Assembly: GCA_019638615.1 (NCBI GenBank)
Contig: JAHBTL010000033.1
Location: forward strand, 1-64,000
Reading direction: 5' to 3'
Origin: Chitinophagaceae bacterium
Lineage (GTDB): Bacteria; Bacteroidota; Bacteroidia; Chitinophagales; Chitinophagaceae
Length of the DNA: 64,000 bases
Of the stretch, positions 1 through 64,000 are shown piece after piece (the stretch's first letter is position 1; each line of letters starts with the position of its first letter). Position numbers and translations under genes: made by a program. Below the pieces are notes generated by a model. That model searched no databases, was not told the origin of the DNA, and saw only the letters and a list, made by a program, of their open reading frames with translations.

Positions 1-2721
1 GGAATTATATTTCCATTCGTACGCGTGAATTAATCCATCCTTTCCATTTGCTTGCAGGATATTTCCTTTAGAATCATAGCTGTTTATAGTCGTTTCTGTT
101 TCAAGGGGGTTACCTGACAAAGACTTTTGGATAAGACAGGGTTTGATCAGATTATTATTATCCCATAATCGAAAGTTGTTTTTTACGTGCAAGAGCTCTT
201 GTACAGAAAGTGAATTATTTGTCTTTATCTCCTCAACAATTACATTGATCATGTTTCGATTAATCATTTCATCATAAACATTAGGTACACTCGTGTTAGA
301 TTGAAAATCTATGGGATATTTATATTCAGTAGAGATATTCTGCCCCCTGGAGTTTGTAATAGTCTTTTCCTTCACCTGGGGGTTTGAATTAGATATATAA
401 TCGTAATTTTCAATTGTGGAGAACGTATTTGCATTAGCCGTATATTCATTGATTGTTTGCCTGGTAATATTATTCTGAAAACAGTAGAAATCATTTGAAT
501 GATAAACTGCAAAACCTGTATATGCATAAGGTGATATTGCATTAAAGCCTATTACAGATTCAGCATATCTATTCGCATTCTTATTATACTCATTTATAAC
601 TTCTTTAATCATCTGCTTATCACTATTGTATATTTCCGTCTTAAGTAATTTGCCTCTTTCAATATCACAGCTTGAATATCTCATCAGGCGTTGAAGCTGA
701 TATCTGAAGTTATTAACTGACAAGTCAGGATCGGGAGTAAACAGGTATGAGTCTCCTCCTAAAGTATAAACATCCGGGTTTGTTTCATGTGTAGAGTAAT
801 AATATTTGGAATAACCCGGGCTATTCACTTCAGTTACCTCTGAATAACTAATTGGAGATTCGCTGTATGATGATCCAATTCCTATATTATTGTCAGAAAT
901 GGTCTGATATTTTATATTACCCCAGTATGAATTGTAATAAAACTCTAGTTCTGTAAAAAATACATTGTGGTCCACCAGTACTCCGCTTGACAAAAGACCG
1001 GTTTTACCTGGTTCATAATTTTTCTTATAGAAGTATTTTTGGCTTTGACCTGAACTATGATTGATCTCCTTTATTCGGGCTCCTCCAACATATCCATTCT
1101 CAACAACCCACGATGGAGCTATAACAGCTTGCAACATTCGCCTAAGCGCCTTATTATAATCATGGCTTTCATACAGAAATTCGCTCCATCCTCCGGTGGG
1201 ATACCGGATCTTTGACAATAAACCAATATCGCATACGGAAGGGTCAACTTCCCTGGGCGACAAATCAATATTATAATCAGGAGACCCGGACGAAACAACA
1301 GGTATCAAAGAAGTATTTGTATTTTTCCCGTTATAAAACCCCCAGATATCAATTCCCCGGGTAAGAGGATCAGGAAGGTCTTCAGTTTTGTAATATGAAA
1401 AATTGTAACTATTTACGGTAGTGCTTGCCTGGTCTTTAAATTCTATCGTGGATAATGTCTGTCTAAAGCCGGTTGTTGTATTTCCAAGATAAGTATAAGA
1501 ATACAGGATTTCTTTATCTAATCCTCTGTTTAAATTAGTAATTTTTATCCTGTCTAGCTGTTTAGGCTTATTGGGATTCTTGACTACATGATTTGTTCCA
1601 TAAAAAGAATAAGGTTTTACTGAATAAAAAAATTCGATTTTACCATTCGCACTTATGATGTTACTCAAATAGCAGGTTTTAACTAAACTTCGGCTATTTA
1701 ACCCTGTAGAATTGGAGGATTGAGGTCCATTGTCAAAATGTTGCTCAAATCGGTCACTGAAATAAATTTTTTCATACGCATAATCCACGCTGCTGCTAAT
1801 ACCGTGGATATCATCTGCAAACAAAAACGGATCTCTGCTTTGTGGCTCGTAGTTAAAAATAATTTCATTCCCGTTAGTCAATTTTACTTTTTTTAAATGC
1901 CACGCATTAATCACACCAGCCTTGCAATTTATCCCTCTGTCTTCAGGAGAGTTTTCCGCTTGAGTTTGAGGATTATAAGGGAATGTTATTTCAAGCGTGT
2001 TTATATCTCCGCCAAAAGTATATGAGTCTCCTACATCAGTTGTAATTGTTATTTCGCTGTTCTGGCATAAACATAAATCATCTTGTCCGGCCAGGTTTGA
2101 AAGATCCACCTTATAGTTTTGGTCAGATATCACCTTTACTTTCCCATCGTTTCCCAAAATGAACCTGCCTTGATGACCATTAAAATTAAAACTAAAAACA
2201 TCCGGGTAATATTCGTAAGGAATATCCATAAGGGGTGCTTGTTGGGGGTTGAAATGCAGGAAGTCTAACTTCCGGACATACTCTTTTGAATAAGTGCCGA
2301 GATTGGCATTTATCATTCCATAAATATATCCAATGTGTCCATTGAGAAGAGACGGAGTAGAAGGGTCGTATTTATCATCCGGTGCCCCATTAACAACACG
2401 TGTTATAATTCCACCGGCCATCAGGCTCCAGTTTAAACTAACAATTCCCGGCTCTTTATTGGGAATAAACCCTGAATGGTCATATTGGAGACTGATGTCC
2501 ATTGAAAAAGAGTTTTCTTTAAGGGTATATATTGGCACATTAATATTTGCGGAACCGGTATAATAACCTATAGTATAACTCCCGAACCTTCCCAACGTTG
2601 CTGCATCAGGAGTCATAATTTGTGGGGCGGTTCCATTCGCACCGGAGGATTGGCTAAAAGCTGATCCTCTTAAAAATAAAATTGCACATAAAACTAGCGG
2701 TGGTGTTAAACACTTGTACAT
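1..2721 (-). CDS. Rhs/YD-type secreted protein, partial (C-terminus beyond window start)
   Basis: An open frame of 907 codons runs from the ATG at 2721 to base 1 without a stop, so the C-terminus is missing. The start gives a signal peptide (a basic MYK start, then a hydrophobic stretch ending near AFSQS). Residues ~40-115 carry the N-terminal pattern common in Bacteroidota Rhs-like proteins: LGRFGSYTIGYYTGSANINV, then a LNWSLMAGG...ITR stretch. The last ~20 codons show a YD-type element (YDSKGN followed by YEWKYN), so the repeat core probably starts at the window edge. Family knowledge: large secreted or surface proteins, sometimes with variable C-terminal toxin tips. Neither the tip nor any immunity gene can be seen. 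Whether this one is a toxin carrier is unknown. Confidence 0.8.
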   Translation of the reverse strand, partial: MYKCLTPPLVLCAILFLRGSAFSQSSGANGTAPQIMTPDAATLGRFGSYTIGYYTGSANINVPIYTLKENSFSMDISLQYDHSGFIPNKEPGIVSLNWSLMAGGIITRVVNGAPDDKYDPSTPSLLNGHIGYIYGMINANLGTYSKEYVRKLDFLHFNPQQAPLMDIPYEYYPDVFSFNFNGHQGRFILGNDGKVKVISDQNYKVDLSNLAGQDDLCLCQNSEITITTDVGDSYTFGGDINTLEITFPYNPQTQAENSPEDRGINCKAGVINAWHLKKVKLTNGNEIIFNYEPQSRDPFLFADDIHGISSSVDYAYEKIYFSDRFEQHFDNGPQSSNSTGLNSRSLVKTCYLSNIISANGKIEFFYSVKPYSFYGTNHVVKNPNKPKQLDRIKITNLNRGLDKEILYSYTYLGNTTTGFRQTLSTIEFKDQASTTVNSYNFSYYKTEDLPDPLTRGIDIWGFYNGKNTNTSLIPVVSSGSPDYNIDLSPREVDPSVCDIGLLSKIRYPTGGWSEFLYESHDYNKALRRMLQAVIAPSWVVENGYVGGARIKEINHSSGQSQKYFYKKNYEPGKTGLLSSGVLVDHNVFFTELEFYYNSYWGNIKYQTISDNNIGIGSSYSESPISYSEVTEVNSPGYSKYYYSTHETNPDVYTLGGDSYLFTPDPDLSVNNFRYQLQRLMRYSSCDIERGKLLKTEIYNSDKQMIKEVINEYNKNANRYAESVIGFNAISPYAYTGFAVYHSNDFYCFQNNITRQTINEYTANANTFSTIENYDYISNSNPQVKEKTITNSRGQNISTEYKYPIDFQSNTSVPNVYDEMINRNMINVIVEEIKTNNSLSVQELLHVKNNFRLWDNNNLIKPCLIQKSLSGNPLETETTINSYDSKGNILQANGKDGLIHAYEWKYNS

Positions 2722-2749
2722 AAAAGATCTCGATAACATTAGATATAGA

Positions 2750-2839
2750 TTAATTAAGATTAAAATTATATTTACTTGTAATCCCCAGTCTCCACACAAC
2801 ATCCGTATACCAGGCATATTTACCTTTTGTCAGTATCAT
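2750..2839 (-). pseudogene. remnant of a beta-barrel protein C-terminus (or 29-aa ORF)
   Basis: A 29-codon frame from an ATG at 2839 ends in KYAWYTDVVWRLGITSKYNF plus three residues and a stop, 29 bp upstream of the Rhs-like start. The alternating aromatic and hydrophobic pattern resembles a terminal outer-membrane strand. It aligns loosely with the end of the next gene upstream (TPAFVWRVGYEF). Nothing barrel-like precedes it in frame, only the repeat block. I read it as the surviving 3' end of a disrupted paralog. A real short ORF cannot be excluded. Confidence 0.3.
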
Positions 2840-3021
2840 CAATCCGCCGGATTAAAAGATTACACCGATTTTCGTTTTCCTTCTCTCCTCGTCATCCGTG
2901 ATTCAGACATTTTCTTTTGGTCTGAATCACCGATTCGCCGGATTGAAGGATTTCACCGATTTTGTTTTTGTTTTTTCTGTGCCATCCGCGCAATCTTTTC
3001 AATCCGTGATTCAGACAATTA
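2840..3021. repeat. two imperfect copies of an AATCCG-type intergenic repeat, with hairpin
   Basis: Two copies of a ~75-95 bp unit follow each other (about 2840-2912 and 2932-3017). Each starts with CGCCGGATT..., continues through CACCGATTTT and ends in CCGTGATTCAGACA. Between them lies a perfect 11-bp inverted repeat, GTGATTCAGAC at 2898-2908 and its complement at 2920-2930. On the minus strand this hairpin sits downstream of the 3022 stop, but it has no clear T-run, so terminator activity is uncertain. Confidence 0.6.
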
Positions 3022-4548
3022 TTAGAATTCATACCCCACCCTCCACACAAAAGCAGGTGTAGCGGGTATGTTCCGGCGATGAAGGAAATCATATAAAAAA
3101 CTAAATGTTCCCTGCATTTTCTTGCCCTTCTTCAACGGCGAGCGCATGCTGTATTTCTTGCTTAAGCCTGCCAATGCATTTTTTGACCAGTTGGTATAGT
3201 TCTTAAATTCCGCCAGGCTTTCAATCGTGCGGTGATGGTTCAGTTCCGCTCCGGCATACAACCACAAACTGCTCATCAACCGGTTGTTGGTTTTGACTTG
3301 TCCGCCGTGGCGGAACAGGTCGGGCGCCTTCCACTCGGCAAATACACGTGCTCCCAGTGATTCTCCGGTTACCCTGATATTTTTCCAGTTCTGCCCTAAA
3401 CCCAGCTTTGAAGAAAGACCAATGCCTGCCTGTACCTTTTCAGATAACCTGTAAGCAGCCGTAACGGCTATGTCCACTCGTGTGGGAAAATACTGGCCTG
3501 ATCGCTGTGTGCTGAAATTGGAGCCGAGTTGAATCCGCTTTAAAAACGATTTTGTTTTTTCAGGGTTGGGCGTAAAATGCTCCGGCACTATCATGTCGCT
3601 GCCGCCGCTGCCATTAATGCCCAGTTGATTCAACTTGTCTTTGAGTTGCGAAAGCTCTCCCTGCGCCTGCTGTATCTGCTGCTGTAAATATTGGGCAGGA
3701 TTGGCACTGGCTCCATTGGTGGCAGGTAAGGCTAACTGCTGTTGCAATACCTGCTGCACCCCGGCTCTTGTCTGTAAACCTGCCAGTGCCTGCGGGGTGC
3801 CGTAGTTATCCGGCGTGGGGAACAGCTGAGCCAAAATGGAATGCTTCTGCCAGAAGGAGGAAAAAGCGGGTACGTTCTGCAGTACTGCCAGTGTTTTAGC
3901 AATGAGCTTATCGGGCTCGTTCAAAACCTGCCTGTATTCCTGTAATTGCTGCGAATAGTAAAACGCTTCACGCTGGTATTTGCCCAAGTATTTGCTCACA
4001 TCCTTAGGCAGATTGGAGTAATTACTCAGCAACTGTCTGAGCTGTTGCTGCCGCTGCTGCACATATGCCTGGATATTACCGGCTTCATGCAGCTTACCCT
4101 GTAATATGTTCAGGTTCTCCAGGGATTTCCCTAATTGCTGCTGTATGTCTTTGGTCTTTGAAACAAGGTTCCCGGCTTCTTTCAGAAAGCTGAGCGAAGT
4201 AGCCAGTGAATCTACCCCCGGAAGGTATTGACCGGAAAGCAGCTTGCCGGCTTTGCCGTTGGCGGTGGTGAGCTTTTTATTGAGCTGTTTATAGCCCGGC
4301 TTCGGCAGGGAAGCCGCGGCAGAAGAATCAGTCTTTGAGATCTTTTGGAGCAGCTTTTCTTCCAGCCTGGCAAAGTTTCTTACATATTTTTCACTTTGCC
4401 GGGTAAGCCGGTGGTCCAGCCCGTTTATTTTTTTGTCAACAGCTGATATATAACCGGGGGGAAGCGTTACAACGCCTCCGGAGAGGCTGTCCTGGGCGTG
4501 TAGCCCTATGGAGGTAAGCAGTATGGTAATGGTCAACGTGATCTTCAT
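3022..4548 (-). CDS. secreted coiled-coil protein with C-terminal barrel-like region, unknown function
   Basis: 508 residues from the ATG at 4548, chosen because it begins a clear signal peptide (MKITLTITILLTSIGLHAQ). The frame stays open upstream to 4662 but those codons are not signal-like. Residues ~25-330 are Gln/Leu-rich and probably coiled coil, including YVQQRQQQLRQLL and YLQQQIQQAQGELSQLKDKL. From ~335 to the end the sequence looks like short amphipathic strands ending in FVWRVGYEF, an outer-membrane type terminus. It precedes the Rhs-like gene on the same strand, so the two may work together, for example in export or anchoring. That is inference from position. I recognise no named family. 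Confidence 0.75.
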   Translation of the reverse strand: MKITLTITILLTSIGLHAQDSLSGGVVTLPPGYISAVDKKINGLDHRLTRQSEKYVRNFARLEEKLLQKISKTDSSAAASLPKPGYKQLNKKLTTANGKAGKLLSGQYLPGVDSLATSLSFLKEAGNLVSKTKDIQQQLGKSLENLNILQGKLHEAGNIQAYVQQRQQQLRQLLSNYSNLPKDVSKYLGKYQREAFYYSQQLQEYRQVLNEPDKLIAKTLAVLQNVPAFSSFWQKHSILAQLFPTPDNYGTPQALAGLQTRAGVQQVLQQQLALPATNGASANPAQYLQQQIQQAQGELSQLKDKLNQLGINGSGGSDMIVPEHFTPNPEKTKSFLKRIQLGSNFSTQRSGQYFPTRVDIAVTAAYRLSEKVQAGIGLSSKLGLGQNWKNIRVTGESLGARVFAEWKAPDLFRHGGQVKTNNRLMSSLWLYAGAELNHHRTIESLAEFKNYTNWSKNALAGLSKKYSMRSPLKKGKKMQGTFSFLYDFLHRRNIPATPAFVWRVGYEF

Positions 4549-4716
4549 AACAGCAACAAAATGGATCAGGGAGCTTTGTTGTATATCCGGCAGCAAAATA
4601 AGTGGGAAATTATCAAATATCAACGCATGCCGGTTGTTGTAGAAGGGGATGAAAAATATCAACTGCCTGATTACCAGCTACAAGTATTTAAAAAACCGTT
4701 GTTTTCCACCAAAAAA

Positions 4717-4783
4717 ACCGTTTTTTGACGGTACCGGCAGTACCGCTGAAAAACGGTAGCTATCTACCGTTAAAAAACGGTAC
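4717..4783. promoter_or_regulatory. cluster of three palindromic ACCGTT/AACGGT sites
   Basis: Three short inverted repeats occur in 67 bp: ACCGT-6-ACGGT (4717 on), TACCG-8-CGGTA (4741 on) and TACCGTT-4-AACGGTA (4765 on). Single half-sites flank them at ~4694 and ~4790. They lie 170-235 bp upstream of the secreted coiled-coil gene. Regular spacing of ~24 bp suggests an operator array or stacked hairpins. No regulator is identified. Confidence 0.4.
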
Positions 4784-4891
4784 TAAAAAACGTTGTTTTA
4801 TTTTTGGTAAAGTCAGGGGATATCACATTCCTCTGAAATACCTGTTGTAACTGGGAATATGGTACAGGTCGCCGGAGACGACAACAAACCC

Positions 4892-4990
4892 GTACGAAGT
4901 GAGCCTGCCTGACGGCAGTCAGGGACGCTTCGTACAGCGGGGGTTACAGGCCAATGTAGGCGCAAGGCATGCCTTGCGCCTACATTGGCC
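4892..4990. repeat. two strong palindromes, one perfect over 42 bp
   Basis: The first hairpin has arms GTACGAAG (4892-4899) and CTTCGTAC (4928-4935) around an inner CCTGAC/GTCAGG pair. The second, 4949-4990, is a perfect 42-bp palindrome of two 21-bp arms meeting at GGCA|TGCC with no loop. The block fills the gap between the coiled-coil gene and corA. A phrase-type repeat (CTGATGGCTGACTGCCGATA and similar) follows at 5050-5095. I see no gene in 4549-5098. The open frame at 4813-5046 only crosses these palindromes. Confidence 0.65.
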
Positions 4991-5098
4991 CCAACGCCAA
5001 GACACTGTTCGCTCTGAATGACAAGAAACCGAAAGCTCACGCTCACACATCGCTGATGGCTGACTGCCGATAGCTGACACCTGATCGCTGACAGCTTC

Positions 5099-6037
5099 TT
5101 AAAACCATTTCTTTTTCATGAAATACATACCCATTACAATAGAAACAGAAAGCGCCAGGATAATAGGGATGTAAAATGCATGAGGCTTATGCTGGTAGGG
5201 AATGGGCACGTTCATGCCATAGATGCTTGCTATTAACACCGGGAATTGCAGTATAATGGTAATAGAAGTCAGCCGCTTTAAAACGGAGTTCTGGTTGTTG
5301 GAAATGATACTGGCAAAAGCGTCGAGCGTACTGCTCAGGATATTGGTATAGATATTGGCCATTTCAAGCGCCTGTGACATATCCACCACCAGGTCATTCA
5401 ATTCTTCTTTTTCGTCTTCATTTAAGCTCAGGAAATTTGTGCGTACCAGCTTCATCATCAGCATTTCATTAGAGCGCAATGCCGTAACAAAATATACCAG
5501 GCTTTTTTGTATGCGCATCAGCTCCAGCAGCTCCTCGTTCCGGTTAGAAGCATACAACTGTTGCTCAAGAATATTCCTGCGATGATTGATCTCTTTCAGG
5601 TATTCCATAAATGCCTGCGTGATCTTTTCAAAGATCTTCAGCACCATCATATTCTTTTTATCTGCATGTCTGTTCTGGAAAGTATTCAGGAATTTTTTTA
5701 TAGCCCCGTTCTCAAACGAGTTTACAGTTACAATCTGGTTATGGGTAAGTATGATGCAAATCGGGATCGTGATATAATAGGCATCGCTTTCGTTGAAAGA
5801 ATTGTTTTCAGTGGGTGTTTTGATTACGATCAGCTTCACATTGTCTTCCAGCTCAAAGCGGGAACGTTCATCAATGTCCAGCGAATCCTGCAAAAACTCA
5901 ATGGGAATTTCCAGCGCTTCCGAAATTTCGGCGAATTCTTCATGCTTAAGCGGCGGAAGAATATTCACCCAGGTTTCGTTATCGGGCCTTTCGATTGCAG
6001 TGGTTACGCCATTGATATTTTTGAAATATTGTATCAT
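5099..6037 (-). CDS. corA: CorA-family divalent cation (Mg2+) transporter
   Basis: 312 residues from the ATG at 6037. The first in-frame start, a TTG at 6046, overlaps the promoter box and is less likely. The family mark is GMN (YGMNVPIP, residues ~274-276), followed by the loop and second helix. Two C-terminal membrane segments (~255-273 and ~288-307) and an N-terminal mixed alpha/beta cytoplasmic domain with a long charged stalk helix (~150-235) match the CorA fold, which forms a pentameric channel in the inner membrane. Length is normal for CorA. A TACCTTTG box ends 7 bp before the ATG, which suggests a nearly leaderless mRNA. Ion preference (Mg, Co, Ni or Zn) cannot be read from sequence. 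Confidence 0.9.
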   Translation of the reverse strand: MIQYFKNINGVTTAIERPDNETWVNILPPLKHEEFAEISEALEIPIEFLQDSLDIDERSRFELEDNVKLIVIKTPTENNSFNESDAYYITIPICIILTHNQIVTVNSFENGAIKKFLNTFQNRHADKKNMMVLKIFEKITQAFMEYLKEINHRRNILEQQLYASNRNEELLELMRIQKSLVYFVTALRSNEMLMMKLVRTNFLSLNEDEKEELNDLVVDMSQALEMANIYTNILSSTLDAFASIISNNQNSVLKRLTSITIILQFPVLIASIYGMNVPIPYQHKPHAFYIPIILALSVSIVMGMYFMKKKWF

Positions 6038-6043
6038 GCCCGT

Positions 6044-6051
6044 CAAAGGTA
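6044..6051 (-). promoter_or_regulatory. -7 box (TACCTTTG) of corA
   Basis: Exact match to the Bacteroidota TAnnTTTG -7 consensus on the minus strand, 7 bp before the corA ATG at 6037. Confidence 0.5.
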
Positions 6052-6097
6052 GGTGTACCGGATTAAAACTAAAATTTCTACAATCGGTATCCCTGTT

Positions 6098-6886
6098 TTA
6101 ATTTAATGTTATCTCCCCTTTATATACCAGTTCTGCCGGGCCGCTCAGCCAGATATCGCTGAATTTTTCGCCATCTTCCGAAATGGTAAATTCCACGCTC
6201 AGGTTGCCGCCGGGCGTTTGCACATTTACACCATTAAAACCGTTCGTATTGTGCGCTGCCACCAGGGCCGCGGCTGTTACGCCTGTTCCGCAGCTCAGGG
6301 TTTCGTTTTCTACTCCCCGTTCGTAAGTACGTACAAAAATGGTATCATCGTCAATGTTTTCAACAAAATTTACATTGATCCCTTCTTTGGAGAATGGCTT
6401 ACTGTACCTGATGCGCCTTCCTTCTTCTACTACGTTTACCTTCTTTACATCCGGTACAAATGTTACGTAATGTGGCGAACCGGTATTCAGCACGCTGTAC
6501 TCATCCTGGTTGCTGATTTGATCCACGTCTTTCATTTTCAGCTTTACGGTTCCGCTGATATCAATTTCCGCTTCATGTTCCCCATCGGTAGCTATAAAAC
6601 GGTATTCCTGTTCAACTATACCCGAATGATATGCGAACTTCACCAGGCACCTGCCGCCATTACCGCACATGCTTCCTTCATTTCCATCGGCATTATAGTA
6701 TACCATTTCAAAATCATACGGGGCGTGTTCATTCAGCAGCATCAGCCCATCCGCTCCAATGCCAAACTTCCTGTCGCACAATAACTTTACCTGTTCGTTG
6801 GTGAGGGCATTATAAGCCCCGTTCCTGTTGTCGAGGATTACAAAATCGTTTCCCGTTCCCTGGTATTTTGAAAATTGAATTGTCAT
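6098..6886 (-). CDS. dapF: diaminopimelate epimerase
   Basis: 262 residues. Converts LL- to meso-diaminopimelate for lysine and peptidoglycan synthesis in the cytoplasm. Both catalytic cysteines are visible in their family motifs: MCGNGGRC (Cys74) and ETLSCGTGVTAA (Cys199). The N-terminal FSKYQGTGNDFVILDN and NADGNEGSMCGNGG signatures are typical, and the length is normal. It lies 60 bp upstream of corA on the same strand but has its own -7 box, as does corA, so the two are probably separate transcripts. Confidence 0.97.
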   Translation of the reverse strand: MTIQFSKYQGTGNDFVILDNRNGAYNALTNEQVKLLCDRKFGIGADGLMLLNEHAPYDFEMVYYNADGNEGSMCGNGGRCLVKFAYHSGIVEQEYRFIATDGEHEAEIDISGTVKLKMKDVDQISNQDEYSVLNTGSPHYVTFVPDVKKVNVVEEGRRIRYSKPFSKEGINVNFVENIDDDTIFVRTYERGVENETLSCGTGVTAAALVAAHNTNGFNGVNVQTPGGNLSVEFTISEDGEKFSDIWLSGPAELVYKGEITLN

Positions 6887-6905
6887 TTTGTATGGTTAAA
6901 CAGTG

Positions 6906-6913
6906 CAAATTTA
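6906..6913 (-). promoter_or_regulatory. -7 box (TAAATTTG) of dapF
   Basis: TAnnTTTG match on the minus strand, 20 bp before the dapF ATG. No convincing -33 element was seen. Confidence 0.45.
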
Positions 6914-6970
6914 CTTTGTTCCGGCCGAAGCTGAGTAAGCTGTATTTGTATCATTAAAAAACGCTGTTGC

Positions 6971-7837
6971 TCAAATGTTTTCGATAATGCCCAAAGTGGT
7001 TGCAATCAGCTTTTCAACGGCCGCCTGCCCGTTTTTACTGAACTGCCCCGAAAGCCTGTTGGCTACAACGGCGCTGAGGCTCAGGCAATAGTGCCCGAGT
7101 AAGTGCCCCATGCCGTAAATGCCGGCAGTTTCCATTTCAAAATTGCAGATGCGGTGATTGCCAAAGTTAAAGGTAGTCAGGCGGTCAATAAACCCGGGAT
7201 GACTCAGCCCCAGGCGTAATATCCTGCCCTGTGGTCCGTAAAAGCCGGGACAGGTAACTGTGATGCCGTGGTGAAAATCTTTTACAAAATGCTTGATCAG
7301 CCCTACACTGGCGCTGTGCAGATAGGGAAGCGTTGTTAACTGTGTTTGGGTGATGAAGGCCTGCAACAGTTGTTTTTCCTCGTCGTTCTGTTCACAGCGG
7401 TAAAAGTGGAGCAGGTTGTCAATACCCAATCCGTGTGTACTTGCCACAAACTGATCCACGGGAATATCTTCCTGCAAAGAGCCGGCGGTGCCAATGCGGA
7501 TAATATGGAGACTTGTAAGCTGCTGCCTTACTTTTCGTGCAACGAGATCTATGTTTACAAGAGCGTCCAGTTCATTTAGTACAATATCAATATTGTCTGT
7601 TCCGATACCGGTTGAAACAACCGAAATCCTTTTTTTGCCCAGCATGCCGGTATGGGTAACAAATTCGCGGTGCTGTTGCCGGTATTCTATGGTGTCAAAG
7701 TATTTGCTCACCTCGCTCACCCTGTCGGGGTCGCCCACTGTAATAACCGTGTTGGCAAGCTCGTGGGGAAGCAGGTTAAGATGGTAAACAGCGCCCCTGT
7801 TGTTGAGGATCAGTTCAGATTCCGCAATATGTTGCAT
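6971..7837 (-). CDS. nucleoside phosphorylase (PNP/uridine phosphorylase superfamily)
   Basis: 288 residues. Phosphorolysis of a nucleoside to base and (deoxy)ribose-1-phosphate in salvage. Family features: TVGDPDRV (residues ~33-40, phosphate-binding glycine loop), the RIGTAGSLQEDIPVDQFV core strand and loop, and FEMETAGIYGMGHLLGH (~235-250), where the MET segment contacts the ribose. Length is slightly above uridine phosphorylases (~250) and fits the Bacteroidota nucleoside phosphorylases of ~290. Substrate base is not decidable. Transcribed away from tRNA-Cys. Confidence 0.88.
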   Translation of the reverse strand: MQHIAESELILNNRGAVYHLNLLPHELANTVITVGDPDRVSEVSKYFDTIEYRQQHREFVTHTGMLGKKRISVVSTGIGTDNIDIVLNELDALVNIDLVARKVRQQLTSLHIIRIGTAGSLQEDIPVDQFVASTHGLGIDNLLHFYRCEQNDEEKQLLQAFITQTQLTTLPYLHSASVGLIKHFVKDFHHGITVTCPGFYGPQGRILRLGLSHPGFIDRLTTFNFGNHRICNFEMETAGIYGMGHLLGHYCLSLSAVVANRLSGQFSKNGQAAVEKLIATTLGIIENI

Positions 7838-7875
7838 AACTGCAAGTTATTTACTTATTTTCCATAAAAATCCCC

Positions 7876-7883
7876 TATTTTTG
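7876..7883 (+). promoter_or_regulatory. -7 box (TATTTTTG) of tRNA-Cys
   Basis: Exact TAnnTTTG match on the plus strand ending 15 bp before the tRNA. Confidence 0.5.
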
Positions 7884-7898
7884 CGACCCTTGTAAAAA

Positions 7899-7969
7899 GG
7901 TCCTGTGGCCGAGTGGTCAGGCAGAGCTCTGCAAAAGCTCCCACAGCGGTTCGAATCCGCTCGGGACCT
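7899..7969 (+). tRNA. tRNA-Cys (anticodon GCA)
   Basis: 71 nt folding as a cloverleaf. Acceptor stem GGTCCTG pairs with CGGGACC (one G-T pair), leaving discriminator T, typical of tRNA-Cys. The anticodon stem GAGCT/AGCTC encloses loop CTGCAAA with GCA at positions 34-36. The T arm contains GGTTCGAATCC. The 3' CCA is not encoded. Confidence 0.96.
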
Positions 7970-8001
7970 CACGGTTTTCTCTTAAAAATTTTATTTTTTT
8001 C

Positions 8002-8028
8002 AAAAGCCCGCCAATTGCGGGTTTTTTT
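8002..8028 (+). terminator. intrinsic terminator after tRNA-Cys
   Basis: CCCGC (8007-8011), loop CAATT, GCGGG (8017-8021), then seven T, with an A-run before the stem. It lies 33 bp after the tRNA. Confidence 0.8.
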
Positions 8029-8230
8029 GTGCGAAAATTTTCTTCTCTAACAGGAACGCATACCTGTTTTGTATGTAATTTTTAGGGTATACACTTATTG
8101 ATTTTGCTGTTTCACTGTTTTAACTTGCCTCATTATACATCTGCGCTGCTAGCTGCACCCTGCGTCTATAGATAAACCCTGTAATGAATTGCCTTTTTAA
8201 AAGTTAATTCCCGGCATAAAATTCAGGCAC

Positions 8231-10021
8231 ATGGAAAAAGCTTATCTGCACAAAAAGATCGTTGGCCCGTTGAAAGGGCTTTCTTTGCAGCATCGCATCC
8301 CGCTGCTTATATGTTTGTTGCTGTTTATAGTAGTCGGCCTGTTTATAGCCATTTCTTATTTCAGCATTTCCAAAATTGAAGGCGCTGCAGCCACCCAACG
8401 GGTACAATCACTGACTGTTCAGGCGGGGCTCATGTTTTCGGAGTCTATTGATGATTTTGTCAGGTCTGCTGCGGAAGCGGCTTCTTCAGAACCAGTGCGG
8501 CGTTATTTTGACGACGGTTCCCCGCAAAAGAGCCGTGAAGCAACTGAAGTATTGAATCGTTATGCGGGGAATGATGCTTTTGAATACTGTATGTTGCTGA
8601 ATAACCAGTTTGGGCTTTTATTGTGTTCAAATAAAAATAGCCGTGCGCTAACAGAAAGCGATACTATGCATTTGCCTAAATTTGATAAAGGAAATTTTAA
8701 AGCCGGCTACATCTATAAAACAGGCGATTCTCTATACTATTCTGTAATAGCGCCTGTAAAAATCAACAATACAGTAAAGGGATACGTTGCCCGGTGCAGA
8801 CAAATAAAAATTACCAGTAAAATGCTTGCGCAGTTTTCTGCGTTGGCCGGCAAAGGTGTTACTTTGCTGGTGGGCAATGCCAATGGAAGCGTTTGGACAA
8901 ATCTTTCCAGGTCTGTTCCATACCGGTTACCGGTGACCGCAAAAAAAGCAGGCGCTGTTTACGAATATAGAAATGAGGCGAAGACTAAAATAACAGGCAG
9001 CTATGAAGCGATTCCGGGAACACCCTGGCTGGTAGTGATAGAAGTTCCTGCTTCGATGGCCTTTGCAGGCTCAGGACTGTTTTTGAAATGGATGTTGATA
9101 ATAGGAGCTTTCCTGATAATAATAAGTCTTTTTATTGCCTGGTATATGGGGCGTAACCTTACCCGCCCGCTGAACGAATTAATTTTAGCGGTAACCACCG
9201 TAGGGATGGGAGACAAAAGCAAGCCTGTGCCTGTACATCGTACCGATGAAGTTGGAACGCTGGCCCAGTCTTTTAACAGTATGCTTCAAAACCTTGAAAC
9301 TGCCAGGCAGGCAACCGAAGAGCAGATACGGGCTGTTGAACATGCCAACGGGGAACTTCGGCGACTATCGGCCCATTTAAGCACCGTAAGAGAGAATGAA
9401 AGGGTAAATATAGCACGTGAGCTTCACGATCAGCTCGGGCAATTGCTTACCGCTTTTAAAATGGATGTGTTTTTACTGAAAAAAAAGCTGGCAGGTTATG
9501 AAAACCCTTTAGTAGCAGAGAGGTTACTTTCAATGGAAAGCAGTCTTGATGACGGGGTTAAGTTTGTTCGAAAGCTTTCATCCGAGCTCAGGGCAGGCCC
9601 TCTTGAAGACCTGGGTTTAATCACGGCCCTGCAATGGTATAGCGATAATTTTTCACAACGGTATAGTATTCCTGTGAAGGTGAATGCGGAGCCTTCGTTC
9701 GTGGAGCTGCCATTGGAATTGTCGCTCGGGATGTTCCGTATTTTCCAGGAATGCCTCACAAATGTAGCAAGGCATGCCCGGGCAACCCGGATAGATGTGC
9801 TGGTAAAGGAAAAAGAAAAAATACTTGCCATGATCATCGCGGATGATGGTAAGGGGTTTGACAGCCAGGCAGTAGAAAAGCCTCAAACCCTTGGATTGCT
9901 GGGCATGAAAGAAAGAGCCGTTATGATGGGAGCGGAGCTGCATATTTTTTCTTCACCCCGAAAGGGATGCAGGGTAGAAGTTCAGTTAAAGCTGCAGAAG
10001 GACACATCCACCCCATCATGA
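8231..10021 (+). CDS. membrane sensor histidine kinase, NarX/DegS type (HAMP, HisKA_3, HATPase)
   Basis: 596 residues. Two membrane segments (~24-46 and ~284-306) bound an extracytoplasmic sensor region of ~235 residues, probably Cache/PAS-like. A HAMP linker follows (NLTRPLNELI...). The phosphoacceptor motif is ARELHDQLGQ (His ~397), the HisKA_3 class that pairs with NarL-type regulators. The ATPase domain shows an N-box (FRIFQECLTNVARHARA), DDGKGFD and GLLGMKERAVMMGAEL. No response regulator lies nearby, so the partner is elsewhere. Its 3' end converges with the MBL hydrolase gene. Signal unknown. Confidence 0.92.
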   Translation: MEKAYLHKKIVGPLKGLSLQHRIPLLICLLLFIVVGLFIAISYFSISKIEGAAATQRVQSLTVQAGLMFSESIDDFVRSAAEAASSEPVRRYFDDGSPQKSREATEVLNRYAGNDAFEYCMLLNNQFGLLLCSNKNSRALTESDTMHLPKFDKGNFKAGYIYKTGDSLYYSVIAPVKINNTVKGYVARCRQIKITSKMLAQFSALAGKGVTLLVGNANGSVWTNLSRSVPYRLPVTAKKAGAVYEYRNEAKTKITGSYEAIPGTPWLVVIEVPASMAFAGSGLFLKWMLIIGAFLIIISLFIAWYMGRNLTRPLNELILAVTTVGMGDKSKPVPVHRTDEVGTLAQSFNSMLQNLETARQATEEQIRAVEHANGELRRLSAHLSTVRENERVNIARELHDQLGQLLTAFKMDVFLLKKKLAGYENPLVAERLLSMESSLDDGVKFVRKLSSELRAGPLEDLGLITALQWYSDNFSQRYSIPVKVNAEPSFVELPLELSLGMFRIFQECLTNVARHARATRIDVLVKEKEKILAMIIADDGKGFDSQAVEKPQTLGLLGMKERAVMMGAELHIFSSPRKGCRVEVQLKLQKDTSTPS

Positions 10022-10049
10022 TGCGTATCTTTTCGGTGGCAATCCTCCG

Positions 10050-11180
10050 TTATTTCAGGCCTACCCACCATTGCCTGAAAGTTTGTTCCGGCGTATTCAG
10101 ATTTACAATTTCACCAATCATGGGCGTTGCCAGTGTATAAGGCGCCTGCTCCGATAACGCTGATATTTTAACAAGCGGATCATCCCACGAATGCTGTGCC
10201 AGTGTAAACTTAGAATGATGTACAGGCAACATGCGCCTCGCATTTATATCAATAGTAGCTTGTTTTGCTTCATCGGGCAGCTTGTGTACCGATTGCCATG
10301 CTACGTTATACTGCCCGCATTCCATTAATGCGAAATCGATATTCCCCATTTTTTCTCCTATTTCTTTAAATACCGGGTCGTACCCTCCATCGCCACTATA
10401 AAAAATCTTCATTGCAGGGCTTTCAATTACAAAAGACAGCCATAGGGCCTGTGATCGTTTAAACCCGCGTCCCCCATCGTGGTGCGCGGGAAAGCTGTGT
10501 ATGATATAGTTTGAATCTACCATACTTGTTTCGTACCAGTCCATTTCAATGATCTGCTCTTTGGCATACCCCCAATGTTCAAAATGCGCCCCTGCCCCTA
10601 ACCCGCAAATAACATGTTTTACTTTGGGTTTTAATGCAAGGATGGTTTCATAATCAAGGTGATCGTAATGATCATGTGATATGATGAGATAATCAATGGC
10701 TGGCAGGTCGCCGGGCTTATACACATCAGTGCCTTTGTAGGCTTTTACAGACCCGGGTATGGGCGATGCGCTGCTGCTGAAAACAGGATCAATTAAAAAT
10801 TTCTTTCCATCCAGTTGCATATATACCGAAGAATGCCCGAACCAGACGACCAGGTTACTGTCTGCGGCAAGCGCATGCAGGTTGGTTTTTACAGAAGGCA
10901 GACTATCTGATGGAGCCGTGCGCTCAAATTTTTTAAACAGGGTTTTGTATACCTCTCTTATCATGGAATGACCCTCGGTGATGATGGGACGTTCTACCTG
11001 GTTTACGAACTTCCCCTTTTTGTAGTTAGGAGATTGCTGGATGCGCTCCAGTCTTATGCCGGAAGGCAGCTTCCCGAATTTTGCCTGTTTCATATAAAAA
11101 AAGATTGTGATCGTCAATACAATGAGCAGCGACACTATTACAATTACAGTACGCTTCAATATTTTAAGGATGTATTTCAT
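10050..11180 (-). CDS. MBL-fold metallo-hydrolase, NAPE-PLD/RomA-like, membrane-anchored
   Basis: 376 residues. An N-terminal membrane segment (~12-30) precedes a metallo-beta-lactamase domain with LIISHDHYDHLDYE (the HxHxDH metal site, ~163-172), FPAHHDGGRGF and YSGDGGYD. The C-terminal LPVHHSKFTLAQHSWDDP is typical of the UlaG/NAPE-PLD-like branch. These enzymes hydrolyse phosphoesters or lactones; the substrate here is unknown. It follows the NAD(P)-binding gene by 33 bp, so both are probably one transcript under the TetR regulator upstream. Confidence 0.85.
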   Translation of the reverse strand: MKYILKILKRTVIVIVSLLIVLTITIFFYMKQAKFGKLPSGIRLERIQQSPNYKKGKFVNQVERPIITEGHSMIREVYKTLFKKFERTAPSDSLPSVKTNLHALAADSNLVVWFGHSSVYMQLDGKKFLIDPVFSSSASPIPGSVKAYKGTDVYKPGDLPAIDYLIISHDHYDHLDYETILALKPKVKHVICGLGAGAHFEHWGYAKEQIIEMDWYETSMVDSNYIIHSFPAHHDGGRGFKRSQALWLSFVIESPAMKIFYSGDGGYDPVFKEIGEKMGNIDFALMECGQYNVAWQSVHKLPDEAKQATIDINARRMLPVHHSKFTLAQHSWDDPLVKISALSEQAPYTLATPMIGEIVNLNTPEQTFRQWWVGLK

Positions 11181-11213
11181 GCTTAAACATTCAAAAGGAT
11201 TTGAATTACCGGA

Positions 11214-11864
11214 TCAGCCTGTAGCCAATGCCTTTATATCGCTTATTTCCAGTATTTGTTTATTATAGCCTTTTACAGCACCGTTGATCATCGCCTGGCC
11301 TACTTCATGTAGTGTGAGCGACTGTCGGGGAAACAGGTAGGGGAAAACTGCTATAACAGGCTTAAAAAACCACCGGACATTCTTCTGTCCTTTTACGGGT
11401 TTCATAAAGCCCGGACGGAAATTATACTGTCCCCGGAATCCCAGCTTCATCAAATCGTCTTCAGTTTTGCCTTTTACCCGTTGCCACATTTGCTTACCAT
11501 GGTTATTGGTATGTGCGCCGGTTACAAAATGAAATACCATTTGCGGGTTGATATTTGCCAGCACTTTGGCAAAGTTCAATGTGGTATCATACGTAATGCG
11601 TGTATAGTCTGCTTCACCCATTCCCACCGAGCTTATACCTGCGCAATAAAAGCAGGCGTCGTACCCGCTCACCTGGCCGGCATATTCATGCAGCCTGCTA
11701 AAATCGGGCACCAGTAATTCCTTCAACTTTGGATGCGACATTTCATAGTGCCTCCTGTTGATCATAAGGACTTCCGCTATGTCACTGCTTTGTAAACAAT
11801 GGAGCAGCACACCTTCTCCAACCATGCCGGTGGCGCCTGTAAGTATAATTTTAAGTGTATTCAT
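11214..11864 (-). CDS. NAD(P)-binding Rossmann-fold oxidoreductase (epimerase-like)
   Basis: 216 residues. The N-terminal ILTGATGMVGEGVLLHCL gives the GxxGxxG dinucleotide loop of atypical SDR/NmrA-HTATIP2-like proteins. Later YNFRPGFMKPVKG resembles the substrate-side region of this group. No classical YxxxK pair is obvious, so a redox-sensing or reductase role is uncertain. An inverted repeat at 11909-11928, matching the one in front of the tetR-type gene, lies 45 bp upstream of the ATG. Confidence 0.75.
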   Translation of the reverse strand: MNTLKIILTGATGMVGEGVLLHCLQSSDIAEVLMINRRHYEMSHPKLKELLVPDFSRLHEYAGQVSGYDACFYCAGISSVGMGEADYTRITYDTTLNFAKVLANINPQMVFHFVTGAHTNNHGKQMWQRVKGKTEDDLMKLGFRGQYNFRPGFMKPVKGQKNVRWFFKPVIAVFPYLFPRQSLTLHEVGQAMINGAVKGYNKQILEISDIKALATG

Positions 11865-11908
11865 TTCCTGTTTAAAATTTTAAGTGTGAAGTGTTCATTA
11901 TATAATTT

Positions 11909-11928
11909 TGGACTGAATGTTCATTCCA
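11909..11928. promoter_or_regulatory. probable TetR operator in front of the oxidoreductase gene
   Basis: On the minus strand TGGAATGAACATTCAGTCCA, sharing GGAATGAAnATTC with the palindrome in front of the TetR gene (12519-12538). The shared sequence and position suggest the same repressor binds both. Confidence 0.5.
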
Positions 11929-11943
11929 TTTTGAGGTAAAAAA

Positions 11944-12501
11944 TTATTCTTTAATGGCATCCCAAACCATGCGCAAATGTTGTTCAAGATGCAGGGAATT
12001 GTTTTGTTTACTGCTGCTCAATATCCATCGGACATAGGTCGTTAAGGCGCCGGCCAAAAAATGAAGGATGGCTTCCAGTTCTATTTGTTTAATAATGCCG
12101 TCCTTTTGCCCCCGCTGTATCAGCTCAATTACAGGCATAAAAGCAGCTTTTCCCTCCTCTTTGGTACTGCAATGAATAACAGGTGAGTTCTGCATCTGGT
12201 CCATAAAAGCAAAACTCTCCGGGTATTTCAGGTTAAAACGGATGAAAGCGGTGTAGTAACTCAGGAAACGGGCTTTAAGAGGCGAGTTCGGGTCTATACT
12301 CCTGGTAACCAATGTCACTTCCGACTTTTTTATGTACAGGTAAATGGCGTTGATCAGCTCTTCCTTTGTGGCAAAATAGTTGTAAATGGTACCCATACCG
12401 GTACCCGCAGCTTTGGCTATGGCAGACATAGGCGTAGCCTGTACCCCTTTTTCAACCAGCAGCTTCATGGCTGCTACAATTATCTGTTCTTTTTTATCCA
12501 C
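11944..12501 (-). CDS. TetR/AcrR family transcriptional regulator
   Basis: 185 residues from the GTG at 12501 (VDKKEQII...). The longer frame from an ATG at 12537 would start inside the palindromic operator and upstream of the -7 box, so the GTG is preferred. The N-terminal helix-turn-helix is clear: AAMKLLVEKGVQATPMSAIA and GMGTIYNYFATKEELI. The C-terminal ligand domain has no recognised specificity. Palindromes at its own promoter and at the next gene indicate self-regulation and control of the oxidoreductase and MBL genes. Confidence 0.88.
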   Translation of the reverse strand: MDKKEQIIVAAMKLLVEKGVQATPMSAIAKAAGTGMGTIYNYFATKEELINAIYLYIKKSEVTLVTRSIDPNSPLKARFLSYYTAFIRFNLKYPESFAFMDQMQNSPVIHCSTKEEGKAAFMPVIELIQRGQKDGIIKQIELEAILHFLAGALTTYVRWILSSSKQNNSLHLEQHLRMVWDAIKE

Positions 12502-12505
12502 GGAG

Positions 12506-12538
12506 CAAAGATAAATGATTTGGAATGAATATTCCAAA
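12506..12538 (-). promoter_or_regulatory. promoter and palindromic operator of the TetR gene
   Basis: A TATCTTTG -7 box (12506-12513) lies next to a perfect inverted repeat TTTGGAAT-4-ATTCCAAA (12519-12538). A repressor there would cover the -33 to -10 region. The box ends 5 bp before the GTG, implying a leaderless or nearly leaderless mRNA. Confidence 0.6.
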
Positions 12539-12883
12539 TTAATGCTGAGAAAACCAGCCCAACCGCATTATTGAAAATTATCCTTTTTGTCTACAAACGG
12601 GTTGTGCCGATGGCACAGCAAATCCAATATGTCCAACAGCATTTTATACAGTAGAGTAACTGACTAAGCGTATTTCATTCACCCCTGGTTACGTATCTGC
12701 AATATGCCGCATAGCGGCTACCTGTTGGTAAAACTTACAAATCAGAAAGCTGTGACAAACAAAAGCACCATGTCACGGCTCAATGATGGAGCCCACTAAT
12801 TGTTAACTCGACTGACTGCTTATAGCCCACTGCCCATAGCTGACAGCCTATAACTGAAAGCCGGCCGTTCTTTTAAATTCAGG
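12539..12883. repeat. gene-free spacer with REP-like palindromes and phrase repeat
   Basis: 345 bp without a credible gene. Short palindromic pieces occur (TGTGCCGATGGCACA near 12605, GCCGCATAGCGGC near 12703) of the dispersed Bacteroidota intergenic type. From ~12808 a degenerate phrase repeat follows (CTTATAGCCCACTGCCCATA, GCTGACAGCC...), the same family as at 5050, 16350, 43450, 50430, 52100 and 57690. Confidence 0.5.
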
Positions 12884-13954
12884 TTAAATATGTTTCAATA
12901 CCTCTTCCCCCATTCTTTCGGTACCCAGTATTTTATCAGCAGGCGTTTGGGTATCTGCAATATCTCTTGTGCGGAAACCGGCTTTCAATACTTTGTCAAC
13001 CGCATTGATGATGGCTTCCGATTCAGCTTTTAATCCAAATGAAATATCCAACAATAACGCAGCGGAAAGAATAGAAGCCAAAGGATTGGCAACACCCTTG
13101 CCGGTGATATCATGCGCGGAGCCATGTATGGGTTCGTATACGCCAGTGCCGTCACCCACAGATGCAGAAGCCAGCATACCCATGGAGCCTGCAATCTGAG
13201 ACGCTTCGTCTGTTAATATATCTCCAAATAAATTAGCGGTCACTACCACATCAAAGCGGCGGGGATCTTTGATCAGGATCATTGCTGCGGCATCTACAAA
13301 CTGGTGCTCTACTTCCACATCAGGATACTCAAGCGCTACTTTCTGCACTACTTCGCGCCATAAGCGGGAAGTCTCCAGCACATTGGCTTTATCAACCGAG
13401 CATAATTTCTTTCTTCTTGTCCTGGCTGCTTCAAATGCCTTACGGGCAATACGCTCTACTTCAAAACGGCTGTACTCGGCCAGATCAAAAGCGGTATCGC
13501 CATTGTTCTTTCTCCCTTTTTCCCCAAAATATATATCACCGGTAAGCTCACGGAAAAATAAGATGTCAGCGCCTTTCAACACTTCCTGCTTTATACTTGA
13601 AGCGCTCAGCAATTCATCAAATAATTTTATAGGGCGAAGGTTGGCATACAGTCCAAGCTCTTTGCGCATTTTCAGCAGGCCCTGCTCGGGTCTTACTTTC
13701 GCAGTAGGATCGTTGTCATATTTAGGATGCCCCACAGCGCCGAATAATACAGCGTCAGATTTTTTCATTTTCACTAAAGTCTCATCAGGCAGGGGATTGC
13801 CGGTAGCTTCAATGGCTACATGCCCGATCAAAGCTTCATCATACGTAAAGGTATGACCGAATTTTGCCGCTATCTTATCCAATACTTTTTTACCAACTGC
13901 AGTTACTTCCTGCCCGATGCCGTCTCCGGGAACAATGAGAATGTTTTTTGTCAT
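12884..13954 (-). CDS. leuB: 3-isopropylmalate dehydrogenase
   Basis: 356 residues. NAD-dependent oxidative decarboxylation of 3-isopropylmalate, the third stage of leucine synthesis. Typical motifs are IVPGDGIGQEV at the start, FRELTGDIYFGEKG (~133-146), the substrate arginines of RPEQGLLKMRKELGLYANLRP, and VTANLFGDILTDEASQIAGS with GVYEPIHGSAHDI near the end (metal aspartates and NAD site). Length is normal. Last gene of the leuC-leuD-leuA-like-leuB cluster. Confidence 0.97.
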   Translation of the reverse strand: MTKNILIVPGDGIGQEVTAVGKKVLDKIAAKFGHTFTYDEALIGHVAIEATGNPLPDETLVKMKKSDAVLFGAVGHPKYDNDPTAKVRPEQGLLKMRKELGLYANLRPIKLFDELLSASSIKQEVLKGADILFFRELTGDIYFGEKGRKNNGDTAFDLAEYSRFEVERIARKAFEAARTRRKKLCSVDKANVLETSRLWREVVQKVALEYPDVEVEHQFVDAAAMILIKDPRRFDVVVTANLFGDILTDEASQIAGSMGMLASASVGDGTGVYEPIHGSAHDITGKGVANPLASILSAALLLDISFGLKAESEAIINAVDKVLKAGFRTRDIADTQTPADKILGTERMGEEVLKHI

Positions 13955-13964
13955 TTTATATGTG

Positions 13965-14072
13965 GTTACAAGTTACAAGTTTCGGGTTACAGGTTATGTC
14001 TACAAATTACAAATGATGTTAGAATTCACAAACGCTAACCTGAAACTTGAGACCTGAAACCTGCAACTGTTT
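13965..14072. repeat. phrase repeat (GTTACAAGTTTCGGGTTACAGG family)
   Basis: The leuA-like/leuB spacer is built from variants of an ~8-nt phrase on both strands (GGTTACAAGTTACAAGTTTC, CCTGAAACTTGAGACCTG). The same family recurs at ~43380, 50530, 57770 and 58100-58235. Confidence 0.6.
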
Positions 14073-15644
14073 TCACACCATATTCAACATCTTCTGCGTG
14101 GCCTTTATCGCCGATACCGTTTGGTCGCTGTCGAGCCCGCGGGTTTTAAATTCTTTGTTATTATGCCGCCAGGTAATTACAGTTTCGCACAACGCGTCAC
14201 TCTTACCGCCGGGCGGTATTCTAACCGCGTAATCCGTAAGCACAGGTAATTCTATTTTCCGCTGCTTATATACCTTTTTCAATGCATTCATAAAGGCGTC
14301 ATACTGCCCGTCGCCCTGCGCATGCTCTTCGTATGAATCGCCCTGTACGGTAACCTTCACGGTTGCAGAAGGGTGCATGCTTTTGGAATGTGTCAGCACA
14401 TAATTATCAATGCGCACTTTATCTTCTATCGCATTATCGAGTATGTCGGATATGATATAGGGCAGGTCAGCCTGTGTTACCACTTCTTTCCTGTCGCCCA
14501 GCTCAATAATGCGCTGTGTTACTTTTTTAAGATCATTATCAGAAAGCTGGATGCCTAACTGCTGCAGGTTATTTTCAATATTGGCTTTGCCGCTGGTTTT
14601 ACCCAACGCATATTTGCGCTGGCGGCCAAAACGCTCCGGCATCAGGTCGCTGAAATATAATTTATTCTTTTTATCACCGTCCGCATGTATGCCTGCTGTT
14701 TGCGTAAAAACATTCTCTCCTACAACAGGTTTATTAGCGGGGATGCGGAAACCTGAAAAAGTTTCTACAAGCTTACTTACACTGTACAATGATTTTTCTG
14801 AGACAGCGGTTTTAACCTCAGGCATAAAATCGTTCAATACAGCAATCGCGCTGGCAAGCGGCGCATTACCTGCTCTTTCTCCCATTCCGTTTACGGTAAG
14901 ATGCAAGCCATGCGCCCCGGCTTTTACCGCTTCCAGCACATTGGCTGTGCCAAGATCATAGTCGTTATGCCCGTGAAAATCAAAATGTATACCAGGATAA
15001 CGTTGCGTTATGGATGATACGAACTCATACACTTCCGAGGGGATCAGTATACCGAGCGTATCGGGAAGCATCACCCTTTTTACCGGCTGTGTAACGATGA
15101 AGTCAAGATACTGAAATACATATTCAAGTGAGTGGCGCATGCCATTGCTCCAGTCTTCGAGATACACATTGGTTTCAATGCCTTTCTTTTTAGCAAGCGC
15201 TATCACTGCAGCTATATCCGCAAAATGCTGTTCCGGTTTTTTCTTTAACTGATGTGTAAGATGATTTAAAGATCCTTTTGTCAGCAGGTTCATTACTTTG
15301 GCGCCGGCTTTCTGCATCCATTCAATAGATGTATTGCCGTCCACAAAAGTGAGTACTTCTACTTTATTCAGAAGCTTATTCGCTTTGGCCCAGGAAGTGA
15401 TTTTCTTTACTGCGTCAAACTCACCTTCCGACACACGGGCGGAAGCGATTTCAATACGGTCAACCTTTACTTCCGTAAGCAATAACTGGGCTATCGTTAA
15501 TTTTTCCGAGGATGAAAAAGATACGCCGCTGGTTTGTTCACCATCACGCAGGGTAGTATCCATTATTTCAATGTACGAAGCCTCTCCTCCAACCCCTCTC
15601 CGGGAGAGAAGGGAGCTGGAATCTGTTTTATCTTGAGGAGTCAT
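14073..15644 (-). CDS. 2-isopropylmalate synthase family protein (LeuA or citramalate synthase-like)
   Basis: 523 residues. A DRE-TIM acyl-transferase domain (IEIMDTTLRDGEQTSGVSFS, then HGHNDYDLGTANVLEAVKAG and NGMGERAGNAPLAS) is followed by the Claisen-condensing subdomains and a C-terminal LeuA-type regulatory domain (~400-520). Position between leuD and leuB fits the first committed step of leucine synthesis. Family homology alone does not separate 2-ketoisovalerate from pyruvate as acceptor. Oddity: residues ~9-22 (SSSLLSRRGVGGEA) are encoded by a dispersed palindromic repeat. The conserved YIEI strand follows, so the repeat-derived residues probably belong to the real N-terminus unless translation begins at Met28 (15563). 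Confidence 0.88.
   Translation of the reverse strand: MTPQDKTDSSSLLSRRGVGGEASYIEIMDTTLRDGEQTSGVSFSSSEKLTIAQLLLTEVKVDRIEIASARVSEGEFDAVKKITSWAKANKLLNKVEVLTFVDGNTSIEWMQKAGAKVMNLLTKGSLNHLTHQLKKKPEQHFADIAAVIALAKKKGIETNVYLEDWSNGMRHSLEYVFQYLDFIVTQPVKRVMLPDTLGILIPSEVYEFVSSITQRYPGIHFDFHGHNDYDLGTANVLEAVKAGAHGLHLTVNGMGERAGNAPLASAIAVLNDFMPEVKTAVSEKSLYSVSKLVETFSGFRIPANKPVVGENVFTQTAGIHADGDKKNKLYFSDLMPERFGRQRKYALGKTSGKANIENNLQQLGIQLSDNDLKKVTQRIIELGDRKEVVTQADLPYIISDILDNAIEDKVRIDNYVLTHSKSMHPSATVKVTVQGDSYEEHAQGDGQYDAFMNALKKVYKQRKIELPVLTDYAVRIPPGGKSDALCETVITWRHNNKEFKTRGLDSDQTVSAIKATQKMLNMV
15581..15614. repeat. REP-like palindrome inside the 5' end of the leuA-like gene
   Basis: Minus-strand reading: CCCTTCTC-TCCCG-GAGAGGGG, then GTTGGAGGAGAGG. 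The same layout (GC-rich stem plus GGGTTGG-type tail) appears outside the gene at 15669-15696. It is read in frame as SLLSRRGVGGE. Confidence 0.65.
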
Positions 15645-15668
15645 CTTATTGTAAGATATTTAATAAGT

Positions 15669-15696
15669 CCTTCCCATTGGGAAGGGTTGGGATGGG
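15669..15696. repeat. REP-like palindrome between leuD and the leuA-like gene
   Basis: CCTTCCC-ATT-GGGAAGG stem followed by GTTGGGATGGG. Related in design to 15581-15614. Confidence 0.6.
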
Positions 15697-15700
15697 CTTT

Positions 15701-16297
15701 TTAGTATAAACTTTTTTCAGCAAAAGCTGTAATATTACTTTTCATGGCCTGCAGGTAATCAATATCATCGTAACCATTCATCAGGTTATGCTTCTTGTAA
15801 CCGTTTATATCAAACTTTTCACTTTCGCCTGTAGCAAGCAAAGTAATGGTTTGTTCAGGAAGGTTTACTTCTAATTCCGTTTTTGGATCGGCTTCGATTG
15901 CCTTGAATATTTTATCCAGGAAGCCTTCGCTAACAGTCACCGGCAGTATACCCACGTTTAAAGAATTGCCTTTAAATATATCGGCAAAAAAGCTGGATAC
16001 CACGCAACGAAAGCCGTAATCATATATCGCCCAGGCAGCATGTTCGCGACTGCTGCCGCTACCGAAGTTTTTCCCCCCTACCAGTATCTTACCTGAGTAG
16101 ATGGGGTTGTTCAGCACAAAATCTTTCTTCGGTGTATCATCACTGTTATATCTCCAGTCGCGGAAAAGGTTATCACCAAACCCCTTTCTTTCCGTTGCTT
16201 TTAAAAAACGGGCCGGGATGATCTGGTCTGTATCCACATTTTCAATCGGCATCGGAACAGCCGTACTTTTTAATACCGTAAATTTATCGTAAGCCAT
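15701..16297 (-). CDS. leuD: 3-isopropylmalate dehydratase small subunit
   Basis: 198 residues. Swivelling domain of isopropylmalate isomerase, partner of LeuC. Typical sequence: PMPIENVDTDQIIPARFLK at the N-terminus and GKNFGSGSSREHAAWAIYDYG (~75-95), the substrate-binding loop. Length is normal. Sits between leuC and the leuA-like gene. Confidence 0.96.
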   Translation of the reverse strand: MAYDKFTVLKSTAVPMPIENVDTDQIIPARFLKATERKGFGDNLFRDWRYNSDDTPKKDFVLNNPIYSGKILVGGKNFGSGSSREHAAWAIYDYGFRCVVSSFFADIFKGNSLNVGILPVTVSEGFLDKIFKAIEADPKTELEVNLPEQTITLLATGESEKFDINGYKKHNLMNGYDDIDYLQAMKSNITAFAEKSLY

Positions 16298-16386
16298 AAA
16301 GGAATTTCTGATTTGAAATTTGAGATTTCTGATTTGAGATTTACTAACCGCTGATTGCTGACAACTGATAGCTAATAGCTTCTTTT
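16298..16386. repeat. phrase repeats between leuC and leuD
   Basis: First a TTTGAAATTTGAGATTTCTG type phrase (16312-16340), then the GCTGATTGCTGACAACTGAT type. Both families recur elsewhere in the window. Confidence 0.55.
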
Positions 16387-17799
16387 CTACGCCTCATTCA
16401 ACAACTCCCTCGGATCCGTTACCACCCCTGTAACGGCTACCGCTGCAGCCACATAAGGACTTGCCAGCAACGTACGCGCGCCGGGGCCCTGACGGCCTTC
16501 AAAGTTCCTGTTGCTGGTGCTTACCGCATATTTGCCGGCAGGAATTTTATCGTCATTCATTGCCAGGCAGGCGGAACAACCGGGCTGCCTCAATTCAAAG
16601 CCGGCTTCATTAAGAATGTCCAGTATGCCTTCTTTCTTTATCTGCTCTTCCACAATATGCGAACCGGGCACTAGCCAGGCGGTGATATTATCCGCTTTTT
16701 TTCTGCCTTTCACTACTTTGGCAAATGCGCGAAAATCTTCAATACGACCATTGGTACAGCTTCCCAAAAACACATAATCTATTTTTTTACCGAGGAGAGG
16801 CTGCCCTTCCTGGAAATCCATATATGCCAAAGATTTTTTGTAAGAAGCCTCACCATCCTTTACTTCGGAAGCTTTGGGGATGGAATGTGTGATGCCGGTT
16901 CCCAACCCGGGGTTGGTTCCATAAGTAATTTGCGGTTCTATATTTGACGCGTTAAAAACCAGCTCTTTATCAAAAACTGCACCGTCATCTGTTTTCAGTG
17001 TTTTCCAGTAAGCCAGCGCCTTATCCCAGGCTTCACCTTTAGGGGCTTTATCACGTCCTTTTACATAATTAAAAGTGGTTTCGTCCGGAGCAATCATACC
17101 GCCACGGGCGCCCATTTCAATGCTCATATTACAAACCGTCATACGGCCTTCCATGCTCATATTTTCAAATACTTCGCCGGCATACTCGCAGAAATAGCCT
17201 GTGGCGCCGCTCGCCGTGATCTGGGAGATCATATATAAAGCCACATCTTTGGGCAACACGCCTTTTCCTAATTTGCCGTTGATGGTAATGCGCATTTTCT
17301 TTGGCTTGGGCTGCATGATGCATTGCGATGCCAGCACCATTTCTACCTCGGAAGTACCAATACCAAAAGCGATACAACCAAAAGCACCGTGTGTAGAAGT
17401 ATGGGAGTCGCCGCAAACTATTGTCATGCCCGGAAGCGTAATGCCATTTTCAGGGCCCACTACATGCACAATGCCATTTTTCGGGCTACCCAATGCCCAT
17501 ATAGAAATGCCGTACTTTTGAGCGTTGCTCGAAAGCGCCGCCAACTGCTTGGCGGAAAGCGGGTCTTTAACCGGCTGATCCTGGTTGATGGTGGGGGTAT
17601 TGTGATCTGCCGTAGCAAAAGTACGTTGCGGGTATAAAACAGAGATGCCCCGGTTTTCAATACCGAGAAACGCTACCGGGCTGGTAACTTCATGAATAAA
17701 ATGACGGTCAATAAATAACACATCGGGCCCATCAGGAATGCTCCTTACCACATGGGCGTCCCAAACTTTGTCAAACAAGGATGCTGGCTTATTACTCAT
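16387..17799 (-). CDS. leuC: 3-isopropylmalate dehydratase large subunit
   Basis: 470 residues from the ATG at 17799 ([18 protein letters not shown]). The frame also starts at 17826, but the family begins at this second Met. Aconitase-fold subunit holding a [4Fe-4S] cluster: cysteines in FLGSCTNGR and [25 protein letters not shown] and [12 protein letters not shown] are also typical. First gene of the leu cluster. An inverted repeat and a GAAATTTG box lie upstream. Confidence 0.97.
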
Positions 17800-17830
17800 A
17801 GCTGAATAAATTTTAGAGAGGCGCAAATTT

Positions 17831-17875
17831 CCTAAATAATAGCCAGATATTAATATTTTATTTGGCTTATTTAGG
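17831..17875. promoter_or_regulatory. inverted repeat upstream of leuC
   Basis: CCTAAATAATAGCCA (17831-17845) pairs with TGGCTTATTTAGG (17863-17875), 13 bp with a 2-nt bulge, enclosing an AT-rich 17-nt loop. On the minus strand it lies directly upstream of GAAATTTG (17824-17831), a near match to the -7 box, so it covers the expected -15 to -50 region. An operator is more likely than an attenuator, because it precedes the probable transcription start. Confidence 0.4.
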
Positions 17876-18190
17876 CATGTTAATGTGAAAATTCAGCATA
17901 AAGCTAACAATTGTTTGGGTTTTGGGAAAGAATTTGGAATGCACCCGGCTTTTGGAGCAAAGGAATGGGATTCAATCGCCAATGCCGGATAGGAGAGAGC
18001 CAGGGGTGAGGCGACTAGCCGAATTTCAAACGTTTATTACAATTTACCGGGCAACAGTGATTTTTTTAATTTGACCCGTTGCGCCAATCGGTTCATCTAT
18101 GAGAATGATAAAAGGTGCAGGAGTAAATATAATATAAAGCTGCCAACCTTATGACCTTCATAATAGGTTCATACCATAAATCCAACCTTA
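17876..18190. other. gene-free spacer between leuC and the IS200-type gene
   Basis: 315 bp without a credible gene. A REP-like remnant (GGAGAGAGCCAGGGGTGAGG) lies at 17993-18012. A small hairpin (AACCTTAT / ATAATAGGTT) at 18145-18168 just beyond the transposase 3' end may be a mobile-element end. Confidence 0.4.
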
Positions 18191-18640
18191 TTAGCTTATC
18201 ATATCCCATTTGAGCGTTTTCTGGTAATGTTTTAAAAACTTATTATATTCTTCAGCAAAACTCATTTTTTGGTGATGCATTGGCTGATTCAGAATGTATT
18301 TGCATACTCTGTCTACATCTGTTTTCGAAACAGAAAAGGCAGATGCCGATTGTTGCCACGCAAATTTCTCCATGCATAATTTATTATCATGAATGAATTT
18401 TGTGGAACTATCTGCTATAATAGTAAGCATCGTCTCTTCTGAAATTCTGGATGAACGGGAGATGAGGAGGTGCGCATGTTCAGGGTTAGCATAAATGCTA
18501 TATAATTTTGAATTATTGTTATTAACTATGCCGGTAATATACTTTTCGAGTCTTTCACGATAATTTTCGGTAATCAGCGGCACACGTTTTTGAGTTATCA
18601 AAATAAAATGAGTATACAGATTGTAATATTCTATTTTCAT
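18191..18640 (-). CDS. IS200/IS605-type single-strand transposase (Y1_Tnp)
   Basis: 149 residues. The HUH motif is visible in NPEHAHLLIS (His-Ala-His, ~53-62), and a C-terminal helix carries the probable catalytic Tyr in DRVCKYILNQPMHHQKM. FAWQQSASAFSVSKTDVD matches the Bacteroidota TnpA pattern before the tyrosine helix. These enzymes cut and join single-stranded DNA at hairpins. No TnpB lies beside it. Short palindromes on both sides (18145-18168 and 18703-18747) could be its ends, but they do not match each other. Activity unknown. Confidence 0.85.
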   Translation of the reverse strand: MKIEYYNLYTHFILITQKRVPLITENYRERLEKYITGIVNNNNSKLYSIYANPEHAHLLISRSSRISEETMLTIIADSSTKFIHDNKLCMEKFAWQQSASAFSVSKTDVDRVCKYILNQPMHHQKMSFAEEYNKFLKHYQKTLKWDMIS

Positions 18641-18702
18641 GGTTAGCTATTTTATAAGGTAATAAGGTAAATTAAGTAATCACTCGTCTGTTACTAAGGT
18701 AA

Positions 18703-18747
18703 TACTATTTTGGTGATAAAGTACTTTGACTGCATCTCAAAATAGTA
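18703..18747. repeat. inverted repeat upstream of the IS200-type gene
   Basis: Perfect 10-bp arms TACTATTTTG (18703-18712) and CAAAATAGTA (18738-18747) around 25 nt. Candidate stem-loop end of the element. Confidence 0.45.
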
Positions 18748-18858
18748 ATTATCCAGGATACACTTTTTGTGCAAGATGGCTATTGAGTGCACGCACATCT
18801 CCTTGCAAAGATTTAGCAGTATTGCTTTGCGCATAGCCCGCCCGGTCGTCAAATCCTT

Positions 18859-21630
18859 TTAAGGTTTGTTTAGTGCTTTACCTGTAATATGATAGACACC
18901 CGATCCCAGCTCCAGCCGTGGTTGTGATACCGCCTTGCGGTTCAGTTGAATATTTCCGCCAAATTTTGCAGGTATATATACCGTGGCATTTGTGTTGGGT
19001 GGGATAGTAAAGCGCCAGTTAAATTGGTCGCCTTCTATTTTCCAGTCGCTTTCAATTATGCCGAATAAAGATTTAAAAGACGTGTTCACGAATGTAAGAT
19101 CGTTCGCAGGATATGGCTTTAAAATAATGTGTTTAAAGCCGGGTTGCTCCGGGTCGTAGTTAATGCCACCCAGTGTCTGATAGCACCAGGCTTCAAAATT
19201 TCCCGATAATATCTTCTGACTTTCACCATTCATGCCAGGCCCTGTTGTATCGGAGTTCCACAGTTCCCAACTTGTAGTGGCGCCCTTCGAAACCATATAC
19301 CCCCAACTGGGCAAATCGGTACGGGTGGCGATCGTATAGGCTACATCCGGCCGGCCGATATTGGTAAGCACCTGCATCTGCCATTGCATGCCTATCAATC
19401 CCACGGAAGTATGTCCTTTGCGGGTTTCCATGATGTCTTTTACCAGGTTGGCAATTACTTTTTCCTTATGTTCATCCGGAACCAGTCCAAAGGCTAACGG
19501 TAAAACGTAAGCGCATTGTGAGCCGCTTTCGTATACACCGGTTGCCTTGTCCAGGAAACGGTTGTTAAAGGCAGTGTATATTTTATCTGCCAGTTCCCTG
19601 AATTTGGCTTCATCGTTTTGATATCCTGCTATTTTGGCGGCCCGTTGAACGATCCTGCAATTGTTATATAAATAAGCTGTTCCCAGTAATCCCTTGGGGG
19701 TTTGTTCTCCCGATCCTCCCATATTAATGGCGTTCACCCAATCGCCGTAATCACATTTATCGGTTGTATGGTCAGGCTTCAGGTAAGTTTGAGTAGTGAA
19801 CTCCACAAAGCGTTTCATCATGTTGTAGTTGCTTTGCAGTATCCTTACATCCCCGTAAAAGCTGTACATCCAGTCGGGTATAACAGTGGCAACGCTGGGC
19901 CACAAAATACCTTTGCTGTTGAAGGTCCAGTAAGGGGGCAATATTTCCTGCAGGCTGCCGTCATCCGCCTGGTGCGCCCTGTAATTATGCAGGAAGTGAT
20001 CGTAAAAATTCGCCACGTTAAAAGCCCAGCCCTCACTTTCCGAAGTTTTAGAAGGATGCCCGCTCCAGGGCATTCTTTCATCGCGGTCGGGCTCCATAGG
20101 TAAGCTTCGGTTCTGCATGCGTGTTCCCCATCGCGCATTCATATAAATGCGGTTCAGCAGTTCACTGGAAGAAGCAAATTCCCCGGTTTTTTCAAAATCG
20201 GTATGTATCACCAGTCCCTCGAAATTATCTGTACCGGGTGTTCCGGGAAATCCTTCCACCTGTACCCAGCGGGTAGCATTTCCTTTAAAGCGGGGATGCC
20301 ATATTTCAGTACCTTCTCCTTTAAGCGTGTAGATGTCCGTATTTAAAGCGCTGCGGTCGTTCTGGTATTTTAAGGTACCGTCCGGTAATATATTAAAGCT
20401 CGAATGCATTTTTACCATGGTTCCCCTCTTTCCCCTCACCTTAAGACGAACAGATCCGTAAAATGCCTGCCCGAAATCCACCATCCATATGCCCGGCTTG
20501 GGTTGCAGTAGCTGCCTGGGCTTTAAAACTTCGGTGATGCGTATGGGTTCTACCAGTTGGGCTTCCATTGTACCGCCCGGCGCAGGTAATATTTCCGCAG
20601 GCTTCCATTCGCGATCATTAAAGCCCGCATTGCTCCACCCCGGCATTTCCATCCGGGCATCATATTCTTCGCCGTCGTATTCGTTATTGGCCCTTATGGG
20701 ACCATTGGCCGAGACTTTCCATTGCCCGTCTGTTACAATGCTCTCTTTTGTACCATCACTGTATTGTATGTGCAGCTGCATCAATGCTCTTGGATAACCG
20801 TAATCATGCATGGGTACAGGCACTTTTTTCCGGGGCGCGAAAAAGCGCCCGTTGCCTAATACAATGCCTATTGCATTACCGCCATTCTTAAGCCGGGTGC
20901 TCACATCAAAACAGGAATACAATAATCTTTTGTCGTAGCCGGACAGTGCCGGGTTCATGAGCTGATCACTGACCAACCGACCATTCATATACATATCATA
21001 AAAACCAACGCCGCATATATATACATAAGCGCGTTGTATTTTTTTGCTGATGCTGAATTCCTTTCGTAACATTCTTGCAGCCAACCGCCGGTGTTCTGTT
21101 GCCGTATCTTTTATTTCATCATCTCCATTCAACCCGATCCATTTTGCTTTCCAGTCGTATTTATTTAGCAGTCCCATTGTCCACATAGCAGGCTCGCTCC
21201 AGCCTGAAGCTACCTCTTTACCGCTCTTCGAAGTTGTCCATACTTTCACTTTCCAGTAGCAACGCATTTCAGTCTGCAACGCTTTCGCGGGTTTTCCCTT
21301 TCCCGCTTTTCCGAATAATACATGCGTGGAGCTGGCAGACGGTACTTTTTTAGAATCCCATATATCACCTGTGTCTTTTTTTAATAATTCAGGAGAAGAT
21401 GCCACCAGGATATGATAAGCGGTTTGATGAACATCGGTTAAACCGCTGCTTTCCGGCACTTTGATGATCCATCCAAGAGCGGGATCAGGAATATCTATAC
21501 CTAAAGGGTTATGGAGGTATTGACAACGCAATGCGGCAACGGCAGGGGCCTGGCTTTTTACCTGGGCCATACAAACGGCATTCAGTAATACAAACAGCAA
21601 CCAGCCTTTAAGTATTTTTTTCAGCTTCAT
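18859..21630 (-). CDS. alpha-L-rhamnosidase, GH78 family, secreted
   Basis: 923 residues from the ATG at 21630, which starts a signal peptide (MKLKKILKGWLLFVLLNAVC). The frame extends to 21669 but those codons are not signal-like. The domain order is that of GH78: N-terminal beta domains (~30-440) with LRCQYLHNPLGIDIPDPALGW, then the (alpha/alpha)6 catalytic domain. Its acid/base region shows DRDERMPWSGH (~514-524; the classical form is DERxGWxGD), and TTSWELWNSD (~790) carries a conserved Glu. A C-terminal beta domain ends the protein. It removes terminal alpha-L-rhamnose from glycans or glycosides, probably in the periplasm or on the surface. Last gene of the sugar locus. Confidence 0.92.
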   Translation of the reverse strand: MKLKKILKGWLLFVLLNAVCMAQVKSQAPAVAALRCQYLHNPLGIDIPDPALGWIIKVPESSGLTDVHQTAYHILVASSPELLKKDTGDIWDSKKVPSASSTHVLFGKAGKGKPAKALQTEMRCYWKVKVWTTSKSGKEVASGWSEPAMWTMGLLNKYDWKAKWIGLNGDDEIKDTATEHRRLAARMLRKEFSISKKIQRAYVYICGVGFYDMYMNGRLVSDQLMNPALSGYDKRLLYSCFDVSTRLKNGGNAIGIVLGNGRFFAPRKKVPVPMHDYGYPRALMQLHIQYSDGTKESIVTDGQWKVSANGPIRANNEYDGEEYDARMEMPGWSNAGFNDREWKPAEILPAPGGTMEAQLVEPIRITEVLKPRQLLQPKPGIWMVDFGQAFYGSVRLKVRGKRGTMVKMHSSFNILPDGTLKYQNDRSALNTDIYTLKGEGTEIWHPRFKGNATRWVQVEGFPGTPGTDNFEGLVIHTDFEKTGEFASSSELLNRIYMNARWGTRMQNRSLPMEPDRDERMPWSGHPSKTSESEGWAFNVANFYDHFLHNYRAHQADDGSLQEILPPYWTFNSKGILWPSVATVIPDWMYSFYGDVRILQSNYNMMKRFVEFTTQTYLKPDHTTDKCDYGDWVNAINMGGSGEQTPKGLLGTAYLYNNCRIVQRAAKIAGYQNDEAKFRELADKIYTAFNNRFLDKATGVYESGSQCAYVLPLAFGLVPDEHKEKVIANLVKDIMETRKGHTSVGLIGMQWQMQVLTNIGRPDVAYTIATRTDLPSWGYMVSKGATTSWELWNSDTTGPGMNGESQKILSGNFEAWCYQTLGGINYDPEQPGFKHIILKPYPANDLTFVNTSFKSLFGIIESDWKIEGDQFNWRFTIPPNTNATVYIPAKFGGNIQLNRKAVSQPRLELGSGVYHITGKALNKP

Positions 21631-21917
21631 CACAACTATTAAAAGAGTTTCAAATAAAAGTAAGCTCAACTGAGTGTATTTACTTTATTGATCCATCGTA
21701 CTTACACCGCAAGCGCAACCGGTTGTAGTTATTTGTCAACAGCATTTTCTGCCGTGTCATAGGTACAGCCCCTCAAGGGTAGCACCTACGGTGCAAAGAT
21801 AGCAGAGACTGGTTTTTACAAACGGTCTGCCTCTATGAGGCAGTAATAGCCGATTTCTTACATCTCTCTTACATTGACGGTGGTGAGGCCTGCCCGGCTG
21901 CGTCATCCGGGCGGGTA
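21631..21917. other. spacer between susD and the rhamnosidase gene
   Basis: No gene seen. It holds a perfect CAACCGGTTG palindrome (21716-21725), about 85 bp upstream of the rhamnosidase ATG and possibly an operator. REP-like pieces (AGGTACAGCCCCTCAAGGGT, TGCCTCTATGAGGCA) and a GC-rich stem (CCTGCCCGG/CCGGGCGGG near 21890-21915) also occur. Together with the terminator next to it, this suggests the rhamnosidase has its own promoter. Confidence 0.4.
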
Positions 21918-21963
21918 CTGTAAAAAAGAAGAACAGGAAATAATAATATTATTATCTCCTGTT
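21918..21963 (-). terminator. intrinsic terminator of the first susCD pair
   Basis: A 16-bp stem on the minus strand (AACAGGAGATAATAAT with its complement, one G-T pair, 21932-21963) is followed by CTTCTTTTTTAC. It lies 26 bp after the susD stop. Confidence 0.75.
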
Positions 21964-21988
21964 ACAATAATAGCCCCTGAAATTCTGA

Positions 21989-23539
21989 TTAATACCCGGG
22001 ATTTTGCTCTAACTTACTATTAATCTGTAATTCCCTGAATGGAATTGGATATACCAGCCTTTTTTCGGTAATATCTGTAAAGGCCTGCGGTATCAACCAG
22101 GGGTATAAAGCTTTCATCTCCTGTCCGTATGCGTTCATCACCTGAAGCGCCATACCGGTACGTATCAAATCCGTCCACCTGTGATTTTCAAAGGCAAGTT
22201 CATGGCGCATTTCATCAGCAACATTCTCTTTTGTTGCTACACTTAAATCGGCCAAGCCTGCTCTTCTCCTTACACGATTTAAATAAGGCAATGCATCTCC
22301 CTCTTTGCCCTGCTCAACCAACGCTTCTGCCAGCAACAATAAAGCGCCTGAAAAACGATAAACCGGCCAATTGTCGTTCGTATTCCATTCTTTTGTGTAA
22401 GGAGGATGCAGGTATTTTCTTATAAAATAATAGTAAACTTTACCCGGCGGCGGCACATATCCATTTGCATCTTTTACGGTTTCAGTGGTAAAGAAATCAC
22501 CATCCATTACACCTTCGGCAACCGCTATAGAAGCATTGAGCCTTTCGTCGTCGGTTTCATAAGAATCAACAAGTTCCTGTGTTGGAATATTCCATCCGCC
22601 ACTTCTTAATCCACCGGCAATGCTTACCCCATTTATACCAAGTATGGCAGCAGGGTTGGTCGTTTTAGGGATAAACCTCCACATAAAATCACTTTGTTGC
22701 CCTGCATCCCCGGCCTGGTATTGTACTTCAAAAATCGATTCCTTATTGTTTTTATTCGTAGGGCTGAATACATCAGCATAATCATCCAACAGATCGTAAT
22801 TCATATTCACGATATCTTTCAGATGAATTTCTGCCTGGTCGTACTGCCTGGTTGGTTTAGACATATACGCGTATGCCAGTAGCATTTTAGCTGCCCCCTT
22901 ACTGGCCCTGCCCGACTGAGGAAAAGAAGTTACTGTTGCCAGGTTATCAGCAGCAACCTGTGCATCGGCAATGATTTGATCATACACAGCGGCAGCAGAA
23001 GATCTTTCCAGGAAAGAAGCTTCTTCCGACACCACCTCTTCCACATGCAAAGGCACGCCGCCAAAATGGGTTACAAGGTCGAAATAATAAAACGCACGGA
23101 GGAACATAGCCTCACCAATGATTCGCTTCTTGGCGTCTTCCGGCATTTCAACATTCTGGATTCTGCCTATAATTGCATTGGCCCGCGAAATACCGGTATA
23201 ATTAGTACCCCACCTGTTACCGGGATTATTGGGCTGTACGCTTGTATTGGCATCGTCCATAAACTGAACAAGCACTTCTACGCTCATATATGTACCCCTG
23301 TCTGCAGGGTAAATAATAAAAAATGTATTGTCAGACCGCATCTCATCCTGGTAAATCCCAATGGTGGCGATGGTACGTAAAGGTTGGTATGCACCATACA
23401 GGGCCTGCTCGAAATCGTTTTGATTACGAAAAAACGTTGCAGAGCTCTGATAAGTTTCCGGAACCAGGTTAAGAAAATCCTTTTTGCAGGAAGTAATGCT
23501 GATTGCTCCTGCAATGAATATATATGCTAACTTTTTCAT
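21989..23539 (-). CDS. SusD/RagB-family outer-membrane lipoprotein
   Basis: 516 residues. Lipobox ISITSC with the lipidated Cys18. The N-terminal KKDFLNLVPETYQSSATFF and FEQALYGAYQPLR, the TPR-like helices (AKKRIIGEAMFLRAFYYFDLVTHFGGVPL) and the C-terminal RHELAFENHRWTDLIRTG are SusD hallmarks. It acts as the glycan-binding lid over its SusC partner, encoded 23 bp upstream. Substrate is not readable but context suggests a rhamnose- or apiose-containing glycan. Confidence 0.95.
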   Translation of the reverse strand: MKKLAYIFIAGAISITSCKKDFLNLVPETYQSSATFFRNQNDFEQALYGAYQPLRTIATIGIYQDEMRSDNTFFIIYPADRGTYMSVEVLVQFMDDANTSVQPNNPGNRWGTNYTGISRANAIIGRIQNVEMPEDAKKRIIGEAMFLRAFYYFDLVTHFGGVPLHVEEVVSEEASFLERSSAAAVYDQIIADAQVAADNLATVTSFPQSGRASKGAAKMLLAYAYMSKPTRQYDQAEIHLKDIVNMNYDLLDDYADVFSPTNKNNKESIFEVQYQAGDAGQQSDFMWRFIPKTTNPAAILGINGVSIAGGLRSGGWNIPTQELVDSYETDDERLNASIAVAEGVMDGDFFTTETVKDANGYVPPPGKVYYYFIRKYLHPPYTKEWNTNDNWPVYRFSGALLLLAEALVEQGKEGDALPYLNRVRRRAGLADLSVATKENVADEMRHELAFENHRWTDLIRTGMALQVMNAYGQEMKALYPWLIPQAFTDITEKRLVYPIPFRELQINSKLEQNPGY

Positions 23540-23562
23540 AATGCTATTGTTGTAGAGATGGT

Positions 23563-26500
23563 TTAGAAATTCACATTCAATCCTACCGAATACACTTTGG
23601 CTATCGGAAATGCAGTAAAATCGCGTCCCTGGCTGATACCATTTAATCCATTAGAACTTGCTTCAGGATTCATACCCGGGTATTTGGTAAACATAAAAGC
23701 ATTTTGAAGGCTCACGTAAATTCTTGCACCTTTCAGATAGTTGTTGCTTTTTACAGGTACGGTGTATCCAAGAGATATGTTTTTTACTGCAAGGAAAGTG
23801 GCATCAAAAACCTGTCTTGTAGTAAAATTCCTGAAATCTTCGGTCGTACCCGCACGTGTTCTGGGAATATTCCCTTTTCCCGGATTTTCCTCCGACCTCC
23901 ATCTTTCCGCTACTTCTTTTCTAACATTAAACACACCATCCAGGTTTTCGGTAGATTGAAATGCCTCATCTGTTATATCTCCGCCCACAGCACCAGCCAT
24001 GGTAATGTTAAGATCGAAAGCCTTGTAGCTAAGCGTATTTATCATACCGTACACGAAATCCGGATTAGGATCACCAATAAAAGTTCTGTCATAAGCGTCA
24101 ATTTTATTATCTGGTTTTCCCTCAGGTCCACTTATGTCTTTGAATCTTGCAGTACCCACCATGGATGTAACCCCATGCGGCTGCGTCTCATATTCCTGTT
24201 GTGTCATGTAAACACCATCGTTAATATAGCCATAAAATTGGCCCATTGGCCGGCCAACGGCAGTTCTGTTGGGATCCCAGTACAAACCCACCGCTCCGAT
24301 CGGGGCATCGTTGGTTCCCAGCTTTTTTACAATATTCCGGTTAAATGAAATATTGAAAGAGGTACTCCATTTAAAATTCCTTCCTACTATGTTTTTTGTT
24401 TCCAATGCAAACTCATGTCCCCAGAAATTAAACTGTCCTATATTAGACTGAATACTGGTATAACCTGATTGAATCGGTATATCCACCGCATACAACAGCC
24501 CGTCTGTTTTTTTCCAGTAATAATCATATGTGAAAAATATGCGGTCATTGAACAGACCCAGGTCTAACCCGATATCAAACTGGGTAGTGGTTTCCCAGGT
24601 AAGCCCGTTGTTTCCGATAGCTGTAAGCGCTTTTCCGGAAACAGCTCCATCCTGGAAAACATAGGTAGAGGCCTGTACAGGTGCAAGGAAATTATAGTTA
24701 CCGATGTTTTCATTACCCAGCTTTCCATAACTCGCCCTGAGCTTTAACCAGGAAATGGGTTTAATATTTTGAACAAATCGTTCGTCGGAGGCTACCCAAC
24801 CAACAGAAACCGACGGGAAATTACCGTATTTGGCATCAGGTCCAAACTTTGATGAACCATCGCGCCGGAATGCAACTGACAAGAGATATTTGCCATCAAA
24901 ATTATAATTAAGCCTTCCAATATAAGACAACAACGCAGACTGGCTGATACCGGCAGTACCTATACGGGTAGTGGCTGCGTTTACCCATTGCACGTTATCG
25001 TCGGGGAAAAGTGAGCCGTCTATATTGCTGTTTTCATCAGTAAACTTCTGCGCTGAATAACCAAGGAATACATCAAAATTATGCTTATCAGCCAGCGACT
25101 TTGTATAGGTAAGTGAATTTTCAAGCAACCAGGTACGATATGCCCGGGTACTGTAGCTTCCTATAGGTGGCAAAGGCGGACGGGAACCCAGGCCGCCGCG
25201 CGAGGTGGAAGGTTGAAAAGTACGTTGTGTCATATTTCCAAAATCACCGTTGGCAGATATTTTATATTTTAAACCCTCAATGATTTCGTACTGGGCGAAA
25301 ATATTTCCCTGCAGGGTAGTGATCCGGTTAGGAGTAACCCTTTCTGTAACTACCCTGTAATAGTTCGGATTAGGGAACATTCCCGGAGAACTGAACAATA
25401 CGGGATAAGTGCCATCGTCATTTTTATATTTTAAAGTGGGATCCATCAGGTAAGCGTTCTGGATGATATTGCGTCCATTGCCCAACCCCGGTGTGATGTT
25501 GGAGCTTCGGTGTGAAACAGCTATATTCATTCCGAAAGTAAGCTTGTCTGTAGCATTGTAAATATTATTGGCTCTTGCTGTAAACCGGTCTGCATACGAA
25601 TTCAGCATCACCCCATCCTGCTTGTTATAGTTAAAATTTACTGTAGATTTAAGATCTTTTACACCTGAGGAAAGCGTAAGGTTATAATTCTGCGTCAAAG
25701 CTTCCCGCAGCAGCACATCAAACCAGTTGGTCCCGTCATTGGGGCCATATTGCTCGGGGTTTTGATATTGCTCCGGCACCCCTCCTGTATATCCTTCATA
25801 CCTGGCCATATCTTCATAAAACTCCTTTTTGAACTGTGCAAATTCCGGGGGGTTCATAAGGTCTGGTTTACCTCGATCTCCTACTACTTCCAGCCCGATA
25901 TTGGTACTGAACTCAATACTTTTTTTCCCATCCTTTGCTTGTTTTGTAGTAACCAGTATCACTCCGTTGGCAGCGCGGGAGCCATACAATGATGATGCAG
26001 ATGCATCCTTCAACAATGTTACCGATTCAATTTCATCTGGGCTGATGGCATTTAAACCGCTCATGGTAGGGAAACCGTCAACTACTACTAAAGGACTGTT
26101 ACCGGCATTGATAGAAGCTTGTCCGCGTACCCTGATAGATAAGCCTGCGCCTGGCTCGCCTGTATTTTGATTGATCTGTATACCGGCCATTCGTCCCTGC
26201 AATTTCTGACCAATATTCATTGCCGGCATGTCAGCCAGTTTCTCTGCATTTACCGTGCTGATAGCACCTGTTACCTCTCTTTTCTTTTGTGTGCCATAGC
26301 TTACTACAATTACTTCATCAAGATCCTGCTTTCCTGGCTGTAATGCAATGTTAAACTTTAATTGATCACCAACCACAAAACGTTGTGGAGTATAACTTAA
26401 ATAACTAAATACCAAAACAGCACCTTTTGATACATCAATTGTAAAATTACCTAAAGCATCTGTTTTGGTGCCCCGGCCTGTCCCCTCTGCTAATATTGAC

Positions 26501-26655
26501 ACTCCTGAAAGTGGCTTAGCGTCTGAAGAATCAATAACTGTTCCGGAAACTTTTACGGTAGTTTGTGAGTAAGAGGCAAAGTGGAAAAATAGTACCACAT
26601 ACAAGATAGCCCCACATTTTATCCAAATATGGCAGCAGTCGCGCTTTTTTTTCAT
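23563..26655 (-). CDS. SusC/RagA-family TonB-linked outer-membrane transporter
   Basis: 1030 residues. After a signal sequence (~1-30) comes a carboxypeptidase-regulatory-like beta domain (VSGTVIDSSDAKPLSGVSIL). The TonB box region is EVIVVSYGTQKKREVTGAI, followed by a plug domain (IRVRGQASINAGNSPLVVVD, LLKDASASSLYGSRAANGVI) and a 22-strand barrel ending in KVYSVGLNVNF. Imports oligosaccharide across the outer membrane using ExbBD-TonB energy. There is no N-terminal STN or anti-sigma module, so control is not through an ECF sigma pair. Upstream DNA includes a duplicated fragment of the bicupin gene end. Confidence 0.96.
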   Translation of the reverse strand: MKKKRDCCHIWIKCGAILYVVLFFHFASYSQTTVKVSGTVIDSSDAKPLSGVSILAEGTGRGTKTDALGNFTIDVSKGAVLVFSYLSYTPQRFVVGDQLKFNIALQPGKQDLDEVIVVSYGTQKKREVTGAISTVNAEKLADMPAMNIGQKLQGRMAGIQINQNTGEPGAGLSIRVRGQASINAGNSPLVVVDGFPTMSGLNAISPDEIESVTLLKDASASSLYGSRAANGVILVTTKQAKDGKKSIEFSTNIGLEVVGDRGKPDLMNPPEFAQFKKEFYEDMARYEGYTGGVPEQYQNPEQYGPNDGTNWFDVLLREALTQNYNLTLSSGVKDLKSTVNFNYNKQDGVMLNSYADRFTARANNIYNATDKLTFGMNIAVSHRSSNITPGLGNGRNIIQNAYLMDPTLKYKNDDGTYPVLFSSPGMFPNPNYYRVVTERVTPNRITTLQGNIFAQYEIIEGLKYKISANGDFGNMTQRTFQPSTSRGGLGSRPPLPPIGSYSTRAYRTWLLENSLTYTKSLADKHNFDVFLGYSAQKFTDENSNIDGSLFPDDNVQWVNAATTRIGTAGISQSALLSYIGRLNYNFDGKYLLSVAFRRDGSSKFGPDAKYGNFPSVSVGWVASDERFVQNIKPISWLKLRASYGKLGNENIGNYNFLAPVQASTYVFQDGAVSGKALTAIGNNGLTWETTTQFDIGLDLGLFNDRIFFTYDYYWKKTDGLLYAVDIPIQSGYTSIQSNIGQFNFWGHEFALETKNIVGRNFKWSTSFNISFNRNIVKKLGTNDAPIGAVGLYWDPNRTAVGRPMGQFYGYINDGVYMTQQEYETQPHGVTSMVGTARFKDISGPEGKPDNKIDAYDRTFIGDPNPDFVYGMINTLSYKAFDLNITMAGAVGGDITDEAFQSTENLDGVFNVRKEVAERWRSEENPGKGNIPRTRAGTTEDFRNFTTRQVFDATFLAVKNISLGYTVPVKSNNYLKGARIYVSLQNAFMFTKYPGMNPEASSNGLNGISQGRDFTAFPIAKVYSVGLNVNF

Positions 26656-26767
26656 GATGACAATTTTGGTTTTAGTTTATTATTTCATTCAGCTTTGAAA
26701 AAAATTGCAGAATTAATCATACACTCATGTGTGTAGATATATAAAATTACTCTACAGGTAGTGTCAT

Positions 26768-26914
26768 TAAAATGGACATCCTGACAATTCATTTATACTT
26801 TTTGACTAAACATATATTGGGTAGCATTGAGTCAAAAATAGCTTGCTGATCAACGGGTTTAAAAATCCGCTGCCGCTGTTCTTACAGGCATGGCTCCTGC
26901 ATACACCCATATCA
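26768..26914. repeat. direct repeat copy 1 (147 bp), with truncated bicupin 3' end
   Basis: About 94% identical (9 differences counted by eye) to 29998-30144, in the same orientation and 3230 bp apart. On the minus strand it encodes GVYAGAMPVRTAAADF-stop, the last residues of the bicupin protein (there WVYAGAMPVRTEVADF), with no gene in front. It also holds a TTTTTGACT/AGTCAAAAA inverted repeat. The rest of the 26656-26957 spacer contains an imperfect palindrome at 26720-26735 (TACACTCATGTGTGTA), 65 bp upstream of susC and possibly an operator. Confidence 0.85.
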
Positions 26915-26957
26915 CTGAATTGATTATCCCTAGCAGGCTGCTATTTGTTTTTTTCTT

Positions 26958-29438
26958 TTATTTTTCTTCTACAACGGTGTTTATGAGCATCAGCGCATTG
27001 GCTGAATATCCTTCATTTTCCGTAACGTTGCCATGTTCATCAATGGCTTCATGAGGGGCATAAAACCTGGATACATCAAGATTTAGCCTGTTACGCCTTG
27101 CCGCTTCAGCTCCCTCAACTCCAGCCCAAACAGCTGACTTATAGAAAAACACATCTGATGCCCATAGCCAGCCACCGCCATTGACATAACGGCCGGCAGG
27201 AATTGAAAATCCTGTAAGCCAATTGGCTTCTTTCCCCAAAGCCGAACCGTCTATGTTGCAGAGCCATCCTTTGAATGCGATATTCCCATAAGTACCACCT
27301 GCTGCAGTTTTCGGATAGTTATTATAGATGTTTGTGATCTGCGTATCATTGAATATTTTTTCACCGGATAAAGCATACCACATGAAATGACCAAACAGTG
27401 CAAAAGAAGTTAACCAGTTCTTTCTGATGGGATGATAGATGTCCTCCCTGATTTTTATCTGAGAAGCATCAGTCCAGTAAGCGGCAGGATATGTATTATC
27501 TATTGCCGTAAGCGCTTTTTCATGTACCCCCTTCCATTTGCTTCCCAGAAGAACCTTCAAACATTTGAGATTTAACTGTGCCCATGCCATAGAGAAAGCG
27601 CCTGTGGATAATTCGGATCCTTTAATCTGTGGAGGCATGCCACACGGACTCCATATCAGGCCGGGATAATCCGGGTTTGCCATGGTACATTGTACATCAT
27701 CGACATAGACTGTCCCGTTTCCTTTGGTCTCTATTGCTATCAGGACGTAACAGGTAGAGTCATTCAGCTTCCAGGTATAAGACTGTTGTGACCAACCATT
27801 CGTCTTATTTACATTGCTGCTCGTTGACGTTGCCACTGTTTTTCTTAAGCTATTCTGCTCGATAATATTAAACCGGAATCCGCCGGAGACAAATTCATTT
27901 GGTATATTAACATAAGCTGTCGCCGTCAAAGTCTTTGATGGAGGCACAGCCATGGGCATCAATCGCCGTATGGCATAGCCATTCGAGGAGATCATCTTGC
28001 ATTGGTAATTTCCGTGATGAGGTACATGTTCGTTATCTGTTCCTATGCGGGAAGTTGATCCACCTGAAGCTTCTTCAGCCCACCGGTAAATAGTATCCGA
28101 CTGCATGGGGAAAAGAAAATCTTCCTCAAAATCGCCGTAGCCTATTACCTCAGAACCACCAAAAATATTTGAATAAAAATGGGCCAGTCGCGTTGGTGCA
28201 TCAGGAATCATCTTTACATTGTTAATGGCATCTGCATAGGATTCAGCAGTTGCAAGGTATGTAGCCTGGGCTGTTGAATCGGGCCTGTATCCTAAAAATG
28301 TTTGCGCATATAGTTCAAGGAAAGGAATATAGAGCGCACAGGAACTATTCATATTATTGTCCGGGCCGCCCAGTACATTGCTGAGGAGCGCAGTGCCAGT
28401 GGAGGGGCCAAGATGATGCAACATATCTAAAATGCCGCTCATTACTGAGCTATCATTCAAACCAATTGCAGAGAAGATGATATCGCCGGCGCTGATCATC
28501 CCGCTATAGCCCTTATTGCAAGGGGCTATAACCCTGACTTTGGAACCTTCAACCAGTATATGACGTTTGATATATTGCTGCTGGTGAGCAGTAGACCAAA
28601 GCATCTGTTCTATTGCATTGCTTGTGCGTGCCGAAGGAGTATAGGCAGTATAGTATGCACTGTAAAGCGCCGCGTTCAATGAGGACTGAGAAGAAGGCGT
28701 AAAAATATTTATGACATAAGAGAGAGACCGTGCAACACCGGCTTGCAGACGAATGGTATAATCAGAGGTTGAGCCATTTTTTAGCAATCCGTAGGTGAGC
28801 TTAACTGAGTTGGAGTCTTTGACCAGGATTTTTGTGTTGTACCAATTCGTATTCTTTGTGTATCCCACCAGGTTGATAATACAGTAGTCATTGTCGAAGC
28901 CATTTCCGGCAATCAGCCCCACGGCGGCACCGCTGGCGTGATGTGCGGCGGCGGCCTGGAATGGTGAAAGATCGGAAATGGCGTTGATGCCATTTTTATA
29001 AGATACTGCATTGGAAGTGCTTACGACGGAAGAACCCATGGAACCATCGCATAACCGGCGGTCAAGACGAAGCCACCGGTTGGTTGAAGAGGCTAAGGTG
29101 TGCGTGATTTTATATATACCACTGCCCTTGTTCTCAACTGTGGTTAAGAGCCTGAAGCCTGTTGCAAGTGTTTTTGTGGCAAATGTTGTGGTAGAACCAC
29201 TCACAGAGTAGCTATCATAAACGATATTTTTAAACGAGACGCCCGTAGCATCATAGATATCAATATCACCGGCACCGGTATTATTATGCCGCCACAATAC
29301 TCCGCTTCCCCAATCAATACCAGTATAGTAGTTTCCGGGAGACCCCAGTACCGCCAGGGAAGGAACGGAAGGCCGGGGGGTGGCATTTGCAATCGTTATC
29401 GCAAAAAAAACAACCAATAAAATGCAGGATTTCTTCAT
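26958..29438 (-). CDS. large secreted protein, probable alpha-helical barrel enzyme with inserted jelly-roll module, unknown
   Basis: 826 residues with a signal peptide (MKKSCILLVVFFAITIANA). I do not recognise a named family. Residues ~25-250 look like a beta-sandwich. ~260-450 and ~590-826 are helix-rich with the aromatic/Gly-Trp pattern of six-hairpin glycosidases and polysaccharide lyases (EQMLWSTAHQQQYI, WLTSFALFGHFMWYALSGEK, NGGGWLWASDVFFYKSAVWA, HEAIDEHGNVTENEGYSANA). ~455-600 reads as a CBM-like jelly roll (YGDFEEDF, then GNGTVYVDDVQC), apparently placed inside the helical part. Its position between bicupin and susC suggests a glycan-active enzyme. The gene sits between direct repeats, so it may have been inserted. 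Confidence 0.7.
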   Translation of the reverse strand: MKKSCILLVVFFAITIANATPRPSVPSLAVLGSPGNYYTGIDWGSGVLWRHNNTGAGDIDIYDATGVSFKNIVYDSYSVSGSTTTFATKTLATGFRLLTTVENKGSGIYKITHTLASSTNRWLRLDRRLCDGSMGSSVVSTSNAVSYKNGINAISDLSPFQAAAAHHASGAAVGLIAGNGFDNDYCIINLVGYTKNTNWYNTKILVKDSNSVKLTYGLLKNGSTSDYTIRLQAGVARSLSYVINIFTPSSQSSLNAALYSAYYTAYTPSARTSNAIEQMLWSTAHQQQYIKRHILVEGSKVRVIAPCNKGYSGMISAGDIIFSAIGLNDSSVMSGILDMLHHLGPSTGTALLSNVLGGPDNNMNSSCALYIPFLELYAQTFLGYRPDSTAQATYLATAESYADAINNVKMIPDAPTRLAHFYSNIFGGSEVIGYGDFEEDFLFPMQSDTIYRWAEEASGGSTSRIGTDNEHVPHHGNYQCKMISSNGYAIRRLMPMAVPPSKTLTATAYVNIPNEFVSGGFRFNIIEQNSLRKTVATSTSSNVNKTNGWSQQSYTWKLNDSTCYVLIAIETKGNGTVYVDDVQCTMANPDYPGLIWSPCGMPPQIKGSELSTGAFSMAWAQLNLKCLKVLLGSKWKGVHEKALTAIDNTYPAAYWTDASQIKIREDIYHPIRKNWLTSFALFGHFMWYALSGEKIFNDTQITNIYNNYPKTAAGGTYGNIAFKGWLCNIDGSALGKEANWLTGFSIPAGRYVNGGGWLWASDVFFYKSAVWAGVEGAEAARRNRLNLDVSRFYAPHEAIDEHGNVTENEGYSANALMLINTVVEEK

Positions 29439-29466
29439 CAGGAATATTTAATTGTCAGGATTCAAT

Positions 29467-29826
29467 GTCGTTTCCTTAGCGTTTCTGGCAGTTGCGGGTG
29501 AAAACACCCGCAACTGCGATCATAGGGGCTGACCAAAAAGGTCGTCATTGCGATCCCGACCGCCCCGATGTTCGGGGGGAGAAGCAATCAGGAGGCATCT
29601 ATCTTCGCGCCAGTCACTGCTTCCATATTTATAGCCTTTTGCCATAGATTCTTCTCCCGACCTTCGGTTGGGATCAGAATGACAAACAAAAGGAACAGGA
29701 ATGAACTATAGAGATAGTGCCGACACCACAATCTTCCCTGTCATTTTCAAAGCGCTTTAGTTCCACTAATGGTTTACTCGCAATGACGGCCAGCGACCTT
29801 TTTGGTCAGCCCCTTAAGGAAACGAC
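29467..29826. mobile_element. MITE-like element with long terminal inverted repeats
   Basis: GTCGTTTCCTTA (29467-29478) and its perfect complement (29815-29826) form the ends. An inner segment AGGGGCTGACCAAAAAGGTC plus GTCATTGCGA (29524-29553) is repeated inverted at 29778-29814 with a 7-nt insertion. On the right the two parts are contiguous. On the left they are split by 45 bp that contain a perfect hairpin. The interior holds GATCCCGACC/GGTTGGGATC-type repeats and no gene. Confidence 0.6.
29489..29516. repeat. perfect hairpin inserted in the left arm of the MITE
   Basis: CAGTTGCGGGTG-AAAA-CACCCGCAACTG, 12-bp arms. It lies 51 bp upstream of the secreted-protein ATG. It has no T-run on either side, so it is not a standard terminator. 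Confidence 0.65.
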
Positions 29827-29960
29827 ACTGTATCAGGATTATCCATTTAAGTCGCAAACGCTTTTTAAATTCATGATTAAGATATGTAATTCCGGAGAAT
29901 TTTTGCCTTCTTTAGACGGCTTTTGCTTTATTTCAAATTCATTTTATAACGGACAGTAAA

Positions 29961-29987
29961 TCCTACTGTAATAAAGTTACAGTAGGA
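29961..29987 (-). terminator. possible terminator downstream of the bicupin gene
   Basis: TCCTACTGTAA-TAAAG-TTACAGTAGGA, 11-bp arms, 102 bp after the bicupin stop. The minus-strand tail is only ATTTACTG, so the terminator is weak at best. It would end the catabolic transcript before the secreted-protein gene. Confidence 0.35.
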
Positions 29988-29997
29988 GCACATCAAC

Positions 29998-30144
29998 TAA
30001 AATGTACATCCTGACAATTCATTTATACTTTTTGACTAAACATATATTGGGCAGCATTGAATCAAAAATAGCTTGCCGATCAACTGGTTTAAAAATCTGC
30101 TACCTCTGTTCTTACAGGCATGGCTCCCGCATACACCCATATCA
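29998..30144. repeat. direct repeat copy 2 (147 bp), overlapping the intact bicupin 3' end
   Basis: Partner of 26768-26914. Bases 30089-30144 are the last codons of the intact bicupin gene, so this is the parental copy. Confidence 0.85.
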
Positions 30145-30904
30145 TATACATTTCGTTTGGAAAGGGATTGATAAAATAGTGAGGCAGCCCGTGAGGCTGT
30201 AATGCTGTTGACAGATCAGAAAGCGTATACCGGTTTTGCTGCGTGATGCAAATGGCTTGTCCTGAAATGATGCAAATGGATTCATCAAATGCATGCAAAT
30301 GCGCCGGTAGTCTGCCGTTGGTATAAAAAATTCCCAGCCCGCCACTCATCCCAACGCCTGCAAGCATCGCTTCGTTGAAATAATCAATAAATGCTGTATC
30401 GCTGCCGGCATTATAGCGATCGGCTTTGTTAAAGCGTGTAATATATTCTTTGCCGGATTTACCATTTACATCATCAGGTATGGATCTGTATTCATTAAAT
30501 ATTTCTTCGCTGATCTTTCTTTGCGGCGAAGATACCGGCATGGCAATGTGAAATAGCGCTTTCTCCGTTTCTGAATGATTGATCACTTTGTGCATTACAT
30601 TTTCAGGAATGGTTATATTGTCGTATTGCTTCAGGTGGTACCTGCGGTTTTCAACTTCTATAATGGCATCACCATTCAGAAGCGTTATTGACTCCGAATG
30701 AGGGTGGGTATGCGCCGGCAGCGAGCGCTTTGCTTCAAACGTAACGATTGCCGTAAATAAATGAACGGCTTTGTTGTGTGCGCCTACCTGGGCTTCGCAA
30801 ATAATGCCGGGCGCCAGTTCTGTGATGGAGCCGGTTCCTATAGGGGTAATGATTTCCAGTCTCCCGTCTGCTGAGCCGGAAGACATTACAGTATTTGTAG
30901 TCAT
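30089..30904 (-). CDS. two-domain cupin protein
   Basis: 271 residues, cytoplasmic. The first cupin shows PAHTHPHSESITLLNGDAII (~58-78) and a later His in PENVMHKVINH. The second shows LPAHLHAFDESICIISGQAI (~199-218) and HGLPHYFINPFPNEMYMIW. The histidine and Glu positions fit metal-binding sites in both domains. Candidate roles in such loci are sugar-acid isomerase, lactonase-like or mutarotase-like steps; none can be chosen. It starts 1 nt after the aldolase stop, so translation is probably coupled. Confidence 0.8.
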   Translation of the reverse strand: MTTNTVMSSGSADGRLEIITPIGTGSITELAPGIICEAQVGAHNKAVHLFTAIVTFEAKRSLPAHTHPHSESITLLNGDAIIEVENRRYHLKQYDNITIPENVMHKVINHSETEKALFHIAMPVSSPQRKISEEIFNEYRSIPDDVNGKSGKEYITRFNKADRYNAGSDTAFIDYFNEAMLAGVGMSGGLGIFYTNGRLPAHLHAFDESICIISGQAICITQQNRYTLSDLSTALQPHGLPHYFINPFPNEMYMIWVYAGAMPVRTEVADF

Positions 30905-30905
30905 A

Positions 30906-31664
30906 TTATGCTTCGAAAAAAGATTGAATGGTTTTTAGAAGAAGCCCTGCGTCGGCGCCTACAGACAACATGCGAAAGCCCTGCCGGCGCCTGTGCTGTA
31001 CATCTTCTTTGGTTCTTGCCATTACGCCGCAGTTTTTCCCGGCGGCAATAATTTTATTTTTTATATTATTGATGGTTTCGGCTATACCTTTGCCTTCCCA
31101 CTCTCCGGCATATCCTGCAGAAGCGGAGTAATCTGCAGGCCCGAAGAAAATGATCTCGGTATGATCTGCCGCAATAATTTCATCAATATGTTCCCCACCT
31201 TTTACTGATTCAATCATAGGGATCATCATCAGGTTTTCGTTGGCATCTTTTACATGTTGCGCAAATGCGCTGCCCCATTTGGTAGCCCTTTCGGCGCCTA
31301 TGCCGCGTATGCCTGCGGGTGGGTATCTCGCATAGGAGAGTGCCCTGTTCCAATCTGCCGCGCTTTCAATATGTGGAACCACTATACCATCTGCTCCTAT
31401 ATCCAGCACCCGTTTAATGATTCCTTCATCTATATGCGAAATCCTCACCAGTACAACCGTATTACTGCGTACTGCGGCTCTTATATGCTCTGTAATATTA
31501 TGCCAGTCCAAATGCCCGTGCTCAGCATCTACTATTATCCAGTCTAGCCCGCAATGCACGGCAATTTCTGTAATGGAGGGCGATTCAAGGGTTACCCACA
31601 GCCCGTATACTGTATGATGTTCAGCCAGCTTTTTCCGCATTAACTGCAAAGCCGTTGTTTTCAT
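30906..31664 (-). CDS. HpcH/HpaI-family aldolase, candidate 2-keto-3-deoxy-L-rhamnonate (RhmA-like) aldolase
   Basis: 252 residues from the ATG at 31664, 2 nt after the stop of the TIM-barrel gene. A TTG six bases earlier overlaps that stop and is less likely. Class II aldolase of the pyruvate-producing type. Motifs: WIIVDAEHGHLDWHNI (catalytic His/metal region), VLVRISHIDEGIIKRVLDIGADGIVVP (substrate Arg) and FGPADYSASAGY (metal Asp). RhmA-type enzymes cleave 2-keto-3-deoxyrhamnonate to pyruvate and lactaldehyde, which would feed the AldA in the same cluster. Substrate assignment rests on context (rhamnosidase, AldA) and is inference. Confidence 0.85.
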   Translation of the reverse strand: MKTTALQLMRKKLAEHHTVYGLWVTLESPSITEIAVHCGLDWIIVDAEHGHLDWHNITEHIRAAVRSNTVVLVRISHIDEGIIKRVLDIGADGIVVPHIESAADWNRALSYARYPPAGIRGIGAERATKWGSAFAQHVKDANENLMMIPMIESVKGGEHIDEIIAADHTEIIFFGPADYSASAGYAGEWEGKGIAETINNIKNKIIAAGKNCGVMARTKEDVQHRRRQGFRMLSVGADAGLLLKTIQSFFEA

Positions 31665-31666
31665 GG

Positions 31667-32521
31667 TCAATTGCTTTTATTAAGACTTTTCAAAATAATA
31701 TCTCTCAGTAAAATTGTTTCACTCAGTGTATCTGCCTGGTTGCATTGCTCCCATTTGATCCATATATACTCCAGTCCTATCCATCCTGAGTAGTTTCCTG
31801 CTTTTAATTGCTGCACTATTTTCTCGTAATCAATGGTATTGTCGGCTACTGATGATTGTAGCTTGCCGGGCCGTGCACCACGGGCATGAAAATGATTGGC
31901 ATACGGGAGCAGTATATCAGCTTCCTGCTGCGAATATCCGTTTCTTACAAAATGGGTATAATCGAGTGTAATCTGCAAACCGGGTACAGACTTCACCAAT
32001 GTAACTACCTCTTTGGGATCGGTATACGGAGAACCCACATGCGCCTCTATTGAAAAAGAGAGACTGGTTTTATTTACCTGTTCTACACGCCAGTGCAGTT
32101 CTTCATAACTTCTTTGTACAGAGTCTGTGAGTGGCTCAATGTCGGGAAATGCCATTCCCGGTAAACAGGTGATATGTTCAGCATTTGCATATTGCGCATA
32201 TTCAATCAGCTTTAAAAATTGCTCCCTTGCATACGCTCTTTTTTTCGCATCGGGATGATTGATGGCAAATTTGGCCAGGTCATTGTCAAGCTGGAGATAG
32301 ATATCAGCAATTGCTAAGCCCCTGTCTGTCGCTTTTTGTTGTAAAAGCTTTGCTTTTTCTTCCAACCGGTCGAATTCTGTTCCAGCCTGTATGTGCGATC
32401 TCCCCGTAAACAATCCAATATCAACGCCTTCACAATCCAGCATGGCAATAAGATCTAATACCTTATCGTGCGGTAAAAGCGGGAAAGTAAAATCAGCACA
32501 GGAAATTTTTATTTTTTTCAT
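31667..32521 (-). CDS. sugar phosphate isomerase/epimerase-type TIM barrel (AP_endonuc_2 family)
   Basis: 284 residues from the ATG at 32521, which overlaps the SDR stop by one base (TAATG), a sign of coupled translation. The frame also opens at 32542. Metal ligands expected for this xylose-isomerase-like fold are present: Glu in FSIEAHVGSP, Asp in ITLDYTHF, His in ANHFHARGARPGK, Glu in WIGLEYIW. Members act as isomerases, epimerases or, for 3-oxo-isoapionate (OiaC), as decarboxylases. Beside an apiosidase-like gene an apiose-pathway role is worth testing, but sequence alone does not show it. Confidence 0.82.
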   Translation of the reverse strand: MKKIKISCADFTFPLLPHDKVLDLIAMLDCEGVDIGLFTGRSHIQAGTEFDRLEEKAKLLQQKATDRGLAIADIYLQLDNDLAKFAINHPDAKKRAYAREQFLKLIEYAQYANAEHITCLPGMAFPDIEPLTDSVQRSYEELHWRVEQVNKTSLSFSIEAHVGSPYTDPKEVVTLVKSVPGLQITLDYTHFVRNGYSQQEADILLPYANHFHARGARPGKLQSSVADNTIDYEKIVQQLKAGNYSGWIGLEYIWIKWEQCNQADTLSETILLRDIILKSLNKSN

Positions 32522-33300
32522 TATGAAAGTCCTCCATCCCATTCGGCAGTGGCAAGGTAACCGCCGTCAATTATTAAACTGGTTCCGGTAATGCCCGATG
32601 CATCATCGCTGCACAGGTAAGCAACACTGCTTGCAATTTCCCGGGGCTGCAAGATCCGTCCTACAGGTACCCGGTGCAGGCGCTCGGTGATTTCCACTTC
32701 GCTGCCCATATGTTCTCTTAGCATAGGCGTATCCGTTATACCGGGACAAACGGTGTTACACCTAATGCCTTTTGAAGCATAGTCTATCGCGATGGATTTG
32801 GTCAGCATCATTACCGCGCCTTTAGCCGCTATATAGCCGGGGGTTTTTGCCTGTCCCACAAAGCTGCTCACCGACCCGATATTGACAATGCTGCTGGCGG
32901 TATTTTTTTTAAGGTAAGGATAAGCGTATTTAAAGCTGAGGAAGATGGCTTTGAGATTGATATTTAACTGTCTGTCCCATTCTTCCGTGCTGTATTCATG
33001 AAGGCTCTTCACCATATTGATGGCCCCGTTGTTCACTATAATATGCAGTCCTCCAAAAGCGGCTACAGTATCTGTAATGGATTTTTGTATCAGTGCTTCT
33101 ACATTCAGGTCACAAAAAAAAAATACTGCAGCGCCTCCTTTAGATTTTATACATTCTACCGTTTGTTTTCCTTCTTTCTCCTTAATGTCAATAACGGCTA
33201 CATTAGCCCCTTCTTCAGCAAAGAACTCTGCAATACTGCGACCTATTCCCTGTGCAGCGCCACTTACCCAGGCAGTTTTATTAATAAACCTTTTTTGCAT
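32521..33300 (-). CDS. short-chain dehydrogenase/reductase, probably NAD+-dependent sugar or sugar-acid dehydrogenase
   Basis: 259 residues from the ATG at 33300, preceded by AAAGAAG. Another ATG at 33318 is in frame. Classical SDR: SGAAQGIGRSIAEFF (cofactor loop), VAVIDIKE (acid after strand 2, favouring NAD+), VNNGAIN (NNAG variant), Ser in NIGSVSSFVG, YIAAK active site, VCPGITDTPM. Could oxidise rhamnose, apiose or a 2-keto-3-deoxy acid; no specific substrate signature is recognised. Coupled to the TIM-barrel gene. Confidence 0.88.
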   Translation of the reverse strand: MQKRFINKTAWVSGAAQGIGRSIAEFFAEEGANVAVIDIKEKEGKQTVECIKSKGGAAVFFFCDLNVEALIQKSITDTVAAFGGLHIIVNNGAINMVKSLHEYSTEEWDRQLNINLKAIFLSFKYAYPYLKKNTASSIVNIGSVSSFVGQAKTPGYIAAKGAVMMLTKSIAIDYASKGIRCNTVCPGITDTPMLREHMGSEVEITERLHRVPVGRILQPREIASSVAYLCSDDASGITGTSLIIDGGYLATAEWDGGLS

Positions 33301-33389
33301 ATAATTCTTCTTTAGCATGTAGGGTTAAGGATAATAATATCAGGGCTTTTGTTTTAGCTGTTGTTATGGGTTTATTATAATTGTTATTT

Positions 33390-35123
33390 TCAGTTTTTCG
33401 TTAATACCAACACCCAATCCTGTGAGGCAGCAGGCGAAGTAACCATACATTTCCCGGAATTATCGGTAGTAAGTGTGAACTCCTTTTCTTTTGTAATAGT
33501 AACGGGATTAAACCAGAATCCTTTGTATTGCTGACCGGGTGCGGGAAGAGTAATAGTGATGCTTCCCGGGGAAGGGAGGTATGCCAGCGCGGACTGGCTG
33601 TTGGCTGTTACGGCCAGCACCGCTGTATCTTTGGATGACCACTGTGTGATCATTTCCGGCTGAGGTTCAAAGCTGCTCCAGCCGGGAATGGATTCTATCA
33701 GTTTCCTTGCCGCGCCAATTTGTGTGGAGCCTGCCAGGTTCATAGCCTCGTTCCACGGCGTAATACCCCAGTTGTTACCTCCCGGTGAATTTCCATAGGG
33801 TTTATTGATGCCGTTTAACTGCCAGATGCCATTGGCGCCATAAGTATGCCCGGCTAACCCGCTGTTTACGGTATGTGCCCAAAAGGCTCCACGCGGAGCT
33901 TCAGCAGGCAATGGTTTGGGAATGGCCAGGGCTTCATATCTTGATTCGCCGCTTATTACCGGCATTACAGGTTGTGTGCGCCAGCCATCCAATGCCTGGG
34001 CAGCTTGTTTGGCAGGACCGCTGCCATGACCACTTTGATGCATATCGAAATCAAGAAGAGAAGGATCAGAGAGCGACTCCCTGGCTGTCCTGGACGGATG
34101 TGCGGTAATCGTTCTTTTGAAGGGATCAATTTCCTTTATATAGCGGATCACATTTGTCCACTCATTTTTTTGCCATTCTTTATCAGCCTCTTTTGTTTTC
34201 GACAAATAAAATGGCATGGTTGTTTCACCTGCAGCGCACCATACCACGGGCAGTGCCCCCCATCGTGCAACGAGATAACGCCAATGTTGCTTCATCTTGT
34301 CAACGCCCAGCCATGGTAAATGATAGCCCCAGGCGCCAACAATACAGGGGGTAATACCCTGGTCGGCCAGGTACATGATCTTTTTGTCTGCCGCGTCAAA
34401 ATAAGAAGGCCTTATACCGGTATAATTCGCTTCCCAGGGAAAACCGGCTTCATTTTCTCCTCTTTCATCAAAAGCCGGCATATCGGGATAAAGCCCGGCT
34501 ACGATCTGAACTACATTAAATCCTTTTTTGATCCTGTCATCTGCAAGCATTTTTACATCCTCCGGCCACACCAGTCTTTTTGTTAATCCCATCCACCAGG
34601 TATCGCCCATCCAGAAAAAGGGAGTGCCATCGCCATAAGCAAAATGCCTTTTATCATCAGCTACCTTTACAGCGCCGTGTTGTAATAACAGGTTATTGCC
34701 TTTATACTTTTTTATTTCAACCCTGCCTTTTATATTATTCAGACCCTTATCGGAGGCTTTGGAACAAACGGTTATAAAGCTATGAACGCCTTGTAACGGT
34801 GAGGCATACCTGACTTTCCAGGTATTGCCCCCTGCCCAAAAGGCCGGCACTTTCAGTTGTTTGCCTGAAGGATCCGTAAAAACGGCATCGAGCTCAACTT
34901 CATTAAAGGGATCAGTATAGGCAGATGATGCAGTAAAAGATATTTCAACCATTTTATTGGTCTCGGTTTTCACCACAATGTCCTTGCACTCGGCAATGGA
35001 AGGGGATACCAGCAGCAGCAGGCAGCAGGATACATAGGTCCCGAATCTTGTAAAGGCTAACCGGCGTACCCATGATGCCGGAATGAGGGATAATCTTGAT
35101 GTCATAAAAATCGTTTTTGGCAT
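33390..35123 (-). CDS. secreted apiosidase-like glycoside hydrolase (DUF5060 + DUF4038, GH140-like)
   Basis: 577 residues. An N-terminal export signal lies around residues 20-45; an alternative ATG is at 35105. A beta-sandwich DUF5060 domain (~50-145: FTASSAYTDPFNEVELDAVF, GVHSFITV) is followed by the DUF4038 TIM barrel (~155-480). The barrel has FFWMGDTWWMGLTKRL, the probable acid/base Glu in VVWCAAGETTMPF and the probable nucleophile Glu in PVISGESRYEA. A C-terminal beta domain ends the protein. Characterised GH140 enzymes remove D-apiose-linked disaccharides from rhamnogalacturonan II. It lies inside a run of catabolic genes. Exact substrate is inferred from family. Confidence 0.85.
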   Translation of the reverse strand: MPKTIFMTSRLSLIPASWVRRLAFTRFGTYVSCCLLLLVSPSIAECKDIVVKTETNKMVEISFTASSAYTDPFNEVELDAVFTDPSGKQLKVPAFWAGGNTWKVRYASPLQGVHSFITVCSKASDKGLNNIKGRVEIKKYKGNNLLLQHGAVKVADDKRHFAYGDGTPFFWMGDTWWMGLTKRLVWPEDVKMLADDRIKKGFNVVQIVAGLYPDMPAFDERGENEAGFPWEANYTGIRPSYFDAADKKIMYLADQGITPCIVGAWGYHLPWLGVDKMKQHWRYLVARWGALPVVWCAAGETTMPFYLSKTKEADKEWQKNEWTNVIRYIKEIDPFKRTITAHPSRTARESLSDPSLLDFDMHQSGHGSGPAKQAAQALDGWRTQPVMPVISGESRYEALAIPKPLPAEAPRGAFWAHTVNSGLAGHTYGANGIWQLNGINKPYGNSPGGNNWGITPWNEAMNLAGSTQIGAARKLIESIPGWSSFEPQPEMITQWSSKDTAVLAVTANSQSALAYLPSPGSITITLPAPGQQYKGFWFNPVTITKEKEFTLTTDNSGKCMVTSPAASQDWVLVLTKN

Positions 35124-35149
35124 TAATGCAAATCGTTCCTTAAAAATAG

Positions 35150-36616
35150 TTATGCGGTTTGTTGAATATACACCGTTTTAGTTTGTAAATATTCTTCCAG
35201 TCCATGCTTTCCGTCTGCACCGCCTATGCCGGATTTTCTCCAGCCGGCATGAAATCCCTGGATCGCCTCAAAATTTTCCCGGTTGAAATATACTTCACCA
35301 AATTTCAATTCTTTAGTTGCCCGCAACATTTTATTAATGTCTTTGGTATATACAGACGAAGTAAGCCCGTATTCGCTGTCGTTGGCGAACCGCAGCGCTT
35401 CGTCAAAATCTTTCACTTTCATAACCGGCAGAACAGGGCCAAATACTTCTTTCTGCATAATTTCTGCATCCTGTTTTACATCGGCAAGGATAGTAGGTTC
35501 GTAAAAATAGCCTTTACCAAACGCAGTGGATTTTTTACCTCCCAGTATCAATTTAGCACCCGCTTCCTTCGCTCTTTCTACCATACCTGAAATCTTATCC
35601 AGTTGCTTCTGGTTGATCTGGGCGCTCATGTCAATATCACTATCAGCAGAGGCATTCCCTACTTTAACCGCTTTCATGGCGGTTGTCAGCTTTTCCAAAA
35701 ATTCATCGTACACCGCTTCTTCTACATACACACGTTCCGCGCAATTACAAACCTGCCCGCTATAAATAACTCTTGACGCCACAATTGCTTTAACGGCAAC
35801 ATCCATATCAGCGTCCCGGCAAACAATAGCCGGCGCTTTTCCTCCTAACTCCAGGGAGACTTTGGTGATATTTTTAGCGGCTGCGGCCATCACTTTATGT
35901 CCTGAATCAACGCTGCCGGTCAGGCTGATAATACCTACCTGCTTGTTGTTGGTCAATGCTTCGCCAATTTCATTTCCATACCCGCAAACAACATTCAATA
36001 CTCCCCCGGGCAGGTTCACTTTGCCCAATAGCCTGGTGAACTCCAGGCAGGTCAACGGCGCTTCTTCGCTTACTTTTACCACAATGGTATTGCCTGTTAA
36101 CAGGGATGGGGCTACTTTACGAGCCATTACAAAAAAGGGAAAGTTCCATGGACAAATACCCACAACCACCCCGATCGGTAATTTATGTAAAAATATTTGT
36201 TCGCCGGGCCGGTCGCTCTGTATGATCTCTCCTTCGTAGGCGCGGGCAAACCCGGCATAATAGTCGTAGTACTCCGCCGTTACGTCAATTTCAACCTGTG
36301 CAAGCCCTTTTACTTTTGCCTGCTCCCTTGCCAGTGTTTCCGCGAGCATAATGCGGTTTTCCCTGATCACATTTGCCATTGCTTTCAGGTACTTTGCACG
36401 CTCAACAGAGGGCAATAAGCTCCAATTGTGCTGGGCAGCAGCAGCGGCATCTATGGCTATATCAGCTTCTTTTTGCCGGCCTCTGGGCACCCGTGCTATT
36501 ACTTCTTCAGTACAGGGATCGAGCACGTCAATATAGTCGCTGGCAGCATCCGAACCATGCAATGAACCATTGATATAATGCTGGTAGGTGGCCGGCGTTT
36601 TAGTATTTGAATTCAT
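35150..36616 (-). CDS. aldA: lactaldehyde/glycolaldehyde dehydrogenase (AldA-like)
   Basis: 488 residues. NAD-dependent aldehyde dehydrogenase. PWNFPFFVMARKVAPSLLTG, SLELGGKAPAIV (catalytic Glu ~254) and GQVCNCAERVYV (catalytic Cys ~287) are visible; the last stretch is the same as I remember for Escherichia coli AldA. AldA oxidises L-lactaldehyde or glycolaldehyde to lactate or glycolate, fitting the aldolase products expected from this cluster. It starts 3 nt after the hydroxyacid dehydrogenase stop. Confidence 0.9.
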   Translation of the reverse strand: MNSNTKTPATYQHYINGSLHGSDAASDYIDVLDPCTEEVIARVPRGRQKEADIAIDAAAAAQHNWSLLPSVERAKYLKAMANVIRENRIMLAETLAREQAKVKGLAQVEIDVTAEYYDYYAGFARAYEGEIIQSDRPGEQIFLHKLPIGVVVGICPWNFPFFVMARKVAPSLLTGNTIVVKVSEEAPLTCLEFTRLLGKVNLPGGVLNVVCGYGNEIGEALTNNKQVGIISLTGSVDSGHKVMAAAAKNITKVSLELGGKAPAIVCRDADMDVAVKAIVASRVIYSGQVCNCAERVYVEEAVYDEFLEKLTTAMKAVKVGNASADSDIDMSAQINQKQLDKISGMVERAKEAGAKLILGGKKSTAFGKGYFYEPTILADVKQDAEIMQKEVFGPVLPVMKVKDFDEALRFANDSEYGLTSSVYTKDINKMLRATKELKFGEVYFNRENFEAIQGFHAGWRKSGIGGADGKHGLEEYLQTKTVYIQQTA

Positions 36617-36619
36617 ACG

Positions 36620-37636
36620 CTATTGTTTTATTTTTTCAGCATACCAGTTGTCTGATATGGTTGTATTTAAAATATGATCCGGGATTTTTCCTTGCGCTAC
36701 CTGGGCTACCTGGGTGCAGGCCATACGCCCGATTTCCCTGAATAGTTCGTGGGTCCATGCAATGCAGTGAGGCGCCAGCAATACATTATCCATATTAAAA
36801 AACGGGTGATCCGGAACTGCCGGTTCATGCTCAAAAACATCGGTGGCATAGCCGGCGATTTTTTTGTTTAACAGCGCTTTTATCAAAGCTTCTTCATGTA
36901 TAATACCACCTCTTGCCGTATTAATGATATAAGCCGAATCTTTTACAAGCGCCAGCTCTTTTTCAGCGACCAGGTTTTTTGTTTCAGGTGTTAAAGGGCA
37001 GTTTACAGATATAAAATCGGCATGCTGCAAAAGCGTGTGCAGGTCTGTTTTTTTTACTCCCAGCTCCTTTGCTTTTACATCGTCAATGTATGGGTCGTAC
37101 ACGAGTGGTGTATTCATTTTAAATACCTGCAGCATTTGCGTCAACTGGCTGCCAATGCCGCCGAATCCTATTACTCCTATTGTACGGTTGCGCAGCTCAC
37201 TGCCGGTGTATTGATTTCTTTCCTGCCATTTTCCTTCCCTTACCAGTTTGTCTTTCATTACCAGTTTATGACTCAATGCAAGCATCCATGTTATAGTTGC
37301 TTCTGCCACTGAATAATTAACCGCGCCTTTAGTAATGGTTACAATTATATTTGCTTTGCTGCATGCGTCTACATCAACCATGTCGTATCCCACACCAAAC
37401 CTGCAAATGGCTTTTAAACGCGTTACATCCTTAAAACTATCTGCCGTATAAGCAGGCGCCAGGGAAATAATGGTGTCATATTGCTCCAATGTAGCGGCTT
37501 TCAGGGGAGACTCCCATTTTTCCAGGAACTCATATTCAAGCCCTTTCACAGCATCCAGGATATCCAATCCCATATCCCTGTATGTTAATGTTCCCTCCGG
37601 CGTTAAAAAGTCTCTTGTCAATCCAACTTTAAACAT
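36620..37636 (-). CDS. D-isomer-specific 2-hydroxyacid dehydrogenase
   Basis: 338 residues. NAD-binding GVIGFGGIGSQL (~153-164), catalytic Arg in NTARGGIIHEE (~238), Glu in DVFEHEP and His in LAPHCIAW. The branch is that of phosphoglycerate/glyoxylate/lactate-type dehydrogenases. First gene of the minus-strand catabolic run, divergent from the AraC regulator. It may interconvert lactate, glycolate or a sugar acid with its 2-oxo form; substrate unknown. Confidence 0.9.
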   Translation of the reverse strand: MFKVGLTRDFLTPEGTLTYRDMGLDILDAVKGLEYEFLEKWESPLKAATLEQYDTIISLAPAYTADSFKDVTRLKAICRFGVGYDMVDVDACSKANIIVTITKGAVNYSVAEATITWMLALSHKLVMKDKLVREGKWQERNQYTGSELRNRTIGVIGFGGIGSQLTQMLQVFKMNTPLVYDPYIDDVKAKELGVKKTDLHTLLQHADFISVNCPLTPETKNLVAEKELALVKDSAYIINTARGGIIHEEALIKALLNKKIAGYATDVFEHEPAVPDHPFFNMDNVLLAPHCIAWTHELFREIGRMACTQVAQVAQGKIPDHILNTTISDNWYAEKIKQ

Positions 37637-37802
37637 GCAGCATTCTATTTGTTTTAAGAGTCTTGTACAAATCAGCGCTGTACTTTTATGTAATGATGAA
37701 CAAATTTATTCAGCAGGTACACTTAAAAAAATGGATAAAATATTTTCTTTTTGTACCTTTTGATATATTTTGAGCGCAATCTTAGTAAATGCTTGATGCC
37801 AT
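37637..37802. promoter_or_regulatory. divergent promoter region between the catabolic genes and araC-type gene
   Basis: 166 bp AT-rich. TGTAC (37668 area) and GTACA (37722 area) half-sites face each other across ~55 bp, with repeated AACAAAT and CAGC pieces. A TATATTTTG stretch near 37765 resembles a -7 box for the plus-strand gene. Binding by the AraC protein is inference. Confidence 0.35.
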
Positions 37803-38687
37803 ATGAACGATTACTGCAAATACATGAGCGGTACGCTCGTAGAAGAAAAATGGGGACTCTATGTAGATACAGCGGGCTTTTCCAAAGTATATCCTCACCA
37901 GCATTATCCTAAAAATTACGAACATCCTTCTTCTCATACTTTTTCCTGGAATAAGGGACGTGTTTTGCGTGGACATCAGTTAATATATGTATCAAGGGGA
38001 AGTGGTGTTTTTGAATCAGAATTTGCAGACCCGATCGAGATCACTGAAGGTACCTGTATGTTCCTGCATGCCGGTGTATGGCATCGTTATAAACCCGATA
38101 CCAATTCAGGCTGGGACGAATACTGGATCGGCTTTAACGGTAACTATGCAAATGAGTTGATGAGGAATGATTTTTTTAACGTGAAATATCCTTTCATAAA
38201 AATTGGATTGTCTTCTGAATTGCTCAACCTTTTTCATAAGCTGATTGAAACAGTTCAAACAGCGCCTTCCGGCTATCAGCAAATAAGTGCAGGCATTACA
38301 TTACAAATCTTGGGGTATCTATATTCTGCATCGTTGAGTAATGATACAGACAGGTCACCGATCGGAAGACTGATCGAGAAGGCCAAGTTCCTGTTGCAGG
38401 AATCTTTGGAAAAGCATATCGATCTTGAAAAAATGGCCCGCGAATTACCAATGGGTTATTCTTCTTTCAGAAAAGAATTTAAAAGATTAACAGGCGAACC
38501 GCCTAACCAGTTCGTACTGAACCTTCGGTTGAACAGGGCTAAATATTTACTTGAAAATTCTACGTTAAGCATTAATGAAATTGCCCAGCAAACAGGCTTT
38601 GAGTCGGTATTTTATTTTTCGAAATTGTTTAAAAAGCGCAACGGCAAATCGCCTAAATTTTACAGGAACGGAGATATGACCCATTAA
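37803..38687 (+). CDS. AraC-family transcriptional activator
   Basis: 294 residues. The N-terminal cupin-like sensing domain (~35-125: HTFSWNKGRVLRGHQLIYVS, FLHAGVWHRYKPD) precedes two C-terminal helix-turn-helix motifs (~185-290: LEKMARELPMGYSSFRKEFK, INEIAQQTGFESVFYFSKLF). Divergent from the sugar locus, so probably its activator with a sugar or sugar-acid ligand. Ends at a bidirectional terminator. Confidence 0.92.
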   Translation: MNDYCKYMSGTLVEEKWGLYVDTAGFSKVYPHQHYPKNYEHPSSHTFSWNKGRVLRGHQLIYVSRGSGVFESEFADPIEITEGTCMFLHAGVWHRYKPDTNSGWDEYWIGFNGNYANELMRNDFFNVKYPFIKIGLSSELLNLFHKLIETVQTAPSGYQQISAGITLQILGYLYSASLSNDTDRSPIGRLIEKAKFLLQESLEKHIDLEKMARELPMGYSSFRKEFKRLTGEPPNQFVLNLRLNRAKYLLENSTLSINEIAQQTGFESVFYFSKLFKKRNGKSPKFYRNGDMTH

Positions 38688-38752
38688 GGTTGCCAACCCT
38701 GATAGACACTTTCAACCTTTAAAAGAACTTATTAAAGGTTGGCAATCTTTTC
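38687..38752. terminator. bidirectional terminator between araC-type and kinase genes
   Basis: AGGTTGCCAACC (38687-38698) pairs with GGTTGGCAATCT (38737-38748), one mismatch, plus an inner CAACCTTTAA/TTAAAGGTT pair. TTTT follows on the plus strand. It lies between convergent genes. Confidence 0.65.
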
Positions 38753-38768
38753 AGGAAAGCATGGTGCT

Positions 38769-40418
38769 TTACACCTCAAACTGAACCTTTAATTCAAAAC
38801 CTTTACCAGGCGAGGTAATCGTATCAACTTTCCCGTCGTATAGTTCTATCCTGTTCCGGATATTTCTTAAGCCAAGTCCAACGGGGCTTTCAGAAGTAAG
38901 ATCGGCTCCTTTTCCATCGTCCACAATATTGAGCAATACTTTGTTGCCGGCTTTGGAAATGCTTACCATTACATTTTCTGCTTCTGAATGTTTAATGATA
39001 TTGTTGAGCTGCTCCTGAACAATGCGATAAAGCATAAGCTTGTGGCTGTCGGTAAGGCATTCTTCATTAAAATCTTTCATTTCAACCCTGATATTTATAT
39101 CCTGTACCGGTGCAATGGTTTCAGCTAAGCTGCTCAGCGAATGTTCGAGTCCGAGCTCTGCCAGTAAAGGAGGTGCAAGATTTTTAGAAAGGTTCCTTAA
39201 TTCCTCAATCACATTGTCTATATACTCATTGCTTTTTTTCAATAAGCCTTCCCGTATGTTATCATTGGTAATGGAATGTTCTATATATAGCTTTACAACT
39301 CCCAGCAGTTGATTTACATTGTCATGTAATTCTTCGGCCAGCTTTTTCCGTTCATTTTCCTGTGTATCCAGAACGGTACGGGCCAACTGGCGGCGATAGG
39401 TAATTTCTTTTTCTTCCAACTGTTTTTGAAGTCCGCGCTGTTCTGTAACATCCTGCATGGAAACAATAACCCGGAACGCCCGCTGTTCACTATCACGCAT
39501 GATTGAGAAACAGTCTGAAATGATTTTTGTACTTCCATCTCCGCACAAAAACCTGTATTCACCGCTAGCGGTGGCAATATCCTGTTGATAGAGCGCATCC
39601 TGTACTCTTTTCAACGCATCCGCTTTATCGTCGGGATGGATATTGGCATTCCACCATTCAAATCCCTTTTCAAGCTCCTTGTCGGAATAGTGAAGCAGGT
39701 TTTTTAAATTAGCATTGTAATATAGTTGCCCTGTAAGTATATTCCAATCCCATAACCCCTCTCTGCTGGATGTACTGAGAATGGAATAGCGGGTAAGGTT
39801 TTCCTGTAACTCTTCGTCTTTTTCAATCCTGGTCGTTATATCTTCCAGCGACAGGATATAAGTTCGCTTCCCCGAGGGATGTTTCATTTCATTTACAGTA
39901 GCATTGCAAATTAGTTTTTGCTGTGTTTTGGTGGTTATGCCAATCAGGTTTTTCATTTTGTTCAGCTTCCCCTGTTTTAACAGCATATCCCAATAGGAAA
40001 GTTCCACGTTGTCTTCCGGCTTGATAAGTAAACTGTAATGCTGCCCCGCAATTTCTTCGGGCGAATAACCGGTAATATTACAAAAAGATGTATTGGCATG
40101 GAGAAACCTGCCGGTTTCATCAAAACGAGAAATACCAAGATGTGTTTCAGCCAGGATGGCTTCTAATTCCTGATTTTCAAAATGAAGTGCATTGTGCCTG
40201 TGTTGGAATATGGTACTGTTTTTTTGAACAACAAAATAGATGAATGCCGCTGTTAGCGCCATAAAGGATAACCCTTTAAAGCTTTGCTGGTAATAATACA
40301 GTTGTATATTTTTTTCGGAAGTTTTAAAGAAGAAATAGTCTGTTACCAGGATCCATATTGCAGAAACCAGTGCAAAAAGCAGAATGACCCGTACGGGAGA
40401 TATTGGTTGTTGTTTCAT
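38769..40418 (-). CDS. PAS-domain sensor histidine kinase, HisKA_3 type
   Basis: 549 residues. Two N-terminal membrane segments (~9-28 and ~47-64) with only a short loop between them are followed by two PAS domains (~82-205 and ~207-330). Phosphoacceptor KLAEELHDNVNQLL (His ~365) and ATPase boxes QEQLNNIIKHSEA, VDDGKGAD and GLGLRNIRNRIELYDG follow. Sensing is therefore likely cytoplasmic. No response regulator lies beside it. Convergent with the AraC gene; no evident link to the sugar locus. Confidence 0.9.
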   Translation of the reverse strand: MKQQPISPVRVILLFALVSAIWILVTDYFFFKTSEKNIQLYYYQQSFKGLSFMALTAAFIYFVVQKNSTIFQHRHNALHFENQELEAILAETHLGISRFDETGRFLHANTSFCNITGYSPEEIAGQHYSLLIKPEDNVELSYWDMLLKQGKLNKMKNLIGITTKTQQKLICNATVNEMKHPSGKRTYILSLEDITTRIEKDEELQENLTRYSILSTSSREGLWDWNILTGQLYYNANLKNLLHYSDKELEKGFEWWNANIHPDDKADALKRVQDALYQQDIATASGEYRFLCGDGSTKIISDCFSIMRDSEQRAFRVIVSMQDVTEQRGLQKQLEEKEITYRRQLARTVLDTQENERKKLAEELHDNVNQLLGVVKLYIEHSITNDNIREGLLKKSNEYIDNVIEELRNLSKNLAPPLLAELGLEHSLSSLAETIAPVQDINIRVEMKDFNEECLTDSHKLMLYRIVQEQLNNIIKHSEAENVMVSISKAGNKVLLNIVDDGKGADLTSESPVGLGLRNIRNRIELYDGKVDTITSPGKGFELKVQFEV

Positions 40419-40521
40419 ATTATATAGTTGCTGTATAGTCCTGGTCCGTTTTTCTTATCAAGATAGTAACATTTTTTAAATATAAGATATCAATGAAAAT
40501 GACTAGATTACCAAACGTAAA

Positions 40522-41475
40522 ATGAATAATCATATTATTGAAATGAACGATGCCGGCGGGAAAAAACCTGTAATGGAAGCGCCTGCGGAAAGCAGGAACG
40601 CTTTCCTGAAAACGATCGTTAGTCTGGCGCTCTATGCCGGAGTGTATTATTTTCTTTTCGGGCAAAACCTGCAATGGATATTAATATTAGTAGCAGTAAT
40701 GCTGTTTCATGAAGCCGGCCATTTTGTTGCCATGAAGCTGTTTGGTTACAAAGATGTACGGATGTTTTTTGTTCCGTTTCTTGGCGCTTTTGTGTCAGGA
40801 TCTCCCGGTACTATATCACAAAGGCAACGAACAGCAACATTACTGGCAGGGCCGGTGCCCGGCGTACTGGCTGGTATTGTCTTTTTAATATTGTATTACG
40901 GTACAGGCAATGACCTGTATTACCGGTTAAGCTTGATGCTGGTGTTGCTGAATGTATTCAACCTGTTGCCGGTTAGTCCGCTCGATGGGGGACAATTGCT
41001 CGAAAATCTTTTCTTTTACTCCGGCAGGATCATACAAGGGGCTTTTATAATACTTTCAGCGTTACTGCTTTTTTACCTTGCGGTTGTTATGCGCAATCCT
41101 TTTATCCTGCTGGTTGTTTGGCTGCTTATATGGCGGTTAAGAAATATGAATGTTGTCAACAAAGTGCGTAGTACGCTTGAAAGGGATAATATTTCTTATC
41201 ACAAAACCTATGAAGCGCTCAGCGATACGGATTATTTTGAGATCAGGAAAAGAATGATCCCGCACGTAAAAAAACTCAGGGCATATGACCCCAATGATAT
41301 TTCTGACGATGATGCCAATGTGATTGAGTGGATGAATAAAATACTTACAGGCAATGTAAAAAAAGACATGGGCACCAATGAAAAAGTAGCTGTAATCATT
41401 TTATGGTTGTTGACACTGTGCGTTCCTTTTTTTCTTTTCCTGGACAAAAGACTGACAATACATTCTTTGTTTTAA
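40522..41475 (+). CDS. M50-family membrane metalloprotease (site-2 protease type)
   Basis: 317 residues with five to six hydrophobic segments. The zinc motif HEAGH (~64-68) lies inside a membrane helix, and the third ligand motif is NLLPVSPLDGGQL (~150-162). These define intramembrane proteases that cut membrane-bound anti-sigma or regulatory proteins. Its partner is not visible. The stop codon TAA is part of a MITE-like end sequence (41472-41490), so the last residues may have been changed by insertion. Confidence 0.88.
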   Translation: MNNHIIEMNDAGGKKPVMEAPAESRNAFLKTIVSLALYAGVYYFLFGQNLQWILILVAVMLFHEAGHFVAMKLFGYKDVRMFFVPFLGAFVSGSPGTISQRQRTATLLAGPVPGVLAGIVFLILYYGTGNDLYYRLSLMLVLLNVFNLLPVSPLDGGQLLENLFFYSGRIIQGAFIILSALLLFYLAVVMRNPFILLVVWLLIWRLRNMNVVNKVRSTLERDNISYHKTYEALSDTDYFEIRKRMIPHVKKLRAYDPNDISDDDANVIEWMNKILTGNVKKDMGTNEKVAVIILWLLTLCVPFFLFLDKRLTIHSLF

Positions 41476-42077
41476 GTTGACGGCCATGGTGTCTCACCAA
41501 ACAGGAAATTTGCATAGCTCAAAAATTATATATGCTCCTGCATACAGAAAACGCCAGCTACAAAAACAAAATACTCCTGCTTCGTCACTGCGATACCGCC
41601 CGTGTGCTACCTTAATTAAATAGATTTTACGGCGGGAGAAGCAGTCCCAACGTAAATCAATCGTTGAGATTGCTTCTCCTCCCATCATTCGTAATACTTT
41701 TGAGTTTGTTCAGCGGCTCCTAATGACGGAATTTTTTTTCACTGTGATTCGCTGCGACGAAGAAGTAGTCCTCGCAGTAGGAAAATGCAGCCCCACGAGG
41801 ATGGCTTCTCCCGCATAATGTGTTTATTCTGAATCAATGTAAAATTGGCGGCGGGCTCGCCAGGACGGGTAAGAGGTTGGTGGCTCCGTAGCCTTCAAGA
41901 TCATTCAGGGTTACAAATAATCCATTCTTTCTCCCTATCCCATGTTTTGCAGTTGCGCCTGCTTTGCTAATTTGAACTTTATTGCGGTATTTGCTTATTG
42001 CTGATTTTGCTGCAATGAAAATAGTTTCACCGAAAGTAAATGCGACCGTTTTAATGTAACTCTCTAAAGGAAAAATC
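41472..42077. repeat. gene-free region with solitary MITE end and REP-like repeats
   Basis: TTAAGTTGACGGCCATGGT (41472-41490) matches the 19-bp terminal repeat of the MITE at 57859-58088 with one change. From 41570 to 41830 come pieces of another dispersed repeat (GAGATTGCTTCTCC, GTCACTGCGA, AATGACGGAA) resembling the interior of 29467-29826. No credible gene. Confidence 0.5.
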
Positions 42078-42086
42078 TATAATTTG
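42078..42086 (+). promoter_or_regulatory. probable -7 box of pepT (TATAATTTG)
   Basis: One base longer than TAnnTTTG, ending 14 bp before the pepT ATG. Confidence 0.35.
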
Positions 42087-42100
42087 CGCCAAACATCATT

Positions 42101-43354
42101 ATGCAGCATTCCTATTCATTTACAGTTGCGGAAAGGTTTATAAGATACGTCCAGGTAGATACACAGTCTGACCCCCAGTCTGATACAACACCCTCTACCG
42201 CAAAGCAGAAAGATTTGTCGCTGCTGTTGGTAAAGGAGCTTCATGAAATGGGGGTAACAGATGCCGAACTCGATGAGTACGGGTATGTATATGCTACAAT
42301 ACCCTCCAACACTTCTAAAAAAGTACCTGTTATTTGTTTTTGCTCGCACGTTGATACCGCTCCCGATTGCAGCGGCACAGGGGTAAAGCCTGTAGTGCAT
42401 AGAAATTATAACGGGAAAGATATTATCCTGCCGGATGATACTGCGCAGGTTATTTCTACCGCCGATCATCCGTATTTATTGAAAAAGACAGGTGACGATA
42501 TCATTACCGCTTCCGGCACTACATTGCTGGGGGCAGATGATAAGGCTGGTGTGGCTGTTATAATGGATATGGCAAATTATTTTATGCGGCACCCTGAGCT
42601 GAAACATGGTGATATTAAGGTATTGTTTACTCCGGATGAGGAGATTGGCAGGGGAGTGGATAAGGTAGACCTGCAAAAACTGGGCGCTGATTACGGATAT
42701 ACCCTGGACGCCGGGGAACTGGGTGCTTTTGAGGATGAAACTTTTTCTGCCGATGGGGTTACTATTACTTTTTCCGGTGTGAGCGCTCACCCGGGTTATG
42801 CAAAAAATAAGCTGGTAAACGCAATAAAAATAGCTGCCGTTTTTTTGGAAGCGCTTCCCGCCAATGCATTATCGCCCGAAACAACAGAAGGGAGAGAAGG
42901 GTTTGTACATCCTGTGCATATGAATGGCATTGCTGAAAAAGTGACTGTACAATTTATTATCCGCGATTTCAATACGCGCAAGCTGGGTGAATATGAAGCG
43001 TTGCTGGAACAAACGCTGAATGTTACATTAAAAAAATTTCCCGGCGCTTCTGCCACTTTTGAAGTAAAAGAACAATACAGGAATATGAAGGAAATACTTG
43101 ACCGGCATCCGCAGGTGAGTGAGTATGCGCTGCTGGCGATAGAGCGGGCAGGTATTGAGCCCATACGCAGCAGTGCGCGTGGAGGAACCGATGGATCGAG
43201 ATTGTCTTTTATGGGTTTACCCTGTCCCAATATTTTTACAGGTGAAATGGCTTTTCACGGTAAGCATGAATATGTGAGTGTGCAGGATATGCAAAAAAGC
43301 GTTGAAACGATTGTGAACCTGGCGCAGATATGGGAGGAGGAGGGAGACAGTTGA
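42101..43354 (+). CDS. pepT: peptidase T (tripeptide aminopeptidase)
   Basis: 417 residues, M20 family, cytoplasmic two-zinc exopeptidase that removes N-terminal residues from tripeptides. Motifs: CFCSHVDTAPDCSGTGVKP (first zinc His, ~80-98), LGADDKAGVAVIM (bridging Asp), FTPDEEIGRGVDKVD (catalytic and zinc Glu), ARGGTDGSRLSFMGLPCPNI and GEMAFHGKHEYVSVQDM (last zinc His). Full family length. Confidence 0.96.
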   Translation: MQHSYSFTVAERFIRYVQVDTQSDPQSDTTPSTAKQKDLSLLLVKELHEMGVTDAELDEYGYVYATIPSNTSKKVPVICFCSHVDTAPDCSGTGVKPVVHRNYNGKDIILPDDTAQVISTADHPYLLKKTGDDIITASGTTLLGADDKAGVAVIMDMANYFMRHPELKHGDIKVLFTPDEEIGRGVDKVDLQKLGADYGYTLDAGELGAFEDETFSADGVTITFSGVSAHPGYAKNKLVNAIKIAAVFLEALPANALSPETTEGREGFVHPVHMNGIAEKVTVQFIIRDFNTRKLGEYEALLEQTLNVTLKKFPGASATFEVKEQYRNMKEILDRHPQVSEYALLAIERAGIEPIRSSARGGTDGSRLSFMGLPCPNIFTGEMAFHGKHEYVSVQDMQKSVETIVNLAQIWEEEGDS

Positions 43355-43510
43355 CAATGGATAGTTGACAGTTACTGGTTGCAAGTCACAAGTTACAGGC
43401 TGCAGCTATTTGAGATTTGAAATTTGAGATTTGAAATTCGAGATTCATTACTCATAGCTGATTGCTGACGGCTGAAAGCTGATAGCTGACTGCTCATTTC
43501 AAATCAGCAA
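43355..43510. repeat. several phrase repeats between pepT and gcvP
   Basis: In order: TTGACAATGGATAGTTGACA, GGTTGCAAGTCACAAGTTAC, TTTGAGATTTGAAATTTGAG, and GCTGATTGCTGACGGCTGAA. All four families recur elsewhere in the window. No terminator stem for either convergent gene was clear. Confidence 0.55.
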
Positions 43511-46426
43511 TCATCTTTCCACTTCCATATAGCTTTCTACCGGTTCACAGGTGCATACCAGGTTTCTGTCGCCATATGTATTATTGACTCTTGAAACAGA
43601 TGGCCAGAATTTATTAACCATCGTATACGGAAGCGGGAATGCCGCATCCTGGCGTGTATAGGAATGATTCCATTCGTCCGCGCACACCACCTGCATGGTA
43701 TGGGGCGCATTTTTAAGCGGATTGTCTGTTTTACTGCTTCTTCCTTCTTCTATTGCTTTAATTTCTTCGTGAATGCTGATCATGGCATTGCAAAACCGGT
43801 CCAGTTCTGCAATATCTTCACTTTCGGTAGGTTCAATCATAATAGTACCCGGAACAGGAAAGCTTAAAGTAGGAGCATGAAAGCCATAATCCATCAGGCG
43901 TTTGGCAACATCTTCTGCTTCTATCCCCACTGTGGCTTTAAAAGGACGCAGGTCTATGATGAACTCGTGCGCACAGGTTCCGTTAGTTCCCAGGTATAAT
44001 ATATCGTAATGATTTTTCAGCCGTGCACGCATATAATTGGCATTCAGGATAGCGTATTCCGTAGCGGCTTTCACACCTTCTGCGCCCAGCAGCCTGATGT
44101 ATCCATAGCTGATCAATAATATGGAAGCAGAGCCATAGGGGGCCGCACTTACTGCTCCCTGGGGTGCCGATGCGATGTTGTTATCATTTATGCTGGCATG
44201 ATCGTGTGCAACTATCACATGGCCGGGCAGGTAAGGGGCAAGATGTTTTTTTGCACAGATGGGCCCCATACCGGGTCCCCCGCCTCCGTGAGGTATGGCA
44301 AAGGTTTTGTGAAGGTTCAAATGACAAATATCCGCGCCAATGGTTCCAGGCGATGTAAGCCCGCTTTGGGCATTCATATTGGCGCCATCCATGTATACCT
44401 GTCCGCCATTTTCATGAATAATTTGGCATATGTCTTTGATACTTTCTTCAAATACGCCGTGTGTGGAAGGATAGGTAACCATGAGCGCCGCCAGGGAATC
44501 TTTGTATTGTTCGGCTTTTGCTTTCAGGTCGGTCACATCAATATGCCCTTCTTCATCACTTTTAACCACTACTACTTTCAACCCCGCCAGCACTGCCGAT
44601 GCCGGGTTGGTTCCATGTGCGGAAATCGGGATCAGCACGATGTTGCGATTGCCGTTGCCCTGTGCTTTGTGATACCGGCTGATGGTAAGTAATCCCGCGT
44701 ATTCGCCCTGCGCGCCACTGTTGGGTTGCAGGCTGCAGGCGTTAAATCCTGTGATGGCGCACAGGTATTCACTTAACTGATCAACAATATACCGGTATCC
44801 TTTTGTTTGAGCGGCAGGCGCAAACGGGTGAATATGCGCGAATTCAGGCCAGCTTACCGGCATCATTTCGGTCGCGGCGTTCAGCTTCATGGTACAGCTT
44901 CCCAGCGATATCATGGAGGTGACCAGCGACAGATCCTTATTTTCAAGGAAGCGTATATAACGCATCATTTCGCTTTCGCTGTGATGCGTATTGAAAACGC
45001 TGTGGGTCAAATAGGCCGATTGTCTGGAGGCAAAGGCGGGTATATTGTCAGCCACTTCGTCTTCATTAAAGGCTACAGATACGCCGGTTTGACCGGAGGT
45101 TTCGGCAAAGATGTACAGTATATTCAACACATCTTCCCGCGAGGTCGTTTCATCCAGACTGATACCCACATGGTTATCGTCAAAATAGAAAAAGTTGACC
45201 TCTCTTGCTTCGGCTGTTTCTTTTAGCCTGGCAATATCTTCTACCCTTATTTTTAATGTATCAAAGTAAAAATCATTTGTATTAATATACCCCAGCTCTT
45301 CAAGCGCATCACTCAGCGTTTTAGCCAGCAACGTAATTCTTTGCGCTATTTCCTTTAATTTTTTGGGGCCATGATATACAGCGTACATGGCAGCCATATT
45401 GGCAAGTAAAGCCTGGGCAGTACATATATTAGAGGTTGCTTTTTCACGCTTGATGTGCTGCTCGCGTGTTTGCAGGGCCATTCTTAAAGCACGGTTTCCG
45501 TGCACATCAATGCTTACGCCGATGATGCGTCCCGGAATGCTCCTTTTAAATTCGTCTTTGGTAGCGAAGAAAGCCGCGTGAGGGCCGCCAAAGCCCATGG
45601 GCACGCCAAAACGCTGGGCAGAGCCTACGACTACATCAGCTCCCAATTCTCCAGGCGGCGTAAGTAAAGTAAGCGCCAGCAGGTCGGTTGCCATCACGAC
45701 GTATCCATTTTGGCGATGTACCAGTTCAATAAAGTTCCTGTAATCTTCTATGCTGCCATTGCTGTTGGGGTATTGCACAAGCGCTCCGAAATACCGGGAA
45801 TCTATTTTTATTTCGGAATATTTTCCAAAAACCAGCTCAACGCCTATGGGCTCAGCGCGGGTAATAAGTACATCAATCGTTTGTGGAAACACAGACTCGT
45901 CTACAAAAAATTTGGGGCTGGCAGGTTGGTCTGTTTTATTTACATGATGAAATAGCATGGACATGGCTTCCGCTGCAGCAGTTCCTTCGTCGAGTAAAGA
46001 CGCATTGGTAAGAGGCAAACCGGTGAGGTCTGCTATCAGTGTCTGAAAGTTCAATAAGCTTTCAAGGCGCCCCTGCGAAATTTCGGCCTGGTAGGGAGTA
46101 TACTGCGTATACCAACCCGGATTTTCAAAAATATTCCGCAGGATCACCGAGGGCGTGACAGTTCCATAATATCCCTGCCCTATATAGCTTTTAAAAACTT
46201 TATTCTTTTTGGCTACTTCCTTTAGCTTATGGAGATATTCATATTCATTTTGGGGTGGGGGAAGCTGCAGGGGGCTGTTAAGTCTGATGGAGGAGGGGAT
46301 GGTTTTATCTATGAGCTCATCCAGCGACGATACTCCTATTGTTTTTAACATCTGTTTCGACTCGTCTTCATTCGGCCCGATATGCCTTGATCTGAATTCG
46401 TTTGCCTGCCATTCAAATATGTTCAT
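43511..46426 (-). CDS. gcvP: glycine dehydrogenase (decarboxylating), glycine cleavage P protein
   Basis: 971 residues from the ATG at 46426 ([19 protein letters not shown]), where the family begins. Upstream in-frame codons to 46471 overlap the -7 box. A full-length fused P protein with both halves: the N-terminal inactive fold and the C-terminal PLP fold, with the PLP lysine in [22 protein letters not shown] (~700). Decarboxylates glycine and passes the aminomethyl group to the H protein. The other glycine cleavage genes are not in the window. No glycine riboswitch is apparent. Confidence 0.97.
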
Positions 46427-46460
46427 ATATTTTGAGGAATTACCTGTAAAAAAAGATGCG

Positions 46461-46468
46461 CAAAGGTA
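46461..46468 (-). promoter_or_regulatory. -7 box (TACCTTTG) of gcvP
   Basis: Exact TAnnTTTG match on the minus strand, 35 bp upstream of the gcvP ATG. Confidence 0.5.
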
Positions 46469-46560
46469 CAACGAAAGGATGAGATGAAGGAGTGGTTGTG
46501 GATAGTGTGGCTAAACCTGTGAATAATAACAGCTAAGCCTGCCCGGCTTTTTACGGGTTT

Positions 46561-47493
46561 TTAGCTATGTGCAGCGATGGTCTCCCCGCTCTTATTTTCC
46601 GTTTCACCTGCCTCTTCCAGCCGCATTTCCCTGCTGGTGAGCCGGCTGCCGTCGTGGCTCCAACCGGGAGGGCCAAAAACATAATTCAATTTTTCCTTCC
46701 AGCCTATATCTTTCCTGCTGACGTCTTCTGCTATGGCTTTCCACTCGTGAAAAACCAGGTTAACGGGAGTATCGTGCTTCAGCGGCCTGGTCAGGCCGTA
46801 TTTTAAAGGTTGATATTGTTCTTCCGGCAATTCTTCCTGGAAGGTGCCAAATATCTTATCCCAGATAATCAGGAACATGCCCATGTTCTTATCCAGGTAT
46901 TTAGGATTAGATGCATGATGTACCCTGTGATGTGAAGGCGTGACCAGCACATGTTCGAGCCAGCCCATTTTTCCGATAAGTTCGGTATGTGCAAATATGC
47001 CCCATATTTGGGTGGCAGAATATATGAAAACAATATCAAGCGGCTGAAAGCCAAGCAACGCAAGTGGTATAAAATATACAAACCGGTACAGGGGCTGAAA
47101 TACGGAAGACCTGAATCCCACGGTAAAATTCATATGCTCCGAAGAGTGATGTGTCACATGTACTGCCCAGAAAAAGCGTATCTCGTGGTCGAACCGGTGC
47201 AGCCAGTAATAGAGAAAATCTTCAAGCAGCACCAAAAAGATCCAGTAGCCGACAACATGAGTGACGCTGAGTAGCCGGTGGTCGTAAAAATATCCCAGTA
47301 CCATAATGTACACTCCACGGAACATAAGGTCAATACCGCTGTTAAGCAGCATAAGATATAAATTACGGCTGGTATCCTTCCAACTGTATAATTTCCTGTG
47401 CTGGTAATTGCTCAACAATACTTCTCCCAAAATAATTGCAACATACAATGGGGTACTGAATAAGATAAGCAACTGTTCTCTTAAAGATTCCAT
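46561..47493 (-). CDS. sterol desaturase/fatty-acid hydroxylase family membrane protein
   Basis: 310 residues from the ATG at 47493 (MESLREQLLILFSTPLYVA). The frame stays open to 47619 but those codons overlap the YkgJ-like gene and the -7 box. Several membrane helices and the histidine clusters of di-iron membrane oxygenases: WLHRFDHE, HVTHHSSEHMN and TPSHHRVHHA. Family members hydroxylate or desaturate lipids; substrate unknown. The hydrophilic C-terminal tail (~245-310) is longer than the core fold needs. Confidence 0.9.
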   Translation of the reverse strand: MESLREQLLILFSTPLYVAIILGEVLLSNYQHRKLYSWKDTSRNLYLMLLNSGIDLMFRGVYIMVLGYFYDHRLLSVTHVVGYWIFLVLLEDFLYYWLHRFDHEIRFFWAVHVTHHSSEHMNFTVGFRSSVFQPLYRFVYFIPLALLGFQPLDIVFIYSATQIWGIFAHTELIGKMGWLEHVLVTPSHHRVHHASNPKYLDKNMGMFLIIWDKIFGTFQEELPEEQYQPLKYGLTRPLKHDTPVNLVFHEWKAIAEDVSRKDIGWKEKLNYVFGPPGWSHDGSRLTSREMRLEEAGETENKSGETIAAHS

Positions 47494-47501
47494 AACCGGC
47501 G

Positions 47502-47509
47502 CAAAGATA
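47502..47509 (-). promoter_or_regulatory. -7 box (TATCTTTG) of the sterol desaturase family gene
   Basis: Exact consensus on the minus strand, 8 bp before the chosen ATG. It supports that start and a nearly leaderless mRNA. Confidence 0.5.
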
Positions 47510-47594
47510 AACATGGAGCAATGAATGTATGTATCTTGCAGGCCTGTTTGTAATATATTAACAACATTACTGGGTAGTTTCAAGAATTTGAAAG

Positions 47595-48113
47595 ATGCAG
47601 GAGCAGGAAAACAATACATCCGCGTTCATTTCCGGTCAATGGAAAGATAAGAACTGGCAGAAGAAAGCTGCTGCGCAGCAGAAAGCTTATGCCAGGCTTC
47701 TTCAAAAGCCCGATAAAAAGAAAATATTAAAAAAGTTGCCGGCCCTGCATGAGGAAGCGTTTTCACAAATAGATTGTCTTCGGTGCGCTGCCTGTTGTAA
47801 AAACTATTCTCCCCGGTTTAAAACGCCCGATATCAAACGCATCAGCAAGCATCTCAGGCTCCGCGAAAGCGTATTTATTGATACCTATCTTGAGCTGGAT
47901 AATGAAGGCGACTATGTTGTAAAAAAATCGCCCTGCCCTTTTCTGGGCGCAGACAACCGGTGCAGCATATACGAAGTTCGCCCGTCCGATTGTGAACGGT
48001 TCCCCTACACAGATGAAGATGTACTGATCAATCGCCCCCGGATCACATTAAAGAACTCGGGTTTTTGCCCGGCTGTTTTTTTTGTAATGGAAAGGCTTTT
48101 AGAGGCGAAATAA
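47595..48113 (+). CDS. YkgJ-family cysteine cluster protein
   Basis: 172 residues. Cysteines are grouped as DCLRCAACCKNY (~60-71), SPCPFLGADNRCSIYEVRPSDCERFPY and FCPAVF, the pattern of the CxxCxxCC zinc or iron-sulphur binding family of unknown function. A Lys-rich N-terminal ~55 residues precede it. Divergent from the sterol desaturase gene and 67 bp before the Kef-type antiporter. Confidence 0.88.
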   Translation: MQEQENNTSAFISGQWKDKNWQKKAAAQQKAYARLLQKPDKKKILKKLPALHEEAFSQIDCLRCAACCKNYSPRFKTPDIKRISKHLRLRESVFIDTYLELDNEGDYVVKKSPCPFLGADNRCSIYEVRPSDCERFPYTDEDVLINRPRITLKNSGFCPAVFFVMERLLEAK

Positions 48114-48180
48114 TTAAATTTGTAAGACTCAGTCTGGATAAGCATTTTAGCAATACTGGCATATTTGAAAAGTTTAGCAT

Positions 48181-50424
48181 ATGGGACATTTACCAAAATT
48201 AATCGCTGATCTTGCGCTCATATTGGGTGCAGGGGCTATTACCACTTTATTGTTCCGTAGGTTAAAACAGCCGCTGGTATTAGGTTATATCATCGCCGGC
48301 TTTCTCGTAGGCCCCCATGTATCGGTAATTCCTACGGTAATTGACGAGCAGAATGTTAAAATACTGGCTGAGATCGGCGTTATTTTTTTGTTGTTCAGCC
48401 TGGGTCTTGAATTCAGCTTTAAAAAACTGCTGAGAGTAGGGGGGGCGGCTTCCATTACCGCCATTGTTGAAATTGGCGCCATACTTATACTGGGCTATTT
48501 GGTAGGGCGGTGGATGGGTTGGTCGGATATGGATAGCATGTTTTTAGGAGGGTTACTGGCAAGCTCTTCTACCACCATTATTATCCGTGCATTTGATGAA
48601 CTGGGTGTAAAGCGCCAGCAATTTGCAGGCATTGTATTTGGTGTGTTGATAGTGGAAGATATAGTGGTGATCCTCCTGATGGTATTGTTGTCGACCGTGG
48701 CGGTAACCAACCAGTTTGACGGGGCTACCCTGATCTCTTCCAGCCTGAAACTGCTTTTCTTTTTAACGGTTTGGTTCATAACGGGGATTTTTTTGTTGCC
48801 TACCTTTTTACGAAGAGCAAAAAAACTGCTCGACGAAGAAACATTGCTGATCCTTTCGATAGGGCTTTGCCTGGGTATGGTGGTACTGGCCACGCAAATC
48901 GGCTTTTCGGCCGAATTAGGAGCTTTTGTTATGGGGTCCATTCTTGCAGAAACGACTTCTGCCGAAAAAATAGAGCATCTGCTTAAACCGGTAAAAGATC
49001 TTTTTGGAGCCGTATTTTTTGTTTCTGTAGGAATGCTGATCGATCCCGCATCGATGGTGGAGCATAAATGGGCCATTTTATGGGTTACGCTGCTTACTAT
49101 TTTCGGTAAAATGGGCAGCACGACGATCGGGGCATTGTTATCGGGCCAACCGCTGAAGCAATCGCTGCAGGTAGGCATGAGCATGGCGCAGATTGGTGAG
49201 TTTGCTTTTATCGTTGCTACCCTGGGCATTACGCTGGGAGTTACCAGCGACTTTCTTTTTCCCGTAGCGGTGGGCGCTTCTGCTATTACCACTTTTACAA
49301 CACCGTATTTCATAAAGATGTCCGAGCCTTTTTACAATTTTCTCAGCAAAATATTACCGGCTAAGTTTATAAATTCACTTAACAGGTATTCTTCGGGCGC
49401 ACAAAATATACAGGCAGAAAGTGAGTGGAAAATTGTTTTAAAGACGTATGCAATGATTGTTCTCACCAATGCCATTATTATAGTGGCGATGGTAATGCTT
49501 TCTTTTACATTCCTGCTGCCTTTTTTGCGGGAGAAGACGGACAATGAAGTGTTGAGTAAGATCATTGTGCTGATCGTAACTTTTGCAGCGTGCGCTCCTT
49601 TTTTCTGGGCATTGATGGCCCGCAAACCCAACAATTCTGCCTATAAAACACTTTGGCTGGATGCAAAGTATAATAAAGGTCCATTGGTTGTACTTGAAAT
49701 ACTGAGAGTATTGATAGCTGTGCTGGTAGTGGGTTTTATGGTAGACCGTTTGTATTCGGGGCTGATCGCTTTTGTGGTGGTGACGCCGGTGGCGATTATT
49801 GTACTGGTGGTTTTTTCCAAAAAAATACAGGATTTTTACAACCGCATCCACAGCCGCTTTCTGGACAACCTGCACGAGCGGGAAAGAGAAGCCGAAAATG
49901 TGAATGGCGATCCCAATGCGGCGCTCTCGCCCTGGGACGCGCACCTGGCGGATTTTGAAGTGTACCAGAATGCGCCATTCATTGGCGTTCCTTTACAGGA
50001 TCTTTCGTGGCGTGAAAAATACGGTATCAATATCGCGTTTATTAAAAGAGGAGAGAAGATCATTTACGCGCCCAGCGCAAAAGAAAAGCTGTACCCGATG
50101 GACGAACTGGGTATTATTGGCACCGACCAGCAACTGAAACAGTTCAAGCCGGTAATGGATGCCATCGAAGAGCCACCCGGAACACAGGCGGAAGACACGG
50201 ATAACATTGCCTTGCAGAAAATAGTGGTGGATGAGCATACCTTGTTAAAAGGAATGACGATCAGGCAGTCGGGCATCCGGGAAAAAACAAGCGGACTGGT
50301 TGTAGGAATAGAAAGAGACGGAAAACGCATCTTGAATCCCGATTCGCATACCGTGCTGGAGTGGAATGATGTGATATGGATAGTAGGAGACAGGAGAAAG
50401 ATACAGGAGCTTGTGAAGGATTAA
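48181..50424 (+). CDS. Kef-type cation:proton antiporter with two C-terminal TrkA-C domains
   Basis: 747 residues. The N-terminal ~390 residues form a CPA2 antiporter with about twelve helices (QPLVLGYIIAGFLVGPHV, IGVIFLLFSLGLEFSFKKL, ELGAFVMGSILAE). A second hydrophobic block (~415-560) links to two TrkA-C-like domains (~600-665 and ~675-745, the latter with GLVVGIERDGKRILNPDSHT). There is no TrkA-N nucleotide-binding domain, unlike KefB/KefC. Probably a K+ or Na+ efflux system gated by another ligand. Confidence 0.9.
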   Translation: MGHLPKLIADLALILGAGAITTLLFRRLKQPLVLGYIIAGFLVGPHVSVIPTVIDEQNVKILAEIGVIFLLFSLGLEFSFKKLLRVGGAASITAIVEIGAILILGYLVGRWMGWSDMDSMFLGGLLASSSTTIIIRAFDELGVKRQQFAGIVFGVLIVEDIVVILLMVLLSTVAVTNQFDGATLISSSLKLLFFLTVWFITGIFLLPTFLRRAKKLLDEETLLILSIGLCLGMVVLATQIGFSAELGAFVMGSILAETTSAEKIEHLLKPVKDLFGAVFFVSVGMLIDPASMVEHKWAILWVTLLTIFGKMGSTTIGALLSGQPLKQSLQVGMSMAQIGEFAFIVATLGITLGVTSDFLFPVAVGASAITTFTTPYFIKMSEPFYNFLSKILPAKFINSLNRYSSGAQNIQAESEWKIVLKTYAMIVLTNAIIIVAMVMLSFTFLLPFLREKTDNEVLSKIIVLIVTFAACAPFFWALMARKPNNSAYKTLWLDAKYNKGPLVVLEILRVLIAVLVVGFMVDRLYSGLIAFVVVTPVAIIVLVVFSKKIQDFYNRIHSRFLDNLHEREREAENVNGDPNAALSPWDAHLADFEVYQNAPFIGVPLQDLSWREKYGINIAFIKRGEKIIYAPSAKEKLYPMDELGIIGTDQQLKQFKPVMDAIEEPPGTQAEDTDNIALQKIVVDEHTLLKGMTIRQSGIREKTSGLVVGIERDGKRILNPDSHTVLEWNDVIWIVGDRRKIQELVKD

Positions 50425-50575
50425 AGATAATTGCTGATTGCTGATGTAAGCTATGAGCCGTCAGCTATGGGCTATCAGCTTTCAGCCGTCAGCTTCGTAC
50501 AATTGATGATTGACGGTTGACAATTGATGACACTGCAACCTGTAACTTGCAACCTGTAACCTGTAACAAAGGTAT
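50425..50575. repeat. phrase repeats upstream of the sulfatase gene
   Basis: GCTGATTGCTGATGTAAGCT type (50431-50495), TTGATGATTGACGGTTGACA type (50502-50530) and CAACCTGTAACTTGCAACCT type (50536-50568). A TATATCTTTA stretch near 50590 could be a weak -7 box for the sulfatase. Confidence 0.5.
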
Positions 50576-50622
50576 AAGGTATACAGTGTTATATCTTTAC
50601 CGGCAGCTCAAAGAAGAATACA

Positions 50623-52104
50623 ATGAAATTTGTAAAACATCTTATTCATCTTGTTATTTGTCTCCTGGTTTCGCCGATGATATATGCGCAGCAAAAGCCC
50701 AATATTATTTACATTCTTGCTGATGATCTTGGGTATGGAGATGTAAACTGTTTGAATGCGGATTCGAAAATTCGTACGCAGCATATAGACAGGATGGCGG
50801 CGGAAGGGATGATGTTCACGGATGCGCATAGCAATTCCGCGGTATGTACGCCCACGCGCTATGGCATACTCACTGGCAGGTACGCATGGCGGACAAGATT
50901 GCAAAACGGTGTGTTGTGGGGATATGATACCATGCTGATAAACAATAGCAGGACCACTTTGGCTTCCTTATTAAAACGCAACGGGTATCGTACCGGCTGT
51001 ATCGGCAAATGGCATCTGGGGCTTGACTGGCAAAAGGATGCCCGGGGTGTATTTGATTTTTTCCAACCTGTAGCCAATGGACCTTTGCAGGTTGGATTTG
51101 ATTATTTCTATGGTATACCTGCCTCACTGGATATGCAACCCTATTTTTATATAGAAAACAACAGGGTTACAGCAACTGTTGCCGACAGCACATCGGGAAA
51201 TACAGGCAAAGGATTCTGGCGGGCAGGGCCTGCCGGAAATGATTTCAGGCAGGAAGAAGTGCTGGAAAGGATCACGGATAAGGCGGTAGACTATATTGCA
51301 AGAGAAGCCCGGTCTGGTAAACCGTTTTTCCTGTATTTCGCGCTTACTTCGCCGCACACACCTATACTGCCCTCGGCGCCTTACCAGGGAAAGTCAGGCA
51401 CAAACGCGTATGGAGATTTTGTATTGATGACGGATGCGATGGTAGGTAAGATACTGGACGCGGTGAAGGCGGCAGGCATTGAGCAAAATACGCTCCTTGT
51501 TTTTACCAGCGATAATGGCTGTTCTCCCTCGGCAGACTTTAAAGAACTGGCTGCTGCCGGTCACAATCCAAGCTATATTTACAAGGGGGCAAAAGCCGAT
51601 ATATTTGAAGGCGGACATCGCATACCCTTTATCGTCAGATGGCCCGGAAAAGTAAAAGGGGGGTCGCATACTTCTGCAACCATTTGCCTCACAGATTTTA
51701 TGGCAACCCTTGCGGATATGCTTCAGCAGCCTTTAAGAGATGATGAAGGTGAAGACAGCTTCAGCCTGTTGCCTTTGTTGCTGCAAAAGAATGGTTATAA
51801 AAGAATGAGTATCATTCATCATTCCATTGACGGAAATTTTTCTGTCAGGAAAAACAACTGGAAACTGGTTTTTGCACACGGCTCCGGTGGCTGGAGCGCG
51901 CCCACCGAAAAAGAAGCAAAAGCGCAAGGTTTACCCGGCTTGCAGTTGTATAATTTAAAAACGGATATCAAAGAAAGGAACAACGTGGCCGCGGATCATG
52001 TTCCTGTTGTAAAAGAATTATCGGCAATGGCCAATGCCATCATTGAAAATGGCAGGTCAACCGAAGGAATCAAACAACGGAATGATGTTGAAGTAAGGCA
52101 ATAG
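50623..52104 (+). CDS. secreted sulfatase (arylsulfatase A-like)
   Basis: 493 residues with a signal peptide (MKFVKHLIHLVICLLVSPMIYA). Sulfatase signature NSAVCTPTRYGILTGRY: Cys75 in CxPxR is the residue matured to formylglycine. Calcium ligands ILADDLGYGD (Asp34-35) and VFTSDNGCSPSADF, the catalytic KWHLG lysine/histidine and SPHTPILPS are present. Removes sulfate esters, probably from a glycan, in the periplasm. Its maturase is not in the window. No SusCD gene is adjacent. Confidence 0.94.
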   Translation: MKFVKHLIHLVICLLVSPMIYAQQKPNIIYILADDLGYGDVNCLNADSKIRTQHIDRMAAEGMMFTDAHSNSAVCTPTRYGILTGRYAWRTRLQNGVLWGYDTMLINNSRTTLASLLKRNGYRTGCIGKWHLGLDWQKDARGVFDFFQPVANGPLQVGFDYFYGIPASLDMQPYFYIENNRVTATVADSTSGNTGKGFWRAGPAGNDFRQEEVLERITDKAVDYIAREARSGKPFFLYFALTSPHTPILPSAPYQGKSGTNAYGDFVLMTDAMVGKILDAVKAAGIEQNTLLVFTSDNGCSPSADFKELAAAGHNPSYIYKGAKADIFEGGHRIPFIVRWPGKVKGGSHTSATICLTDFMATLADMLQQPLRDDEGEDSFSLLPLLLQKNGYKRMSIIHHSIDGNFSVRKNNWKLVFAHGSGGWSAPTEKEAKAQGLPGLQLYNLKTDIKERNNVAADHVPVVKELSAMANAIIENGRSTEGIKQRNDVEVRQ

Positions 52105-52254
52105 TTTACGGCTATCGGCATTCAGCGATCAGCTATGGGCTGTGAGCTTTCGGCAATGGATGTCAATTTAGCCCGAACTTGTACCTCATCTCAAATATCG
52201 AATCTCAAATTTCAAATTCAAATAACCTGACGGCTCACGGCTGATAGCTGACAG
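52105..52254. repeat. phrase repeats between sulfatase and MFS genes
   Basis: ATCAGCTATGGGCTGTGAGC and CTGATAGCTGACAGCTAATA types flank a AATCTCAAATTTCAAATTCA type at ~52198-52222. They fill the whole space between two convergent genes. Confidence 0.5.
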
Positions 52255-53508
52255 CTAATATTCCAGCTTCCTCAATTCAGGCGCTTTAAACCAGGTGGTT
52301 ACGGCAACAATGAATGTCATGCATCCGCCAAAAACTACTGAGGGTACAACGTTCATCAATTTGGCGGTTAAGCCGCTTTCAAATTGTCCCAGCTCATTGC
52401 TGGAATTTACAAACATCGAGTTTACGCTCATTACCCTTCCTTTCATTGCATCAGGCGTGCGCAACTGCATAATAGTGCCGCGGATGACCACGCTGATGCC
52501 ATCAAGAATGCCACTCAGCATTAAGGCAACGAATGAAAGCAAAAACCACCTGGACAAAGCGAATATTATAATGCAAATGCCAAACCCGCTAACGGCAATG
52601 ATCAACCGTCGGCCTTGTTGTTTGCGCATAGGGAAAAACGTGAGCAGCAATACACTGCAGATAGCGCCCATGTCGGAAGCCCCGTTCAATATCCCGAATC
52701 CTTCGGGCCCAACTTTCAGAATATCGCTTGCATACACAGGCACCATGGCTACGGCGCCTCCAAAGAAAACAGCAAACATATCCAGCGAAATGGCGCCCAG
52801 CAGGTCTTTGGTTTTGAATACGAAATTCAATCCTTCCTTCACACTTTCCCAGGTTTTCTTTTCTGTGTTGCCTGCTACAGGGGGCCTGGAATGAAGCCTG
52901 CCAAGCGCTATCAAACCCAAAAAGATCCCGCAGCAAATAACCACCAGGGTGCCGGTATTACCCAGCATGGCTATGCAAAATCCACCCATTGCATGTCCCG
53001 ACACGGAAGCGGTCAGCCAGGCTCCCTGGTTCCAGGTAGTTGCGTTCTGCAATGCTTTGCGCGGCACAATCAGCGCCAGGAGCACATTAAAGGTAGGGCC
53101 GGCAAAAGCCCTGATGATGCCGGTACAAAAGATAACCGAATAGATAGCGCCGGCTATCCAGTGGTTGCTAAGATGGGCTTGCGTATATTTTGTAGAAAGA
53201 AGGGTGAGGATAACAGCTGCACACAAATAGAGCGATATGCCGGTAAGCAGCAGCTTTCGTTTTTCGCTGATATCGATTACATGTCCTGCATACAGGGCCA
53301 GCGTAAGCGCGGGAATGACTTCTGATAACCCGATGAGGCCAATAGCGAATGGAGCGTTGGTTAGTTTATAGATCCACCAGCCCACCAGTGTGCTCATCAT
53401 GCGCAGCGAAAAAATGAATAAAAACCTCCCGGCTACCAGGTTCCGGAATTCCGGTATCCTGATGGCTTCAAAAGGACTGTCCGGCCTGGGAAATGTTTGT
53501 GGTTCCAT
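52255..53508 (-). CDS. MFS transporter, EntS-like exporter
   Basis: 417 residues with about twelve hydrophobic helices. Features of the MFS_3/EntS group are PEFRNLVAGRFLFIFSLRM near the start, the loop-2 region YAGHVIDISEKRK and the late MQLRTPDAMKGRVMSVNSMF typical of this branch. Substrate unknown. Follows the deoxynucleoside kinase gene by 10 bp. Confidence 0.88.
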   Translation of the reverse strand: MEPQTFPRPDSPFEAIRIPEFRNLVAGRFLFIFSLRMMSTLVGWWIYKLTNAPFAIGLIGLSEVIPALTLALYAGHVIDISEKRKLLLTGISLYLCAAVILTLLSTKYTQAHLSNHWIAGAIYSVIFCTGIIRAFAGPTFNVLLALIVPRKALQNATTWNQGAWLTASVSGHAMGGFCIAMLGNTGTLVVICCGIFLGLIALGRLHSRPPVAGNTEKKTWESVKEGLNFVFKTKDLLGAISLDMFAVFFGGAVAMVPVYASDILKVGPEGFGILNGASDMGAICSVLLLTFFPMRKQQGRRLIIAVSGFGICIIIFALSRWFLLSFVALMLSGILDGISVVIRGTIMQLRTPDAMKGRVMSVNSMFVNSSNELGQFESGLTAKLMNVVPSVVFGGCMTFIVAVTTWFKAPELRKLEY

Positions 53509-53518
53509 CGCAACTTCT

Positions 53519-54154
53519 TTAACCGGGCAATGCTATAAAATGTTGTCCCGATTCGTAATCTTTTTCAAGCGCCTCGATAATTGTTTTAAGGTGCGCGTCA
53601 TTACCCAAAAAATCAGCATTGGTTGCATCAACATACAGTGTTTTTACATTGTGTTGCTTTATATAGCTGGTATAGGTTTGCTGTATGTTGAAGAGGTATT
53701 CATCGGGGATTGCCTGCTCATACACCCGGCCGCGCTTGCGGATATTCGCCTGCAGGCTGCTCACCGGTTTGTGCAGATAAATAAGTATATCCGGCTGAAT
53801 GAGCTGCTGGTGAATAATATCGAACAGGCGTTGGTACAATAAAAACTCTTCTTCGGGCAGGTTTACCCTGGCAAACAACAAACATTTTGTAAAAAGATAA
53901 TCTGAAATGGTGATGCTTTGAAAGAGATCTTTGGTATGTACCAGGTCTTTAAGCTGCTTGTATCTTTCCGCCATAAAAAATAACTCCAGCGGAAAGGCGT
54001 TCTGCTTTGGGTTTTCATAGAATTTGGGTAAAAAAGGGTTATCGGCAAACTGCTCCAGTATAATGCGCGCATTGTAGTGTTTTGACAAAAGATGAGCGAG
54101 CGTTGTTTTGCCGGCACCAATATTGCCTTCAATGGTAATGAAATGATAATTCAT
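53519..54154 (-). CDS. deoxynucleoside kinase
   Basis: 211 residues. P-loop EGNIGAGKTTLAHLL (~9-23), the ERYKQL helix, a DERS-like catalytic region (QSITISDYLFTKCLL) and the Arg-rich lid RKRGRVYEQAI. Phosphorylates deoxynucleosides in salvage; base preference unknown. Lies between folK and the MFS gene on the same strand, an arrangement I recall as common in this phylum for folK and this kinase. Confidence 0.92.
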   Translation of the reverse strand: MNYHFITIEGNIGAGKTTLAHLLSKHYNARIILEQFADNPFLPKFYENPKQNAFPLELFFMAERYKQLKDLVHTKDLFQSITISDYLFTKCLLFARVNLPEEEFLLYQRLFDIIHQQLIQPDILIYLHKPVSSLQANIRKRGRVYEQAIPDEYLFNIQQTYTSYIKQHNVKTLYVDATNADFLGNDAHLKTIIEALEKDYESGQHFIALPG

Positions 54155-54208
54155 AAAACAGGGTCAAACTTAAACAACCCTTTTAAAACAAATAAAAAGG
54201 GTTATGCA

Positions 54209-54694
54209 CTAATTGTCCAGCTTTTTAACTTCCAGGGAGTCAGGGCATTCATTTAACAACACCTGTATGCTTTTTTTTAGTACCGGATGCACGTAACCGG
54301 CAGCGATCTCATTAAGGGGTTCAAGGGCAAATCTTCTTTGCGGTAAGGCCGGGTGAGGAATGGTTAAGTCCGGCTCATTGACAACCGCATTATTATAGAA
54401 TAAAATATCTATATCAATGATCCGGGGGCCATATCTCTCTTTGCGGAGACGCCCCATTTTATTTTCGATAGAAAGTACCGCCTGTAATAATTGTTCTGCT
54501 GAAAGGGAAGTTGCTATCAGTAATGCCTGGTTTAAAAAGGACTCCTGATCCGTTTTTCCCCAGGCGGCAGTTTCGTATAGATGAGAAACAGCTACCAGTT
54601 GCCCACACGCTTTTTCAATATGTTTGACCGCATTTTCCAGGTTTTTATAGCGGTTCCCGGTATTGCCGCCTATCAGCAAATATGCTTTATTCAT
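54209..54694 (-). CDS. folK: 6-hydroxymethyl-7,8-dihydropterin pyrophosphokinase
   Basis: 161 residues. AYLLIGGNTGNRYKNLENAV at the start, YETAAWGKTDQESFLNQALLI, then the signature RYGPRIIDIDILFYN and IPHPALPQRRFALEPLNEIA. Transfers pyrophosphate from ATP in folate synthesis. Its start faces sppA; AT-rich boxes for both directions lie in ~54700-54735. Confidence 0.96.
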   Translation of the reverse strand: MNKAYLLIGGNTGNRYKNLENAVKHIEKACGQLVAVSHLYETAAWGKTDQESFLNQALLIATSLSAEQLLQAVLSIENKMGRLRKERYGPRIIDIDILFYNNAVVNEPDLTIPHPALPQRRFALEPLNEIAAGYVHPVLKKSIQVLLNECPDSLEVKKLDN

Positions 54695-54727
54695 GGATAG
54701 TACGTAATTTCCCGGCGCAAATATCTC

Positions 54728-54735
54728 TATTTTTG
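54728..54735 (+). promoter_or_regulatory. -7 box (TATTTTTG) of sppA
   Basis: Exact TAnnTTTG match, 18 bp before the GTG start at 54754. It shows that the upstream in-frame ATG at 54682 is not the start. Confidence 0.55.
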
Positions 54736-54753
54736 TACATTAAATTTTTATAC

Positions 54754-56511
54754 GTGAGGAGTTTCCTTAAGTTTTTCTTTGCAGCCTTACTGGCATTGTT
54801 CATTTTTACTGCACTTGGTTTTTTAATACTGGTTGGAGTAGCAGGAATGTTTGCCGGTTCAGAAAAAACACCTGTCGCATCCAAATCAGTACTGTATATC
54901 GATCTTTCAACGGGCTTTAGTGACCGGAAGTCTGACAATACTTTTGCACAGCTCACCGGCGATAACGATGCGGCAAGCCTTCCTTTATACGATGTGGTAC
55001 GATTGATTGAACACGCTGCATCCGATTCGGCAATACGGGGCATATACATTAAAAGCAATGACAATGCCAATGGCTTTGCTGCAAGCGAAGAGCTGCGAAA
55101 TGCGTTGCTCGGGTTTAAAAAAAGCAACAAGTTCATCATCGCCTATGGCGATGTGATATCGCAAAAGGCGTATTATGTTGCGAATGTTGCCGATAAAATT
55201 TATTGTAATCCCAAAGGTTCATTAGACTGGAAGGGGTTCGCTTCGCAACTCTTTTTTATAAAAAATACATTGAAAGAGCTGCAGGTAGAGCCCCAGATAT
55301 TTTATGCGGGCAAGTTTAAAAGCGCTACGGAGCCTCTGCGTGAAGAAAAAATGACGGATGCCAACAGGTTACAAACCAGCGTATGGTTGGGCGATTTGTA
55401 TACCAACTTTTTATTGAGTGCAGCCGAAACCAGGAAGCTGGACACCGCTCAACTGCATACTTATGCGAATAGTTTGGCTGTACAAACTGCTTCGGATGCT
55501 GTTAAATACAACCTGATTGACGGTACCAGGTACGACGATGAAGTGAAGGAAGAACTCCGGTCAAGGCTTGGTATAGGAAAGGACGATAAGATCAATTTTG
55601 TGCAGTTGGGAAGTTATGCCGATGCCGTATCGCTCAGCAAATACAATAAGGATAAAATTGCAATAGTGTATGCAGAAGGTGATATTGTGTACGGAAAAGG
55701 AGAGCAGGGGCAGGTAGGATCGGATGAATTCAGAACCTTGTTCGCAAAATTACGTACCGATAAAAGTATAAAAGGAGTTGTGCTTCGTATCAATTCTCCC
55801 GGTGGCAGCGCGTTAGCGAGCGAAATAATATGGAGAGAAGGGGAACTGATTAAAAAGAGTGGAAAACCCCTGGTGGTTTCGATGGGTGATGTGGCTGCCA
55901 GCGGCGGTTATTATATTGCGGCGCCTGCTGATAGTATTTTTGCCCAGCCCAATACCATTACCGGGTCCATCGGCGTATTTGGCATTATTCCCAACCTGCA
56001 AAGCTTTTTTAAAAATAAGCTGGGTATCACTTTCGATGAAGTAAAAACAGCCGATAACGCCAGCTTCGGCTCTGTTGCCCGTCCGCTTACCGATATGGAA
56101 AAAATAATCGTTCAGCGTGAGATTGATACCATTTACCACGATTTTAAAACCCGTGTTTCAGATGGCAGAAGAAAGGACATGGAATATGTTGACAGTATTG
56201 CGCAGGGAAGGGTTTGGACAGGCGAGCGTGCTTTGGAAATAGGCCTGGTTGACCAGTTGGGAGGGTTGAACGATGCCATTGCCTGTGCCGCCAGGATAGC
56301 AAAAATTACCGACTACAGTTTGAGGGAATACCCGCAGCCTAAAACCCTGCTTGATATGCTGAAGAGCAGTTATGGAAAGAATGTTAAAACCAAAGCTATT
56401 AAAGAAGAACTCGGCAATGAAGGTTTTATGTTGTTTGAGCAGATAAAACGCGCAAAATCAATGGTAGGAACAGTACAGGCAAGATTGCCTTACGATATCA
56501 TAGTAGAATAA
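54754..56511 (+). CDS. sppA: signal peptide peptidase SppA, long (67K) type
   Basis: 585 residues from the GTG at 54754 (reads RSFLKFFFAALLALFIFTAL, a membrane anchor). Two tandem ClpP-like domains. The second has the nucleophile Ser in GDVAASGGYYIAAP (~384), the first the general-base Lys in VISQKAYYVANVADKIY. RINSPGGSALASE and ITGSIGVFGIIPNL are also typical. Degrades cleaved signal peptides in the membrane. Divergent from folK; 38 bp before the ABC-2 permease. Confidence 0.94.
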   Translation: MRSFLKFFFAALLALFIFTALGFLILVGVAGMFAGSEKTPVASKSVLYIDLSTGFSDRKSDNTFAQLTGDNDAASLPLYDVVRLIEHAASDSAIRGIYIKSNDNANGFAASEELRNALLGFKKSNKFIIAYGDVISQKAYYVANVADKIYCNPKGSLDWKGFASQLFFIKNTLKELQVEPQIFYAGKFKSATEPLREEKMTDANRLQTSVWLGDLYTNFLLSAAETRKLDTAQLHTYANSLAVQTASDAVKYNLIDGTRYDDEVKEELRSRLGIGKDDKINFVQLGSYADAVSLSKYNKDKIAIVYAEGDIVYGKGEQGQVGSDEFRTLFAKLRTDKSIKGVVLRINSPGGSALASEIIWREGELIKKSGKPLVVSMGDVAASGGYYIAAPADSIFAQPNTITGSIGVFGIIPNLQSFFKNKLGITFDEVKTADNASFGSVARPLTDMEKIIVQREIDTIYHDFKTRVSDGRRKDMEYVDSIAQGRVWTGERALEIGLVDQLGGLNDAIACAARIAKITDYSLREYPQPKTLLDMLKSSYGKNVKTKAIKEELGNEGFMLFEQIKRAKSMVGTVQARLPYDIIVE

Positions 56512-56549
56512 CCGTATTCCTCTACCTTTGCTGCGGAAAAAAATATTGC

Positions 56550-57659
56550 ATGTCTAGATCCTATAGCCAGCTTAAAGCAATGCTTGCCATTACAAAAGCA
56601 GGCCTTATATCAATATTCCGGAGCCCTTCTGCTGTTGCATTCAGTTTTGCATTTCCATTGATCTTTATACTGGTGTTTGGTTTTCTCGGGGGCAGCGGGC
56701 GTGTTTCGCTCAGGGCTGCATTTGCGCCGGATACAGATACCTCCACCTTCCTCTACAAAGCAATCAATCATATACCCGGTATTACTATCGTGGAAAAGCC
56801 CGAACGGGAAATAAGTGAGGACCTGGTAAAAGGAAGACTTACTGCCGTTATTTCTATTCAAAAAAATGCAAATACTGCATCGCCGGAATATTTCATCAGG
56901 CTTAAAAGCTCCGAAGCCGTAAATCCTCAGAACATTGATGTACTGCGGTCGATCCTCAATTCGATCGTGGGCAACATGGATAAAAGGAAATTTCCTGATG
57001 CGCCTACAATTGCCCAAATCAGTGATCATGTTGAAAAAGTGCCGGGCCGCACGTATCGAACCATTGATTTTATATTGCCGGGGCAGCTTGGTTTTTCCCT
57101 GCTAAGCGCGGGCGTGTTTGGGGTGGCGTTCCTGTTCTTTAATTTAAGACAGCAACTGGTATTAAAACGTTTTTTTGCAACGCCCATCAGCCGCACGGGG
57201 ATTGTACTGGGCGAAGGAATGAGCCGCGTTATATTCCAGTTGATCACCGCCATCGTAATATTGCTGGTTGGCTATTTCTTTTTCCATTTTACACTGGTCA
57301 ACGGCTGGCTTACTTTTTTTGAGCTGCTGGTATTAAGCTTTATCGGCCTGATTGTATTCATGGCATTTGGCTTTGTGGTAAGCGGTATTGCCAAAAATGA
57401 AAGCACCATTCCGCCATTGGCAAATATTGTAACGCTGCCGCAGTTTCTGCTGGCCGGCACTTTTTTCCCGATCGATAATTTTCCCAACTGGTTACAACCC
57501 CTCTGCAAAATATTACCGCTTACGCATTTAAACGATGCCATGCGGAATGTTGCATTTGAAGGCGCTCATTTACCGGATTGCGGAAAACAAATGGGCATAC
57601 TCGTGCTATGGGCTATAGCGGGCTATGCGCTGGCGGTAAAAGTGTTCAGATGGGAATAG
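56550..57659 (+). CDS. ABC-2 type transporter permease
   Basis: 369 residues. One N-terminal helix (~25-45), a soluble domain of ~130 residues, then five helices (~180-365): VFGVAFLFFNLRQQLVLKRFF, FMAFGFVVSGIAKNES and the amphipathic LPQFLLAGTFFPIDNFPNWL signature of ABC-2/DrrB-type permeases. No ATPase gene is adjacent, so the partner is elsewhere. Substrate unknown (drug, lipid or polysaccharide). Confidence 0.88.
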   Translation: MSRSYSQLKAMLAITKAGLISIFRSPSAVAFSFAFPLIFILVFGFLGGSGRVSLRAAFAPDTDTSTFLYKAINHIPGITIVEKPEREISEDLVKGRLTAVISIQKNANTASPEYFIRLKSSEAVNPQNIDVLRSILNSIVGNMDKRKFPDAPTIAQISDHVEKVPGRTYRTIDFILPGQLGFSLLSAGVFGVAFLFFNLRQQLVLKRFFATPISRTGIVLGEGMSRVIFQLITAIVILLVGYFFFHFTLVNGWLTFFELLVLSFIGLIVFMAFGFVVSGIAKNESTIPPLANIVTLPQFLLAGTFFPIDNFPNWLQPLCKILPLTHLNDAMRNVAFEGAHLPDCGKQMGILVLWAIAGYALAVKVFRWE

Positions 57660-57858
57660 AAGGGGATTTTGGATTTCTGATTGGTTGATTTAAGCTATGG
57701 GCTATCAGCTTTCAGCCGTCAGCTATCAGTAGTTTAGAGTTTTTGGTTTATAGTGTGGGAAACCACCACCTGCAACTCGCAACCTTGAACCACGGAGCCA
57801 CAAAGACACGGAGTTACATAAGGAAGATTTGGGGTTTGTTGTTTATAGTTTGTGTGTA
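57660..57858. repeat. phrase repeats upstream of MITE
   Basis: TAAGCTATGGGCTATCAGCT and CAGCCGTCAGCTATCAG (57692-57727), then CACCTGCAACTCGCAACCTT (57768-57787) and a TTTATAGTTTGTG type stretch. No gene. Confidence 0.45.
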
Positions 57859-58088
57859 ACCATAGCCGTCAACTTAAGCCCGGAGGGCTTGAACCGTGCC
57901 TGCGGCAGGCAGGTTTGAATAGCCGCGAGTGAAACTCACGGTAAAAAATGTCGAGGTTTTGTTGAACCCTGCAAGGGTTCAATATCAAAACTGTTTTATT
58001 TGTCCACCGGATGCACCGATGGCTAGTCAAATTAAATCCCGTTCGGGGTAATTTATTGCTCATGTTTTTAAGTTGACGGCTATGGTAT
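57859..58088. mobile_element. MITE-like element with perfect 19-bp terminal inverted repeats
   Basis: ACCATAGCCGTCAACTTAA (57859-57877) and its exact complement (58070-58088). The 230-bp element holds small GC-rich stems (GCCCGGAGGGC, GCCTGCGGCAGGC, GAACCCTGCAAGGGTTC, CCCGTTCGGGG) and no ORF. Similarity continues a few bases beyond the ends (CCAAC/CAAAC), so the true ends may be slightly wider. No target duplication was clear. Confidence 0.65.
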
Positions 58089-58242
58089 GTAACCAACCTT
58101 GCAACCTGAAACTTGTAACCTGTAACCCGAAACAAAGGTGTAAGGTATAAGGTGTAGGGCATAAGCTAACCGATAAACCATAACCTACAAACTATAAACA
58201 ACAAACCCGAAACCTGCAACTTGTAACCTGCAACCTGATATT
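58089..58242. repeat. phrase repeats between the MITE and SRPBCC gene
   Basis: Mostly variants of CAACCTGAAACTTGTAACCT and CCGAAACCTGCAACTTGTAA, plus AAACCATAACCTACAAACTA. They run to within 1-5 bp of the SRPBCC start codon, so the upstream context of that start is repeat-derived. Confidence 0.5.
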
Positions 58243-58788
58243 ATGCTTCGTTTTATTAAACAGATACTGATAGCCTTTTTTGTATTCGGGCTTATTATTT
58301 TTCTTATTTCGTTGTTGCTGCCATCCCGTGTGCAGGTCTCAAAATCGGTATTGGTCAATGCGCCTAAAGACAGTATTATTACTACTTTGTTGCGTATAGA
58401 GGACTGGAAAAAATGGAGCCCTTTTTTACAGGATAGCGCTATTCAATACAATATTGTATCTGGATCAAAGGTCAACTGGCAGGCCGCGGATGGTACTGTT
58501 CATTCAATAGAGTTGGATCAATACAACAGCGATAGCATCCTGGCTGTTATACGCGCCGGCGATAAAATCGTATTCAATAGCGGCTTTACCGTAAAGACAT
58601 CTGTTGATAATGATCATATAACGAAAGTGGAATGGTGGATGATGGAAGAATTAAAATGGTATCCCTGGGAAAAATTTTACGGACTTTTTTCCGAAAGCTT
58701 CAAAGAAACTTATATCGAAAACAGTCTTGAAATGTTCCGGCGTTACGCGGAATCGCATTTTGCAATTGCTGCCGGTACTCCTGAGTAA
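58243..58788 (+). CDS. membrane-anchored SRPBCC (START/polyketide cyclase-like) protein
   Basis: 181 residues. An N-terminal helix (~5-28) is followed by an SRPBCC domain: VSKSVLVNAPKDSIITTLLR and IEDWKKWSPFLQ are the usual first strand and helix, and a long C-terminal helix (FSESFKETYIENSLEMFRRY) ends it. Such proteins bind hydrophobic ligands; no specific role can be given. Confidence 0.82.
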   Translation: MLRFIKQILIAFFVFGLIIFLISLLLPSRVQVSKSVLVNAPKDSIITTLLRIEDWKKWSPFLQDSAIQYNIVSGSKVNWQAADGTVHSIELDQYNSDSILAVIRAGDKIVFNSGFTVKTSVDNDHITKVEWWMMEELKWYPWEKFYGLFSESFKETYIENSLEMFRRYAESHFAIAAGTPE

Positions 58789-58880
58789 TTTTTTCCGGCA
58801 GTTATAAAATAGCCCCACGATCGTTCTGTACAGTATATGTGAAGCCGGCTTCATAACAAATAATTGTTCAAAAAAATATA

Positions 58881-58917
58881 AGTCTACTTGTTTGGTAGAC
58901 TAAATACCCTATATTTG
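58881..58917 (+). promoter_or_regulatory. promoter with overlapping inverted repeat for the second susCD operon
   Basis: TTG (58888-58890), 19 bp, then TATATTTG (58910-58917): a good Bacteroidota promoter. A 7-bp inverted repeat AGTCTAC-7-GTAGACT (58881-58901) covers the -33 element, as expected for a repressor site. The bound regulator is not identified. Transcription would start near 58925, giving a leader of ~410 nt before susC. Confidence 0.6.
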
Positions 58918-58929
58918 CTTTCAATTAAC

Positions 58930-58980
58930 ATGCTGCGCAATAGTATGTGCAGTAGCTTGTTTTTGATTGTTGCCTTGTAA
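58930..58980 (+). CDS. possible 16-aa leader ORF
   Basis: ATG about 5-8 nt after the predicted transcription start, encoding MLRNSMCSSLFLIVAL then a stop. One cysteine and a hydrophobic end. It may be chance; listed because it is the first ATG of the leader and ends 17 bp before the Cys-rich ORF. Confidence 0.25.
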   Translation: MLRNSMCSSLFLIVAL

Positions 58981-58997
58981 GCTTTTAAATTAGAACT

Positions 58998-59084
58998 ATG
59001 CTGTTTAATTCAACAACAAAACGCTCTCTTCATTTCAACGCTGTTGTCAGCACACAGTATTGCTGTTGCTGCTGTATCTGTTAA
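58998..59084 (+). CDS. 28-aa cysteine-run leader peptide upstream of susC
   Basis: 28 codons ending in VVSTQYCCCCCIC before TAA: six of the last seven residues are Cys (codons TGC TGT TGC TGC TGT ATC TGT). The basic part TTKRSLHFN precedes it. It lies in the leader RNA of the second susCD pair, behind a good promoter and 254 bp before the susC ATG. Leader peptides rich in one amino acid are the classical sensors of that amino acid through ribosome stalling, and Cys-run leaders upstream of sulphur genes are known in actinobacteria. A cysteine/sulphur-responsive role here is inference. Too short for usual gene callers. Confidence 0.6.
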   Translation: MLFNSTTKRSLHFNAVVSTQYCCCCCIC

Positions 59085-59163
59085 GTTGCTAATGCTTATT
59101 ACACTTCTCATTCCTTATCCTGGGCGGGTACAATTTTTATACTAGCATTTCAATTAAATATTT

Positions 59164-59223
59164 ATGAAACAAATCTTTGTTTGTTGCCGGGATGGTCCGT
59201 GTGGCAATCATTTAAATAAATAG
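59164..59223 (+). CDS. possible 19-aa Cys-containing leader ORF
   Basis: ATG after an AT-rich stretch, encoding MKQIFVCCRDGPCGNHLNK then TAG. Three Cys. Its stop codon is the first part of the strong hairpin at 59223-59248, so ribosomes finishing here would contact that stem. Coding is plausible but unproven. Confidence 0.35.
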   Translation: MKQIFVCCRDGPCGNHLNK

Positions 59224-59248
59224 CCGGCATCGTTGCAGCGATACCGGC
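59223..59248 (+). promoter_or_regulatory. strong hairpin in the susC leader
   Basis: GCCGG-C-ATCG (59223-59232), loop TTGCAG, CGAT-A-CCGGC (59239-59248), nine pairs with one C-A mismatch. No U-run follows, so it is not a standard terminator. It sits 89 bp before the susC ATG. Confidence 0.5.
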
Positions 59249-59337
59249 CGTATAAAAAGGCTGACGTGAATCATGGCAGAAGAGCAATGACGCTTTTCCT
59301 GCCGCCTTATTATTGGATCGAATATAAACAAATATGT

Positions 59338-62300
59338 ATGAAATTTAAGTGGCTTATATGGCTGAACTTGTTTTTTTTATTTGCAATAACACTTACCGCC
59401 CAGGTTAATGAAGTGCGGGAGGTAGAAGGAGTAGTAAAATCAGAAAAAGGTGAACCGCTGGAAGGAGTAAGTATTGGCGTGAAAGGTGCTGAAAATGGAA
59501 CATTTACCAACAGCGGGGGATATTTTAAAATAGCATTACCAGCTACCAGCAATAGCATCGTTTTTTCTTTTACAGGATTTGCCAAACAGGAAGTAAAAGT
59601 GGTCGCCGGCAAAACAATGTCCGTTATCCTGAAGCAGGATATAGGTCAACTGGACGAAATAGTAGTAACTGCTGTTGGTATCAAGAATACAAAGAAATCT
59701 ATCAATTATTCCATTCAACATCTTAAAACAGCAGAAATAACTGCTACCAAAGAACCAAATATAGTTTCTGCTTTGAGCGGAAAGGTAGCCGGGGTACAGA
59801 TTAATAATAGCAGCGGGCAACCGGGCGGATCTGCAACCATACGCATACGGGGCAGTGCATCAGCACTGGGCGATAATTCGCCTTTGTTCATATTAGATGG
59901 CATGCCTATCGACAATTCCAATACCGGACTGGCCATTCAAAATGCCAACCAGATTGTAAACCAGTCTAACCGGACAGTAGACATCAACCCCAATGATATA
60001 GAAAGTATTTCTGTGCTCAAGGGACCCGCTGCTGCTGCATTATATGGAATACGCGCATCGAATGGTGCTGTTATCATTACAAGTAAAAAGGGATCTTATG
60101 GAAAAGACAGGCAGAAACTGAAAGTATCACTGTACAGCAGCCTTACATTTGAAACCATTGCAAGAAGATTGCAGCCTGCGCAAACAACATTCGGACAGGG
60201 CGTAAATGGAAAATATACAACGCCTGGTCAAAATGGATCAGAAGACAGTTGGGGCCCTTTGCTTGATACGCTTACATACAGCACTGTGGCCAGTAAATGG
60301 GACAAAAATGGCACTATAGTCGGAAAGAACGATCCCACCTCTAACGGCATTCCTGTAAACAGGTACGACAACATTGGTAGTTTTTTTGAACTAGGTTATA
60401 CCAATGACAATGCTGTAAGTATAACCGGTAATAGTGAAAAGCTCGGCTATTACTTTTCGTTTGGCAGACTTTATCAGAAAGGCATTGTACCCACTACTGA
60501 TTTCTTTCGCAACACAGTGCGGTTCGGAACAACCTTTCGTGCTACCGACAAGCTTGATTTTAATGTATCCGTTAATTATTTTAATTCGGGCTCTCACAAC
60601 AGGATGTTACCGGGGGGTGCGCCTGCCGGCACCTTGCGTAGCTTAATCAATACGCCTGCTAATTTCGATATTACCAACGGGCTTTCAAATCCTGCCGGAA
60701 ATCCGCTTTCATACACTTTTGAAGATGGTACACAACGGGCTTACGCAGGTGGCACACGTGGGTTCGACAGTCCATTCTGGTCGCTGAACAACAATCCTCA
60801 TCCGGACAATATCAATCGTGTTGTGCTGGTAGAAGAAACCAATTATAAAATTCTTGACTGGTTAACGGCAACGTTCAGGTTGGGAACCGATGTATCTTTT
60901 GAAAAAAGAATGTCCTTATTCAATAAAGGATCTGTTGCTTTTCCTGCAGGTATATTGGTAAACTATAATTTCTTTAACAAAGATATCAATACAGATGTCT
61001 ATCTCACAGCGAATAAAAAGTTGTCAGACGATTTTAACCTGAAAGTGATCGCAGGGCATAATTACTTCGATCATCATCTTAACGCCACCTTAAACCAGGG
61101 TAATAATTTGAACCTGCCTGGTTTTGAGAACATCAGCAACGCCTCTACTTTCAACATTCAGCAAAATATTACTAAAAGAAGGCTTGTGGCAGGTTATGCC
61201 AGTGCTGAACTGGATTATAAAAAATGGCTGATACTGAATGTTACAGGCAGAAATGAGTGGACCTCTACCCTTGCCAGGGGTAAGAATTCCTTCTTTTATC
61301 CTTCTGTGAGCCTTGGATGGATTGTAAATGAGTCTCTTAACTGGTACGCTCCGTGGCTCGACTACCTGAAGCTAAGGACTTCGTTTGCACGGGTAGGCAA
61401 TGATGCATCTCCTTATTCCCTGGCTACTTATTATTCTTCTGCAACGCTCAGCGGATCTGTTCAGGGACAAACGCTCAATTTTCCTTTTAACGGGTTGGCA
61501 GGTTACAGCATCAACAGCAGCCTTGGCAATATTAATTTAAAGCCGGAACAAATCACATCGTACGAAGGCGGATTGGAAACCTGGCTGTTCAAAAACAGGC
61601 TGGGTGTGGATGTTTCAGCATATAAAAATGAAAGCCGCGACCAGATACTGCCTGTAAGTATTCCCACATCAACCGGCTTCAACAGTTTCATCACCAATGC
61701 GGGACTGATCACCAACCAGGGAGTAGAAGCGATTGTGACTGGCGTATTGGTAAACAAATCTTCCTTTAGGTGGACGGCTATACTCAACTTTGCACATAAT
61801 CAGAGCAAAGTACATTCCTTAACTGAAGGCAGCGGTATCATTTCGCTGATGAGCACCAATGGAGGAACACAGGTGATAATGGCAGGACAGCCCTTTAGTG
61901 TAATCTATGGCAGAGCGTTAACTACCAACGAAGCAGGAAAGGTTTTGATTGATGACAGGCAAACCATTAATGGCGCTCCCAATGCCAGTTATGGATTACC
62001 TCTGGCAGAGGCTGCTCCAAGCGTTATAGGAGATCCCAATCCATTGTGGAATGCGGGGTTGAGAAACACGATAAGCTATAAAAATTTCAGTCTTTCCTTC
62101 CTGTTCGATAACCGTTATAAGTTTGATATCTACAACAGCACGTTGGCGCAAATGGTAAGCAACGGTGTGGCAAAAGTTACGGAAAACAGGTACGACCAGG
62201 TAGTATTTGACGGAGTTGGGTTAACCAGCGGAAAAATAAACGATATACAGGTAGTCCCTGGAGAAGCATGGTACAGAAGCACGATCAACTATGGATCCGT

Positions 62301-62562
62301 TTATATGGAAAAAGACCTGTGGTGGATACGCTTGCGTGATATTAACCTGAGCTACACCCTGCCGGAAAGCCTGCTTGATAAAATCCGTTTGTCGGAACTC
62401 GAACTGACCCTGACAGGAAGAAATCTTTTTCTGTTTACAAATTATTCCGGAAGCGATCCGGATGTAAACCTGCGTGGAGGTTTTACCAATGGCTTTGGTT
62501 CAGACTTTTTTAATTACCCTACTACCAAAAGCTACGGTATAACGTTGCGTGCCTCATTTTAA
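59338..62562 (+). CDS. SusC/RagA-family TonB-linked outer-membrane transporter (second)
   Basis: 1074 residues from the ATG at 59338, which begins a signal peptide (MKFKWLIWLNLFFLFAITLT). In-frame codons back to 59233 cross the hairpin and are unlikely to be used. Carboxypeptidase-regulatory-like domain (VEGVVKSEKGEPLEGVSIGV), TonB box region LDEIVVTAVGIKNTKKSINY, plug (IRIRGSASALGDNSPLFILD, VLKGPAAAALYGIRASNGAV) and barrel ending SYGITLRASF. No STN domain. Substrate unknown; the Cys-run leader upstream raises the possibility of a sulphur-containing substrate. Confidence 0.95.
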   Translation: MKFKWLIWLNLFFLFAITLTAQVNEVREVEGVVKSEKGEPLEGVSIGVKGAENGTFTNSGGYFKIALPATSNSIVFSFTGFAKQEVKVVAGKTMSVILKQDIGQLDEIVVTAVGIKNTKKSINYSIQHLKTAEITATKEPNIVSALSGKVAGVQINNSSGQPGGSATIRIRGSASALGDNSPLFILDGMPIDNSNTGLAIQNANQIVNQSNRTVDINPNDIESISVLKGPAAAALYGIRASNGAVIITSKKGSYGKDRQKLKVSLYSSLTFETIARRLQPAQTTFGQGVNGKYTTPGQNGSEDSWGPLLDTLTYSTVASKWDKNGTIVGKNDPTSNGIPVNRYDNIGSFFELGYTNDNAVSITGNSEKLGYYFSFGRLYQKGIVPTTDFFRNTVRFGTTFRATDKLDFNVSVNYFNSGSHNRMLPGGAPAGTLRSLINTPANFDITNGLSNPAGNPLSYTFEDGTQRAYAGGTRGFDSPFWSLNNNPHPDNINRVVLVEETNYKILDWLTATFRLGTDVSFEKRMSLFNKGSVAFPAGILVNYNFFNKDINTDVYLTANKKLSDDFNLKVIAGHNYFDHHLNATLNQGNNLNLPGFENISNASTFNIQQNITKRRLVAGYASAELDYKKWLILNVTGRNEWTSTLARGKNSFFYPSVSLGWIVNESLNWYAPWLDYLKLRTSFARVGNDASPYSLATYYSSATLSGSVQGQTLNFPFNGLAGYSINSSLGNINLKPEQITSYEGGLETWLFKNRLGVDVSAYKNESRDQILPVSIPTSTGFNSFITNAGLITNQGVEAIVTGVLVNKSSFRWTAILNFAHNQSKVHSLTEGSGIISLMSTNGGTQVIMAGQPFSVIYGRALTTNEAGKVLIDDRQTINGAPNASYGLPLAEAAPSVIGDPNPLWNAGLRNTISYKNFSLSFLFDNRYKFDIYNSTLAQMVSNGVAKVTENRYDQVVFDGVGLTSGKINDIQVVPGEAWYRSTINYGSVYMEKDLWWIRLRDINLSYTLPESLLDKIRLSELELTLTGRNLFLFTNYSGSDPDVNLRGGFTNGFGSDFFNYPTTKSYGITLRASF

Positions 62563-62581
62563 AAAAGACAAAGTAAATAGT

Positions 62582-64000
62582 ATGATGACAAAGTATATAA
62601 AATGGCTGACGATAGTAACAGTAATGCCTGTTTTGTTTTCGTGCAGCAAAATGCTGGAAAATACCAATATCAATAAAAACAATCCCTCAGATATTCCTTT
62701 AACAGGATTACTGCCTGCCGCGGAAGTAGCATTAACTTATAATATTGCCGCGGATTTTTCAATGCGATCGTCCATTTTTGTACAGCATATTGGTGGTATT
62801 GGCGGATTTGCAGTAAACGACGACAAATATGATTTTGCCACCAGCAATTTTGATGGCGCCTGGGCAAACGCGTACGGCAAATCGTTGAACAATCTTTTGC
62901 AGATCATAAAAAAGGCGGAAGCTGCAGGCGCTCCCCGTTATGCAGGTATAGCTAAGGTGCTTACTGCATTGTCGTTGGGCACTTTAACCGATGCATATGG
63001 GGATATACCATACACAGAAGCGTTGAACCCCGAAATTCTTGCTCCCTCGTACGAAAGCCAGGAAGCGATTTATAATAAAATACAATCGTTGCTGGAAAGT
63101 GCAGTGAGCGACTTACAGCAAACAACAGGGCTGGCACCAGGCAACGATGATGTAATATTTAAAGGAAATATTGCAAGATGGATCGCCTCGGCATGGACGC
63201 TGAGGGCGAGATACGCGCTTCACCTGAGTGCACGAAATTCTCAACAGGCCGCGCAGCAGGTGCTGGGCTTTTTGTACGATGGTAATACCTATCGCGGGAT
63301 CCAGCATAACGATGGTGATATTGCTATTACCTTCGGAACGTCCAATAACCAGGCTTCACCCTGGTTTACGCAGGATGCCGGACGCCCTGGCTGGTACGGT
63401 ATGGGCGGATACCTGGTGGATCTGCTGAATGGTGACCCGCCGGCTGTTCCTGTTGATCCACGCAGGGCGGCATTTGCTGCCCCAAGGCCTGCCCCCGCAC
63501 CGCCCGATACATATGTTGGATCGCGTCCGGGCATACCCACAGCCGCATCAAATATTGTGGGTGTAAATACTTATTACGGAAGAAATAATTCCCCGGTGTC
63601 TCTTCTCAGTTTTCCGGAGGCAAAGCTGATTGAAGCAGAAGCAAGGCTGTTACTGGATGAAAATGATCCGCTTATTCAGGCTTCGCTGGAAACAGCAGTA
63701 AAAAGCTCATTTGAAAAAGTTACTTCAGTTGCTGACCCGTTCGCCAGCCAGCAAAACCAGGATGAATATATTGCCAAAAGGGTACAATTGAATGGCAGTG
63801 CAGCCGAAAAACTCAAAACCATCATTACTCAAAAATATGTTGCGCTTTACCTGAACCCTGAAGTCTGGGTAGATTATCGTCGTACAGGATATCCTGAGTT
63901 ATCACCGGCAACCGGTGGCGCCACCACTATTAATCCTAATGGAGAAATTCCCAGGAGATTTTCATATCCTAACAGCGAAGTAAACCTGAACCCACAGCTC
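62582..64000 (+). CDS. SusD-like outer-membrane lipoprotein (SusD-like_2 type), partial at window end
   Basis: 473 codons from the ATG at 62582, open at the last base. Lipobox PVLFSC gives a lipidated Cys at residue ~22. The pattern NPSDIPLTGLLPAAEVALTY, LTALSLGTLTDAYGDIPYTE, FKGNIARWIASAWTLRARYA and IITQKYVALYLNPEVWVDYR matches the second SusD-like family rather than classical SusD. It ends in RRFSYPNSEVNLNPQL, near the usual C-terminus, so only a few residues should be missing. Starts 19 bp after susC. Confidence 0.92.
   Translation, partial: MMTKYIKWLTIVTVMPVLFSCSKMLENTNINKNNPSDIPLTGLLPAAEVALTYNIAADFSMRSSIFVQHIGGIGGFAVNDDKYDFATSNFDGAWANAYGKSLNNLLQIIKKAEAAGAPRYAGIAKVLTALSLGTLTDAYGDIPYTEALNPEILAPSYESQEAIYNKIQSLLESAVSDLQQTTGLAPGNDDVIFKGNIARWIASAWTLRARYALHLSARNSQQAAQQVLGFLYDGNTYRGIQHNDGDIAITFGTSNNQASPWFTQDAGRPGWYGMGGYLVDLLNGDPPAVPVDPRRAAFAAPRPAPAPPDTYVGSRPGIPTAASNIVGVNTYYGRNNSPVSLLSFPEAKLIEAEARLLLDENDPLIQASLETAVKSSFEKVTSVADPFASQQNQDEYIAKRVQLNGSAAEKLKTIITQKYVALYLNPEVWVDYRRTGYPELSPATGGATTINPNGEIPRRFSYPNSEVNLNPQL

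Follow-up and report, generated by a model that had tools for sequence, protein, structure and literature searches.

A 28-codon open reading frame in the leader of a SusCD operon from a Chitinophagaceae bacterium ends in a run of cysteine codons. Does this upstream ORF (uORF) sense cysteine on behalf of the genes behind it? Or, is it an accident of a stretch rich in TGC and TGT? The DNA analysed here, the window, is 64,000 nucleotides long. Its first-pass annotation had proposed that ribosome stalling at the Cys run induces the SusCD pair when charged tRNA-Cys is scarce, and that the pair imports a sulfur source. SusCD systems are usually read as importers of carbon, in the form of glycans. 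A Cys-run leader would mark a SusCD-sulfatase subset that is expressed for sulfur and, as a sign that can be searched for in text, could give otherwise anonymous SusCD pairs a function. Cysteine leader-peptide attenuation would at the same time be extended to the Bacteroidota.

Cysteine leader peptides are known elsewhere. Mycobacterial polycysteine short ORFs, which are leaderless, form a cysteine-responsive attenuator of operonic genes according to the title of Canestrari et al. 2020, and a later paper that cites it refers to translation attenuation of cysteine biosynthetic genes (PMC13236596). Candidate cysteine leader peptides have also been described in Mycobacterium, Propionibacterium and Bifidobacterium, where the portion of the source consulted gives no conserved terminator and proposes Rho as a weak prediction (PMC1262725). 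Before cysS in the Rhodobacterales, the uORFC-8-2 motif contains tandem Cys codons and is read, in the excerpt seen, as ribosome-mediated attenuation (PMC8632094). The available passages of a Flavobacterium transcriptome study report strong clues that amino-acid biosynthesis operons in general are attenuated through leader peptides, and a cysteine leader is not among the attenuation candidates that they describe (PMC9723704). Among the matches listed for open-access titles and abstract openings, a scope outside which most subscription papers lie, none places a cysteine leader on SusCD or sulfatase operons or in the Bacteroidota. As far as found, both the phylum and the gene class (SusCD-sulfatase) are new.

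The uORF and its operon

The ORF is located at 58998-59084 on the forward strand, consists of 28 codons and a TAA stop, and translates as MLFNSTTKRSLHFNAVVSTQYCCCCCIC*. Cysteines are residues 22-26 and 28, six among the final seven. Their codons are TGC TGT TGC TGC TGT at 59061-59075, a mixture of TGT and TGC, followed by ATC, a last TGT at 59079-59081 and the stop, the whole Cys stretch spanning 59061-59081. When the leader (58902-59337) was subjected to dinucleotide shuffling and short ORFs were scored by the Cys in their last seven residues, none of 20,000 shuffles reached six, 3 reached five or more and 1193 reached three or more. The Cys-run ORF is therefore real, as first annotated, on its translation and on this test.

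A promoter is predicted upstream of the uORF at 58888-58917 (+). It is comprised of a TTG at 58888-58890, 19 nt, and TATATTTG at 58910-58917, which we take to be the Bacteroidota-type promoter pattern. Transcription would start at about 58923, giving a 5' UTR of about 75 nt before the uORF and placing the susC ATG (59338) behind a leader of about 414 nt, close to the 410 nt or so originally estimated. As in an attenuator, the run of Cys codons lies between the predicted promoter and the first gene, susC.

That gene (59338-62562, +) encodes a TonB-dependent transporter of 1074 aa with Pfam domains PF00593, PF07715 and PF13715. It adjoins a SusD-family lipoprotein gene, susD (62585-64000, +; PF12771/PF12741), which extends to 64051, past the end of the window, and the Pfam assignments make the two a SusCD pair as annotated. 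The window susC is absent from the 56 TIGR04056 matches listed for its own genome, where 56 of 197 candidates were scored. After susD, on the same contig and in the same direction, are found a sulfatase of 786 aa (L003 2095-4455, PF00884), a second of 517 aa (L003 4538-6091, PF00884) and an FGE-domain gene of 369 aa (L003 6102-7211, PF03781). The FGE domain is the domain of the enzyme that activates sulfatases. Because of these genes beyond the window, susC-susD-sulfatase-sulfatase-FGE reads, on Pfam functions, as an operon for sulfate-ester uptake and cleavage, and such scavenging fits the proposal that the SusCD pair imports a sulfur source. It is also characteristic of attenuators that the controlled genes supply the sensed amino acid or its precursor. 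By Pfam this applies to the sulfatases and FGE-domain gene here and to a PAPS reductase and a CysM-like enzyme at other Cys-run uORFs.

Elsewhere in the window there is a further sulfatase (50623-52104), and a leuB-leuA-leuD-leuC-like set, named by eye, is present at 12884-17826 (-). In the 500 nt around the first start of this set no obvious branched-chain leader peptide was found. Rfam gave no family for the whole window at the gathering cut-off, nor for the leader, whose best E value was 0.29 with nothing near the cut-off.

Recurrence at related susC loci

The peptide is not conserved as a sequence. A whole-peptide homology search of 394 family genomes matched 120, its own included, at E<=1, the best foreign match had an E value of 0.006, and many matches contained stops. 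Given this poor conservation, susC orthology was used to trace the uORF instead. SusC matched at E<=1e-185 in 17 of the 394 genomes, own included. In 7 of the 16 others it has 46-47% identity (E<=5.5e-282), each time with a Cys-dense short ORF before susC. No CCC uORF is seen in the remaining nine (37-42% identity), of which L078 is truncated by the end of its contig and L077 contains an ORF that starts at TTG and ends in FCC.

A SusC scan of genome contigs gave 45 loci, 29 at E=0 with 38-78% identity and 16 at <=35%. Six of the seven close orthologs recur among the 29, and the two sets overlap to this extent. Under a strict rule, uORFs have up to 60 codons, an ATG, GTG or TTG start and at least three Cys in four residues at any position, and are sought from 560 nt before to 90 nt inside the susC ORF. 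Such a uORF is present at 20 of the 29 related loci. At four more (L099, L114, L103 and L105) a uORF ending CMQRCCCM, CCCSCCC or CCSCCC is found immediately upstream of the operon gene or genes in front of susC. The rule for these four, four Cys among the last eight residues, has a background: it was satisfied 10 more times at other places on the coding strand of the 45 loci, each of which spans about 19 kb. L094, with only CCDMC, was counted as lacking a strict run; L111 and L121, from Sporocytophaga, have no run and end short ORFs in CPCV and CPRV, left uncounted; L117 and L119 have no Cys-run uORF. The distant SusC leaders contain one strict uORF in 16 (L137, TTG start, MSCPCCSCCS). Other susC leaders of the window's own genome contain none in 30, these being 30 of the 56 listed TIGR04056 matches. 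One of the 30 (L268) belongs to that genome's second sulfur locus, where the uORF is further upstream, before an earlier gene. The Cys run is thus kept in orthologous leaders, 20 of 29 by the strict rule plus the four upstream of an earlier operon gene against 0 of 30 controls, all counts being over raw loci with kinship ignored.

Retention follows the downstream genes. A same-strand downstream sulfatase match is present at 25 of the 29 loci, and L100 and L104 have a linked FA_hydroxylase gene only. Neither gene is found at L117, L119 and the 16 distant loci, of which L119 and L127 are cut by contig ends. Cys-run uORFs accordingly precede 24 of the 27 sulfatase- or FA-hydroxylase-linked loci vs 0 of the 2 with neither. 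They occur in Chitinophaga, Niastella, Longitalea, Paraflavitalea, Flavihumibacter, Foetidibacter, Solitalea and Rhodocytophaga.

The SusC-linked peptides number 27 (the window, L088 and 25 of the related loci, including the borderline L094). Each contains 3 to 9 Cys, and in all 27 the last Cys is 0-1 residues before the stop. Peptides that start MNQLL, MYIAK, MARHT or MTNIS have little in common with that of the window beyond this end. In 11 aligned Chitinophaga leaders the Cys run varies by whole codons and between TGT and TGC. Judged by these peptides, the conserved feature is the Cys run at the end, not the peptide sequence.

A membrane FA_hydroxylase gene (PF04116 where scanned) accompanies most such sulfatase-SusCD operons (L088-L092, most of L095-L121, and L144). 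This companion may point to sulfated or sulfonated lipids.

A palindrome shared by sulfur genes

The predicted promoter of the window leader is overlapped at its -33 box by a palindrome, GTCTACTTGTTTGGTAGAC (58882-58900; GTCTAC-7 nt-GTAGAC), which is a candidate operator. Of the 20 strict leaders, 14 have a GTAGAC half-site in the 700 nt that precede susC, and none was seen at L113, from Rhodocytophaga; the count does not extend to the four operons in which another gene comes first. The exact form, CTAYNNNNTTRGTAGACT, has three sites in the 7.18-Mb own genome, one in the window and two in the C34 locus L144. Allowing one mismatch made the palindrome unspecific as a marker, with 6 own-genome sites vs 10 for a reversed control. 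With its two following bases it has 60 sites in 117 family genomes vs 1 for the reversed pattern, and 35 of the 117 genomes carry it.

TTG-N18-21-TAnnTTTG is found near 21 of the 60 palindromes vs 0 of 172 control windows, and the -7 box alone near 28 of 60 vs 6 of 172, mostly at -9, +3 or +31 from the site. Overlap with promoters at several positions fits a repressor site.

A strict Cys-run uORF starts no more than 350 nt after the site in 19 of the 60 cases, where shuffling gives an expectation of 1.2 (sd 1.1, maximum 5, 200 shuffles). As the 19 include the three own-genome sites, and the leaders that supplied the motif already had uORFs, 16 of 57 is the fairer figure. In the opposite direction a strict uORF is present at 5 of 60 sites, at least one of them before a divergent PAPS reductase gene (L226). 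In the tested direction 41 of the 60 sites lack a strict uORF, and the operator therefore seems able to act alone. The last Cys is terminal in 10 of 20 uORFs at palindrome sites, and in the extreme case is 15 residues from the end.

What genes does the palindrome accompany? Twenty selected downstream or divergent proteins, from a minority of the 60 sites, were scanned with Pfam; gene names beyond Pfam are our own reading. The scan identified three PAPS reductases, a CysN-type GTPase, a CysM-like enzyme with a JAB protein, a sulfite-reductase domain, a flavodoxin-type reductase with a tetrapyrrole methylase, a siroheme-synthase domain and a Cys/Met-metabolism enzyme. It also identified two sulfatases, FA_hydroxylase, PhyH, an Rrf2 regulator, a TonB receptor and a zinc carboxypeptidase, and 2 of the 20 proteins had no Pfam family. 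On these domain assignments, the palindrome marks sulfur genes in the family.

The second sulfatase-SusC locus of the own genome is L144 (G000:C34:26001-46000; 2-8999 (-) and 9596-12950 (+)). Behind one of its palindromes are FA_hydroxylase, SusC, a gene taken as SusD-like from its position, and two sulfatases. Behind the other is a pair of PhyH and short-chain dehydrogenase genes, with cysteine-synthase-like (PALP) and hexapeptide-repeat genes about 4 kb away. Both are followed by a CCC uORF, with the endings HCMLCCCNNMHQ and IIYCCCRQATY. At L205 (920-2339) a uORF beginning MNGQTIHKRCCCNCCKKLQ is located before the CysM-like enzyme and JAB protein, an arrangement resembling the mycobacterial cysM-mec-cysO cluster.

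A regulator may be suggested by one site. In genome G076 the palindrome adjoins an Rrf2-family gene. Its homologs, one of them at G000:C23:101988-102389 in the own genome, are present in 79 of the 117 family genomes with the E cut-off at 1e-30 and in 71 with the cut-off at 1e-44. The 35 genomes with a palindrome all belong to the 71, and none is among the other 46 (Fisher p 2.9e-10, with kinship ignored and the 1e-44 cut-off picked afterwards). This co-occurrence and the one adjacent gene make the Rrf2 family the leading candidate for the regulator, no more. CymR is an Rrf2-family regulator of cysteine metabolism in Bacillus. The likeness is in the family of the candidate, the sulfur genes and a palindrome overlapping the promoter; unlike for CymR, the link of regulator to palindrome here comes from co-occurrence and one adjacent gene only.

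Leader RNA and the output step

How might the uORF act on susC? In the window there is no coding-strand intrinsic terminator of the trp type between uORF and susC; the single coding-strand terminator-like site, at 58931-58954, precedes the uORF. T-rich stretches before susC in the Niastella/Longitalea group, some 8-12 nt past a small hairpin, were rejected as intrinsic terminators: they are not canonical, and the window has none.

The spacer contains a recurrent hairpin, hairpin A (59223-59248, +; GCCGG-C-ATCGT(TGCA)GCGAT-A-CCGGC, loop GTTNNAGC). It is present in 10 of 12 leaders examined, in L115 with another loop, and is unseen in L102, in L113 and, by eye, in the 11 Chitinophaga leaders. 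Two adjacent inner pairs are changed on both sides, C-G/T-A vs T-A/C-G, and L116 has A-T where others have C-G. RNAalifold on seven sequences of hairpin A found a two-sided change in 6 of 16 pairs, with a covariation term of about zero (0.12). Further on is the hairpin B region (59257-59308, +; AAGGC...GCCTT), which was defined by alignment and fold and is strongly conserved with two Chitinophaga (L093 and L094). Aligned with these two relatives, the leader is far better conserved over roughly its final 120 nt, next to susC, than in its middle. The window leader is no more stable than its shuffles (z -0.76 and -0.32), and the mean z over 21 uORF-to-susC spacers is -1.5.

In an energy model, a simulated stalled ribosome made the susC start of 3 of 12 leaders more accessible by 0.06-0.09; in the other nine, the window included, the gain was no more than 0.03. 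A four-region translational switch was considered, as the consensus fold of five leaders pairs the uORF end with the region before susC. It was rejected on unfavourable covariation (4) and the inconsistent stall simulation.

The RNA directly after the uORF has a bias of C over G. A candidate Rho-loading stretch of this kind lies at 59085-59164 (+) in the window, where the bias is weak (C-G 0.06). Over the 80 nt after the uORF, C-G has a mean of 0.12 in 12 leaders vs 0.005 for the remaining spacer (p 0.03), with L102 negative, and of 0.104 at the 19 regulon sites. Control windows in 30 susC leaders, taken at a fixed distance from the start codon and not after an ORF, have -0.058 (p 3e-5 and 1e-6). 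This composition hints at a Rho-dependent output. For the output step we would tentatively place Rho-dependent attenuation first and translational control of susC second, both with low confidence.

The 11 aligned Chitinophaga leaders (within L095-L118) have a conserved ACCACCACC between palindrome and uORF, and in most of them the 5' UTR upstream of the uORF contains a CTTTGT-CCCACCAC-ACAAAG hairpin. This stretch and hairpin are a possible second RNA element.

Discussion

We read the ORF as a cysteine-responsive leader peptide, the attenuator uORF of a sulfate-ester operon, with a probable Rrf2-type operator above it, and put the probability of this reading at about 0.8. Translation of the uORF, stalling, the way in which the operon responds, the regulator and the output step are inferences within it. 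With charged tRNA-Cys in short supply, the ribosome would pause in the terminal Cys run, with a footprint that would cover the stop codon and the first spacer nucleotides, and susC-susD-sulfatase-sulfatase-FGE would be expressed. When cysteine is plentiful, the ribosome would finish and leave, and the operon would be held low. A repressor, likely of the Rrf2 family, would act as a second gate at the palindrome over the promoter. Most likely, judging from the leader and its genes, the uORF turns the operon on at cysteine shortage. The first-pass annotation was right in substance; the palindrome and the wider set of sulfur genes are additions to it. Lack of the Cys run in orthologous leaders would by its own terms have counted against it, and the run instead recurs at 24 of the 27 sulfatase- or FA-hydroxylase-linked loci.

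Could the ORF have arisen by chance over a TGC/TGT-rich stretch and have no function? TGY-rich tracts are frequent in the own genome, with 146 matches to TGYTGYTGYTGY vs 17 to the reversed pattern. By a loose rule, the 30 tract loci examined of the 146 have other Cys-run short ORFs at L013, L017, L021, L024/L025 (one place), L026 and L033. One of these, the L017 ORF (MVYTCCCCAGSL, C3:30518), is antisense within a 205-aa ORF with no susC behind it. Three Cys in the last seven residues also come readily from shuffled leaders (1193 of 20,000). Six came from none, however, and the run recurs in related leaders and is missing from 30 other susC leaders, which makes a chance ORF extremely improbable. 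A nascent peptide that senses metal, its cysteines binding copper or another thiophilic ion to control the TonB-dependent transporter downstream, is modelled on the copper-responsive CXXXCC uORF of Bordetella and is very unlikely. In its favour are a Cys-dense short peptide before such a transporter and CxxxCC in 7 of the 27 SusC-linked uORFs; the motif is missing, however, from the other 20, the window included, and from all 19 regulon-site uORFs. What they have in common is a Cys run that ends the peptide or comes close to its C-terminus, and sulfatases and sulfur assimilation genes are among the genes behind them.

The uORF may instead only aid or dampen susC translation, through re-initiation or spacing, with sulfur control residing wholly in the palindrome and its regulator. 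The 41 of 60 sites without a strict uORF agree with this, as does a stall simulation without a consistent switch. It leaves unexplained, however, why uORFs in the sulfatase operons of several genera end in Cys and not in another residue, and we consider it improbable. Returning to the attenuator reading, we give even odds to its extension to a two-layer sulfur circuit in the Chitinophagaceae and relatives, in which an Rrf2-type repressor is joined at about one third of promoters by a Cys-codon checkpoint for charged tRNA, probably acting via Rho. If true, amino-acid attenuation would extend from biosynthesis to SusCD outer-membrane import and sulfatases.

The window resembles the mycobacterial polycysteine ORFs of Canestrari et al. 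in having a short ORF that encodes a Cys run. The uORF of the window differs in belonging to the Bacteroidota, would by its predicted transcription start have some 75 nt of 5' UTR, would control a SusCD importer and sulfatases, and has a palindrome on its predicted promoter. The actinobacterial leaders front cys and cbs operons, with no importer or sulfatase operon in the portion of the source consulted (PMC1262725), whereas this leader fronts an importer and sulfatase operon. Tandem Cys codons are shared with uORFC-8-2, which differs from the window in having two Cys codons in a stem, an intrinsic terminator and control of a tRNA synthetase (PMC8632094).

How far does the palindrome extend? 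A phylum-wide search found it in 13 of 296 genomes, seven of the own family, five of family f24 and one of f36. Outside the own family there are 7 sites vs 10 reversed matches, with six of the sites clustered in five genomes of one other family; the palindrome is on this account a family-level sign in this search. At L243 and L244 of f24 the palindrome is followed by uORFs rich in Cys and Met, which end NMCFDMMCMMMMC and MMMHCCMPVLRHYCG and precede a TonB-receptor-like gene and an EamA-like/MetN-like pair (names by eye). These are possibly leaders that sense both sulfur amino acids.
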